Positions 1-64,000 of a DNA stretch of 64,000 nucleotides are shown here, piece by piece. The position numbers and the translations under genes are program-made. The number at the start of each line of letters is the position of its first letter. Positions within the stretch are counted from its first letter, which is position 1. Where the stretch lies: positions 90,727,052 to 90,791,051 of the forward strand of contig CM065297.1 of NCBI GenBank assembly GCA_032871835.1, in the 5' to 3' direction. Under the pieces are notes generated by a model. The model saw only the letters and a program-made list of their open reading frames with translations, was not told the origin of the DNA and made no database searches. Origin of the DNA: Dipteronia dyeriana. Taxonomy: Eukaryota; Streptophyta; Magnoliopsida; Sapindales; Sapindaceae.

Positions 1-1064
1 ATACATATATTTGGAGTGTTCAGGAAAACCCACACCCTTCTGTACAGTTCTCCTCCGATAAATATGTATCTTACTGACCGATACCTGATACGTTTGGCTT
101 GTAGGGGATCTTTCGGGAGCATGCCTTTTTCCAAGAACCTTTTTAGCTGAGTCATCTAACCGTCTGACGGTGTTCGGATTTATGAGATTTCAAAGTTTTT
201 GGGCTCAGCTGTGCTCGGTTTGAGGAGATGTGCGACCAAAATAGTTTTTGGCCTGATTGTGGTCGTTGGTGATGCTAGTTTGGACAAGGCATCTGCCTTT
301 TCATTCTCCTCCCTGGGAATCTGGACAATCTTATATTCTTTGAATTTTTGAAAGAGTTATTTTGTTATGCCACGATAAGCTATCATACCTTCATCTCTGG
401 CTTGGTATTTGTCCAGGACTTGGTTGACGACTACCTGTGAGTCGCTAAATATTTTGACCTCATATGCTCCGAGGGCTATGCATACTCTGAGTCCAGCTAG
501 TAGTGCCTCGTACTCAGCTTGATTATTTGTTGCTTTGAAGTCTAATCTCATGGCATACTCGATATCATCTCCTATCGGGGTGCAAACTACGATCCCTGCC
601 CCACTGCCGTGAGTGTTTGAAGAGCCATCGACATATAATTTCCATGAGAAGCTCTTGCCCAACATCATTTTTGCTTCCAGGTTTGGTTCTGTGAATTCTA
701 CTATGAAATCTGCCACTACTTGGCCTTTGAGAGATGTCTTGGGGACGTACTGGATATCGCATTCACTTAGCTCGATTGCCTATTTGGCTAGTCTTCATAA
801 AATTTCTGGCTTCTGTAAGATCTGCTTAAGTGGGCAGTCGGTGAGGACCTGGATTGTATGAGCCTGAAAGTATGGCCTCAGCTTCCTTACTGCCGAAACC
901 AATGGTAGGGCCATTTTTTCTGCCTGTGAATACCTGGTTTTAGTTGGGAGAAACGCCTTGCTGGTATAATATACTGGCCTCTGTACTCCATCTTCTGTTC
1001 TGACTAGAACTGAGCTTGCAGCTAATTCCGTAATTGATAAGTACAAGTGGAGTATTTCTCTCAA
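1..1064 (-). pseudogene. Tat-type RNase H, second RNase H and integrase start (left arm)
   Basis: From 1064 down to 795 the Gypsy RNase H region reads with phrases such as YYTSKAF and LTDCPLKQIL. From 716 to 357 lies the second, archaeal-type RNase H, recognisable by WKLYVDGSSN, GAGIVV and ATNNQAEYEALLAGL, with the catalytic Asp and Glu present. The frame stops at 357-359 where a Gln is expected; the same stop is present in the right arm at 8791-8793. About 1-200 corresponds to the lead-in to the integrase zinc-binding domain. The domains would process the RNA:DNA hybrid and integrate the cDNA. The copy is non-functional. Confidence 0.85.
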
Positions 1065-1099
1065 ATATTTGGTTTCGAAAGGATGAGAGCTTTCCCTAG

Positions 1100-2800
1100 A
1101 TACTCTTTGATTTTTAGGAACGCCTGCTCACATTCTTCGTTCCATTCGAGTCATTTTCCTTTATTAATTACTTTAAAAAAGGGAGCAGATTTGTGTGTGG
1201 CCTTTGAAATAAATCTGCCCAAGGAAGCTAAGCATCCTGTTAAGCGCTGCACTTCTTTTAGCATCCTTGGTGATGTCATTTTTTATAGGGCTTTGATCTT
1301 TTCAGGGTTTACTTTGATTCCCCTCTATTGAACTTGGAAACCTAGGAACCTTCATGAAGGAAATCAAATAGGCACTTATTTGGATTCAGCTTCATTTGAT
1401 ATCTCCTCAAGACATCGAATGTTTCCCGCAAGTCTGAAGTATGCCTGTCCGCCGAGATGCTCTTGGTCAACATGTCATTTATGTAAACTTCCATGTTTCT
1501 TCCTATTTGACGTGCGAAGATTCTGTTGACAAGCCTTTGGCATGTTGCTCCTGCATTTTTTAGCCCAAAGGCATCACTGTGTAACAGTATAAGCCCTGAT
1601 CGGTTGTGAATGCCGTTTTTTCCTCATCTGCCTTATTCATCCGGATTTGGTTATACCCTGAGTAGGCATCCATGAAACTGAGTAATTCGTGTCCTGACGT
1701 GGCATCAACCAGTTGGTCTATCCTTGGAAGTGGAAAACTGTCTTTTGGGCATGCTTTATTCAGGTCCGTGAAATCTATGCACATTCTCCACTGACCGTTT
1801 TTCTTCTGGACGAGGACCACATTAGCTACCCATTGAGAGTAGCTGATCTCTCTAATAGACCCTACAACGAGTAACTTATAAACTTCCTGATTGATTGCCT
1901 GACTTCTTTCGAGGTTGAATGACCTTCTCTTTTGTATTACTGGTTTTGCATTTGGGTCTACCGCGAGATGATGTGATATTATTTGGGCATCTATCCCGAT
2001 AATGTCTTCATGACTCCAGGCGAACACATCCTTGTATTCTTTGAGTAGATCAATAAGGCTTTGTTTAACTTTTTCTTCCAAGTTGGCCCCGATTTTGATC
2101 TTCTTTTAAGATTAATTCTTCAACCGATTCATTTTTGGATTCCTTCGGTTCTTCCCTTGGGTCGAACTCGAATGATAGTGACTCTTTGTTCTGATTTAGC
2201 TGTGTTATAGTGCATACTTGTCTACCATTGTCTTTATCTTTGTAAACTGATAGATTAGCTCTTCGGGACATCTCCTAAGACCTCTTGACTACTCCGACCC
2301 CTTGTTCGGTCGAGAATTTGATCATTAAAGCGTAGGTAGCTGTTACGGCCTTAGTTTTATTCAAGAATTTTTGACCTAACAACGCATTATAAGGCCAATT
2401 GTCTAAGTCTACAACTACAAAATTGAGGAATATTGTTCTCTGACAAGGTGCTACTCCAATTTTTACGGGCAACTTTACCATCCCGAGAGACTTGACCTCA
2501 ACTCCCCCGAATCCTTTGAGTGGGGTATGAAAAGGCTGTAAATCCTTTCGGTCCAACCTGAGTTGATCGTAGACAGCTACATTGAGAATTTCAGCCGAAC
2601 TACCATTGTCAATTAAAATTCTCCTGACTTCCCTGTGTCCAATTAGGGCACTTATGACAAGGGCGACATTTGGTCAAACATCAACCCCATGTGAGTCAGC
2701 TTCTGTGAATATTATTGGGTACTATCCTTCTTTCACCTTTTTCGGGTCTAGTTCGACAGAGTTAAGATCAAAGTTCTTCCTTGCCTCCACCGCTTCTCTG
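1100..2800 (-). pseudogene. Tat-type protease and reverse transcriptase (left arm)
   Basis: The protease lies around 2800-2275, with the retropepsin motif IDNGSSAEIL and its Asp codon at 2608-2610. Reverse transcriptase starts near 2081 (EYKDVFAWSHED, then RMCIDFTDLNKACPKDSFP and SFMDAYSGYNQI). A one-base loss near 1565, in the run that reads CTCTTTGGG in the other arm, shifts the frame. Past it, the catalytic YIDD box reads YIND because its first Asp codon (1477-1479) is AAT instead of GAT. The enzyme would be dead even with the frame intact. Confidence 0.88.
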
Positions 2801-2829
2801 ATTTCCTGAGTTCTCTCTCGGTTACTTCT

Positions 2830-3927
2830 TCCAGTTGATGGTCCTCCAAGATTGTTTGTATTATTTAATTGGCCTCGGGGCTGGCCATTTTGTTTTGACC
2901 GGAACTATGATCGACCCTAGTCTCTTTCTTTTTTTTTCTGACCTCTCATCTCTTTTAAGGATTATATATTGTAGGTGTCCTTCCCGAATGAGGGTCTCTA
3001 TATAGTCTCTAAGCTGGTAACATTTGGAAGTCTCATGACCGGTTTCCTTATGGAATATGCAGTACTTTGTTGTATCTCGCCGGGCAAACTGAGACTGTCG
3101 GCGTGACTCTTTTACTAGATTTTTTTCTTCTAATATGGCCAGGATTTCTTCCTACTTTTTTCTGAGAGGGGTGTATTTCGTGTACTTTTCTCGGTATTTC
3201 TCCGTGGTATGGTCGGCATTACGCCCTTTTCCTCCATCCTTGCTTCTTTCTTTACCGTTTCCTTTTTATTTTTTGTTTTGGTTCTGTACCTTTGCTCGAC
3301 ATCTTTTTGTTCAGGTTTCCCTCCATGCATGTAGCATCCTCCCGTGGCTAACTCATCTTCTTCGGCTAGTGCATATCCTCCAGCTATGTCCATCATATCT
3401 GCATATCTGGTTAAACGGGCCCTTCTTAGGTCAAATGATAGCCGTCCATTATGTAAATTGTTTATGAATGCAGCAATTATTGCTTCATCATTTGCACTGC
3501 CGATTTCTGATACCTCCTGGCCGAATCTCCCTAGGTATTTTTTTAACTACTCATCTTTCCCTTGTTTCAGCTGAGAAAGGTAAGCCACTGATTTTTTCCT
3601 GTGTACATTGCCCAGAAATTGTCTTGAGAAACTTCTGCTTAATTCACTGAAACTTTCGATGCTTGCCGGGGGCAACCTTCTGAACCATCTTGAGCCCGTG
3701 TCTCCCAGAGTCTGTGGAAAGTTGAGACATAGTAAAGGGTCGTTGTGGGCATACTGAGCCATAGCACTTTTATACCGTATGACGTGTTCTTTAGGATTTG
3801 TATCCTTCTTGAATTGTTCTACGTGTGGAATCCTAAATCTTTCTGAAAATGGGGTTCGCAGGATGTCCCTAGTGAACGGACTATCGGAATCGTCATCGGA
3901 TAAGTCATTATACACAAAGACATTCAT
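2830..3927 (-). pseudogene. Tat-type gag, 5'-truncated (left arm)
   Basis: Minus-strand frames from 3927 give the retrotransposon gag domain (FRIPHVEQFKKDTNPKEHV, then LGDTGSRWFRRLP and FSELSRSFSRQFLG), a basic linker, and near 3059-3020 a CxxH...GHxTxxC zinc-knuckle variant typical of Tat-group gag. The N-terminal third found in the right arm is absent: homology stops at about 3925. Gag would form the particle shell that packages element RNA. Stops interrupt the frame near 3546 and 3130. Confidence 0.82.
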
Positions 3928-4460
3928 TTCAAGAACTTCTAGAAGAACAAAATACCAAACAGGAAAACAGGTTCCTGATCAAACAGTAACTTTATTCCTT
4001 CAAGAAGACTGCACATTTATAAGGAAATAAAGTCCTAAACTGACTTTATCTTCAGAATCCCATTCGATCTCCATACAATCTCCGAAATAGAAAAGAAGAT
4101 AAAGACTACTCCAACAAGTAACCAATTGTAATTAAATATAAAATTCTTTCATTACTTGTGCAAAAAGAATTAGGGTTCTATGCATATATAAATAGACTCA
4201 TAATCTCGTCATAAAAATAGAGAAGAGCACGCGGAGAGAAAAAAGAGAGATCGAGAGTTGTAAATCTTTATTTTGATAGTGGATTTGGTCTCTGTTACTT
4301 GTTCAACCACCCGTGGACGTTTCTCCGATCACCGGAGTTTTACCACGTAAACTTATGTCTAACTAGTTTCAAATTGCATTCTCCTTCTCTTTCTCTTTAT
4401 GGTCACAGCTAAAATCCAATCTTGTTGACTTTCTAAAAAATCGAGAAATCGATGTCAACA
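3926..4460 (+). promoter_or_regulatory. 5' LTR (probably left-truncated) of the Tat element
   Basis: The stretch precedes the primer-binding site and ends in ...GTCAACA (CA at 4459-4460) as an LTR should. A good TATA box (TATATAAAT, about 4185-4193) is followed by the R/U5 region, so the element promoter would start near 4215-4225. I could not fix the left end: no convincing TG terminus is seen, and the junction with the inverted arm is at about 3925. There is no second LTR in the window for comparison. Confidence 0.6.
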
Positions 4461-4462
4461 AT

Positions 4463-4480
4463 TGGCGCTAAAAAGGGAGG
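4463..4480 (+). other. Primer-binding site of the Tat element
   Basis: TGGCGCTAAAAAGGGAGG lies 2 bases after the LTR end and starts with TGGCGC, a common plant Gypsy PBS start. Which tRNA primes it was not determined. Gag begins 27 bases downstream. Confidence 0.6.
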
Positions 4481-4506
4481 TTGAACCTCCGATTTGATTA
4501 AAAGTA

Positions 4507-6300
4507 ATGGCTGGAAGTGGAAGCAAAAACAGTTCTGGGGATGTCCAAAAATCTCCAGATAATGTTCATATAGGCGGTAGTGAACGAGATCACGCCACGA
4601 CCACCGAGAACCAACCAACATCTCTGGCGAGGATCCAACAAATCCCTCCGACCAATGAAGACCTGACACGACGCTTCCATGAGGCACTGCAATAGCTGTT
4701 AGCGGACACGAAAAAAGAAGGGGTTGATTTATTAGTAGTAGAAGAAACGCAACCTCTTAATCCCCCACTTACAAGGCTTCGTTCGGTTATAGTTGGGCCG
4801 GAACCAGATGCACCGAAAGCAGGTAGGAACTCTGTTCCAATCATTCAAGCTGGAGGTGTAACACGCAATCAGGATAAGGGACGTGAAACACCCGAAGAGG
4901 AACGACCACACCAAAGGCAGAGCCGTGATCAGATAGCCCATGATAGACACCGCAAGCATGACCGGCACAGGGATTTGTCATCATCATCAGAGGATATTGA
5001 TCGGCACCATCACAAGTGTCATCATAGAACCATACGCCTACAAGGATCGACCATTGAGACTCGGCAACGAATTGAAGAGGAGATGGAAACTGGCATGGAA
5101 GACACCCGATGGCTTAACCATCATGGAGAACCTGTGGGAGACATAGATGTTGTGATTTAGAGCCTGACCCGAGAAGTCGAAAACAACAGGCGACAAATGG
5201 ACGCGCTGGTTAGGCGATATGGGTATAATGACTTATCCGACGATGATTCATATAGTCCATTCATTAGGGACATCCTGCAAACCCCATTTCCAGAAAGGTT
5301 CAGGATGCCTCACGTAGAACAGTTCAAAAGGGATACAGATCCTAAAGAACACATCAGATCGTATAAAAGCATTATAGCTCAGTATGCCAATAGCGACCAT
5401 TTACTATGTCTCAAATTTCCATAGACTCTGGGAGATACAGGATCAAGATGGTTTGGAAGGTTTCCCTCGGCAAGCATCGAAAGTTTCAGTGAATTAAGCA
5501 AAAGTTTATCAAGACAATTTTTGGGCAATGTACACAGGAAAAAAATCAATCTCAGTTGAAACAAGAGAAAGATTAGTCGTTAATAAAATACCTGGGGAGA
5601 TTCGGCCAGGCGGTATCAGAAATCGACAGTGTAAATGATGGAGCAATAATTGCTGCATTCATAAATAACTTACAGAATGGACGACTATCTTTTGACCTAA
5701 GAAGGGCCTGTTTAACCATATATGCAGATATGATGGACATGGTTGGAGGATACGCACTAGCCGAAGAAAAGGAGTTAGCCACGGGAGGATGCTACATGTA
5801 TGGAGGGAAACCTGAACAAAAAGATGCCGAGTCAAAGGTACAGAACAAAAAAGGAAAACAAAAAAGGAAAACAAAAAGGAAACGGCAAAGAAAGAAGCAA
5901 GGACGGAAGAAACGAGCGTAATGCCGACCAGACCACTGAGAAATTTGGAGGAAAGTACACAAACTACACCACTCTCCGAAAAAAGCAGGAAGAAATCTTG
6001 GCCATATTAGAGGAAAAAAATCTAGTAAAAGAGCCACGCCGACAGTCTCAGTTTTCCCGGTGAGATACAATAAAGTACTGCAGATTCCACAAGGAAACCG
6101 GTCATGAGACTTCCAAATGTTACCAGCTTAGAGACTACATGGAGACCCTCATTTGGGAAGGACACCTACAAGATATAATCCTGAAAAGAGATGAAAGGTC
6201 AGAAATAAAGAAAGAGACTACGGCCGATCATAGTTCCGGTCAAAACAAAAGGGCCAGCCCATAGGCCAATGAAATAATACAAACAATCTTTGGGGGACCA
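4507..6300 (+). pseudogene. Tat-type gag (right arm)
   Basis: The start at 4507 (MAGSGSKNSSGD) opens one frame that stays in register to 5424 and is broken by TAG at 4693, 5158 and 5422, each where Gln is plausible. Order: a charged, His/Arg-rich N-terminal region with a serine run, the gag core (PFPERFRMPHVEQFKRDTDP), then a Lys-rich linker and the zinc motif CRFHKETGHETSKC at 6079-6120. A short deletion near 5541-5545 relative to the left arm shifts the frame. A capsid-like role is known for the family; this copy cannot make an intact protein. Confidence 0.85.
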
Positions 6301-6870
6301 TCAACTGGAAGAGGTAACTGAGAGCGAACTCAGGAAATCAAATAAGCGGTGGAGGCAACGCAGAACTTTGATGTCAACTCTATCGAACCAGACCCGAAAA
6401 GGGTAAAAGAAGGACGAGACACAATAATATTCATAGAAGCTGACTCACATGGGGTCGATGTTCGATCAAATGACGCAATTGTCATAAGTGCCATAATTGG
6501 ACACAGGGAAGTCAGGAGAATTTTAATTGACAATGGCAGTTCGGCTGATATTCTCAATGTAGCTGTATACGATCAACTCAGGTTGGACCGAAAGGATTTA
6601 CAGCCTTTTCATACCCCACTCAAAGGATTCGGGGGAGTTGAGGTCTGGTCTCTCGAGACGGTAAAGTTGGCCGTAAAAATTGGAGTAGCACATTGTCCGA
6701 GAACAGTATTGCTCGATTTTGTAGTGGTAGACTTAGACAATTGGCCTTATAATGCGTTGTAAGGTTGGCCATTCTTGAATAAAACTAAGGTCGTAACAGC
6801 TTCATATGTTCTAATGATCAAATTCCAGACCGAACGGGTGGTCGGAGCAGTCAAGGGGTCCTAGGAGATG
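6301..6870 (+). pseudogene. Tat-type retropepsin (right arm)
   Basis: An open stretch at 6349-6762 carries the aspartic protease. The active site reads ILIDNGSSADIL, with the Asp codon at 6529-6531, followed by LKGFGGVEV and VVVDLDNWPYNAL. It continues past a stop at about 6761 into WPFLNKTK, where the family usually has a Gly-Arg/Gln-Pro strand. The protease would cut the polyprotein. It is fused in frame with the gag tail, as in other Tat elements. Confidence 0.82.
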
Positions 6871-8060
6871 ACTCGAAGAGCTAATCTGTCATTTTACAAA
6901 GATAAAGACAATGGTAGACAAGTATGCACTATAACACAGCTAAATCAGAATAAGGAGTCACTGTCATTCGAGTTCGGCCCAAGAGAAGAACCGAAGGAAT
7001 CCAAAAATGAACCGGTTCAAGAATTAATCTTGAAAGAAGATGCACCAGACAAGAAGATCAAAATCGGGGCCAACTTGGAAGAAAAAGTTAAACAAAGCGA
7101 TCTACTCAAAGAATACAAGGATGTGTTCACCTGGAGTCATGAAGACATGGTCAGGATAGATGCCCGAATAATATCACATCATCTCGCTGTAGACCCGAAT
7201 GCAAAACAAGTAATACAAAAGAGAAGGTCATTTAACCTCGAAAGAAGTTAGGCAATCAATCAGGAAGTAGAGAAGTTACTCATTGTAGGGTCAATTAGAG
7301 AGATCAGCTACCCTCAATGGGTAGCTAATGTGGTCCTCGTCCAGAAGAAATACAGTCAGTAGAGAATCTGCAAAGATTTCACGGACCTGAATGAAGCATG
7401 CCCAAAAGACAGTTTTCCACTTCCAAGGATAGACCAACTAGTTGATGCCACGTCAGGACATGAATTAATCAGTTTTATGGATGCCTACTCAGGGTATAAC
7501 CAAATCCGGATGAATAAGGCAGATGAGGAAAAAATGGCGTTCACAACCGATCAGGGCTTATACTGTTAAATAGTGATGCTCTTTGGGCTAAAAAATGCAG
7601 GAGCAACATACCAAAGGCTGGTTAACAGAATCTTCGCACATCAAACAGGAAGAAACATGGAAGTTTACATAGATGACATGTTGACCAAGTGCATCTCGAC
7701 AGACAAGCTCACTTCAGTCCTGTAAGAAACATTCGATGTCTTGAAGAGAAATCAAATGAAGCTGAATCCAAACAAGTGAATATTTGGAGTTCCTTCAGGA
7801 AGATTTCTAGGTTTCCAAGTTCACCAGAGGGGAATCGAAGTAAACCCCGAAAAGATCCAAGCCATAAAAAAAATGACCTCACCGAGGACGCTAAAAGAAA
7901 TGCAGCGCTTAACAGGATGTTTAGCTTCCTTGGGTAGATTTATTTCAAAGGCCACAGACAAATGTGCTCCCTTTTTTAAAGTAATTAAAAAAGGAAAAGG
8001 ACTCGAATGGATTGAAGAATGCGAGCAGGCGTTCCTAAAAATCAAAGAGTATCTAGGGCA
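6868..8060 (+). pseudogene. Tat-type reverse transcriptase (right arm)
   Basis: After a linker (RRANLSFYKDKDNG) the enzyme begins near 7080 with EYKDVFTWSHED. It includes the DFTDLNEACPKDSFPLP region and the catalytic YIDD at 7666-7677, intact here but not in the left arm. Stops fall where ERSQAIN (7248-7250) and GQWRM (about 7361) are expected, both explicable as C-to-T or G-to-A changes; another at about 7567 is a Tyr codon changed to TAA. A frameshift follows 7722. It is a decayed copy of the enzyme that makes element cDNA. Confidence 0.88.
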
Positions 8061-9367
8061 AGCTCTTATCCTTTCGAAATTGAAAATGGGAGAAATACTC
8101 CGCTTGTACTTATCAATTACGGAATTAGCAGCAATCTCAGTTCTAGTCAGAACAGAAGATGGAGTACAGAGGCCAGTATATTATACCAGCAAGGCATTTC
8201 TCCTAAATAAAACCAGGTATTCACTGGCAGAAAAAATGGCCCTAGCATTGGTTTCGGCAGCAAGGAAGCTGATGCCATACTTTCAGGCTCATACAATCCA
8301 GGTCCTCACCGACTGCCCACTTAAGCAGATCTTATAGAAGCCAAAAATTTCATGAAGACTAGCCAAATGGGCAATCGAGCTAAGTGAATTCGATATCCAG
8401 TACATCCCCAAGACATCTCTCAAAGGCCAAGTAGTGGCAGATTTCATAGTAGAATTCACAGAACCAAACCTGGAAGAAAAAATGATATTGGGCAAGAGCT
8501 TCTCATGGAAATTATATGTCGATGGCTCTTCAAACACTTACGGCAGCGGGGCAGGGATTGTAGTTTGCACCCCGATAGGAGATGATATCGAGTATCCCAT
8601 GAGATTCGACTTCACAGCAACAAATAATCAAGCTGAGTACGAGGCACTACTAGCTGGACACAGAGTATGCATAGCCCTCGGAGCATATGAGGCCAAAATA
8701 TTTAGCGACTCACAGGTAGTCGTCAACCAAGTCCTGGACCAATACCAAGCCAGAGATGAAGGTATGATAGCTTATCGTGGCATAACAAAATAACTCTTTC
8801 AAAAATTCAAAGAATATAAGATTGTCCAGATTCCCAGGGAGGAGAATGAAAAGGCAGATGCCTTGTCCAAACTAGCATCAGCAATGACCACAATCAGGCC
8901 AAAAACTATTTTGGTCGCACATCTCCTCAAACCGAGCACAGTTGAGCCCAAAAACTTTGAAATCTCAGAAATCTGAACACCATCAGACGGTTGGATGACT
9001 CAGCTAAAAAGGTTCTTGAAAAAAGGCATGCTCCCGAAAGATCCCCTACAAGCCAAACGTATCAGGTATCGGTCAGTAAGATACATATTGATCGGAGGAG
9101 AACTGTACAGAAGGGTGTGGGTTTTCCTGAACAATCCAAATATATGTATCAGAGAATGATGCATGTCAGATACTATAGGAAATCCATGGCGGAGTATGCA
9201 GAAACCATACTGGGGGCAAAAGTTTAACATATAAAGTACTCAAGCAAGGTTATTATTGGCCCATTTTATTCTCGGATGCACAGCGATGTTCGGAAAGCTG
9301 CAATGCATGCCAAAGGATTGCTAACGATATCCGACAACCCCCTGAACAACTAAGAAGCCTTACATCC
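8061..9367 (+). pseudogene. Tat-type RNase H domains and integrase zinc region (right arm)
   Basis: 8080-8337 holds the Gypsy RNase H (YYTSKAFL, LTDCPLKQIL). 8434-8793 holds the second RNase H (WKLYVDGSSN, ATNNQAEYEALLAG). 8991-9357 gives the integrase N-terminal part: LPKDPLQAKRIRYRSVRYIL, then a Cys-x2-Cys pair in CNACQRIAND. The catalytic DDE core is missing because the Copia LTR starts at 9368. Stops at 8335, 8353 and 8791 break the frame, the last two shared with the left arm. Confidence 0.83.
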
Positions 9368-10034
9368 TGTAAAGTCCTCATTTATTGAATGACTTATTTC
9401 GTGAACAAACCACACATTAGGGTTTTATGTAAGGGTAGCTTAAGCTCTCCAGACCTCAAGAGAATAAGCACCAAAGGTAAAACTCTTGTGCTTACTTGCT
9501 TTGAAGAGATAGTTGCACACACTCACAAATTCATGCATAACTCTTATTTATGTGTATTATGTATTTATCCTTGTGTGCATTCATGATTGAATAACTCTTC
9601 TTGATTTTTTTGCATCTTGTGATTAAAGTACCATGTCATGTTAGGCATTAGTATAAGATGCATCTTCATCACTCTAGTACTTGTCGAAAATGTGTGTTTG
9701 AGTGTGGAAAAAATGGGCAGTGCTCTGGTGGTACGCTACTCGACTAGCGCAACATTCCTATGGATCGTCGCTTGTCATATGCCACTGAGATTCACTACTT
9801 CACCCGCGCAACATTGAAATAGTGGGCAGTGCGCTGGTGGTGCGCTACTCGACTAGCGCAACATTCCAGTGGATCGTCGCTTGTCATACACCAATGAGCT
9901 GTGCCACTCCACTAGCGCATATTAAAAATTTAGGTTGTGCGCTGGTAGTGCGCTACTCGACTAGCGCACCTCATTAGCGCACATAGCGGGAGCTGAAACG
10001 TTTTTTTCAAAACGACCTCACTTTGGTTGAAACT

Positions 10035-10071
<37 letters not shown>

Positions 10072-10983
10072 CTCTTTGTATTCAGGTCGTGCAAGAGTTC
10101 AGAATATCATATCTTTTCCTTAGAACATATTTCAAAAGGAAAAATCTTGCAAGAACTCATCTTTAAACACTCAAAGCATTTCCTTGTGCATAAAAACATC
10201 ATCTTGCATCATCTATGGTCATTTAGAGTGCATCAATGGATAGTTTTGCATCATCACATCTTGTTTGGTAAGTTTTTCACTATCTTCTTACAAGTCAAGT
10301 GTTTTTCTTGCTAAGCCATCTCTTTTATCATTTGTATGCTCTTAGAATATATTCTAGATACAAAATAGAGATTGTTGTGATGACATGATTGAGTGTTGTA
10401 TTGTGATAGCTTAATAGTATTGTTTGATATATGTTTAGCTAAGCTTTATGAACATGTCATTTAGCTCTTGATATATATGATTGCATCAATTGCCATCTCA
10501 TCATCCTAGATAAGCATATAAGGTTCTCTAGCCTTGTTTGTTCTTTGAATATTATCATATATTCACATGGGTCATTTTATCTCTTCATTGAGAAGTAAGA
10601 CTTGTGTTGCTTCCGGGACTAGGTAGCTTAAATCACAGGTAAGATGGACTAGGTTCACTTATACCTGGATTAGGTAGTGGTGGTGGATTATAAACCGGGA
10701 TTAGGTTGTAATTCTTTTGCCATTAGTGGATTCGAGATTCGAGTGTGGCGCACTTAACAGCCCGTGGTTTTTCCCATTTGAAGGGTTTCCACGTATATCT
10801 CAAGTGTCTTTACTATTTCCGCACTTATTACACTTGTAATATTATTGTAACTAGCTAGGGGTATTTTCGTCAACTTGACCATTAACGAAAATTAGGTAAA
10901 ATTGTTTAAAATCTATTCACCTCCCCCCCCCCCTCCCCCTCCCCCTCAAGATTGTTCTTAAACACACCATAATATTTGTTTCA
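9368..10983 (+). repeat. 5' LTR of Copia-1
   Basis: Starts TGTAAAGTCC and ends ...TGTTTCA just before the primer site, matching the termini of the other two SIRE-like LTRs (TGTAAGTTC...TTTCA). 1616 bp. Inside are a 110-bp repeat cluster (9715-9990), an AT microsatellite (10028-10070), the shared block GTGGCGCACTnAACAGCCCGTG near 10745, and a C/T tract at 10921-10947 close to the 3' end. The flanking 5 bases, CATCC, have no partner in the window. Confidence 0.88.
9715..9990 (+). repeat. 110-bp tandem repeats with GCGCTA...TAGCGC hairpins
   Basis: Two full units start near 9715 and 9825 and a partial third near 9935. Each carries GTGCGCTACTCGACTAGCGC, whose ends GCGCTA and TAGCGC are complementary around a CTCGAC loop. 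This is in U3, upstream of the likely TATA region. Confidence 0.8.
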
Positions 10984-10985
10984 AT

Positions 10986-11000
10986 TGGTATTAGAGCCAG
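10986..11000 (+). other. Primer-binding site of Copia-1 (initiator Met-tRNA)
   Basis: TGGTATTAGAGCCAG differs by one base from the complement of the plant initiator Met-tRNA 3' end (TGGTATCAGAGCC...), the usual Copia primer. It begins 3 bases after the LTR CA end. Confidence 0.85.
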
Positions 11001-11110
11001 GTTCCTAGACATACATAGGTGATCCTTGCTCATTTTGGTGTGTGTTGCATTTTGTGTGTTTGTGTTGACCATTCATACACTTGCATTCATATCATTCATT
11101 CATAAACACA

Positions 11111-12930
11111 ATAAGTGGAAATGGTGGCAACGAGGGAGCTTCTAGCTCTAGACCTCCACTTTTCACCGGGTTGAATTATACCTCTTGGAAAGGCAAGATG
11201 GAGTCGTATATTTGCCAAATTCATAATAGGGCATGGATGGCGGTTGAAGACGGCTACACTCCACCCATGATGACTCCTACGGATGGAGGAGATGATGTAC
11301 TCAAGCCAAAGGCACAGTGAAACGCACAAGAGTTTGAGGCATCAAAGTGGAATAGGAAGGTAATGCATGCCATCCTATATGCAATGGATGAGAATTAGTA
11401 CAAGTTGGTTCAAAACACTAGGATAACTAAAGAGGCATGGGATATCTTAGAAGTTGCACATGAGGGAACCGATATGGTAAGGAATCGAAGCTTCAAGTTC
11501 TCCAAACGCAATTTGAATTGCTCAAGATGGATGAGAACGAGTGCTTCAATGACTTTGAAGTGAGGTTAATGAATATTGTGAACCAAAGTCATCAACTTGG
11601 TGATCCTTATTCGGATAGGAAGATCAAGCAGAAGATTATGAGATCTCTACCCGATAGATATGAGTCCAAAGTAACTGTTTTAGAAGAGAACAATGCTTAC
11701 AAGGATATGAAGCCGAGTGGAGTAATTGGGAGGCTTCTAGCTTATGAATCTAGGAAATGTCCTAACCCCACATCACCGAAAAAGCAAAAGGATATTGCTT
11801 TGAAAGCCTCTAAAGTTGAGAAGGAGGAAAATGATGACTCGGATGAGGAAATGGCTTTGCTAATGAGGAAGTTCAAGAAATTCTACAAGTGCGAGAGGAA
11901 AGGTTTCGGATCCAAGGGTCAAGACTTGAAGAAAAAGACTCCCTTCAAAAAGGTTGAGCCTAGGCAAGAAAAGGCCAAAAAGAAAGGAGTCTAATGCTAT
12001 GAATGTGTTGGGATAGGTCACTTTGCCCTTGAATGTGTGAATCACAAAGTCAAGAAAAAGGGAAAAGTGATGGCCGCCATATAGAGTGAAAGTGATAACT
12101 CAAATGAAGAAGATAAGTCTTCGGATGATGAAGAACTCATGGCTAACTTCATAGCCTTTACTTCCTCTCATAGGAGCAAAGATACTTGTGAAGAAGAAAA
12201 TGAGAGTCAAGAGGAAAACTACTCAAGTGATGATGGATCTTCATCACAATCCACAAATGGAAATGTGGATAAGATGGATCTTAAGGACTATATGGCTAGG
12301 TTTGAGAGTTCAAGGTTAAATAACAAGAATGAAATTAAGAGATTAAAAGAAGAAAACCTAGAGCTCTCAACTCAAGTGGATCAATTAAATGAAGAGTTGG
12401 TGAGAACCATGAATAGTGAAGATAAGCTAAGAAATGACTTATCTAAGAGGAGTGAAGAAGGGTGGAAGAAGGAGCTTGAAGATGCTAGAGAGTTGATGGT
12501 CAAGATGAATTCTAGCATTAAAAAACTTGACCACATGTTAGATGCTGGAAAGAGACCGAGTGATAAGAAAGGGCTTGGGTTTGAAGATAACAAGATGCCC
12601 TCCACTCCAAGCAATACCATTTTTATGAGAAACATGAATCTCAATGGGTCCTCTTCTCATCAATCACCTAGGAAGAAACTAAACCTAGGAGAATGTTCAA
12701 GTAGTGCTCAAGTAAAGGTGGCATCAAGAAGTCTACCTCAAGCTTATCCTACAAGGACTCCTCAAGTTAACTTCCCTCAACCAAAAGCTCATAAAGGGAA
12801 TATACCTATCATGCAAGCTCAACCAAGGAAGCAATCAAGTCTTGGTCAACAACAAAGAAGGAAAGTTCCTCAACAACAATCCAGACAATCACAAAGACAT
12901 GGGAAGGCTCCAATGCATCCTAAAAGATGA
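11111..12930 (+). pseudogene. Copia-1 gag
   Basis: The reading frame begins SGNGGNEGAS. The expected start ATG, seen in the minus-strand copy as MSRNGNSHKGAS, is ATA at 11111-11113. Then come the UBN2-like gag core (NYTSWKGKMESY, AWMAVEDGY, CFNDFEVRLMNIVNQSHQLGD), a frameshift near 11480, a CCHC knuckle (CYECVGIGHFALEC, about 11996-12037) preceded by a stop, and from 12139 an acidic stretch and long coiled coil. The second knuckle present in the other copies (CHYCG...) is missing, apparently by deletion near 12920. Confidence 0.85.
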
Positions 12931-15900
12931 GCACTTTTGCCATGTTGCACAAATTGCCTTGAAAGCTCATTCTTCTAATTTTTGGTATTTGGATAGTGGG
13001 TGCTCTAGGAACATGACTGGAGATAAGAGTTTCTTTGAGACCTTTGTGATGGAGAAGGGAGGAAATGTCACCTTTGGTGATGGATCCAAAAAGAAAGTTA
13101 AAGAAAAGGGAACTATTTCCATTCCCAGATTACCCTCATTGTCCAATGCTTTGTATGTTGATGGCTTAAAAGCAAATTTGATAAGCATTTCACATCTTAG
13201 TGATGAAGGATTGTCCGTCTTGTTTAGGAAAAATGATTGCTCTATCCTATTGCCAAATGGACAAAACTTGTTAAAAGGTATGAGATCTAGCGACAATTGC
13301 TATTGTCTTGAAGCTAGAGGTGTCTCTTGCAATGTGTCCAAGGATGAACAAATTGAGTTGTGGCACGAAAGACTTGGTCACATGAACTATCGAGATTTAT
13401 GAATCTTAGATAAGTTCAATGTTGTGCGAGGTCTTCCTAAGCTTGGGAAAAAGGCAAATGGTGTTTGTGGACCTTACCAATAAGGGAAGCAAACCAAAAG
13501 TATGCACAAAAAGGGAAAGTATTTATCCACCAAGGAACCTCTAGAGCTTCTCAACATGGATCTTATGGGTCACATGAAAACCGAGAGTTTAGGTGGAAAG
13601 AGATACATTTTTATGTGTGTAGATGATTTCTCTAGGTACACTTGGACTTATTTTCTTAGAGAAAAATCTAAAATCTTTGACAAGTGTAAGATGCTTTGTA
13701 TCAAAATTCAAAATGAAATGAACTCTAAGATTAAAAGCATTAAACGGATTAGGAGTGACCATAGGAAGGAGTTTGAGAATGCACACTTTGAAAACTATGC
13801 AATAGTCTAGGCATTTCTCATGAGTTTTCGGCTCCTAAGACAACTCAACAAAATGGAGTTGTTGAGAGAAAAAATAAGGTCCTTCAAGAGATGGCCCGTG
13901 TGATGTTGCTTAGCAACAATGTCCCTAGGAACCTATGGGCCGAAGCTGTCAATACGCCGTGCTACATAGGAAATAGAGTCTTTCTAAGGCCCCACACTAG
14001 GCAAACCTCCTATGAGTTATGGAAAGGTAGAAAGCCAAATGTTAGCTATTTCCACACTTTTGGAAGCAAATGCTACATTTTGAATGACCGTCATCAACTT
14101 GGAAAATTTGATGCTAAGAGTGATGAGGGTATCTTCATTGGCTATGCCTCGAATAGTAGAGCCTATAGAGTTTTCAATTTAAAAACTAGAACCGTTATGG
14201 AATCATCAAATGTTGTTATTGATGATACAAGGCTCAAATCTAATAACCATGGGGATGAGGTAGATATAGTTGATGACTCTCCCTTGGAAAAGTTTGTGGA
14301 TATTCCTAATGTTGAAAAGACTAATCCTGATGATGATATCACACAACCCATTGATAGAATTCCTCTCTTGAACTCAAAAGAACCCGCTCCATGGGTTAGA
14401 AAACTCCATGATAAAGATGACATCATTGGAGAGATTAATGAGGGTGTTAAAACTAGGCGTCTAATGGCTAATCTAATTAGCTACACTTGCTACATTTCTC
14501 AAATAGAACCCAAGAAGGTTGATGAAGCCTTAAAGGATGAATTTTGGGTTCTTGCCATGCAAGAAAAGCTTAACCAATTCGAAAGAAATGAGGTTTGGAC
14601 TCTAGTTCCTAGGCCCAAGAATACCAATGTGATAGGCACCAAGTGGGTATATAGGAACAAATCCGATAAGGATGGCAACATTGTGTGAAACAAGGCTAGG
14701 CTTGTAGAACAAAGGTACTCTCAAATTGAGGGTATTTACTTTGAGGAGACATTTGCTCCCATTGCTAGGATTGAGTCCATTAGGCTTTTTTATCCATCTC
14801 TTGTTTGCACAAGTTCAAATTGCATCAAATGGATATTAAGAGTGTCTTTCTCAATGGCTTCTTGCAAGAGGAAGTGTTTGTTGAGCAACCCAAGGGGTTT
14901 GTGAATCATCACCACCCCAATCATGTTTATCGCCTCAAGAAGACTTTATATGGGTTGAAACAAGCACCAAGGGCTTGGTATGAGCGCCTCACTCAATTTC
15001 TTATAGACAATGGCTACACTAGAGATAGTGTTGAAAAGACTCTATTTATCAAGAAAGACAAAATGAGCTCTTTATAGCTCAAATCTATATCGATGATATT
15101 GTTTTTGGCTCCACAAATAACACCAAAGTCCAACAATTTATTGATGTCATGTCTCATGAGTGTGAAATGAGCTTTGTTGGTGAGCTAAGTTACTTTCTAG
15201 GTTTACAAATTAATCAAATGGATGATGGGATTTTCATATCCCAAGCTAAGTATACCAAAAACCTAGTGAATAAATTTGGCCTTGAAAGTGCCAAACATTG
15301 TGATACACCCATGAGTACCACTTTGAAGCTAAGCAATGATGCTAGTGGTAAAAGTATGGACCAAACTTTGTATCGTGACATGATTGGTATCTTGCTCTAT
15401 TTGACCGCAAGTAGGCCCGATATCTCTTTTAGTGTGGGTGTGTGTGCTAGGTATCAATCGGATCCTAAGGAGTCCTATCTCTCTTCAGTTAAGAGAATCA
15501 TTCGCTATGTGAATGGGAGATCTAACTATGGGATTTGGTACTATTTTGACACTAATGCTAGTCTTGTAGGCTTTAGTGATGCAGATTGGGCAGAAATTTG
15601 TGATGATAGGAAAAGTACATCGAGCGGTTGCTTTTTCCTTGGGAGCAACCTTATCTCTTGGTTTTGCAAGAAGAAAATTCAATTTCTTTGTCCTCGGCTG
15701 AGGCCGAATACATAGTTGCTGGAAGTGGATGCACACAACTCCTTTAGATGAAGCAAATGCTAGTCGACTATAGATTCAATCAAGGTACTCTTACTCTCTT
15801 TTGTGATAACATAAGTGCAATTAATATTTCCAAGAATCCGGTTCAACATTCTAGAACTAAGCATATTGACATCCGTCATCATTTTATTAGAGAACTAGTT

Positions 15901-16029
15901 GAGAATAAATGCATAGTACTTGAGCATGTAGGTACTAATGATCAACTAGCGGATCTATTTACTAGACCCTTAGATGATACTCGATTCAAAACTCTTAGTA
16001 GATCTATTGGGATTTGCCTTATGGAGTGA
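12931..16029 (+). pseudogene. Copia-1 pol (protease, integrase, RT, RNase H)
   Basis: Order: protease WYLDSGCSRNMTGD (about 12980-13021, catalytic Asp kept); GAG-pre-integrase LWHERLGHMN; integrase core (MDLMGHM, VDDFSRYTW, QQNGVVERKN); linker with NVSYFHTFGSKCYILNDR; RT with WAL-type start [22 protein letters not shown] and YIDDIVFGS near 15088; RNase H with DADWAE and a C-terminal DIRHHFIRE. About ten stops and shifts break it, for example at 13402, 13810, 14688 and 15077. In RNase H the Glu-bearing SSAEAEY box is shifted out of frame near 15690. Confidence 0.88.
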
Positions 16030-16245
16030 TGGGCTTTTATATTTGACCCCAAAAGGGGAACTTAAGTAAATAGAGCTATTGTATACTTGTTGCATGCAAA
16101 AATTTGGAAATGTTTATTCTCCTTTATTAATTGCTTGAGTAGATTGGTTGCACTTATATCATATTCGATTATATTTTCTTCAATAAGTGTGAACTATGCT
16201 TTACTTACAATCCATGTCATATTTATGTTCAAACATGCATTTTTG

Positions 16246-18171
16246 CAAATCTGCACGTGAACTGTTTTCAACGTCTATTTTCTCATTTTTCTGATTCGAA
16301 TTTTGAAATATTTTCTAAATGAAAAGTGTGCATTTATATGTCTAGTTTATTGTGTTAAAATTAGATTAACTTTTATTGAGTCATTTGAGAGATATGTGGT
16401 AAATAACAGACGTAGGTCATTTTAGAAAGTCACCAGTTTTGAATTGTTTGTCCTCTATTTTTCGATGCTTCTTTTGTGTGCTTTATGAGCCGTAATATAT
16501 GCTTTATTCACTGAGTTTAGACTAACGTCTTGCCACTTAGAGTAGTGCATTGCATTATTCAAAATTTATGGCATGCTCTCGATATGATGGCGGATAGGAT
16601 GCTTAGTTGGATAACCATGATTAATAGTAGAGACTACCCTTGTGAGTTCACTAAGCCAAAAAGCGTACATCAATATCATTATAGAGGGTTCTTTTGTTTA
16701 TACTCCTAAACACTCATTAGGTTCTTAGCATTAGAAATTGATCTCAATAGGTTATGCATTGGATATTAAAGAACATTCATCGTAAAAAGATATCACATGT
16801 GAACTGTGCTCTTGTTTTGGTTGAACCATTAGAAGTGATATAGGCAATGTGTGCTTTAACTCACTTAAAAGTCCTTAAATATTTCCAACCTTATGTGTGT
16901 GCTCCATAACCAATTTTGAAGCCATACACTATAAGCTTTTTTCTTTCATCACCCACATTAACTTAACCTCAATGAGCCATATATTAGCCATACCTTATAC
17001 CTTGGGATCATATTCACCCACATTAACTTAACCTCAATGAGCCATATATTAGCCATACCTTATACCTTGGGATCATATTGAGGTGATGAAGATAATTGAA
17101 GAGAGTTCGAAATGGGTGATTTGTGATGTGCATGTACCAAGACAAAGCTAGAAGATCAAATGCAAAGAAGGTGTTGGTAGAACTATGTAATTGATGTACA
17201 AATTCTCATCTTATAACAAAAAAGAGTGAATAAAAAAAGAATGAAAAAAAAAAGAAAAAAAAAAAAAAGATAAATGAATGAGATGATGAATCAAATCAAA
17301 TATAAGTGAAAGGGATAGAGATTTATTATGAAAGTGATGAGAAATCAAGATCAACTCAAGAAGGAGGATGAATGAAAATTGTTCAAGAAACCTAGATGCA
17401 AGTTGAATGAAGAATTTGAAGAAATTCGGCCGAGTATGAAGAATGTTGAAGAATTTCTCGATATGATCCTAGGTTTGTTTGCTATCCTTTTCCTGTTCTT
17501 TCTTAACCTTAACCCAATGGCCCCGTTACAACCAAAGAAAAGACCTAATTGATCTTTTGGGTATGCTAGCTCGAGAGTAAAGGTAAACATGTGCTCTATC
17601 TTGTTCTTAATATCTGATTCCGTTCATGAGATCCTTTGCATAAAATCAAACATTTTTTTTATTATATTCATATGCGATTATATCTTGAAATTTTGTGTGC
17701 ATAAACTCCATTCGCATATGCTTGATGAGTGTATTTGCTTAGGTTATGTGTGAAATTAATGAGTGACATCCCGTGAGAATTAGAGTCGAGGCGAATTATA
17801 TCTATGGCATTTAATGAATGCATTTTTGAAGTTAGAGTGTCTTGAGTATGGGCTTTTCATTAAAACTAAGTAGTGCATTAAAATTTGTGGCATTATTTTA
17901 GTCTTTATTCAGTGGCTCTAGCATGTATTGGCTTTGAATGGTACATTTGAGTCTGCGTCTTGATAATTTTGCTTTTCGTAGAAATATGTTTGTGGGTAGC
18001 ATAGTTGTAAAGCCTCAGGAGACAAAACTCCACCTACTAGGGACACCTAGAGGTTTAAAGGCTTGTAGCATACGCTCAATTCTATCGAGTTCCCTACGAA
18101 AGTGGCTTAGTTTATTTTTATTTTATTTTTAGTTTTTGTTTTTATTTTAGTTTTGCTCGAGGACTAGCAAA
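16246..18171 (+). other. Athila-type 3' untranslated region
   Basis: AT-rich and without a supported gene. It contains a 65-bp tandem duplication (16950-17079), an A-rich patch (17220-17275) and a T-rich end leading to the polypurine tract. Small frames here show no recognisable domain; an env-like gene, sometimes present here in Athila, is not seen. Confidence 0.6.
16950..17079 (+). repeat. 65-bp tandem duplication
   Basis: The unit beginning CACCCACATTAACTTAACC at 16950 repeats at 17015 with essentially no change, so the duplication is recent relative to the surrounding decay. Confidence 0.9.
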
Positions 18172-18190
18172 AGATAGGTTTGGGGGTATT
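18172..18190 (+). other. Polypurine tract of the Athila-like element
   Basis: AGATAGGTTTGGGGGTATT immediately precedes the LTR start TGATCGATC, the position where plus-strand DNA synthesis is primed. Confidence 0.7.
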
Positions 18191-19855
18191 TGATCGATCT
18201 ATTTCTGTACATGTTTTAGATCTCCATTTCCTATTATTTGTGCTTTGTTCTTAGGTAAAATTAGGTATTTTATGTGTTTGTTGAGCATGTGTAGATCACA
18301 TTTCATTCAAAAGGTGTTGGATGTTATTTTTGAGAAAAAGAGCAAAAAGTTGATTTTTGGACCAGTGCAGAATAGTAATATTACGGGGCCTATATCTCTT
18401 AGCTTAGATCGAACTGCGTGTCCTACTACTTATGGATTGAAATCTCCGGAAGTCTAGTTTCCGGTGCACTTTACGGATCACAATTCTGATAATCCTAGAA
18501 GAAGTTATGCGCAATTTAGTAACCGAAGGTCAGTGCTGGATAGTCAACCGCGGCCTAGACCGCCGTCCAGGCACAAGACCTAGCCAGCGGTTTACGGAGC
18601 GGTACTTTGTAGAGGAACTCCGCGGTCTAGACTGTGGCGACCTCTGGAGCAACCCAGGCTGCAGTTTGATGGATTTTCGGTGGAACACCACTCCGAATTG
18701 TTCCAGAATTGTTCCAAAACTTTTCAAATCAAATTCTAATGATTTTAGAAGACCAAAACATGTTTGTGAAGCTTCCTAAACTCAATTTATAAGTCAAACA
18801 TCAAAAGAAAAAATTCAATTTAGGAAAGGATTCTCATTCCTTGTTTCATTCTACTTTCCCACTTGATGGATTTCCTAAACCTAAGAAGAATTGGGGGTTC
18901 ACAAGGAAAAATCACCTATAAATACTTCATATTCTTTGCAATTCAAAAGAAAGACAAGACAAGGGAGGTCCCAAGCCACCAAGAGGGCCGTCCCCCACCA
19001 CTCCATCACCATGCACCTTCCATTCATCTTTACACATCGAATATTCAAAGATGAAGAAGAAGAATTCATCATTGAAGACTTAAAGAACTCATTGATGGCC
19101 AAGATGGGTTTTATCTTTTCTTTCTCTTCTCTTATTTTCATCATGTGTAACTAACTCACATTAGGGAATCAATGTGAACCTCTATGAATCTTTTTATTAG
19201 AATTGACGATATTTTCATTAATTCGAGTTTTGATTTATTCAATTCATCATATGTCTTAATTCTTTAGTTTTTTTAATGCATGATCATATGTTGGCATGAA
19301 TTTAGGGTTTTTATAATTTAATGATTGAGGTTGGAGTATTGATCTAAACGTAATCTTAATCAATATTCAATTGAATGGATAAAATTGATCTTAGCATTGA
19401 TCTATGCAAGTAGGTTTTGGTTCATCGTTCTTGTACTTAATGGGTTCTCGGTTGTATTTTGCACCATTGATCTATGGGTAAATTGTAATTGAGAACACTT
19501 GATTCATCCCATGATCATACGGTAACAATCATACTTAAGATAAGAACGAACCCTTAACTTGATTAATATTTTGTTTTCAAAGTCAATTCGGGAGCATTGA
19601 TGACCTAATTCTTCCATCTCTTGACCACAACCCAATTTTATCAATTGCTTTCATAATTTTAATTTAATTTAGTTTTAACCTTAAATCAAACTCAACAATC
19701 TTTTAGGTTACTTTTAATTTAGCTTTAATTAAAATTAGTTTTAATCGATAAATCTCTAGTCCTCGTGGGAACGATCCTTACTTGCCACTGTACGATATCT
19801 TCACGATTCGTGCACTTACGAGTATTGTTTTTATAAACACGATTTACACACATCA
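18191..19855 (+). repeat. Athila-like LTR
   Basis: Starts TGATCGATC and ends ACACACATCA, 1665 bp. The end block CGTGGGAACGATCCTTACTTG plus GTGCACTTACGAGTATTG (19767-19826) is characteristic of Athila-type LTRs. A GC-rich patch with short inverted motifs around CGCGGTCTAGAC lies at 18540-18665. No primer-binding site follows, so it is not an intact 5' LTR. Confidence 0.78.
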
Positions 19856-20120
19856 CGCTCCAAATTTTGGATTTTCTGCTCGTAAGATGACCTGGCATTT
19901 TCAGCCTCCTATTCAGCCTTGAGCATCGACTCCTGGGTAGCAGAGAGTAAATTTTAGAAGGATACAACCTTCTCTTCTACCAAAGAAGCCCTCTCCTCGG
20001 CTACCAGTTGCTTAGCCAAGCAATGATCGGAGAATTCCTGGACAGAGCTCACCTCCCTCTAACAAGCCGCCTCGACCCGAGCACGACTATCCTCACTCTC
20101 TTTCAGCTGAGCTTTAAGAT
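19856..20120 (-). pseudogene. Coiled-coil fragment of a Gypsy-type gag-like protein
   Basis: The minus strand reads as a single frame of heptad-rich helix (LKAQLKESEDSRARVEAA, then REVSSVQEFSDHCLAKQLVAEE) interrupted only by TAG, TAA and TAG codons at Gln-like positions. Such Glu/Ala-rich coiled coils occur in plant Gypsy-type transposon proteins. The parent element cannot be named. It is bounded by the Athila LTR and the second Copia copy. Confidence 0.5.
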
Positions 20121-20780
20121 AAGAAGAGTGAAGAGAACTTGAAGATTGAGCTTAGGGAAGAAAAAAAATTGGTTGTGAAGATGACATCCAAAACCGAGAA
20201 ACTTGACAAGATGTTATCATGTGGGAAGAGTCCTAGTGATAAAATGGGCTTAGGTTATGTGAAAGGCAAGGATGCTACTTCCTTGAAAAAGACCATCTTT
20301 GTCAAGAGTCAAAAGGATAAAGAGGTTCAAGGTTCACATCAACAAATGAGATCGAATGAAGTTGGAGAATCATCAAAGCAAGCACAAATGAAGGCTTAAA
20401 CAAAGTCTCAAGCTAAAGCTCATCCACCAAAAGCTAGAGCTCAATAACAAGACCTTAACTTCCAAGGAGTTCTCAATGTCAACAAAGGATTCTTCACCCA
20501 CAACCTAGAAGGGAAGCTAATTCGGCTCAACCACAACAGATGTTTCAAAGAAGGGATTCGGTTCAACACCAAAGGACAACTTAAAGGAGAGGGAAGTCTT
20601 CCATGCTTGCATAAGGATATGGTATGAATTCTTACTTTACTCATATTTGTCATTATTGTGGTGTTGAAGGTCACATAAGACCGAATTGTTTTAAATTTAT
20701 TAAGTTGTGTCGTTTTGAAAGCATGATTGAGAAGAATATGCTTAGAAGAGCCAAAATGCATGCACCTAGGAATTTTAGAG
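20121..20780 (+). pseudogene. Copia-2 gag C-terminal part
   Basis: A coiled-coil end with the family block KLDKMLSCGKSPSDK (20187-20240), a Gln/Lys-rich tail, and then in another frame the second zinc knuckle CHYCGVEGHIRPNC (about 20650-20691). A stop after KQAQMKA (20397) and a shift separate the two. The knuckle would bind element RNA. Confidence 0.8.
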
Positions 20781-23457
20781 AAAATGAACCCATGGCTCCT
20801 AGGAATAGTAATATTTCATCTAGGTGGACTAGAAGGGATGAATATTATTGTCATGTGGCTCAAGTAGCCTTGAAAGCCAAAGCCATCAATACTTGGTACC
20901 TTCATAGTGGATGTTCTAGGCACATGACCAAAAACAAGAGTTTCTTTGAAACTCTTGTGATGGAGGATGGTGGATTTGTCACCTTTGATGATGGTTCTCG
21001 TAAGAAGGTTTTAGGAAAAGGAAACATATCCATTCCCGGTTTTCCCTTCTTGCCTAATGCTCTTTATGTAGATGGCTTGCAAGCCAATCTTATTAGCATA
21101 TCACATTTAAGTGAAGAAGGGCTTTCAGTTATGTTTGGCAAAGTTGATTGCTCTATTCTAAGAGAAGATGGACAAGTTCTATTGAAAGGAAAGAGATCAA
21201 GTGACAATTGTTATTCTTTATTGCAATGGAATCTCTTGCAATTTGTCTAGTTGTGATCAAGATCAAGTTGAATTATGGCATCAAAGGTTAGGTCATATGA
21301 ATTTCAAAGACTTGAAAGTTCTTGAGAGGTTGAATGTTGTGAGAGTCCTTCCTAAGTTTGGAAATAGAATTGAAGGAGTGTGTGGACCGTGTCAACAAGG
21401 AAAGCAAACTAAGAGTGTGCATAAAAACGGTAAACATCTTGCCACCAAGGAGCCACTAGAGCTTCTTCATATGGACCTTATGGGTCCTATGCAAACCGAG
21501 AGTCTCGGTGGCAAGAGGTACATCTTTATGTGTGTTGATGATTTTTCTAGATTTACATGGACCTACTTTCTTAGAGAAAAATCTGAAACTTTTGAAATTT
21601 TTAAAAAGCTTTGCACTAAAATTCAAAATGAGAATGATTCACACATAAAATGCATTAAGAGAATTACGAGTGACCATAAGAGAGAATTTGAAAATGTTTG
21701 CTTTGAAATTTTTATGATAGTCTTGGAATCTCCCATAAGTTCTCGGCTCATCGAACTCTTCAACAAAATGGAGTTGTAGAGAGGAAGAATAGGGTCCTCC
21801 AAGAGATGGCTCGTGTGATGTTGATTAGCAACAGTGTTCCTACGAATGTTTGGGCCAAGGCAGTGAATACAGCTTGTTATATAGGAAATATAGTGTTTTT
21901 AAGGCCCGGTACTAGGCAAACCTCTTATGAATTCTGGAAGGGAAAGAAGTCAAATGTTAGTTACTTTCACTCATTTTGAAGCAAGTGTTACCTTCTAAAT
22001 GACCGTGATCAACTTGGCAAGTTTGATGCTAAAAGTGATGAGGGAATTTTCATTGGCTATTCCCTAAATAGTAAGGCCTATAAAGTATTTAATTTGAGGA
22101 CACAAAGTGTTATGGAATCATCCAATGTGATCATAGATGATTGTAGCACAAGGGTACTCACAAATTGAGGGTATCGACTTTGAGGAGACTTTTGTTCCCG
22201 TTGCCTGATTAGAGTCCATTAGGCTTCTCTTATCCATTTCTTGTGTGTATAAATATAAATTGCATCAAATGGATGTTAAGAGTATCTTCCTCGCAAGAGG
22301 AAGTGTTTGTTGAGCAACCCAAGGGGTTTGTGGATCCATATCACCCCAATCACGTTTATCGTCTAAAAAAGGCTCTATATAGGTTGAAACAAGCACCAAG
22401 GGCTTAGTATGAGCGTCTCACTCTTTATCTTGTTCACAATGGCTATTCTAGAGGAAGTGTTGACAAGATCTTGTTCATCAAGTGTACTAAAGATGAGCTA
22501 TTCATAGCTCAAATTTATATTGATGACATAGTTTTTGGTTCCACAAACAACTTGAAAGTTAAACAATTTGTTGATGCCATGACTCATGAGTTTGAAATGA
22601 GCATGGTTGGTGAACTCAATTACTTCCTAAACTTGCAAATTAAGCAAATGCATGATGGGATCTTCATATCCCAAGCTAAATATGCCAAGAACCTAGTGAA
22701 GAAATTTGGCCTTGAGAATGCCAAGCATTGTGACACACTTATGAGTACCACATTGAAACTTAGCAAGGATGCTAGTGGAAAAAGTGTGGATCAAAGTCTA
22801 TATCGTGGCATGATGAGCTTGCTATACTTGACTACTAGTAGGCCCGATATAGTTTTTAGTGTTGGTGTGTGTGCTAGGTATCAAGTCAATCCCAAGGAAT
22901 CTCATCTCTCCTCTGTGAAAAGAATCATTCGATATGTGAATGGGACATCCAACTATGGGATATGGTACTCTTTTGACACTAATGCTAGTTTAGTTGGCTT
23001 TAGTGATGCAGATTGGACAGGTAATTGTGATGATAGGAATAGTACATCTGGCGGCTGTTTCTTCCTAGGGAACAATCTTGTGTCATCGTTTTACAATAAG
23101 TAAAATTCCATATCATTATCCACAGCCGAGACCGAGTATATAGCAGCTGGGAGTGCTTGCACACAACTCCTATGGATGAAGCAAATGCTTATGGATTATG
23201 GCTTTGAGCAAGGTACTCTAACCCTTTATTGTGATAACATGAGTGCCATTAATATTTCAAAAAATCTTGTCCAACATTCTAGAACCAAGCATATTGACAT
23301 TAGACATCATTTCATTAGAGAGCTAGTTGAGAGCAAATGCATTGCACTTGAACATGTGAGCACAAATCATCAACTAGCGGACTTGTTTACAAAACCATTA
23401 GATTCAACTAAGTTTAAATCTCTTAGTAAGTCTATTGGGATTTGTCATATTCATTGA
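20781..23457 (+). pseudogene. Copia-2 pol
   Basis: The protease motif reads WYLHSGCSRHMT: the catalytic Asp is His (CAT, 20903-20905), so it is inactive as written. Then come LWHQRLGHMNFKDL, the integrase zinc region VCGPCQQGK, core MDLMGPMQTESLGGKRY, QQNGVVERKN, the internal deletion at about 22142, RT with YIDDIVFGS (about 22518-22545), and RNase H with DADWTGNCDD and DIRHHFIRE. The pol stop is at 23455-23457. Several stops and shifts are present. Confidence 0.88.
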
Positions 23458-24671
23458 TGAGTTTTGGTGTTTGACCCATATGGGGAGCTCAAGCAAAGAG
23501 AGCGAACTTGCATTCTAAAAAGTAAATAATTGTTCAATTTTAAGTCTCTTTAATTAATTGCTTGAGTATATTGGATGCATATATTATTACATGACTTTTT
23601 ATTCAATAAGTGTGCCTTTGACTTATTTGAAATGCATGTCTCATTTGTGTTCAAACATGTATTTTTTTACTAGAAAATTTGATTGGGAAGTACATTTGAT
23701 TGACCCAAAGTTTATCTCCATGTTTAAAAAAACTTGATCTTGACATGTTTATATTTTTATGCATGATGAATTTATTGAATGCTTATAAATGATTGCAAAT
23801 TTGTGTGAGAGTGACTTTTGAGACTTCAATCAATAAGGATATTGTATCTATTTCAAGGATTTCACAATCCAATAGTCTCTCTCTCTTTACGTGTTGAACA
23901 AGGCTACTATCATACGAGCATTTCACCCGAAAAAATCTAAAAGGGCACTCATGTCCTGTTTAACTTGTAAAGCTTGATAGTTGCTCTTATTTTTTTTGTT
24001 AAACTATATCTTGTTTTCCATTGAAAAATTGATGCAAATTGGTTTGACTTCTCTTGGAACATCATGTGCTATTTTCCTTTGCCAAATACCATGCTTTTGG
24101 AAGTTGATGTTGCACGTATTTCATTCAAGGCAATCTTTTCACACATGTTCCAATAAATAAAACTTCCATGAATTTCTCTCTCTTAATTAAATTGTATAAA
24201 GTTGTTGTATATGATTATGCATTTATATTGCAAATATCTCTCTTTGCTGCAGCACCTCGGTTGGGGAATACTCATTTACCTATCTTGTGACAAAAAAGGG
24301 GAGTAATGTTGGATTTATAATGTTGGATTTAGGGGGAGTTTGTGTTGCTTTTGCATATAAGAGGGAGTTGTATTTATGTTGTTAGCTTATGTGCATTGTT
24401 GATTGCATGATTACTTGTTTCTAATTCATGCAAATTGCACTTGTTTTTATTTTTTCTTGATCCCTCTCATACACTTGTCTTGGAAAGTGTAGTTCTTTAT
24501 TTTGTAGGGATGATCATTCTACAAGAGATGGAAGATTTGAAGATTTAGCTTTAGGTATCTCTTGTAGTATAGAATGTATTTGTTAACCTCTTGTTGTTTC
24601 TTATGTTTTGTTATGGGGATACTTTGTGAGTGAGTGAGTGGTTTTGTCACGAAATAGCCAAGGGAAAAGAT
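23458..24671 (+). other. Copia-2 3' untranslated region and polypurine tract
   Basis: AT-rich and without an env-like frame. A block is shared, inverted, with the same region of the minus-strand copy (52516-53723). The polypurine tract AGCCAAGGGAAAAGAT ends at 24671, directly before the LTR. Confidence 0.75.
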
Positions 24672-26206
24672 TGTAAGTTCTTCGGTGTTTGATTGGCTTA
24701 TTTCGTTAACAACCACATTTGGGATCAATATGTAAGGGTAGTTAAGGGCTTCATTGTTCGTAACCAAGCTCAAGCATCAAAGGTAAAATCACTTGCTTAA
24801 CCTTCATTGAAGAGGTATTAGTGCACACACACACTCATGCATTTTCCTTTAATTATCTTGCATGCATGATTATTTGCCATCTTGTGTGCCTTGTGTATCT
24901 TAATTCTTGTTTGAGTGTTGAATGCATTTTTTTTGTGCCTTTAAAAGAGGATTTTTTCCTCTGGTCCGCTGTTCAAACCGCTCTCTGTGCAATGCCTATG
25001 TCGCGGTCTGCACAACGGTGTTTACCATAGGCTGTAAGGTGTGGCTATCGCGGCCTGTGCATGTTGTATGCACCACGGTCTCCCAAGCGGAGCTTCACAG
25101 CGTTGCATGCTCACCAGACAGCGGTCTGTGCACTTGCATGCACAGCGGCCTACAGAGCGGTGTTGTCCAGGCAATGCACCGCTCTCTGTGCCGCGGTCTG
25201 GACACTTACCTGTACCGCGCTACAGCCAGCGGTCCTGATGGGATTTGGTTTCATTTCTTCCAAAACGATGCCACTTTGTGTAGGGCATCATATATATATG
25301 TTCTCTTCTCTTCTCTTTGGTTCTTAAGAGTCTAAGAACCCATTTTTGTGTGTTATAGCTTTTCCAGAGAGAGAGGGACTCCCAAACACTCATTTTTACT
25401 CAACCCAACTTCATCTCATGATCATTTAGCTTCATTTTAGGATCATCTAAGCATGGAGCATCATCTTCTTCTTGTCTAGGTAACTTCTACATGCTCTAGG
25501 CTTTATAGTTTCATTACAAAGACATGTATACCTAAGGTTTTAGTCCTTATTGCATATTAAATGCTTGTTTGTATGTTTAATTGCTTTTATGACATGCTTG
25601 TGTATTGATTGTTGGTTGAGATGCATTTAGTTGTGATAGCTAGAATTTAGGACGTTTTTACCTTTCTAGCTAATTCTTCTTGCCTTTGTATTTAGAACAT
25701 TGATATCTAGGATTTGCTTTAGTTGTCATTATTAATCCTATATAAACATGAATGTCTTGAGCTAGCATTTTTACATATAGAATATTCTTGCATATTCACT
25801 TAGGTTGCCATTATCTCTTCATTGTTGGTTAAGCTTGTGGCTATGTGATTAGTGCATAAGGTTGGTGATCCAAAATCACTATTAAAGCCCGTTAGGTAGA
25901 GTGAAAGGGTTATTAACTTGAGGGTTTGATAGGAGATCAACCTAGGTTGTAAACTTTCTCTCAATAGTGGATTTTAAGGATTGAGTGTGGCGCACTGAAC
26001 AGCCCGTGGTTTTTCCCATTTGGAGGGTTTCCACGTATATTTTGCTTGTTGTTATTATTTTATGTTTGTTGTCTTTTATTTGAACACTTAGTAGAATGGG
26101 ATATAATTGATAATATTGATTAATTCGTAAAATTAGTAATCTATCGAATTAAAACCTATTCACCCATATCTAGGTTATAGACACACACGTATTTAGGGAA
26201 CTTTCA
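24672..26206 (+). repeat. 3' LTR of Copia-2
   Basis: Starts TGTAAGTTC and ends ...GGGAACTTTCA, 1535 bp. It carries a GC-rich patch (24960-25240) with at least eight variants of GCGGTCTGYGCA and CACAGCGG, and the shared block GTGGCGCACTGAACAGCCCG near 25987. Its last 283 bp are repeated in the downstream tandem duplication. Confidence 0.88.
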
Positions 26207-27401
26207 TGTAAAAAATGATTATGCGCCCAAAATTTATTGGCTAGACGTGCCAACTCAACTCTTGAGTCGGAGGTCCTAAAGCATCTCTCGCTGCTTCCTC
26301 TATTGATATGAAATTTAGGGGTTGTCCAATAAGTGCTTTTGGTGTTGTTTATGTTATTGTTTTCTGAAAACAATTTCGAAATTGCGTCTGTTAACCGTTA
26401 TTTGTTTTATTTTATTTAAAAAAAATGAAAAACAAAACATGTAAAACATGTTTTCCATATTTTTCATTTTGTCTTAAAAAATAGCTAAAAAAAACTGAAT
26501 TATTATTTATTTATTTTTAATTTTCTTCATTCATCAACCTGTAAGTTCACCTCCATTTTTCTTCTCCTTCTCCATAGACATGACCACGGTTCGGTTCGAA
26601 CCGTAGAACCGAACCGAACCGTAACCGTGAGAAATGAACCGTAACCGGAACCGTGGAACCTAGGTTTGACAGGAGATCAACCTAGGTTGTAAACTTTCTC
26701 TCAATAGTGGATTTTAAGGATTGAGTGTGGCGCACTAAACAGCCCGTGGTTTTTCCCATTTGGAGGGTTTCCACGTATATTTTGATTGTTGTTATTATTT
26801 TATGTTTGTTGTCTTTTATTTGAACACTTAGTAGAATGCGATAGAATTGATAATATTGATTAATTCGTAAAATTAGTAATCTATCGAATTAAAACCTATT
26901 CACCCCTATCTAGGTTATAGACACACACGTATTTAGGGAACTTTCTTGTAAAAAATGATTATGTGCCCAAAATTTATTGGCTAGACGTGCCAACTCAACT
27001 CTTGAGTCGGAGGTCCTAAAGCATCTCTCGTCGCTTCCTCTATTGATATGAAATTTAGGGGTTGTCCAATAAGTGCTTTTGGTGTTGTTTATGTTATTGT
27101 TTTCTGAAAACAATTTCGAAATTGCGTCGGTTAACCGTTGTTTGTTTTTATTTTATTTTAAAAAAATGAAAAACAAAACATGTTAAAATCGAAAAACACG
27201 TAAAACATGTTTTCCTTATTTTTCATTTTGTCTTAAAAATAGCTAAAAAAAACTGAATTATTATTTATTTATTTTTAATTTTCTTCATTCATCAACCTGT
27301 AGGTTCACCTCCATTTTTCTTCTCCTTCTCCATAGACATGACCACGGTTCGGTTCGAACCGTAGAACCGAACCGTAACCGTATGAAATGAACCGGAACCG
27401 G
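25924..27401 (+). repeat. Tandem duplication, about 739 bp, spanning the LTR end and flank
   Basis: 25924-26662 (LTR end plus about 450 bp of flank) is repeated at 26663-27401 with few differences. Both copies end in GAACCG-type sequence, so the join lies inside a microsatellite. The second LTR end (about 26945) is a duplication, not a separate insertion. Confidence 0.9.
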
Positions 27402-27560
27402 AACCGGAACCGGAACCGGAACTGTGGAACCGAAACCGGAACCGGAACCGGAACCGTGGAACCGGAACCGGAACCGTGGAACCGGAACCGGAACCGTGGA
27501 ACCGGTTTCGGAACCGTAACCGGAACCGGTTCCGAAACCGTGGGGGAGGCGGTTCGGTTC
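27385..27560 (+). repeat. GGAACC hexanucleotide microsatellite
   Basis: Runs of GGAACC interspersed with GTGGAACC. A palindromic block at 27347-27375, with arms CGGTTCGGTTC and GAACCGAACCG, sits just before it and also at 26587 in the first duplicate. Long open frames across it are repetitive Pro/Val/Arg/Phe or Asn/Arg strings and not genes. Confidence 0.9.
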
Positions 27561-28172
27561 CGGTTCCTCCTTTGAAAAAAAACGCCATGGAACCGGCGGT
27601 TGGGTGTCGATTCCAGCAATTTTTTTTTTCTTATGGTAAATTGTAAAAAAAAAAAAAAAAAAAAACAAAGGAACCGGTTGGAACCGTGGGCATGCCTACT
27701 TCTCCATGACAGAAAATTTGGAGCTTAGAGTAGCTTACACCGAAGGAGGTGAGATCCTTCTCCGGCCTTGGTGCCGCCAATCTACTCCTCCAATATCAGA
27801 TCGACTGCTTTTTTATTATTAATTTAAAAAAAAAAAATCCTCTCAATTTATTACTTAATTACACTTTTATATTTAGAATGAATTATTAACAATTTTTGAT
27901 ATTTGGCCGATATGCTTTTAGTGCCTATTTACAAAATATTGTTTTCAGCATATGCTACAGACACGTTTTTGGATTCTGAATCTAAAATAAATAAATAAAA
28001 CTATTTTTATTTTTATTTTTATTTTTATTTTTATTTTTAAAACAGTAAATAAAAAACGTTTATCAACACACCCCTAAATTCTGTATTTTTTGTTTCGTTC
28101 TGTATTCAAGAGTGAGACTTTGAGAAACATCCTGGTTAATAGTTATGTGGAAGTCCAAGATGGTCTTGTGGC
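27561..28172. other. Gene-free AT-rich stretch
   Basis: Contains homopolymer tracts (27618-27665), a TTTTTA microsatellite (about 27996-28037) and no supported coding region. The NAC gene's 3' end begins to the right. Confidence 0.7.
27996..28037 (+). repeat. TTTTTA microsatellite
   Basis: About seven ATTTTT units in tandem, between the GGAACC cluster and the NAC gene. Confidence 0.85.
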
Positions 28173-28178
28173 TTTATT
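28173..28178 (-). terminator. Poly(A) signal of the NAC gene
   Basis: AATAAA on the minus strand, about 265 bases beyond the last coding stop at 28443-28445. It is the best-placed canonical signal; plant signals are loose, so usage is inferred. Confidence 0.45.
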
Positions 28179-28442
28179 AACAATCAAGCCATCCTTGAAG
28201 CAACAGCAAATTGGTACAAGTTGATACAACCCCACACTAAAACTAGATATGCTAAATTGCTAATAATCATTGCAATGATGAAGGGGGCTGGCTACATATA
28301 TTCAAGAAAAGCCGACCATGGAAATTTAATAGGATTCTTGAAAAACCTAATCAGTCAAAAATTATTCAATAATGAAAGTTAAACCATGTCAAATGAAATG
28401 GGTGTTACATGAACAGCTACAAGAAATTTAAAAAAGTCTTAC

Positions 28443-31400
28443 TCATTTATCATAGTGAATGTGGTGACACAAAGTTTTGATCCAAAAGGCGTAGATCACA
28501 ATCAATAACATAACCATTGATAACATAAAAAGAAATAAAGTAACAAAAATCTCAGGATGGAACATGGTTCCAGATACTGCAGCATTTATAGTCAACGTCA
28601 TTCCCTGCTCCTTCATTAATATGAGATATGGGACCGACAAGGCACCATTAGTGTACCCACAACTCCTACAAGTCACCTCAGCCTTGACATCAATGGAGAA
28701 ATCCTATAGATTGTTTTCCTGGTACCAAAATTGTAAACAGAACTTCACCCAGGACTTGCTTGTAATAATTTCATTGGAAAGACTACCATCACCATGGAGC
28801 TTGATTTGTATTTCCATAGAGACTGTTCCTGAATTATTTCAAACTCAAATGAGCTAAAGACAAATGGAGAAAACACGTTTTTTATGCTTCAAGGAACATA
28901 TGATTAATTGAAAAGCTTACCTTATGGACCATTCAATGGATTCAATGGAGCATCTAGATCATGTAACTCTATATATGGCTCCATGTAGGCAATATTGTCA
29001 CCGCCCATGAAATCATACAAGTCTTCGCATACTCCACCCAAGTTCCCCAGGTCAGCTAAGTCATGGTAAATGTCAACCCCATCGAGTGGTGTAGCTTCAA
29101 CGTTCTCATTATGCTCATTATCATGATTCTATAAATCAATGGAAAAACTTACATCAAAAAGGTTAACAGCTCCAAACAAATTGGAATCAGAAAGCATAAA
29201 TAAAATAGCAGTTGAGAGAGTACATAGAGAAACTTCCTCTTTTGATATTTCTTCGCTTTCTTCTGAAAAACTTCTTGGGTTCGTTTTTGAAATTTTAAAG
29301 CTCACATTGTTCTTATAAATCTTTTCATGAGTTGTGTGAGTTGGCATTCGACTCACCAAATTCAGACATAAGTTTCATGACAGATTAAGATATTGCAAAA
29401 GGAAATTCTAGATGGAGACTATTGAAATGCTACAAGCCAAGATGTAAACAAACTATTGAAGAAGGCATACAAGGTGTCATTAGTTCTTTGAAATGCACAA
29501 GGTTGCAGAGATGATCATCTTACAGATGTTAATCAACAACTAAGCATGACAAGTTCACTGATCTTGACAGTAATGCATTGGGTTTAATGGTTTTGATAAT
29601 TTTTTATGGCTCTTCTCGTACAAATAGAAATATCACCTATTGACTGACATTTAAATTATTTGCAAGGTATAACTACTGCTCTATGAATTATAATTTATTT
29701 GTGCTAAATCACAATGTCTATATTAGTAATTTTGTCCAACAGGATATAAAATTTTTAAAAATGAAGGGTGCACGAATCAATTTTTTTGGGTGGCAATAAT
29801 GACACCCTTTTACATATAAGAAAGATGCATCATAAGTATGTTTGCTCACATAACAAAGTCATAAGTTCATATTTGAACTAGAACATCAACCCCTCCTTTG
29901 CTAAAAGTATTCAAAGAAATTTTAAAGAAAATCTTAAACAAATGTATCGGAATACTGAATTGAGGATGCAGAAAGTCAATCTCAAGAAGGAACCTACTCC
30001 ATATGTGTGTGTATTAAAGTTTGTGATTCATCTTTTGCATTTGACAAAAGTGAATACATATATGCTAAGAGATAACAAGGTGGCAGATTTTATCAAGAAT
30101 TATATATATAACATATTCAAAAGAACACAACTATTATTAAGCATTTCAACATGCATGACCAAATTAAATCTGTTTGAACTTCGGGTACGATGAATCTTTT
30201 TTTCAACACCCTGAACTCCTCTAACCTTCCGTTGTTCCCTAAATTTCAAATCGGAGGATATTGCCAAAGAGTAATGCTAGACTTCCCAAATTTTTGTCCA
30301 AATTTCTTCCCAAATGGTATTAGCACGTGAGGTGTTAATATCTTGTAAATCATGAGATTATGCAGTTAATGATGTGATGTTGAAACCTCACATGCCAACA
30401 CCATTTGGGAAGGAATTTGGAAAAAAAAAATTGGAAGCCTAGCATTACTCGTTGCCAAATCATATAATCTTGGTACCATGAAATTCATAGAATTTTAATA
30501 TTTCAGGAAAGTGGCCCCAAGGTGTATTAACCCCATGGCATATTGGTTGAAATCCCCACCGCTTAACCACGAGGCCAACCCGTTGGGGTTAGGTTCAATA
30601 ATACTACCCAATAACTAAACAAGTAACTCAGCACAACACATCTGATTGATGCAAACAAATTTCAACACAAATATGTTATGCAGATATTACGTCATAAGAA
30701 CAACATAATAGCAAAATGGCAAGTCAAAAGATATCAATGGAAACAGAATTAGGGAAGAGGAAATAAAGATTAAAGAAGAATGAAGAAAGTAACTAGCTCA
30801 AGGTGATCAGCTCAGCAACCATATGATACGAGCAAATATGTGATGCGAAGCCATTCGGTAAGAAAGATAAAGAAAAATGAAAAATATGCACCTTATTTTG
30901 ACCATTTTCAGTTGGAAAAGATGTGCTATCCTCCATGAAGATATCAAACATCGACACCATATCATCCTCTCCTGGAAACTGATCACCCACCTTAGGTACA
31001 TCATTACCAACGGTGACTGATGGAAGCACCTTATATGCAGATGGGATAGCATCCGAAAGACATGACTCGGATGATCCAATGCATCGACCGTCAGGAACAA
31101 TGGAGCTAGCAGCTAATGGAATGACTTGGTTAGGCACCGGTGTGGAAAGAACAGCAGAAGACACAACTTCCACACAATTGACATCATCATCATCGTCATG
31201 CCATTCTTCCTCCCTAAATGGTGCTCCATATTGAGCACCATTTCTTGGGCCTGGGCCATCCTTCTGGAAAACTATGCAGAGCACATAAGCATCCTGAAAA
31301 CCAAAGAGAAAGTCAAATAGTTAATATACAGCAACAAGAACCCCTCAACCAGCCATTTATGGGAAGCAATAAAAAGATAAGAAAACACAACAACAGGGAG

Positions 31401-32876
31401 ATGCAAGATAATCAAAATAAAGAATATTAACATTAGAAAACCCAGGTGGACTTCAACTGAACACTAATTAAGAGAAACCCATACAAACAATAAAGTCACA
31501 ACAGTACTTGGACATTGAAGTCAAGATTTAGAAGAGGTGCAGGCAAGTTGTACTTTTGCATTTGTGAGGGAATTACGGCCGTCTAAAAGGAGCTAGATTG
31601 TTTCCATTCTCACACAGCATTTACATTTTCCCAAAAGAAAAAAAAAACTGAGAGAAAGAAAAGGAATGAGGATCAAAAAGAGTATCAAAAGAGTGATAGA
31701 TGGAGATCTACAAAACCTACGTATTATAAAACTACCACAAATTGAAGATAATTTATAGAAATTGAACTCATCAACCATAAGTTTACAACAAACAAGAAAC
31801 TGTAAGAATTTACATTTCTTGTACTATAAGCAATCACTATAGAGATCCAAGGTCATTAATAAGCTCTAAATTTCATATTAAAATTAGAAAATGTAAGAAA
31901 AAATAATTTTAAAAGAACCCTGAAAAAATGTCTCAACTTCTATATTCAATACCTAATAAAAATGCTGAATGCTTTAAATGAGGGGTAAAAAGGAACCAAA
32001 AAAATGTAAATAGAAAGCACAATCAGAAAAGAAAATTAAAGAAAAAACAAATTGCATTCTTTCCATATGCATGGGAACATGGCACATGCCATTGTTAAGG
32101 GAAAAAGATGACAAATCAGAACTCTTGTGTATTCTCTCCACAGTTTATGAACCTGCCAACACAATATGCAAGCGCTAAGATCTTAAGTGCATTAAAAGAG
32201 GCCTTGGAGAATGTCAATAACCAATTAAAGATCTCAATATCCAATGAATTATGAATAGGCATGACATTTGGGGTTGCCACAGTGATTCTCTTGATGGAAA
32301 GGAACATTTCACATTGAACAAATCAAAAACAGAAATTACCTGAACAACCCCTCTGCCAGCTAGATCATTCTCTTCAATTCTATACTCATGCATAACCCAA
32401 TCTGTCCGGTCACCTCGTGGGGCTTTGCCTCGGTGAAAAACCAGCGTCTTTATCAACCCCACAGCCTCATTATTGTAATGAACAGGTCTATCCTTTCCTG
32501 TCGTTTTCCAATATCCAAACTCCGTCGCACGGTTCATTCTTGCCCCGTTGCTATATTTCTTCTCACACGGGCAAAAGAAATACCACTTCAGATCTCTACT
32601 TCTCATACATGACTTGTCTGAAGAATAGAAAAAAAGTGCATCCCAGTAAGAAAAACCAACATACAAAGTAAAGGTAATCCAAACCACAATTAGCAAAAAA
32701 CAGATAACGAGTTCTATACCTGGTAGATCCCAAGGAGCATACTTGTATATGTCAATCTCTGCAATAGCCTCAAAACAGAGTTTCTTACCCATAACCTTCC
32801 TCTTTAAATAGTACATGACCAATTCGACATCAGTTGGATGAAAACGAAATCCGGGAGGTAGTGATGTTTTCACCAT
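28443..32876 (-). CDS. NAC transcription factor, probably membrane-tethered (NTL) type, with two in-frame stops
   Basis: Five coding exons with GT-AG introns: 32876-32720, 32617-32340, 31293-30892, 29128-28921 and 28828-28443. Exons 1-3 give a full NAC DNA-binding domain ([92 protein letters not shown]), as in plant regulators that bind CACG-core promoters. Exons 3-4 are acidic, as activation regions often are. Exon 5 has a Cys-x2-Cys-Gly-Tyr motif and a hydrophobic helix of about 24 residues ([21 protein letters not shown]) before a short basic tail, the layout of membrane-held NACs. All joins keep frame for 477 codons, except TAA at 28924-28922 (end of exon 4) and TAG at 28706-28704. Either the gene makes a soluble truncated factor of about 358 residues, or it is a young pseudogene. 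Exon 5's acceptor is the least certain join. Confidence 0.82.
30269..30450. mobile_element. MITE with about 50-bp inverted ends (Mutator-type)
   Basis: Ends GAGTAATGCTAG and CTAGCATTACTC, with inverted similarity continuing through CTTCCCAAAT.../ATTTGGGAAGG. It is flanked by ATTGCCAAA and GTTGCCAAA, 9 bases with one mismatch, as expected of a Mutator-type target duplication. 182 bp, no coding capacity. It lies in intron 3 of the NAC gene. Confidence 0.8.
30511..30590 (-). mobile_element. tRNA-derived SINE-like fragment
   Basis: The minus strand reads GGTTGGCCTCGTGGTTAAGC, close to a Pol III A-box (TGGCNNAGTGG), followed by GTGGGGATTTCAACC and CATGGGGTTAATACACC where a B-box would lie. This phrase is typical of plant tRNA-derived SINE heads. 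The B-box is degraded and no clear tail or target duplication is seen. Confidence 0.4.
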
Positions 32877-33840
32877 AGAGACAATGAAAAGACAGTCCCC
32901 AAATTGAGTAACTTTTGTTTCACAAGAAGTGAAAAAGGTTATTGAGGGTGGATCTCTTCAATTGTTAATGATTAAATGAGGTGGTAACGAAAGCTATAAC
33001 CCAATAAGTATGGTATTTTGCACAAATGAAAAAGAAGCACTACTGTAAAACGTATAAAGGAAAAAAAACAACTAATGCAGATACAAAATAAGAAAACCTG
33101 ACAGAAAAGCTGTCAAGTCCAATGCCAAAACAGGAAGTTCGGCCAACACCACAACCTCCCCCGGCTCATAAACCCAAAATTACACCGAAGAAAAGATGTA
33201 TCTTTCTTGCTGGGATCTAAAGACATTTGGTGTGCAAAGCAACCCTGTATAAAACATTATTAGCGTCACAGTCTGAAATCGGGTACACAAAACCTTAAAA
33301 AAAAAAAAAAAAACTTTGCTACACAGAAATAAGCGATCAAACGCACAAAATATAAAAAATAAAGCCAACCTAGATTAATCAAACAGGTAAAATTCAAATA
33401 TTTGATGCTTGTACTCTTTTAGGTCATAAAATGATTAAAAAACAAAAACCCAAAAAATCCCATATCAATCTATCAGGAGCCCACAAATAATTGCTAAACA
33501 GATAAATGAACAAACTAACATCATAGTAAAAAAACCCAGATAAAAATAAACGCGTAGAAGTCATGAATTCAATGACTTTAGGTTATCAACGATCAAGATC
33601 CCAAAACCCAGAAAAAAAATACCCAAGTCATACAATCAGAATCACCGAAATAGTAAACAATTACCTTTCAAGAAAAGAAAGAAACAGTAAACAATTTTAC
33701 AAGAGAGAGAAAGAGAAACCCTACCTAAGAGAGAGCACCGGGAGAGTAGCGAGAGAAAGCGTATAAGGAGAGCTTGAGTGGGAGATGGAGAGAGTAGAAT
33801 AGAGGCGATGTTAGGGTTTATTAAAATTCTCGACTTTTTA
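32877..33840 (-). promoter_or_regulatory. NAC gene 5' leader, leader intron and core promoter
   Basis: Upstream of the ATG the minus strand has a CT-rich leader (33840-33725, CTCTCTCC-type runs) and a probable leader-intron donor (CTTAG/GTAGGG near 33724), with the acceptor not fixed between about 32900 and 32940. A telo-box AAACCCTAA lies at 33819-33811, a motif common in plant genes of basic cell functions. The start at 32876 is supported because the NAC domain begins 4 residues in. Confidence 0.55.
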
Positions 33841-34979
33841 TCGGATAGGAAACTTATTCAATAATACTAGGCTTCTTATTGGTCCTATTGTTTAAAAAAA
33901 TATATATTTTATTTGTTTTTTTAGATGGTCAAACAACTTAAAAATCTTAAAAAATCAATTTAAACTAAAAAGTAAAAAATCATGACTTTTAATTTAATTG
34001 CAAATCACTGGATTATATTAAATACAATCTAAAATATTTTCTTCCGAAACTATCTCTATATATAACATATTTTCAATTTCATCAAAATTACATATGATAT
34101 AGAAATCTTTATTTTAATATATTGATTATTTTAAATAGCTTTAAATATAAAAAAGAACTATAATCACTGTATATTCATATTGGTGTTTAATATCGATACT
34201 TTATTATGATATTATGGTGATATATATATAAGAGTGTTTTGTGCGAGTTTTCTTGATGTCCTTTTTATTTTTTTAAAAAAACTTTTATTTTCTTAGAAAA
34301 ATGAAGTTTGTTTGTAATCAAAGATGAAGATCATGATCATATGTGTTCATATATAATTATTATTTTTGGATTGTTTTTATTTCATATTATATGTATAATT
34401 GTTTAACATAGGTATAAATGTAAAATTACTTATATTCAGACAATTTTACTTTTAAAAAACAAACGTGTTGACAATACATTCAAATGTAAGAAAAAAAAAA
34501 ACCTGTCATTCAGGTTCAGATTTCAGTCTCAATTCAGTCATTAGAAAAATTCAAAACTGTTCAGTTTTCAGACAAAAAAACAAACAACCCTTTATTTCTT
34601 AAATTTTGGAGAAAGTAGGAAGGTTAATAAAATGGGTCATGTATGAGTTTTCCATAAGAAATATCATCCCGATAAATACCTGTCTTAAAATAAAGGTAGA
34701 GGTTATAAGGATTCCCCATTAAAGGATCGATTCCTTGTTTCATACCATCTCATCCCATTAATGTGTTTTTTTTTAATGATTTTTGAATATATTATATCCA
34801 AATTATTGAATAATATGATGAAAATTTTAAAACAAAAACCGGTAACAATTAATAAACTCGAAATCAATTATAGCATAACACAACTCAGTACCAATCCCAT
34901 AGCACATCTCATTAACAAACTCTAAAAAGAGAGAGAAAATTACACTGAAAGTTGCAGTTTTATATATTTTTTTTTTGAC
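33841..34979. other. AT-rich intergenic stretch
   Basis: No supported gene, RNA or repeat; long A/T runs only. It separates the NAC promoter from the hAT insertion. The left end of the large Mutator-like element may lie near 34930-34980, but I cannot place it. Confidence 0.6.
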
Positions 34980-34987
34980 CTTGTAAA

Positions 34988-36033
34988 TAGTGGTGTAAAT
35001 ATGGGTAGACCCAAGATGGGTCGGCCCGCTCGGCCTGCCAAGGAAGGCAGGTCATGCCTAGGGTGGCCCGCCTAGGGGGCGTGCCGTGCCAGGCACGGCC
35101 CACAATGATGGATTGTGTTGGGCCTCAGATCGAGGCACGTCTGGCAGGGGTGTCATGCTTAACCGTCGGCATGGCGGGCTGGCACGGTAGGCCAGCACAG
35201 TGGGCCCAGTTATATATATAAAAAAAACTTTTAAAAAAACATTTTATTTATAAAAAAATGTTTTAAAGATAAATGATATTGAAGAGTATTGAATCATGGT
35301 TCATAACCCTTGTTTAGATAAATTAGTTTTCATTTATCTTTTCTTCCTTTTTATATTGATTAGACCTCTCTTCAATACTCTTATTTATCCGATGTGGGAT
35401 ATGAGATTAAATACAACTATGATTATAAACAGTTACTATAACCAAGATTAGAGAAGAATACTATGTGAATGATATTTAATGATTATATATGATTTTTGTT
35501 CATAGATGGAAAATATGAAAATTATTTTATAATAATATAATATCAACAGATGGTTTATTTGATTTTTTTTTAACAAAACCATTATTTAATTTGAATAGAC
35601 CTCCCAACTCTCTTTATGTTTTCCATATTTAGATAAAAAAAAATGGACTCAAGAGAATATCATTATGTTATATACTTGTATCAATGAATAGAAATAGAAA
35701 TTCAATCATAAATCTCACATTCCACATCGGATAAATAAGAGGAATGAATAGAGATATAACATATATATAAATGAGGAAAAAGTAAAAGAAAATATACTTA
35801 CTTGGACAAGGGTTATGAGTCACATCCCAATACTCTATGATGTCCATACTCTATGATATAATTAATAAATTTTATATTTAAAAAAGAAAGTTAAAGTGGG
35901 TCGGCCCATTTGGCCCTCCTAGCGGCACGGCACGGCCCGTCTGCATGGCCTGCCATAGTCGTGCCCACGTGCCGGGCCGGGCCGGGCCACTGTTTTTCAA
36001 AACAAGCCGGGCCGGCCCAAACTTTCACCACTA
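34988..36033. mobile_element. Non-autonomous hAT transposon with 8-bp target duplication
   Basis: Ends TAGTGGTG and CACCACTA, flanked on both sides by CTTGTAAA (34980-34987 and 36034-36041), a perfect 8-bp duplication as made by hAT transposases. Both subterminal regions (about 35020-35215 and 35895-36020) are rich in GGCCC, GGCCGGG and CACGGC motifs; the 680 bp between is AT-rich and non-coding. 1046 bp. It must be mobilised by a transposase from elsewhere. It lies within or beside the MULE end. Confidence 0.9.
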
Positions 36034-36041
36034 CTTGTAAA

Positions 36042-37284
36042 TATAGTATTTCCCAACAATCTTTTTTAGGAAGTAGCCTATTGAGAAAAAAAGTGCATAT
36101 CTAGCATTTCTTGATATTTACTTTCTAGGAAGTAGCCTTTAAAAGACAATAATGCCCTCCACAATTAAACAGTGTAAAATGACTAAATTATCCTCTTGCG
36201 TTGTGTAAGGACCAAACCGACATTCTCTTATTCTCCTTCAGTTGATTAAAGAAAACCAAAACTATTGTTCAAATCATATCATCCTCTCCGCTGGAGTCTT
36301 GTTACAGACCGTAATCTCGATGGCAACCGAAATCTTGACAGTGCCGCCAGCTCCTTCAATCGAGCTTTACTGTCAAGTTTGAAATCGAGCATACACAGTT
36401 AATGTAAGTCCCATAATGACACTTAAGTTTCCAATGTCATTGAATCTCTCGGTCTTTTATTGTTGTTCAAGTTTGAGACGTTTTTGATATAATGATGGAT
36501 TGAGGGTTTTGGATTTGTTGCCCATGAATTGGGGTTTGTGTATGCAGTATTGTTGGGTTTAGTTAGGGTGTTTGATGAAATGCCACATCAAGCTTTTAAG
36601 AGGTGTATGTAGTATTGTTGGGTGCAAACACATCGTCCTCAGTATCATATGAATAACAGGAAATGCACTCTGGTGAATAGTATTGTATAGTTTGTTTGAA
36701 AATTTATTTTGTTGTATGGTTTGGTGGGGAAAAGGTTTAGGCACGAATTTGGGTTGTATGTGATTTTGTAAGGGTTGATGGTGTATGAATTTGGTATATG
36801 TATACCTGCTGAACCAAAACAGGTTTATGATTTTGATATTGTTGTTGGTTAATGGTGTATGTATATTTGTTTGTATTGATGTATATTTGTTGATGGTATA
36901 TGTATATTTGTTTGTGTTGATCGTTGTTGGTTGTGTTGGGGGATGGTTGAACCAAAACACATGTTATTGATTTTGCTAATGTTAGGGAACCTTCGCAGTT
37001 GATTTTGAAAACAGAAGATGAGCTAAGTCCAGGAGGAATGTTATAGGCCTAGAAACCATTCATTCATAAGCATAAAACAATTGTTCCTAAGCACTCACCT
37101 AAACTGAATTACAGTTTAGGATTAAGGTGTTGGTTGTGTTGGTTAGTTGAACCAAAACCAGCGGTGTTAGTTATTAATTGATTTTGCTTTTGTTATGCAC
37201 TTGGCTGGATGTTATCAATTTTGAAAACAGAAGATGGGCTAAGCCTGGGAGGAATGTTGTAGGCCTGGGAACCATTCTTAGGCT
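36042..37284. other. Probable MULE terminal and subterminal region
   Basis: Contains phrases common in plant MULE ends (AGGAAGTAGCC twice, at 36070 and 36128; GACAATAATGCCCTCC at 36147) and the first CCTAGG-type repeats near 37045 and 37255. A GTATATTTGTTTGT-rich patch lies at 36780-36920. A short open stretch from ATG 36320 has no recognisable domain. No gene is supported. Confidence 0.5.
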
Positions 37285-38156
37285 CACAATTACACCTTCC
37301 CAGGCTTAGGAGAGTTGTAGTCAACAACAATTGTTCCAGTCGCGTGTTATGATGTATTTTTGGCCTAGGAAAATTTTGTTAGGCCTTGGAACATGTCTTC
37401 TTGGCCTTAGAGATTTCTTCCCAATATTAATGATTTCACGCTTGGAATCATTACACGCCATATTTTAAGCATGTTACACGTTACATTTGTGTAGTGTGTA
37501 AACATGATGGTTACACTATTAATGTAGCGTGTAATCATGTGTACATTATGACGTGTAATATTTCCCATTATTGCATCGTGTAATCTTTCACGATACACCA
37601 AAGTGATTGATTTCATATTGTATGGTAACGATATTGAAGGTTACACCCTAAGCATCCTTGCATGCCATATTGTAAGAATGATTGCACATTGCATTTCTGT
37701 ACAATGATTACACGTTACAGAAATGCAACGTGCAATCTTTCTTACAATATGGCATGCAAGGATGCTTATGGTATAACCTTCAATATCATTACCATACAAC
37801 GTGAAATCAGTCAATTTGGTGCATTGTGAAAGATTACACGATACAATAATGAGAAATATTACACGTCATAATGTACACATGATTACACACAACATTAATA
37901 GTGTAACCATCATGTTTACACGCTACAGAAATGTAATGTGTAATCATGCTTACAATGTGACGTGTAATGATTCCAAGCGTGAAATCATTAATATTGGGAA
38001 GAAATCTCCACGGTATGGGAAGAAATCTCCATGGCCAAGAAGACATGTTTCAAGGCCTAACAAAATTTTCCTAGGCTAAAAATACATCATAACACGCGAC
38101 TAGAACCATTGCTCTTGACTGCAACTCTCATAAGCCTGGGAAGGTGTAATGAGTGA
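37285..38156. repeat. 870-bp near-perfect palindrome
   Basis: The left arm (37285-37701) and right arm (37716-38156) are reverse complements around a 14-base centre, with about one mismatch per 10-15 bases. Outer ends: TTACACCTTCCCAGGCTTA against TAAGCCTGGGAAGGTGTAA. Both arms are studded with ATTACACG / CGTGTAAT. A transcript would fold into a very long hairpin. Confidence 0.88.
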
Positions 38157-38445
38157 CATTGTTTAATCGTGTAATCCCGATGAACGTGTAACCATGATGT
38201 AAACTAACGTGTAATCATGCTTATAAACTGGTGTGTAATTATATAGAATTTTGAAGTTGGACCTGTTACGAATATTTAGTAAAAATTGCAATGCAAACAC
38301 ATCCACACCCAACATATTTAAGCCCATGAGGAATGTTATAGGCCTGGGAACCATTCCTAGGCTTAAAAATATTTTTTCTAGGCTCTGAACTAAACTAAAT
38401 TACAGTAATTGTTATACTATTATTGACTAAAGTTTTTTATTTTCA
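38157..38445. repeat. Flanking TTACACG/CCTAGG repeat segment
   Basis: 38155-38310 is the reverse complement, with differences, of about 60875-61020, linking the two sides of the nested insertions. It ends at a candidate splice acceptor, TTTTCAG (about 38440-38446), ahead of the mudrA start. Confidence 0.7.
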
Positions 38446-38460
38446 GGGTCTAAGAATACC

Positions 38461-39209
38461 ATGTCTTGGCTGTTAGTTCATTATGGTGAGCATTGGAAGG
38501 GTAACTCGTTTACCAGTTCTATTTCGTTTTCAGTACGACTAACAAAAAAAGACAACGGAGTGTAGAATGAATTGGTGGAAATCATATACCAGCGGACAGG
38601 GGTTAGTAGAGACCAAATTGAGTTGAAGCTAACCTCGCATGTGGAAACGGGGGTTGATAAAGTTACATTCTCTGTAATGAGTGACGACGATGCAAAGTTT
38701 GTGATTATTCATAAGGGAAGAGGTTAGGCCGTAATTGATGTTGAATGTGTCAATAAACTTGAATTTTAACCTCTACCAAATCCAATCCAATAAGCATGTA
38801 TGGTCTCCCCTGTTAAACTCACCGATATTCCACGTTCTCCGGTGGGTACTCCAAACTATAAATCAGTTAGTGGCAGCAATAATCTGATTGCATATCAGGT
38901 TTCACCCAGATTTACGTCAGTATGCAATGACCAAGCGACACCAGTAACTACTACAAAGTATGCAGTAATAGGTGACAATGATAGTTCTGAAAGCATCAAT
39001 ACTTCCAGAAGGTCCGATAGTTTAAAAACCAGTGATACAGAAGATGAAAGTGGTGGTGATGTTGATGGTGGGCAAGCAGAAACAGCTCTTGGAATAGAAG
39101 AACGAGGGGTGAGTGAAACACCCAACAATTTTTTACCTTTCATGAACACACGGTGGACAGTATCAAGGTCAGAGCTTTAATCAATTAAAGTCGTTCAATC
39201 AGTGGATGT
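38461..39209 (+). pseudogene. MULE transposase (mudrA) N-terminal part, broken
   Basis: From the ATG at 38461, 15 bases past a TTTTCAG acceptor, one frame runs 239 codons to a TAA at 39178. The first 110 residues resemble the PB1-like N-terminus of plant MuDR proteins (MSWLLVHYGEHWKGN, NELVEIIYQRTGV, a DDDAKFVI-type end), followed by an acidic Ser/Asp-rich linker. Stops within it at 38563 and three more before 38800 sit at Gln-like codons. The zinc-binding and DDE catalytic domains are absent: the Athila-like LTR starts at 39210. Confidence 0.65.
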
Positions 39210-40621
39210 TGATTAACACTGAAAAGTGTAAGTTTACTAAGGGATAATATCATCATTTTACACTTCTAATATGATTAATTCCCCAATTTAGACATAATTT
39301 CGTTCGCTCGCTTAAATAAATGTGTTGTGTAGTAATCAGTGTATTTTTCTTTGTATTTCAGAGGTAATTCGATCAATTCATAATTAAAGAAAAGTCAGAT
39401 GGCAAAACAAACATCATTTTCAAGTTTAGAACGTCAAAAACCTTAGGAAGGCCATGAAGGGTATTTTTATAATTTTGACTATTCACTGTTCACAGTTGAC
39501 TTCCACTGTTCCTAATGATGTGGCACATTCCTAATGAACCGAACTGCGAGTGCACCATACACGCGACTGCAGAGAATCACATTTTAGAAGTCGGTGCATT
39601 GTTCATAGTTGACTTTCTAGAAGATTATTGACCGATGACACGACATATTTCTATTGGCCTAAATTGTGAGTGCACCGTACACGTGCTGCAGATAATCATA
39701 TTCTAGAAGCCAGTGCACTGTTCACTATTGACTTTCACAGATGAGTTTACTGCTCATTGTCACCGTTCACTGTTCACTGCTCATTATTCACTTCTGACGT
39801 GGTGAAATCTGGACGCTCCATTCTAATTCATCCTATGGTCAATTTTCATCCGTATTTTGTATAAATAGGGGACCTCTCCCTCCTAATTTACATATTCTGA
39901 ATCCAAATCTGATATTAGATTTGTGAAATTCGCTCTCTTTTATTCTCAAATTCTCAGTTTAAATAAAATACCTATTTTCTAATTAAATTATATCTAGCTA
40001 ATTTCATATAGTTGGGGTCATGGGTGATACCGTTGGTATGGAAAATATGATCCAATTTTGGTAAGTTTATTATTTTTATGCTTTCTCCCCTCTGATCTTT
40101 TTGGAGTTTTTGACTCACTGTAGCATAGTGAGTACTTTTACCCATATTTATCAGAGAGTGGTTTCTTCCCTCTGATCTTTGTGGAGTTTTGACTCACTGT
40201 AGTCGGACAGATATTGTCTAGCACATTGAGTACTTTTGCCCATATTTATCAGAGAGTGTTTTATCCCCACTGATCTTTATGGAGTCTTGACTCACTGTGG
40301 ACAGACAGATGTTGTCAGACACAGTAGGTACTTTACATCATATCTATCAGTAGAGTGGACAAGGGAGTGGAAATTCCCTCCTTTAATCTGGATTAAATAT
40401 TAATTATTGAATCATATTCGAATTACCAACAGTGGATCCCTCAACCCCAATTTTAATTTAATTGATTTACGTTTTATAACAAGCTTAGTAATTAATCTAG
40501 ATAATTAATTCTACAAAGACAAGTGAACAACCTCTCTGTGGTTTGACCTGGTCTTACCGGTTAATTTATTACTTTGACACTCTTATACTTGGGAGTAGGA
40601 ACACTTCTTTAGGACGTGCCA
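39210..40621 (+). repeat. 5' LTR of the Athila-LOG element
   Basis: TGATTAACAC...GTGCCA, 1412 bp. The TATA box TATAAATAG lies at 39860-39868, with a CT-rich initiation region following. Three 80-100-bp repeats (TCTGATCTTT...GACTCACTGTAG...ATTTATCAGAGAGTG) occupy about 40085-40370; the first unit lacks about 19 bases that are present in the 3' LTR. Confidence 0.85.
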
Positions 40622-40624
40622 AGT

Positions 40625-40642
40625 TTTTTACGCCGCTGCTGG
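40625..40642 (+). other. Primer-binding site of the Athila-LOG element
   Basis: TTTTACGCCGCTGCTGGG resembles the Athila-type site TGGCGCCGCTGCCGGGGA with several transitions. It starts 4 bases past the proposed LTR end. Confidence 0.6.
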
Positions 40643-41169
40643 GGAGGTAAGTCCGCCTTTTCTGTGAAGAAGTAATTTCTTTTTAATTTTATTTTAGTTT
40701 TGCTAGTTTTTTTTCTATCTTCTTTGTTCTTATTTTGTATTCAGTTTTGCATCACTCATCTCAATCATAAACTTCATCTACTTAAAAAAAATTGCACTTG
40801 TAATCATTAATCACATTTTTGCATTTTAATCCTTCAACTTTTTATTTACATTTTAGCTTAGATCTAGTTTGTATTTGCATTTAGGTCATTTTACTTTTCA
40901 CTTTTGCAGATCAGTTCCCTGTCTCTCATATTTTCACTTTAATCCCTAAATTTATAGGTATTTGCATTTTCACCCCAACACTTGTGCATTTTTACATTTA
41001 CACCCCTAGAATTTTGCATCTTGTTATTTTTATCGCATTTTCTTTTATTTTCTTCATTTTTGTGTATTTCACCTCCATTAACCCTCATTAAATTTGCATG
41101 AGACGTTGGTCTTGAACATCTAGTGGTAGATTAATTAGGAGATCACAATCACCCACATTCACTAACAAC

Positions 41170-42770
41170 ATGGCTGAAAACCCACTTAGACATCCAACAG
41201 GAAACCAAGCCGAGAATTTTTTAGACAACCTTGACAGCATATCTCAACACAACAACCATTCGCCTTATGTTGACCATGACCAACACATTAACCAAAATCC
41301 ACCTCGAACTCTTGGAGACTACATGAACCCCACACGCACTGAAGCACCTTCATGCATAACTTTTCCACCAAATGCAACACACTTTAATTTTAAACCGGGA
41401 ATCATTCAACTTTTACCCAATTTTCACGGTCTTGAATCTGAAAACCCATATTTACATCTTAGGGAGTTTGAGGAAGTCTATAACACTTGCACCAACCAAA
41501 ATGTTAGCATGGATATAATCAGGCTTAAGTTTTTCCCTTTTTCCTTAAAAGATAAAGCTAAAACTTGGTTACAAAACCTTAGGTCAGGATCAATTCAAAC
41601 TTGGAATGATATGTAACAACAGTTCTTAAAGAAATTTTTCCAACCTCATATAACAAACTCTCTTAAGAGGCAAATCACTTCATTTGCCCAAAAACCTGAC
41701 ACTTTACCAATATTGGGATAGGTTCAAAGAGTTGTTAAATGTCTGTCCACATTATGGTTTTGAAACATAGAGGATAGTGTCATATTTTTATGAGGGACTC
41801 ACACCCCAAAGTAGACAAGTCATTGAAATGGTGTGTAATGGGGAGTTCAGTGATAAAAATCCTGAAGAAGCACTTGACTATCTTGACTATCTTGACCATA
41901 TCACTAAAAATACTCAAAATTGAGACACCATTGGTTCTTATGAGTTCATGAGCAAACCACAACCATCTCCATCTAGTGGAGGCATTTACAATCTAAGGGA
42001 AGACCATGACCTTCAAGCTAGATTTGCATCCCTAGCTAGGAAAGTCGAAGCTTTAGAAACTAAAAAGAGTTAACATATAAAATCTGTACAAGAAATTGCA
42101 TGCCATGTATGTGATTCTGATGATCATATCACTCATAGTTGCCCAACTTTGCTAGCCATAAAAGATTGCCTTCGTGAACAAACCAATGTTTTGCACACTT
42201 TCAACAAGCCAAATTCCAACCCATATTCACAAACCTACAATCCTGGTTGGAGAAATCCCCCAAATTTTAGTTGGAGAAACAATAATCAAGCCTAGTCTTC
42301 ACAAACACCAGGTTTATCACATCCATAAACACACCAGAATTTCCAAAACCCTCAAGGTTATGCGTCTTATGTCCTACCATCTAGGAAAAACCTTGAAGAC
42401 ATTTTGCACTCATTCATTGAGAAGCAAAAAGCCATTAACAGCCAAACAACATAAACCTTGACAGATGTTAAAGATACTTTGGCAAATATTGCTTCTACAC
42501 TCACCACACACGAAAAAGGAAATTTTTCATCTCAACCATAACCAAATCCCAAGAGTCAGTCAAGTTCCTATGATAATAACCAATGCCCAGATCAAGTCAA
42601 ATCAATTATCACTCTTCGTAGTGGTAAGGTAATCGAAAAACCTATTCTTGAATCTGATAAAAATGATGATGAGTCATTTTCCAAGGGTAAGAAAGGGGGT
42701 GATGAAACCACTATTGACGAAGAAATAATTGAATCCCCACCTACACTCTCATATCCTCATGCTCTTAAAA
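41170..42770 (+). pseudogene. Athila-LOG gag
   Basis: Start at 41170 (MAENPLRHPTGNQ). The gag core has HLREFEEVYNTC, RLKFFPFSLKDKAKTWL and IQTWNDM up to TAA 41614, then continues in frame with QQFLKKFF. A CCHC knuckle CHVCDSDDHITHSC lies at about 42098-42139, and a proline/asparagine-rich tail follows. At least five stops stand where Gln or Arg is expected, and a small shift occurs before 42839. It would form the element's particle shell. Confidence 0.85.
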
Positions 42771-43900
42771 ATTCACAGAAATCGAAGTATCCCCCAGAGA
42801 TTTTTGAAATTTTCAAACAAGTAAAGATCAATATCCCTTTGTTGGACGCAATCAAACAGGTACCTTCCTATGCCAAATTTTTGAAGGATCTGTGTACTGT
42901 GAAAAAGAAGCATCAGGTAAGAAAGAAAGCTTTTATGGCTGAACAGGTAAGTTCCATTCTTTCCAATAAAAATGTTTTGAAATATAAAGATCCTGGCTGT
43001 CCCACTATTTCCTGCATAATTAGTAATTGTAAAATTGAGCATGCTTTACTTGACCTAGGTGCTAGTGTAAATTTGCTCTCATACTCAGTTTATCAGCGAC
43101 TTAAACTTGGTGAGTTAAAGTCGACTTCAACCACACTTTGTCTTGCTGATAGGTCAATTAAAATACCGAAAGGAATAGTGGAAGATGTGTTAGTACAAGT
43201 CGATAAATTTATATACCCAGTAGAATTTATTGTATTGGAAACACAACATGTTGTTAATGAGCACAAATCAATTCCTGTTATATTGGGCTGACCATTTTTA
43301 GCTATTGCTAATGCCTTGATTAATTGCAGAAATGGAATAATGAGCATGTCTTTTGGAAATATAGAAATTAAGCTTAATGTTTTTGACATGTCTAAGGATC
43401 CATTTGATGATGAAAATGAAGATGAAGATGTAGACATTATTGAAACCATTGTTGAAGATCATGTTCAAAAGGATTCTTTTAACTCATCTGAAGTTTGTTT
43501 GTTCAATTCACCTGAGTCAAGCATGCATTCACATCTTGATGATTGATTGCAGGTTGTCGAAGAAGAAGGAGACACTTCAGATTTTGAAGAATTGGAACAG
43601 AAAGATGACGTGCTAGAAGAAAAAGCACCTCAATTGGATTTGAAACCCTTACCAGAAGAACTTAAATATTCTTACCTTAGAGACGACCAGACCTACCCAG
43701 TGGTAATCTCTTCCAACCTCACAGAAGAGCAAGAAGGTAAGTTGTTACATGTTTTAAAGAAAAATAAGAATGCAATTGGTTGGACTTTGAAAGATTTGAA
43801 AGGTATTAACCCATTGATTAGTTCACATCGAATAAATTTAGAGGAAAATGCTAAAACATATCGATAACCCCAAAGAAGACTTAACCCACACATGAAAGAA
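42771..43900 (+). pseudogene. Athila-LOG protease region
   Basis: KQVPSYAKFLKDLC and KKHQVRKKAF lead to the Athila-type protease motif HALLDLGASVNLL, with the Asp codon at 43052-43054, and on to SIPVILG, stop (TGA 43289, where Arg is expected) and PFLAIANALI. An acidic linker (DDENEDEDVDIIE) and the RT approach TPVVISSNLTEEQE-like block follow. Frame is kept from 42839 to 43867. Confidence 0.82.
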
Positions 43901-44039
43901 GTTGTCAAGACCGAAGTCCTTAAATTACTTGACGTGAGAATTATCTACCATATCTCTGATAGTAAGTGGGTGAGTCCTACACAAGTTGTGCCAAAAAAAT
44001 CTAGAATCACTGTTGTTAAAAATGAAAAGGTGAGTAATT

Positions 44040-46535
44040 CCAACTCGTGTTCCATCTAGTTGGCACATGTGCATTGATTATAGAAAATTAAATGATGCCA
44101 CTAGAAAATATCATTTTCCCCTTCCATTCCTTGACCAGATTTTAGAAAGAGTAGCAGGATATTTCTATTACTGCTTTCTTGATGGGTATTCTGGATACTA
44201 TCAAATTCTCATTGCATTAGAAGACCAAGAAAAGACCACATTCACATGTCCCTTTGGAACCTTTGTATTTAGAAGAATGTCATTTGGTTTGTGTAATGCC
44301 CCGGCCATATTTCAATGATGCATGCTAAGCATTTTTAGTGATATGATTGAACATTGTTTAGAGGTCTTTATGGATGATTTAACTATGTTTGAGAATTCTT
44401 TTAATAATTGTCTTAATAACTTGGATAGAGTCTTGAAACGTTGCATAGAAAAAGGACTTGCGCTTAACTGGGAAAAGTGTCATTATATGACCACGTCTGG
44501 AATTGTTTTGGGTCATATTGTGTCATCAAAAAGTATCGAGGTTGATAAGGCAAAAATTGAAGTCATTTCAAAGTTACCATCACCACAAACAGTCAAAGAT
44601 GTGCGGTCATTTTTAGGCCATGCAGGATTTTATAGGAGGTTTATTAAAGATTTCAGTGTCATATCTAAACCACTTTGTAACCTCTTATTAAAAGATGCAA
44701 AATTTGAATGGACACAAGAGTGTGGAGGATCTTTTAAAAAGATAGTTGACCTTTTAACATCTACTCCTATCATGCAATCCCCCGATTGGTCCTTGCCTTT
44801 TGAATTGATGTGTGATGTGAGTGATTTTGTTGTTGGAGCTGTCTTAGGACAGAGAAGAAAAGGTAAGCCTTTTGTGATTTATTACGCAAGTAAAACTTTG
44901 AATAGTGCATAAATGAATTACACCACCATCGAGAAAGAATTACTTACTGTGATATTTGCATTGGATAAATTTCGGTCATACTTGATTGGCGCTTCAACCA
45001 TTGTTTTTACTGATCACGCTGCTTTGAAGTATTTAATGTCTAAACAGAATGCAAAGCCAAGATCGATTCGCTGGATTTTGTTGCTACAAGAATTCAATCT
45101 CACATTCAAGGATAAAAAGGGTGCTAAAAATGTCGTTGCAGACCATTTATCACGACTCACCGCTGAGTCGTCATTTGATAAAGCACCAATCAATGATTCT
45201 TTTCCTGATGATCTTTTATTCTCTATCACAATTTTGCCTTGGTATGATGACATTGCTAATTATCTTGCGACAGGAATGATGCCACTCGATTGGAATGCAC
45301 AGAACAAAAAGAAATTTTTGACCGAGGTAAAACGTTTTTACTGAAATGACCCTTACTTATTCAAGTATTGTTCTGATCAAATTGTTCGACGGTGTATTCC
45401 AGGCAATGAGGTAAGTAGTGTCATTGAATTTTGTCATTCTGAAGCATGTGGTGGTCATTTTTCGTTAAAGAAAATGGCTGCAAAGATCTTACAGTGTGGA
45501 TTTTATTGGCTCACCTTGTTTAAAGACGCACATGCATTCTGTAAAACCTGTGAAAATTGTCAAAAGTTAGGATCCATTTCTAAGCGAAACATGATGCCTT
45601 TAAACCCCATTCTTGTCATTGAAATATTTGATTGTTGGGGCATTGATTTTATGGGTCCATTTCCACCGTCATTTGGATTTTTGTACATTTTGGTTTCCAT
45701 TGATTATGTGTTAAAATGGGTCGAGGCAATTCCTTGTCGAAATAATGATCACAAAATAGTGATTAAGTTTTTAAAGGAAAATCTTTTGAGTCGATTTGGA
45801 ATCCCTCGAGCCATTATCAATGATGGAGGCAAACACTTTTGTAACAAACCTTTTGAGTCTTTAATGAAGAAATATGGAGTCACACATAAAATTGCCACAC
45901 CATACCACCCTTAAACAAGTGGTCAAGTTGAGTTAGCAAATAGGGAGATAAAACATATCTTGCAAAAAACGGTTAACCCTGATCGAAAAGATTGGTCTCT
46001 TAGACTAAATGATGCACTTTGAGCTTACCGCACTGCATTCAAAACATCTTTGGGTATGTCTCCTTATCGTTTAGTTTATGGAAAACCTTGTCATTTACCT
46101 GTTGAACTTGAGAAAAAAGCTTATTGGGCCATTAAATCTTTCAATTCTAACCTAAATGATGCTGGTGAATTGCGCAAGTTGCAAATAAATGAAATCGAAG
46201 AATTAAGAAATGATGCATATGAAAATGCAAAAATTCTTAAAGAAAAATCTAAAACCTTTCATGACAGACGAATTTTAAGAAGATCATTTGAAGTTGGTCA
46301 AAAGGTTTTGCTTTATAATTCTCGACTTCATTTATTTCCTGGCAAATTGAAATCAAAATGGAGTGGTCCATTTGTTGTGAAACACGTGTATCCATATGGT
46401 GCCCTTGACATTGCGAATCCTAGGAATGATAATGTGTTTAAAGTAAATAGACAACGTGTGAACCCATTCTTAGAAAATAACGATTTTCAAAAAGACTCTG
46501 CCGTCCTTTCTGACTCTTGTTACAAAGGCGAGTAA
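44040..46535 (+). pseudogene. Athila-LOG pol (RT, RNase H, integrase)
   Basis: One frame of about 830 codons with five stops: TGA 44319, TAA 44910, TGA 45343, TAA 45912 and TGA 46020, each one C-to-T or G-to-A step from the Arg, Gln, Trp, Gln and Trp usual in the family. RT: MCIDYRKLNDATRK, FLDGYSGYYQI, FMDD (about 44370). RNase H: CDVSDFVVGAVLGQ, YYASKTLNSA, FTDHAALKYL. Integrase: HHCC region (CKTCENCQK), core DFMGPFP with D-D-E residues, then AYWAIK and a C-terminal chromatin-side region ([11 protein letters not shown]). The approach at 44025-44060 contains a frameshift. Confidence 0.9.
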
Positions 46536-46753
46536 ACAAATCTTTTGCTTTTGACTTTATTTGTGTTTGCAATTATTATTTTTGTTTTTGTTTGCTTTTA
46601 TGTTATGAATTTTTGCAGGATTAATTTCTAGGTTCAGTTTTTGCTTGGTGTGTTTTGCAATATAACCCCAGTTAAGTGGCGGATAACGGTACTCCGTGAC
46701 AATTCAAGTTGGTTTAATTTAGTTTCCCAAATAACTGATCCCTAAAACAAGAC

Positions 46754-47374
46754 ATGGACGAAATTTTTACAAACCTACGAAAACATTTTCCATCGTTGCC
46801 CCAAAATGCTCTGAAAAAGATTTACAAAGCACGTTCCGAAAGATTACGCTTACTGATGATAAACAAAATTCTTGTTGAAATTCGCTAGTTGATCGAAGCT
46901 AAGGTACATCTAGCAGGTGAGTCTGCTGATTCATTTATATCTTACATGCCTGGTTTTGGAAGAAGTAACCTTGCAAAAAAATGAAGAGCTAAGAAGTTAG
47001 GGGTTACTTGTCACAAATGTGCACGTACAACTTGCAACACACGTTGTCGTTCTTTAGGAATGGTGTCTAATAATAGAGAAGATAAAAATTTATTCATTAG
47101 GCATGGTTTGCTTAGGGAGTCATTGGATAATATCCTAACGACTCTTGATGCACATCCTAGTGGATATGTACAAATGGCAATTGACTGATTATAGCCACAA
47201 TTTAAAAAAAAACATGCATAATATAGTCTTGGGAATCTGACTTTAAAAGACCCTGTTTACCAATTTATAAGAAAATTGGATGGAAAGTATATCCCCGACC
47301 CATAGAGGGCGTTGAAGCCGTTTTTGTTTGTAAAACCAGTGGAAGATGTGAGCCATAATGACAACCACCAGTAA
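46754..47374 (+). pseudogene. Unrecognised 206-codon frame downstream of pol, with a Cys cluster
   Basis: From the ATG at 46754 (MDEIFTNLRKHFPSLPQ) one frame runs to TAA 47372 and is interrupted by six stops (46886, 46982, 47186, 47192 and two more), all Gln- or Arg-like changes. Features: a helical basic N-terminal third, YMPGFGRSNLAKK, a Cys-x2-Cys-x4-Cys-x3-Cys cluster (CHKCARTTCNTRC), a polar stretch, and near the end DPVYQFIRKLDGKYIPDP. I do not recognise the family. No signal peptide or membrane segment is seen, so it does not look like an envelope gene. Preservation of a single frame argues that it once encoded a protein. Confidence 0.6.
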
Positions 47375-47532
47375 ATATCCTTTTATTTTTATTATCTTTT
47401 TCCTTCCGCATTTAATTTCTTTTGTAATTATTGCTATTTACTTTTGATTTTTGAACCATTTAGATATAATATCATTGAAAAATACGCCGTCCTATACATA
47501 TAGGTGTATCATTGTGTTACCTTTTCGGGATC

Positions 47533-47540
47533 TATAAATA
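47533..47540 (+). promoter_or_regulatory. TATA-like box ahead of the LOG copy
   Basis: TATAAATA, 74 bases before the LOG start codon at 47614 and followed by an A/C-rich leader with no ATG between. This is promoter-like spacing inside the retrotransposon. Confidence 0.45.
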
Positions 47541-47613
47541 CAAGCATTTGTTTTCCTTTTTTTGCTTCAAAGCACTCATAAACATTCAAAAGAAAAATTC
47601 AGAGAGTGCATTA

Positions 47614-48253
47614 ATGGTGTCACCTTCAACTAAACGATTCATAAACATTTATGTATTTGGTGGCACTAATTATGGGAAATACAGAGAGTTTGTTAAGGCT
47701 GCAACTTAACTTGGTAAAGTTTTGGCTGAGCGAAAAATACACCTAGTGTATGGAGGAGGTAACTTGGGATTAATTAGGGTGTGTTTCACGAGCTGATCGA
47801 GACGGAGGTAGTCATGTTCTGGGTATTGTCCCAAAACCTATAGCCGCATCAGACATCATCGGAAAGACAAACGGTGTAGAGCTAAATGTTTCAGGTATTC
47901 CTAAAAGATTGACTGCTATGTTACATCATGCTGATGCATTTATAGCTTTGCCAGATGGTTTTAGAACCTTAGAATAAATCTTTACAATGGCATTTTGGGC
48001 GCAACTACACATCCATGAGAAACCAATCGGTTTGTTGAATGTTAATAAATTTTATGATGTTTTGCTTTCATTTCTTTATCATGCTCAGAAAAATTATTAC
48101 ATTCCACATTCAATCCGGAAAATCTTTATCTCTGCTTCAAGTCCTCATGAGCTGATTGACCTGTTATAAGCTTTTAATTATGACCCAGATCCCTCAACCT
48201 CCAAAATAGAAGAGAACAAGAAACACAGAATTGATCTGAATCTCAGTTTATGA
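47614..48253 (+). pseudogene. LOG-like: LONELY GUY-type cytokinin riboside monophosphate phosphoribohydrolase, intronless captured copy
   Basis: LOG enzymes release active cytokinin bases from their ribotides in the cytosol. This copy starts at 47614 (MVSPSTKRFINIYVFGGTN), then LGKVLAERKIHLVYGGGNLGLI, a one-base shift near 47780, SHVLGIVPKPI, SGIPKRLTAM, ADAFIALPDGFRTLE, FWAQLHIHEKPIGLLNV, and a C-terminal tail to TGA 48251. About 213 codons, the usual LOG length. The YGGG nucleotide-binding motif is intact; the PGGxGTxxE motif reads PDGFRTLE then stop (47951-47977), with both Gly changes being G-to-A. Three stops in all (47707, 47975, 48167). Plant LOG genes have several introns and none is seen here, so capture of a spliced transcript is likely. 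Confidence 0.85.
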
Positions 48254-49440
48254 TTGTCCCATGGTTTTTATGCACTTTATTTTCTTTTATTTTGTATTTC
48301 TTTTGTTGTTTTGCAGGATTTTGTTGTCTTTCATGTTGTTCAGGTGATATCTTCTAAATCTTACCTCTTTCTGAAGACATTGGGGACAATGTCTCGTTCT
48401 GGTTGGGGAGAGGGGATAGTTGATTCAATAACTTTTGTTTTTCAAAAAAAAAAAAAAACTAACTTCTGACCATTTTTTTTTGTAAAGATGGTCGAGGAAG
48501 GAGATCTTTTTGATACTTCTGAGACGCATCTTTGTAGTTCTGATGCAGTTTTTTCCTCTCTTCTGACTATTCAAATTTATAAACTCTCCATTGTGATATC
48601 ATTGACTAATTCTTTTGTTCATTAAGTCATCTTGAGAAATTTTTCGAACTATTCTGGACACACACGCACATTGACACGTGATTATGTGCAGTAAGTTGAG
48701 ATTTTACGATATTTAGTTCTGAAACATCATTCAAGGCTAACAACCGAAGACATTGGTCTTGTTTAAAAATATATATAGTAATAATAATAATAATAATTTT
48801 GTGTGTTTTGACCAAAACTCTTACTTAGTAGCCGGGTTTCATGTCTCAGTAAGCATAGAGTGTTTTCGTAAAACGGTGGAGTCTGAATAAGAATAAAGTG
48901 CAGTTATGTAGCCTCTTTAACTCGAGAAATTAAATCCGAGGGGTGCTTCAACACCTAATGCCCTAAGACTAACTGGTTTGTGAGTCATTGACCCAAAGCT
49001 CGTTACACGGGTTAAAGAGAAAGCTTAAGGGAATTGTACTAAAAAAAAAACATCTGCAATCCGAGTCATTAAGCTCGTAGGAGTGTTTTAACACTTAATG
49101 CCCTAAAGCCAATTGGTTTGGGAGTCATTGGACTAAAGCTTGCTACATGGATTAAAGATTGAATGTTTGCTTCCAATTTTGTTATATTAAAAAAAAAAAA
49201 ACTGCTGCCTAAGGAAAAAGCCCTGACGAGATTTCAGAATGAAAATGTTGTTTGATTTCAATCGAATCTCATAGTTATTATGTTGATCTTTATTAAGCAC
49301 AAGAAAGTTTGATTGATAACTCAATTGATGACTGGTTGTCAAAGGGTAAGAAAAGAGGTATGAGAGAGTTTGTCTATTTGGTAGTTTAGAGATTTGAATT
49401 TGAGTTTTTACTATTTTCGCTTTAGTTGCTAGGGACTAGC
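48254..49440 (+). other. 3' untranslated region of the Athila-LOG element
   Basis: Non-coding. A diverged direct repeat of about 80 bp (48939-49018 and 49077-49157), built around AATGCCCTAA...TTGGTTTGnGAGTCATTG, occurs here. TAA microsatellite near 48780. The end has the TTGCTAGGGACTAGCAA-type stem seen in the other Athila-like 3' region (near 18155). Confidence 0.7.
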
Positions 49441-49460
49441 AATAAGCTCGTTGGAGGGTG
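49441..49460 (+). other. Polypurine tract of the Athila-LOG element
   Basis: AATAAGCTCGTTGGAGGGTG abuts the 3' LTR start TGATTAACAC; only its GGAGGG core is a good purine run. Confidence 0.6.
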
Positions 49461-50484
49461 TGATTAACACTGAAAAATGTATGTTTACTAAGGGATATTA
49501 TCATCATTTTACACTTTCAATATGATTAATTCCCCAATTTAGACATAATTTCGTTCGCTCGTTTAAATAAATGTGTTGTGTAGTAATCAGTGTATTTTTC
49601 TTTGTATTTCAGAGGTAATTCAATCAATTCAGAATTAAGGAGAAGTCAGATGGTAAAATAAACATAGTTTTCAAGTTTAGAACGTTAAAAACCTTAGGAA
49701 GGCCACGAAGGGCATTTTTATAATTTGGATTATTCACTGTTCATAGTTGACTTTCACTGTTCCTGATGATGTGACACATTCCTATTGGACCGAACTGCGA
49801 ATACACCATACACGCGACTGCAGAGAATCATATTCTAGAAGTTGGTGCACTGTTCATTGTTGACTTTCAAGAAGATTATTGACCGATGATGCAACACATT
49901 TCTATTGACCTAAATTGTGAGTGCACTGTACACATGCTGCAGAGAATCATACTCTAGAAGCCGGTGCACTGTTCACTATTGACTTTCATGGATGCGTTTA
50001 CTGTTCACTGTCACTGTTCATTATTCACTTATGACGTGGTGAAATCTGGATGCTCCATTCTAATTCATCCTATGGTCAATTTTCATCCTTATTTTGTATA
50101 AATAGGGGACCTCTCCCCCCTAATTTGCATATTCTGAATCCAAATCTGATATTAGATTTGTGAAATTCTCTCTCTTTTATTCTCAAATTCTCAGTTTAAA
50201 TAAAATACCTATTTTCTAATTAAATTATGTATGGCTAATTTCATATTGCTGGGGTCATGGGTGATACTGTTGGTATGGAAAATATGATCCAATTTTGGTA
50301 AGTTTATTATTTTTATGCTTTCTCCTCTCTGATCTTTATGGAGTTTTTGACTCACTGTAGATAGACATATATTGTCTAGCATAGTGAGTACTTTTACCCA
50401 TATTTATCAGAGAGTGGTTTCTCCCCTCTGATCTTTGTGGAGTTATGACTCACTGTAGTCAGACAAATATTATCTAGCACAGTG
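49461..50484 (+). repeat. 3' LTR of the Athila-LOG element, truncated
   Basis: Matches 39210-40236 of the 5' LTR with scattered differences, including the TATA region (50097-50105), then stops at CTAGCACAGTG. The last 390 bp, with the LTR end and target duplication, are gone. Confidence 0.87.
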
Positions 50485-50953
50485 GTAGTGGTGGTGGCTG
50501 TATCGGAAATGGTAGGGGATGTGACAGTGGTGGTGGTGGTTGTCTTGACATTAAATCAAACATGAGCCTAGAAACATTTCCTAGGTTTAAAATCTAGATT
50601 CTTAGGCTTTAAACTTCCTAGGCTTAGTCCCTTCTTATTAGCCCCAATACTGACCACGTGTATCGTGTGTGACACGTGTACATAAACCTAGGAAAGATTA
50701 TACAGGCCTAGAATAAATTATTTTAGGACTAGAAACTGTTCCCGAGCCTTACAGTTTTCCACCAAAAACAGAAATGTGGGGGCCAGACACTAGTCTCGAC
50801 GATCTGCACCATCCAACAATGAAGGGAAATCAACGGAAATATATACGTTAGTTTTCAATATCATCTGACGCTCGAACAAGTACATCCTTACCCGCTACAC
50901 TAGATATAACAAAAAACCTTTTCAACTATGATTACATGCCAATTTATAAAAAT
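50485..50953. other. MULE piece between the two nested elements
   Basis: Begins with a GGTGGTGGT-rich stretch, which could encode a Gly-rich tail like that of some mudrA proteins (speculative). It continues with CCTAGG/AGGCCT repeats (50565-50750) matching 37045-38400. The last bases, GATTACATGCCAATTTATAAAAAT, join directly to 60505 once the Copia element is removed. Confidence 0.6.
50949..50953. other. Target-site duplication, left copy (AAAAT)
   Basis: AAAAT here and at 60500-60504 flank the Copia-3 element exactly outside its TG/CA ends. Confidence 0.9.
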
Positions 50954-52515
50954 TGAAATTCCCTACAAAGTGTGTGTCTATAACCTAGAGGGGATGGGGG
51001 GGGGGGGGGGGGGGTGAATAGGTTTTAATTCAATAGATTACCACTTTTGCAAATTAATCAATATTAACGATTCTACCACAATGTTCAAATAAAAGACAAC
51101 AAATAAAAGACAACAAATATAAAACAATAACAACACGCAATGTACACGTGGAAACCCTCAGAATGGGAAAAACCATGGGCTGTTTAGAGCGCCACCCTTG
51201 ATCCTCAAAATCCACTATTGAGTAAAAGTTTACAACTTATGTTGACATCTCGTCTAACCCTCCAGTTACTAACCCTTTCACTCTACCCAACGGGCCTTAA
51301 TAGTGATTTTGGCTCACTAGCCTTGTGCACTAACCACTTAACCACAAGCTAACTCAACAATGAAGAGATAATGGCAACCTAAGTGAATATGCAAGAATAT
51401 TCAATATGCAAAATTGCTAGGTCAAGACATTAATGCTTATCTAGGATAAATAATGACAATTAAAGCAAACCCTAGATATCAATGTTCTAAATGCAAAGGC
51501 AAGAAGAATTAGCTAGAAGGGTAAAATCGTCCTAAATGCTAGCTATCACAAATTAATGTATCTTAACCAACAATCAATACACAAGCATGTCATAAAAGCA
51601 ATTAAACATACAAGCAAGCAATTAATAAACAATAAATACTAAAACCTTAGGTATACATGTCTTAGTAATGAAAACATAAAGTTTAGAACATGTAGAGAAT
51701 ATCTAGTTATGAACACATAAGAAATCCATGCTTGAAAGATACTTGATGATTTGGATTTTAAGGATTGTTGAGTAAAAATGGTTTCTTGGATCTTCTCTCT
51801 CTAAAGAACCTTATCTCTCTCTCAAAAATAGGTTAGAAAGCTCTAAAAACGAATTGGGAAGAAGATGGTATATTTATATGAAGCCCAAAGTGAAGCTACA
51901 TCGTTTTGGCAAAAACAGGCCAAAAGACGCAATGTGTGCTGGTGTCTGGGCACTGATCGTGTAGTGCACGACCAGCGACAACCCACTAGACAAGTTGCGT
52001 TGGTTTCTGTGCGCTGGTTGAGTATCGCACGACCAGCGACAACCCACTGGATAAGTTACGCTGGTGAGGTGCGTATGACGACCAGCGCACCACCAGCGAC
52101 AAGCTACTGGAAAGCTGCACTGGTGTTGGCACTGGTGGGGACGCTGCTCGAGTGGCACACAGCTTACCACCTTCACCCACACACACAATACATGCAAGAG
52201 AAATGAGGTGAAGGGAATGTATCATAATGCCTAACATGACATGACATTTTAATCACAAGATGCAATCAATTCAAACAAGCAAGAGATAACAAAATTAGGC
52301 ACACAATCAAGACAATAAGCACAAATGCAAAGTGATATAAAACATGCATAAGAGTGAGTGTGTGCACTAAATCTCTTTAATGAAGGTTAAACAAATGTTT
52401 TTACCTTTGAAGCTTGAAAGAGGACTTGAGCAATGATGACCTAACCACCCTTACATATTAAACCCCAAATGTGGTTGTCAACGAAATGAGCCAATCAAAA
52501 ATCAAAGAACTTACA
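50954..52515 (-). repeat. 3' LTR of Copia-3
   Basis: TGAAATTCC...CTTACA on the plus strand (TGTAAG...TTTCA in element sense), 1562 bp. It has a G run at 50997-51014, a TATA-like ATATAAATATA on the minus strand near 51870-51880, and a GC-rich patch with GCACGACCAGCGACAACCCA repeats (51955-52160). Confidence 0.93.
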
Positions 52516-53723
52516 ATCTCCCCCTTTGGCTATTTCGTGACAAAACCACCACTCACACTTCATCCTCACAAAAGAAAAACAACAGACAGAGGTCAACAAC
52601 AATTTCTACCTTACAAAGAGATGCCTAATAAACTACATATTTAAGCCATCCATCTCTAGTAGAATCAACATCCCTACGAAACAGAACAATTACACTTTCC
52701 AAGACAAGTGTATAAGAGAGATCAAAATAAATAAACACAAACACAATTTACATGAATTAGAAACAAGAAACATACAAACAACAATGCACAAACTCCCCCT
52801 AGATAGGTCAATCAGTCAATCTCCCCTTAAAACATGCCAATATCAACTCCCTCTAAATCCAATACTACTCCCCTTTTTTGTCACAAGATAGGCAAATGAG
52901 TATTCCCCAACCGGTACGCTGTAGCAAAGAGAGATATTTACAATGTAATTGCATAATCATATACAACAACTTTATGCAGGTTAATTAAGAGAGAGAGAAA
53001 AATTCATGGAAGTTTTATGGATTTGAATATGTGCGAAAGAATGTCTTGAATGAAATACATGCAACATCAACTCCCAAAAGCATGGTATTTGGCAAAGGAA
53101 AATAACACATGAGGTTCCAAAAGAAGTCAAACCAATTTGCACCAAATTGACAATGGAAAACAAGATATAGTTCAACCAAAAACATAAGAGCAACTATCAA
53201 ACTTTACAAGTTGAACAAGACATGAGCGACTATTGCGCCCTATTAGATTTTTTTGGGCAAGATGCTCGTATGATAGTAGCCTTGTTCAATAAGTAAAGAG
53301 ACAGACTATTGGATTGTGGAATCCTTGAAATGGATACAATATCCTTATTGAAAGAAGTCTCAAAAGTCAATTGCACACATATTTGCAATCATTTTGTAAG
53401 TATTCAATAAATTCATCATGCATATCACTTTAAGCATGTCAAGATCAAGTTTTCACAAACATGGAGATAAACTTTGGGTCAATCAAATGTACTTCCCAAT
53501 CAAATTTTCTAGTCCAAAATGCATGTTTGAACACAAATGAGACATGCATTTCAAATAAGGAAAAAACACACTTATTGAATAAAAAGACATATAATAATAT
53601 ATGCATCCAAGATACTCAAACAATTAATTAAATAGCATAAAATTGAACAATTATTTGCTTATTAAAATGCAAGTTCGCTCTCTTTGCTTGAGCTCCCCAT
53701 ATGGGGTCAACCATCAAAACCCA
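52516..53723 (-). other. Copia-3 3' untranslated region with polypurine tract
   Basis: The polypurine tract, minus strand GCCAAAGGGGGAGAT, adjoins the LTR at 52516-52530. The rest is AT-rich and collinear (inverted) with 23458-24671. No env-like frame is seen. Confidence 0.75.
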
Positions 53724-56700
53724 TCAATGCATATGACAAATCCCAATAGACCTACTAAGAGATTTAAACTTAGTTGAATCTAATGGTTTTGTAAACAAAT
53801 CCGCTAATTGATCATTTGTGCCCACATGTTCAAGTGCAATGCATTTGCTCTCAACTAGCTCCCTAATGATATGATGTCTAATGTCAATATGCTAAGTTCT
53901 AGAATGTTGGACATGATTTTTTGAAATATTGATGGCACTTATGTTATCACAATAAAGAGTTAGAGTACCTTGCTTTAAGCCATAATCCACAAGCATTTGC
54001 TTCATCCAAAGGAGTTGTGTGCAAGCACTCCCAACTGCTATGTACTCGGCCTCGGCTGTGGATAATGAGATGGAATTTTGCTTCTTGCAAAACCATGACA
54101 CTAGATTGTTCCCCAGGAAGAAGCAACCACCCGATGTACTCTTCCTATCATCACAATTACCTGCCCAATCTGCATCATTAAAGCCAACTAAATTAGCATT
54201 AGTGTCAAAAGAGTACCATATCTCATAGTTGGATGTCCCATTCATATATCGAATGATTCTCTTCACAGAGAAGATATGGGATTCTTTGGGATTGGCTTGG
54301 TACCTAGCACACACACCAACACTAAAAGCCATATCGGGCCTACTAGCAATCAAGTATAACAAGCTCCCTATCATGCCACGATATAGACTTTGATCCACAC
54401 TTTTTCCACTAGCGTCCTTGCTAAGTTTCAAAGTGTTACTCATTGGTGTGTCACAATGTTTGGCATTCTCAAGGCCAAACTTCTTCACTAGGTTCCTGGC
54501 ATACTTAGCTTGGGATATGAAGATCTCATCATGCATTTGCTTTATTTGCAAGCCTAGGAAGTAATTTAGTTCACCAACCATGCTAATTCAAACTCATGAG
54601 TCATCACATCAACAAATTGTTGAACTTTCAAGTTGTTGGTGGAACCAAAAACGATGTAATCAATATAAATTTGAGCTATGAATAACTCATCTTTAGTGCA
54701 CTTGATGAACAAAGTCTTGTCAACACTACTTGTAGAATAGCCATTGCCAACAAGATAAAGAGTGAGACGCTCATACCAAGCCCTCGGTGCTTGTTTCTAC
54801 CCATATAGCACCTTCTTGAGGCGATAAACATGATGGGGGTGGTGTGGATCCACAAACCCCTTAGGTTGCTTAACAAACACTCCCTCTTTCAAGAAGCCAT
54901 TTAGGAAGGCACTCTTAACATCCATTTGATGTAATTTAAACTTGTGCACATAAGAAATGGATAAGATAAGCCTAATGGACTCTAAACGGGCGACGGGAGC
55001 AAAATTCTACTCAAAGTTGATACCCTCAATTTGAGAGTATCCTTGTGCAACAAGTCTAGCTATGTTCCGTACAATGTTGCCATCCTCATCTGATTTGTTC
55101 CTATAGACCCACTTGGTGCCTATGGCATTTGTGTTCTTAGGCCTAGGAACTAGAGTCCAAACCTCATTTCTTTCAAATTGGTTTAGCTCTTCTTGTATGG
55201 CAAGAACCCAAAACTCATCACTTAAAGCTTCATCTACCTTTTGGGTTTAATTTGAGAGGTGTAGCAAGTGTAACTAATTTGATTTGCTAATCGATGTCTA
55301 GTCCTCACACCCTCATTCACATTTCCAAGAATATCACTCTTGTTGTGGAGATGCCTAACCCAAGGAGCGGGTTCCTTAGAGTCCAAAGTAGGATCTCTAT
55401 TAAGAGATTGAGTGACCACTTTTTCAAACTTTGATTTTTCACCACTAGAAATCTCATCAATCTTCACCAATGGAGTATCATCAACCACACTAATCTCCTC
55501 ATCATGGTTACTAATCTTAGGCCTACAATCATCTATGACCATATTAGATGATTCCATAACACTTCGTGTCTTCAAATTAAAAACTCTATAGGCCTTACTA
55601 TTTAGGGAATAGCCAATGAAAATCCCCTCATCACTCTTAGCATCAAACTTGCCAAGTTGATGACGGCCATTTAGAATGTAGCACTTGCTTCCAAATTAGT
55701 GGAAGTAGCTAACATTTGGCTTCCTACCCTTCCACAATTCATAGGAGGTTTGCCTAGTCCCGGGCCTAAGAAAAACCCTATTGCCTATATAACAAGCCGT
55801 ATGGACAGCTTCAGCCCAAAGATTCATAGGCACATTGTTGATATGCAACATCACACGGGCCATCTCTTGGAGGACTCTATTCTTCCTCTCTACTACCCCA
55901 TTTTGTTGAGGAGTTCGAGAATCTGAGAACTCATGGGAAATGCCAAGACTATCATAAAAGTTTTCAAAGTTAACATTTTCAAATTCTCTCACATGATCAC
56001 TCATAATTCTCTTGATGCATTTTATGTGAGAATCCTTCTCATTTTGAATTTTAGTGCAAAGCATTTTAAAAGTTTCAAACGTTTCAGATTTTTCTCTAAG
56101 AAAGTAAGTCCAAGTAAATTTAGAAAAATCATCCACACACACAAAAATTTATCTCTTGCCACCGAGACTCTCGGTTTGCATGGGACCCATAAGGTCCATA
56201 TGAAGAAGCTCTAATGGCCTCTTAGTGGCAAGATACTTACTCTTCTTATGCACACTCTTAGTTTGCTTTCTTTGTTGACAAGGTCCATAAACTCCCTCAG
56301 TCTTATTTCCAAACTTAGGAAGGCCTCTCACAACTTTCAACCTCTCAAGAACTTTCAAGTCTTTGAAATTCATATGACCTAACCTTTGATGCTATAATTC
56401 AACTTGATCACAACTAGACAAATTGCAAGATACCATTAGAATCAAGACAATAACAATTGTCACTTGATCTCTTGCCTTTCAATAGAACATGTCAATTTTC
56501 TTTTAAAATAGAGCAATCAACTTTTCCAAACAAAATCGAAAGCCCTTAATCACTTAAATGTGACATGCTAATGAGATTGACTTGCAAGCCATCTACATAG
56601 AGAGCATTAGGCAAGGAGGGCAAATCGGGGATGGAAATGTTTCATTTTCCTAAAACCTTCTTACGTGAACCATCACCAAAGGTGACAAATCCACCAATCC

Positions 56701-57143
56701 TCCATCACAAGAGTTTCAAATAAACTCTTGTTTCCGGTCATATGCCTAGAACAACCACTATCAAGGTACCAAGTGTTAGAGGCTTTCGCCTTCAACGCCA
56801 CTTGGGCTATATGGCAAACATACTCATTTGTTCTAATCCACTTAGTAGCAACATTGTCATTTCTAGGAGCCTTGGGTTCATTGGCTCTAAAATTTCTAGG
56901 TGCATGCATTTTGGCTCTTCTAAGCATATTCTTCTTAATCATGCTTTCAAAACGACATAACTTAATAAATTTAAAACAATTCGGCCTTATGTGACATTCA
57001 ACACCACAATAATGACAAATGAGAGTAAAGTAAGAATTCATACCATATTCTTGTGAAAGCATGGTAGACTTCCCTCTCCTTTGAGTTGTCCTTTGATGTT
57101 GATCTGAATCTCTTCCTTGAAAGAACCTTTGTGATTGAGCCAA
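53724..57143 (-). pseudogene. Copia-3 pol
   Basis: Starts in the gag-pol overlap with the second knuckle CHYCGVECHIRPNC. Protease WYLDSGCSRHMTGN keeps its Asp. Then MNFKDLKVLERL, integrase core (VDDFSKFTW, QQNGVVERKN), NVSYFH and a linker; RT with YIDYIVFGS-type wording near 54650, where the family has YIDD; and RNase H with DADWAGNCDD, STAEAEYIA and LYCDNISAINI. Stop TAG at 53892 before HIDIRHH; pol ends at 53724. A shift near 56680 separates protease from integrase. This is the best preserved of the three Copia pols. Confidence 0.88.
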
Positions 57144-58874
57144 ATTAATTCTCCATTTTGGTTGTGGATGAAAGGTCCTTTGTTGATTTTGAGAGCTTCT
57201 TGGAGGTTATGGTCTTGTTTGGTGAGCTCTAGCTTTTGGTGAATGTGTTTTAGCTTGAGACTTTGTTTGTGCTTGCTTTGATGATTCACTAACCTCATTT
57301 GATCTCATTTGTTGGTGTGACTCTTGAACCTCTTTGTCCTTTAGACTCTTGACAAAGATGGTATTCTTCAAGGAAGTGGCATCCTTACCTTCCACATATC
57401 TTAGACCCGTTTTATCACTAGGACTTTTCCCACATGATAGCATCTTGTCAAGTCTCTCGGTTCCGGATGTCATCTTGTCAACCAATTCTTTCGCTTCCTT
57501 AAGCTCAATCTTCAAGTTTTCTTCACTCTTCTTAGTGATCACAAGCTCCAATTTTAAACTCTCTTCTAACTCTTTTCCACTCTTTACCTTCTTACTCAAG
57601 TTGGTAATCTTGAAAGTCAACTCTAGATTCTTCTTTTTCAACTCTTGAACCTCCTTCTTCGTTTTCAATTTAGACTTTTCAAAAAACTTCATGAAGTCTA
57701 CATAGTCCATTTCCTCATCAATCTTAAACCTAGAGTTAGAAGAGGTACTCTCATCACTAGAGTCATCTACTTCTTCCTTATCACTCACAACTTTTTTGCC
57801 ATTATGAGATGTTGTGAAGGCAATGAAGTTTGCAACTCTATCTTCATCATCCGAAGACTTTTCTTCCTCTTCTAAGTCTTCACTATCATTCCAAATAGCC
57901 GCCATTGCCTTCCCCTTTTTCTTTTTCTTTTTCTTTTTCTTCAAATTTGCATATTCTGGAGCAATGTGACCAAAGCCACTACATTCATAGCATTGAATGC
58001 CCTTCTTGGAGTCACTTTCTTGAAACTTTTCAATCTTCTTGAAGGGAGTTTTCTTTTTCACTTCCTTTCCCTTTAACCCAAAACCTTTCCTCTCAAACTT
58101 CATGAATTTATTGAATCTTTTAACCATGAGGGCCATTTCTTCATCTGAGTCCTCCTCTTCTTCTTCAACCTTAGTGGTGTTCAAGGCAATGCTTTTTCAC
58201 TTCTTTGGAGGAGTGGATGAGGTGTTCCATCTTGACTCATAAGCTAGAAGTCTTCCAATGACTTCACTTGGCTTCATTTTCTTGTACTCACTATTCTTTT
58301 CAAATGCCGTCACCTTTTATTCGAACCTTGACTGAAGTGACCTCATAATTTTTTGCTTGACTCTCCTATTCGAATAGGGGTCACCAAGTTGATGGCTTTG
58401 GTTGACAATATCCATTAACTTCACTTGGAAGTCATTGAAGCATTTATGCTTCTCCATCCTAATCATCTCAAATTGCATTTGGAGGACTTGGAGCTTTGCG
58501 TCCTTGACTACCTCGGTTCCCTCATGTGCCATTTGAAGAATGTCCCAAGCCTCCTTTGCAATATTAGTGTTTTGGACCAACTTGTTTTGATTATCGCCCA
58601 CGACACAAAGGATGGCATGCATAACCTTGTTGTTCCACTTGGATGCTTCAAACTCTTGAGTACTCCAACTAAACTTGGGCTTAGGAGCTTCTACACCATC
58701 GTCAGTGGTCATTGTTGGAGGAGTATAACCGTCTTCAATAGCCATCCAAGCGCGGTCATCTATTTGGCAAAGATAGGCATTCATCTTGCCCTTCCAAGTA
58801 GCATAATTCACCCCATTGAGCAAAGAGGGTCTTGTGTTTGAGGCTCCCTTATGACTATTTCCGTTTCTACTCAT
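57038..58874 (-). pseudogene. Copia-3 gag
   Basis: Start ATG at 58874 (MSRNGNSHKGASNTRP). Core: ATWKGKMNAYLCQIDDRAW, CFNDFQVKLMDIVNQSHQLGD; stop TGA at 58317 and a stop-bearing gap to 58184. It then continues with an acidic stretch, the knuckle CYECSGFGHIAPEY, whose last Cys is Tyr (TGT to TAT), a Lys run, and a coiled coil of about 150 residues. It would bind and package element RNA; the damaged knuckle would impair that. Confidence 0.87.
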
Positions 58875-58993
58875 AGCGTTTGAGGGTAATAAATGATATG
58901 GAGATGCAAATGTAATGCAACACACAAAATGCAAACAACCAAAATGCACAAGGTAAGAACACACACAATGCACGGATCACCTAAGTATATCTA

Positions 58994-59012
58994 GGCACCG
59001 GCTTTGATACAA
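58994..59012 (-). other. Primer-binding site of Copia-3
   Basis: Minus strand TTGTATCAAAGCCGGTGCC, a degraded form of the Met-tRNA site TGGTATCAGAGCC, next to the LTR end. Confidence 0.75.
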
Positions 59013-59014
59013 AT

Positions 59015-60499
59015 TGAAATTCCCTATAAAGTGTGTGTCTATAACCTAGAAGGGGGAGGGGGAGGGGGAGGGGGAGGGGGGGGGGGGTGAATAGGTTTTA
59101 ATTCAATAGATTACCACTTTTACGAATAAATCAATATTAACGATTCTAACCCAATGTTCAAATAAAAGACAACAAACATAAAACAATAACAACACGCAAT
59201 GTATACGTGGAAACCTTCCAAATGGAAAAAACCACGGGCTGTTTAGAGCGCCACCCTTGATCCTCAAAATCCACTATTGAGTAAAAGTTTACAACCTAGG
59301 TTGACCTCCCGTCTAACCCTCCGGTTACTAACCCTTTCACTCTACCCAACGGGCCTTAATAGTGATTTTGGATCACTAGCCTTGTGCACTAACCACTTAG
59401 CCACAAGCTAACTCAACAATGAAAAGATAATGGCAACCTAAGTGAATATGCAAGAATATTCAATATGCAAAATTGCTAGGTCAAGACATTCATGCTTATC
59501 TAGGATAAATAATGGCAATTAAAGCAAATCCTAGATATCAATGTTCTAAATGCAAAGGCAAGAAGAATTAGCTAGAAGGGTAAAATCGTCCTAAATTCTA
59601 GCTATCACAAATTAATGCATCTCAACCAACAATCAATACACAAGCATGTCATGAAAGCAATTAAACATGCAAGCAAGCAATTAATATGCAATAAAGACTA
59701 AAACACTAGGTATACATGTCTTAGTAATGAAAACATAAAGTTTAGAACATGTAGAGAATACCTAGTTATGAACACATAAGAAATCCATGCTTGAAAGATG
59801 CTTGATGATTTGGAATTTAAGGATGGTTGAGTAAAAATGGTTTCTTGAAGCTTTTCTCTTTAAAGAACCTTATCTCTCTCTCAAAAATAGGTTAGGAAGC
59901 TCTAAAAACGAATTGGGAAGAATATGGTATATTTATATGAAGCCCAAAGTGAAGCTACATCGCTTTGGCAAAAATAAGCCAAAAAACACAATGTGCGCTG
60001 GTCGAGTAGCGCACGACCGGCTACAACCCACTGGACAAGTTTCGCTGGTGAGGTATGCATGACGACTAACGCACCACTAGCGAGAAGCTACTGGAAAGCT
60101 GTGCTGGTGTTGACGCTGGTCGGGGCGCTGATCTAGTGGCGCACAACTCACCACCTTCACCCACACACACAATACATGCAAGAGAAATGAGGTGAAGGGA
60201 ATGCATCCTAATGCCTAACATGACATGACATTTTAATCACAAGATGCAATCAATTCAAACAAGCAAGAGATAACAAAATTAGGAACACAATCAAGACAAT
60301 AAGCACAAATGCAAAGTCATCAAAAACATGCATGAGAGTGAGTGTGTGCACTAAATCTCTTCAATGAAAGTTAAACAAGTGTTTTTACCTTTGAATCTTG
60401 AAAGAGGACTTGAGCAATGACGACCTAACCACCCTTACATATTAAACCCCAAATGTGGTTGTCAACGAAATGAGCCAATCAAAAACCGAGGAACTTACA
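59015..60499 (-). repeat. 5' LTR of Copia-3
   Basis: 1485 bp, same ends as the partner LTR. The GGGGGA tract at 59052-59087 is an expanded version of the partner's G run. The GC-rich patch (59995-60140) is about 70 bp shorter than in the partner, from loss of a GCGACAACCCA unit. The promoter for the element would lie here: TATAAATATA on the minus strand at about 59930-59940. Confidence 0.93.
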
Positions 60500-60504
60500 A
60501 AAAT
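60500..60504. other. Target-site duplication, right copy (AAAAT)
   Basis: Pairs with 50949-50953. Confidence 0.9.
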
Positions 60505-61450
60505 AATTACACGTTCCGAATTACTACACGCCGTATTGTAAACATGATGATTACACGCTACTTAATGAGTCATTAAATGGGTAAAGATTACATGCTTGAA
60601 AATATGAGTGATTACACACCTATTTATAATCATGAATACATGCTATATAATGTAACTTGTAATCAGTTATATTGGTGCACCGTATAAGATTACACATTAC
60701 ATTATAGGAAAAATTAGACGCCAGTTTATAATCATGCACCCTATATAATGTAGCGTGTAATCATATTTACACACTATAGAAATGTAACGTGTAATGTGTC
60801 ACTGTGAAAGCTTACACGATGCCACATGGGTGAAGATTACACGCTTGATGTAACGTGATTGGATATGTTGGGTGTGGATGTGTTTGCATTGCAATTTTGC
60901 TAAGCATTCGTAACAGGTCCAACTTCATAATTATATATAATTACACGACAGTTTATAAGCATGATTAAACGCCAGTTTACATCATGGTTACAAGCTCAAC
61001 AGGATTACACGAGTAAACAATGACACTCATTACACGCCATAATATAAACATGATTACATGCTAAATTATGTACCGTGTAATCATGATTACACTCTACAGA
61101 AATGTAGCGTACAATCATTCTTACAATATGGCATGCGAGGATGCTTAGCATGTAATCAGTCACTTTGGTGCAATGTAAAAGATTACACGATGCAATAATG
61201 GGAAATATTACACGCCATACTGTACATATGATTACACGCTACATTATGTAGCGTGTAATCATGCTTACACACTACAGAAATGTAACATGTAACATGTAAT
61301 CATGCTTACAATGTGGCGTGTAATGATTACAAACGTGATATCATTAATATTAGGAAGAAATCTCCAAGGCCTAGGAAGAAATCTCCAAGGCCTACTACAA
61401 TTTTCATGGTAAAAAATACATCATAAAAATTCCATAGAAAACATTCTCAG
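60505..61450. repeat. Second TTACACG repeat block of the MULE
   Basis: Dense ATTACACG / GTGTAATCATG units. 60875-61020 is inverted relative to 38155-38310, while about 61090-61420 is a direct, diverged copy of the right palindrome arm (37716-38090). The internal palindrome ATGATTACACGCTACATTATG/TAGCGTGTAATCAT lies at 61228-61262. No coding potential. Confidence 0.8.
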
Positions 61451-61607
61451 CCTAAATAGGGAATACATCATGGTATATATAATAAATCATTCAGCCTAAA
61501 TACATCATCATATAAACATTCCCTGTAAAACATTCTCAGCCTATACAAGTCTACTCTCTGGGGAATTACAGAGTTGACCATTGCTGAAAATGTCAATTGC
61601 AATGGCC

Positions 61608-62287
61608 TTACGAATGCTTTTTTATAGTATTTTGTCCAAATATTGATTTACATGAAGTTGGTACTCCAGCCATAATTAACTCAGCATATTTCATTAAAAA
61701 TACACCATAACTGCTCTTGTAAGATGATGAGAAATGTGTTACATAAATTTCTTTAGGAAAGTAAAAAAAAAAGTAAATAACAAGTAAATAAATATATCGA
61801 ACATACCCATCATCTTGTTGTGGAATGATATCAAAGTACATGCTTTCAGCCTTGAATAAGGTTGCATGAGGTTCCATTTTCATTTCTTGGTAATAACCAG
61901 CATGCTTCAACATTGATGGCAACAGGTAAAGCAAGCCACGAATGTCCTTCAGCCGTGGACTAAGTCCGGTCCTCCGTTCCTCCGTTCATTTAAGGAGTCA
62001 AATAACAGAACTTTTCCTTCCCTCAGAAGTACATGAAACAACACTCAATGGCCGGGAAGGTGACACAGAATGAGCACATGTATATACAATAGATAAAAAT
62101 CATTGAAGGAAATAGATAATGACAACGCAAAATCATTACCAACAACTTACTGAATCCATTTACCACCAAGGTTGAGGGTATAACAGTTCATGCCCTATTA
62201 CATGTCTGAGGATGTCTGGACTTGGTTGGTAATCTAAAGGGATGAACTCTGGGAAGTCTTCCCAGACATTGATTTTGTTGTTGACCA
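61608..62287 (-). pseudogene. Ulp1-type (C48) cysteine protease domain of a Kaonashi-like MULE
   Basis: Minus-strand exons. 62287-62159 reads VNNKINVWEDFPEF to LLYPQPWW. About 62053-61964 has the catalytic His of GHW (62048-62050; the Trp is TGA) and the catalytic Asp of LLFDSLN (61997-61999). After a one-base shift comes RGLLYLLPSMLKHAGYY to IPQQDDG (61950-61807). A 93-base GT-AG intron (61806-61714) leads to YGVFLMKYAELIMAG. Family members have GDCGVF at the active site; here it reads GSYGVF, with Tyr at 61707-61709 replacing the nucleophile. Ulp1 proteases remove SUMO-type tags; the role of the MULE-borne versions is unknown. It is dead by sequence. Confidence 0.68.
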
Positions 62288-62965
62288 TTTTTTTCCTATC
62301 TATTTTCTATTGAGGAGAATGAGGAGAACTTGTATTTTTCGGCTGACTTCTTTCCTCCTCATCCTTATCAAATTATGCTATTTCCCTCAAGCTGTTCAGT
62401 AATTTCATTTCTGTTGCCTACTTCATGTTGAAGCTTGTCTATCATAAAAAAACACAATCATTTAACAGAATTCCTAGACTGATGGCAACCAGTCCTAGGC
62501 TTATATCAACCAATCAAATACAGAAATACACATTCATTATAATACAGTTTCAGATACATCCATAATCATATTTCCATTTACCATATCATATAACTAGAGT
62601 AATACTTACGAAGAAAGACGTGTTGATTAATCCAATATTTTGCACGTAACTGAGCTTAGGGGTCGAACGTCTCCTCCATAGGATATCAAAGTAACTATGA
62701 ATGTGCTGTGTAAATGAAGTAATGTGTGTTACGAAATAAGTTACATAAAGCCTTAATTAGAAGGGAGAAATAAACAATTAATTATATCATCATATCTGAG
62801 ATCCACTTTTCAACATTTACCAAGTCTTGAAAATGTTTACGGGTTATGGGTAGAATTTGACCCGTATAAAACCTAATAAAAAATGAATACATTTTATTAT
62901 GATAAATAAACTAAATTGAATACATTGAAAATCATGGCAATAAAACAGCTTACGGGGATAAAATA
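62288..62965 (-). other. Intron or spacer of the Ulp1-like pseudogene
   Basis: AT-rich; one CCTAGGC-type repeat near 62475-62500. No supported coding exon, though small exons could be missed. Confidence 0.45.
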
Positions 62966-63199
62966 TTACCTTGCTTGGTCGTCGTTCTTGAGGAAAGATG
63001 TGAACTCAACTAACTCTACATCTTCCTCGTTTGACTTTGTCTTCTTTGACTTCTTCGGCATCAGATTTGTGTAGGGGCTTTCAAGCCACCTTGACAGCTT
63101 TCGACCCTTATGTTTGTCAATATCTTTGTATTCGACATTGGAGTCGGCCTCAGTAAGTGCTATCATACTACTGGGTAAGATCTGACCAATAATACACAC
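62966..63199 (-). pseudogene. Ulp1-like protein, linker exon
   Basis: Minus-strand frame with RKLSRWLESPYTNL followed by a Lys-rich nuclear-localisation-like run (PKKSKKTK) and an acidic/hydrophobic end. The R-x-S-R-x-L-x-SP(Y/F)TN phrase recurs ahead of Ulp1 domains in plant transposon proteins. Exon borders were not fixed. Confidence 0.5.
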
Positions 63200-63571
63200 A
63201 GACGGGGAAGGATATTGTTCCTCACAAATGACAGATTTTTATCGCGAGTTCTACATACAAATAAATATGTACTAAGGTACAAACCATTGATAAGAAAAAA
63301 TATGTATCATAATAACACTATTATTGTTTTGTTTACTAGCATGAGAGAATTATTCCCAGACCTACGTGAATTGTTCTAAGGCCTACCAAATTGATCTCAG
63401 GCTTAATGGAATTGATCTCAGGCTTAAAGGAATTATTCCTAGGCCTGGGAATGGCCTAAGGGAATAGTTCCCAAGCCTACCAAATTGCTTCTATGCCTAC
63501 CATATTCTTCCTAGGCCTAACACAATGTTCCCAGGCAGAACAGATTTGTTCCCAAGCCCCAACTATATAGA
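63200..63571. repeat. CCTAGG/AGGCCT repeat cluster in the MULE
   Basis: About ten variants of TTCCCAGGCCTA, TCAGGCTTAATGGAATTG and CCTAGGCCTGGGAA in 200 bases (63350-63560). The same words occur at 37045-38400, 50565-50750 and 61365. Confidence 0.75.
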
Positions 63572-64000
63572 TTACATGACCCACTTATAGATATACATGA
63601 TAAAATCAGTATGATTTATAAAATGTACCTCGTCCATCCGATCACCCTCGATTGCAGTAGACCCACCATCCTTAACACCAGCCTCATCTTCCTCACCACC
63701 CATACCAATAGCCACATCCTCATCACCAACAATCTCTTCCTCACCAATAACCTCATCTTCAATGACATCTTCCTTATCAATAAAATCATCTTCACCCACA
63801 TCCTTATAACCAACAACCTCATTACCATCACCCTCATAACAAACAGCATCATCGCCAATACCCTTATCATATTTCTCATCATCAACCTCCTTAGCAACAC
63901 CTTTATCATCTTGTTCACCGACGACATCCTTACCAATAGCCTCTTCACCAATACTCTACCACCAACAACCTCATCATCTTGGTCAGCCTCATCATCTTGC
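63572..64000 (-). pseudogene. Acidic repetitive segment of the Ulp1-like protein
   Basis: The frame ending at 63572 gives a Glu/Asp-Val/Ile-rich repeat (EDVIEDEVIGEEEIVGDED) continuing off the window edge. A competing frame is Met/Leu/Arg-rich and compositionally implausible. Acidic repeats are usual upstream of the linker exon in such proteins. No domain is assignable. Confidence 0.4.

Follow-up and report, generated by a model that had tools for sequence, protein, structure and literature searches.

A captured LOG-type gene with a changed prenyl pocket and an EAR-like tail in a Ty3/gypsy retrotransposon family of Dipteronia dyeriana

The 64,000-nucleotide stretch of Dipteronia dyeriana DNA analysed here (hereafter the window; C3:90727052-90791051) holds an LTR retrotransposon that carries a gene of the LOG family. 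Self-BLAST paired a 5' LTR at 39210–40232, whose first letters are TGATTAAC, with a 3' LTR at 49461–50487; both lie on the + strand, as do all parts of the element between them. These are a gag piece at 41116–41613 (Retrotrans_gag, E 1.1e-4, 22.7 bits, below the Pfam cut-off of 24.1), a protease piece at 42542–43288 (Asp_protease_2, E 0.0015, also below the Pfam cut-off), reverse transcriptase and RNase H in pieces at 44034–45341 (RVT_1, E 3e-11 and 1e-7; RT_RNaseH, E 1e-18), and integrase with the end of pol, again in pieces, at 45345–46535 (rve, E 9e-14; Integrase_H2C2, E 6e-12). By its open reading frames, the last open pol piece ends at 46535, and two accessory frames, each broken, occupy the interval from there to the 3' LTR: ORF2 (46754–47185; stops at 46886, 46982 and 47186) and the LOG gene (47614–48253), which was recognized by reading frame, Pfam, structure and protein relatives.

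The two LTRs are 90.4% identical by BLAST, with a K2P distance of 0.075 over 1009 aligned sites. At 1.3e-8 or 7e-9 substitutions per site per year, rates known from other plants, the distance corresponds to an element age of about 2.9 or 5.3 million years, which deamination has probably inflated. No clear target duplication was seen at the element ends. The end of the 5' LTR appears partly duplicated (40159–40330 against 50316–50487, 85% by self-BLAST), forming a partial repeat up to 40330.

Pfam matches give the order reverse transcriptase–RNase H–integrase between the LTRs, which is that of the gypsy type, and the LOG-carrying element is a member of Ty3/gypsy. The element is likely Athila-like. 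Athila-type primer binding sites have the core TGGCGCC, which is absent across 39–51 kb of the window, including the sequence after the 5' LTR. The available text of PMC6317226 gives a second, archaeal-type RNase H as the mark of the Tat lineage; neither this domain nor a chromodomain was among the Pfam matches of 10 frames from the broken window copy.

ORF2 is open over 183 codons in three of the 39 other copies described below (L045, L019 and L033), where its product has a run of basic residues and a motif rich in Cys, which in one of them reads CHKCARTTCNTRC. All three open copies matched Carla_C4 (E 0.0012, 0.0057 and 0.0012) and two matched Viral_NABP (E 0.0028 and 0.0075), both of them viral nucleic-acid-binding families; these matches fall below the Pfam cut-offs, and ORF2 has a similarly weak match to an unrelated bacterial family. 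Elsewhere in the window we recognized by eye similar Copia-like retroelement copies (GAG pre-integrase/reverse transcriptase) at 12936–16243, 22132–24845 and 52340–56818, in both orientations, and, on the - strand at 32214–32876, a frame resembling a piece of a NAC transcription factor gene, broken by intron-like sequence.

The LOG frame of the window copy runs from an ATG at 47614 to a terminal stop at 48251–48253. It is interrupted by in-frame stops at 47707, 47975 and 48167 and by one frame change near 47774–47783, and its C-terminal linker is five codons short of that in other genome copies. With the stops read as X, its translation matched PF03641 (E 3.6e-26) and PF18306 (E 1.5e-8). Among solved structures, Arabidopsis LOG3 matched best (2a33, E 3.3e-44), with query residues 7–187 collinear; the first 31 codons alone gave no solved-structure match. 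Among the 120 listed of its 733 protein relatives, the closest are proteins from Dipteronia dyeriana (Sapindaceae), and two scans of viral contigs yielded no relatives. An identity outside the LOG family is ruled out by the Pfam, 2a33 and protein-relative matches. A preliminary description of this locus, which had read it as a full-length, intron-free LOG sequence between pol and the 3' LTR with three stops and one shift, is borne out in all these respects, except that the start it gave (47512) lies about 100 bases ahead of the ATG.

The YGGG motif of the window copy is undamaged, whereas its PGGxGTxxE region is damaged and reads PDGFRTLE*. The catalytic Arg is retained, and the positions of the prenyl-pocket His, Lys and Glu are occupied by Pro, Leu and Thr. 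The protein ends, immediately before the stop, in the tail KKHRIDLNLSL (48218–48253, + strand), a basic run followed by an LxLxL pattern, with IDLNLSL at the very terminus. This copy of the gene is itself dead.

When the genome (914 Mb, 78 contigs) was searched with a 742-base query from the window, 1022 first-look candidates were returned, and all of the best 40, which were scored, aligned over 738–742 of the 742 bases; leaving out the window copy itself, the remaining 39 did so at 90–91%. We read the surroundings of all 39 in 5.5 kb stretches, past whose cut some misses may lie: pol was found upstream of LOG in 34 (in three of these the longest match was only 68 bases), ORF2 in 37 and an LTR downstream of LOG in 37. 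The order pol–ORF2–LOG–LTR is common to most copies read. Fourteen of the 39 have an open 217-codon LOG frame and 25 do not. A host LOG3 protein (P0123) used as a genome query gave 786 candidates, and each of the best 150, which were scored, matched as a single piece at 41–49% identity, 56 of them (by hand count) with no internal stop. We picked 20 further short stretches for the absence of a stop in these P0123 matches: 12 proved open over 217 codons, one over 220 and two over 212 with a shifted end, and five were shorter. Later tests drew on a set of 26 open 217-codon copies from this genome.

A window copy that is intron-free and decayed could in principle be a single processed LOG pseudogene that landed in one element. 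The 39 further near-identical copies, nearly all at the same position in the element, rule this out, and the chance that it is nonetheless correct is negligible; the LOG-like matches in the genome are, moreover, merely 41–49% identical to host LOG3. With 150 scored LOG-like matches and 39 other copies, most of them in the same context, a chance processed pseudogene does not explain the locus, and the earlier proposal that the element carries the gene stands. A 50-residue query from the end of host LOG3 found two matches in the genome, the better covering 31 residues at 90% identity, which fits an intron-split host gene.

We compared two protein samples. The element-type sample comprised 177 proteins (the best 120 of the 733 relatives and 57 new ones listed), and most of the unnamed proteins (jgi/ena/lgn) were assigned to it by clade, without genomic context. 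The host sample comprised the best 120 of 7998 AtLOG3 relatives and leans towards LOG1/3-like proteins, so that other host groups may be under-sampled. Tree 1 (56 rows picked from the two lists of 120) split 19 host proteins, including AtLOG8, from 37 others at 100/100 with a stem of 0.77, and tree 2 (54 rows, with Reevesia and Paulownia) recovered the same split at 100/100 with a stem of 0.75. By these trees, the element-type LOGs form a single clade, separate from the sampled host LOGs. Within it, the window copy groups with Dipteronia (100/96, three rows, tree 1), and this group then joins Citrus (96/85 in tree 1, 93/87 in tree 2). Element sequence also appears in database gene models: Xanthoceras P0002 holds 48 residues like the protease-side region of the element (52%, E 3e-11), and Dipteronia P0005 reads into the element LTR (83%, E 2e-7). 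Paulownia, an asterid, falls within the element-type clade, which may reflect old descent or transfer between plants.

In Corynebacterium glutamicum LOG, Arg99 and Glu122 are the catalytic residues, and the residues of the prenyl-binding pocket include His97, Lys100 and Glu125 (PMC4979012, in the text available). Restricting the alignment to proteins of 205–270 aa left 159 of the 177 in the element-type sample and 115 of the 120 hosts. All 115 host proteins keep each of seven sites (Met96, His97, Arg99, Lys100, Glu122, Glu125 and Trp129). The element-type proteins mostly keep the catalytic residues (Arg99 in 150/159, Glu122 in 147/159), Trp129 (158/159) and Met96 (140/159), and PGGxGTxxE together with the catalytic Arg and Glu is present at the level of the clade. 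Their prenyl pocket has His97 in 46/159, Lys100 in 10/159 and Glu125 in 10/159. The complete His/Lys/Glu set, and indeed all seven sites, is intact in the same ten proteins, six from Xanthoceras and four unnamed. In the 149 element-type proteins that lack Lys100, which we term derived, Glu125 is present in none, His97 in 36 and both catalytic residues in 128. As read from these alignments, the derived LOGs mostly retain the hydrolytic centre and the phosphate-binding motif and have an altered side-chain pocket. Four Citrus-type rows (P0008, P0074, P0095 and P0114) have lost Glu122 and still have the C-terminal tail.

Because LOG enzymes make active cytokinin, the preliminary description had suggested that an element carrying one could once have altered host growth or meristem state. 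The element LOG might still activate cytokinin in meristem or germ-line precursor cells, where more division would mean more element spread, a reading helped by the LOG fold, by the mostly retained catalytic Arg and Glu and by the ten of 159 proteins with a whole pocket. The other 149 lack the pocket Lys and Glu, and 113 of those also lack the His; even the catalytic Glu is gone in the Citrus-type rows. Loss of the pocket Lys and Glu makes cytokinin production by the carried gene doubtful, and such production is not supported for the clade of the window copy, in which Lys100 and Glu125 are gone and His97 mostly so. We regard cytokinin activation as unlikely, and plain cytokinin supply was set aside as the best reading on the loss of pocket residues in 149/159.

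The C-terminal tail of the window copy recurs across the clade. LxLxL occurs within the last 14 residues of 137 of the 177 element-type proteins and in none of the 120 host LOGs, whether in the last 14 residues or the last 40. It is present in 134 of the 146 derived proteins of 205–235 aa; when the last 30 residues of each of the 146 were shuffled, it arose in a mean of 4.1 and at most 11. The motif is nearly always preceded by a K/R-rich run, with two adjacent basic residues shortly before it in 132 of these derived proteins, as in KKRKLDLTLRL, KKLRLDLSLSL and KKRRIDLNLSL. Among the 134, which were selected for LxLxL, a leucine stands at -7 in 120 and a lysine at -10 in 126, and the residues directly ahead of the basic run are variable. 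Thirteen of the 21 derived rows with a changed Arg99 or Glu122 have the strict motif. The tail is conserved across several orders, including Populus, Malvaceae, Citrus, Dipteronia and the asterid Paulownia, and 25 of the 26 open 217-codon copies of the D. dyeriana genome end in LxLxL.

We read the basic run before LxLxL as a putative nuclear signal. A structure model of the element-type protein P0009 has a mean pLDDT of 85 and a body that superposes on AtLOG3 with an rmsd of 1.0 Å (TM 0.95 against 2a33, by target length), in keeping with the Pfam and 2a33 matches of the window copy; residues 197–213 and 215–217 fall below 50, and the tail is disordered in this model. The EAR motif has two defining forms, LxLxL and DLNxxP (PMC9956375 and PMC6283911, in the text available), and the element-type tails carry the first of these, the window copy as IDLNLSL. 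In sequence, the tail pattern thus resembles a nuclear signal followed by an EAR repression motif. Possession of an EAR pattern does not guarantee that a co-repressor is bound: the effector PopP2 has an EAR motif, yet a yeast two-hybrid screen gave no known co-repressor (PMC5539180, in the portion available).

In tree 2, with hosts as outgroup, the earliest element branches (Xanthoceras, P0120 and P0243) have kept the pocket and have no LxLxL. P0259, which has both pocket and tail, branches next. The branch above the basal group has support of 99/91, and the other 38 rows, all with a changed pocket, are held together at 99/89; two of these 38 (P0030 and P0264) are without the motif, and one LDIDL end was scored as a variant. 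This branching suggests that the tail was gained first and the pocket lost later, though P0259 is the sole intermediate row and the basal proteins that lack a tail might have been shortened. The Xanthoceras model P0002, which belongs to the basal type by its sites, is fused to element sequence, and so the basal type is also element-borne.

The preliminary description had proposed Ka/Ks across copies as a check. Run within this genome, the comparison gave a pN/pS for LOG of 0.67 (bootstrap 0.46–1.02, 14 copies), which speaks neither for nor against constraint; within-family tests of selection are weak here because the family is young (26 open copies differ pairwise by a median of 5%). By part, pN/pS was 0.69 for the core, 0.48 for the linker and 0.90 for the tail (14 copies), so within the family the strongest constraint does not fall on the tail. 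Among 40 copies, private changes fitted the neutral expectation and shared changes had fewer replacements (p 0.094); shared-versus-private comparisons at three cuts in the 26 copies gave p 0.78, 0.69 and 0.10. Shared changes were often C to T or G to A. This near-neutral variation, and the many broken copies (25 of 39 with no open 217-codon frame), would suit a passenger gene, useless to the element and retained by chance since its capture. Such a passenger would not be expected to keep open frames, the catalytic pair and the tail over several plant orders despite long branches, and we consider this explanation quite improbable. The better sign of constraint appears to be that frame, catalytic pair and tail have all survived across plant orders, although this is no codon test.

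A LOG gene without introns thus occupies a place between pol and the 3' LTR in a Ty3/gypsy family and has been copied along with it. By sequence, the derived protein keeps the fold, has lost the Lys and Glu, and mostly the His, of its prenyl pocket and ends in the basic and LxLxL tail. We propose that this tail may act as a nuclear signal and as an EAR motif binding TOPLESS-type co-repressors. A nuclear, nucleotide-binding protein with a LOG fold could then act on host transcription or chromatin by tethering or titrating co-repressors, in the cells that express the element, instead of supplying free cytokinin; any remaining catalysis would probably concern a substrate other than a prenylated AMP. 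We put a nuclear, co-repressor-binding LOG-fold protein of this kind, rather than a cytokinin supplier, at somewhat short of an even chance. The catalytic pair in 128 of the 149 derived proteins, which points to an ongoing enzymatic role, counts against it, as do the 12 of 146 derived proteins that lack a strict LxLxL. Those same catalytic residues, together with the mostly kept phosphate- and ribose-binding residues and the changed base-side pocket, would agree with a protein that hydrolyses or senses some other nucleotide, such as AMP, and whose tail would serve only for nuclear placement. That alternative leaves the near-constant spacing of the terminal leucines unexplained and sits poorly with the Citrus-type rows that have lost the catalytic Glu; we think it improbable. 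For the co-repressor-binding protein that we prefer, a wider history can be offered tentatively, as possible but rather unlikely in full: in a retrotransposon lineage of rosids and at least one asterid, a captured cytokinin enzyme would have become a nuclear, EAR-tailed, TOPLESS-engaging adaptor through gain of the tail, loss of the pocket and then, in the Citrus type, loss of the catalytic Glu.

Few retrotransposons have captured host enzymes, and what an element gains from one is seldom known; in this case the path from host enzyme to element protein can be followed stepwise, through tail, pocket and catalysis. LOG-like database proteins from Populus, Citrus, Dipteronia, Xanthoceras and Malvaceae that fall in the element-type clade call for a check before any count of cytokinin genes includes them. 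Five of these, P0014, P0054 and P0084 (Populus), P0008 (Citrus) and P0047 (Diplodiscus), bear the name LOGL10 or cytokinin phosphoribohydrolase or resemble proteins so named; by clade or ending, they and similar entries are probably transposon genes.

Steinbauerova et al. 2011 reportedly named two Athila-like elements as similar to LOGL4. A paper that cites Steinbauerova et al. 2011 and ties YgdH to LOG reports a YgdH domain in the consensus sequences of LTR retrotransposons from two Citrus species and, when no filter was applied, from Populus trichocarpa (PMC9289625, in the portion available). The capture as such is therefore not new. The tail and the pocket change are unmentioned in the available text of that paper on LOG elements, and among the papers listed on LOG/YgdH and retrotransposons, of which one states the capture, no description of them in element LOGs was found. 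A search for EAR, TOPLESS or LxLxL with retrotransposons or LOG, judged by titles and the openings of abstracts, likewise gave none among the papers listed; PMC7264820 and PMC6317226 cover extra frames, and in their available text the terms cytokinin, YgdH and lysine decarboxylase are absent. What appears to be new here, and was not found described, is the separation of the clade, the change of the pocket and the basic and LxLxL tail.

The Citrus and Populus LOG elements, as far as the available text of PMC9289625 describes them, are likewise Ty3/gypsy elements with an extra LOG-type gene, and in our trees the Citrus and Populus proteins belong to the same clade as the window copy. Beyond them, the present data add Dipteronia as a host genus, and database proteins add Xanthoceras, Diplodiscus, Reevesia and Paulownia. 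The same text describes orchid Gypsy elements bearing AlkB, which also have a captured host enzyme as an extra frame of a Ty3/gypsy element; the enzyme differs, and for AlkB activity was demonstrated in vitro. With EAR repressors (PMC9956375 and PMC6283911, in the text available) the element LOG shares LxLxL, placed behind a basic run at the extreme C-terminus; unlike them, this putative repressor would bear the motif on a LOG fold, with no DNA-binding domain seen. With plant LOG enzymes (AtLOG3, 2a33; AtLOG8, 1ydh) it shares the fold, PGGxGTxxE and the catalytic Arg and Glu, and it differs from them in the replacement of the pocket Lys, Glu and mostly His, in its tail, in having no introns and in being borne by an element.
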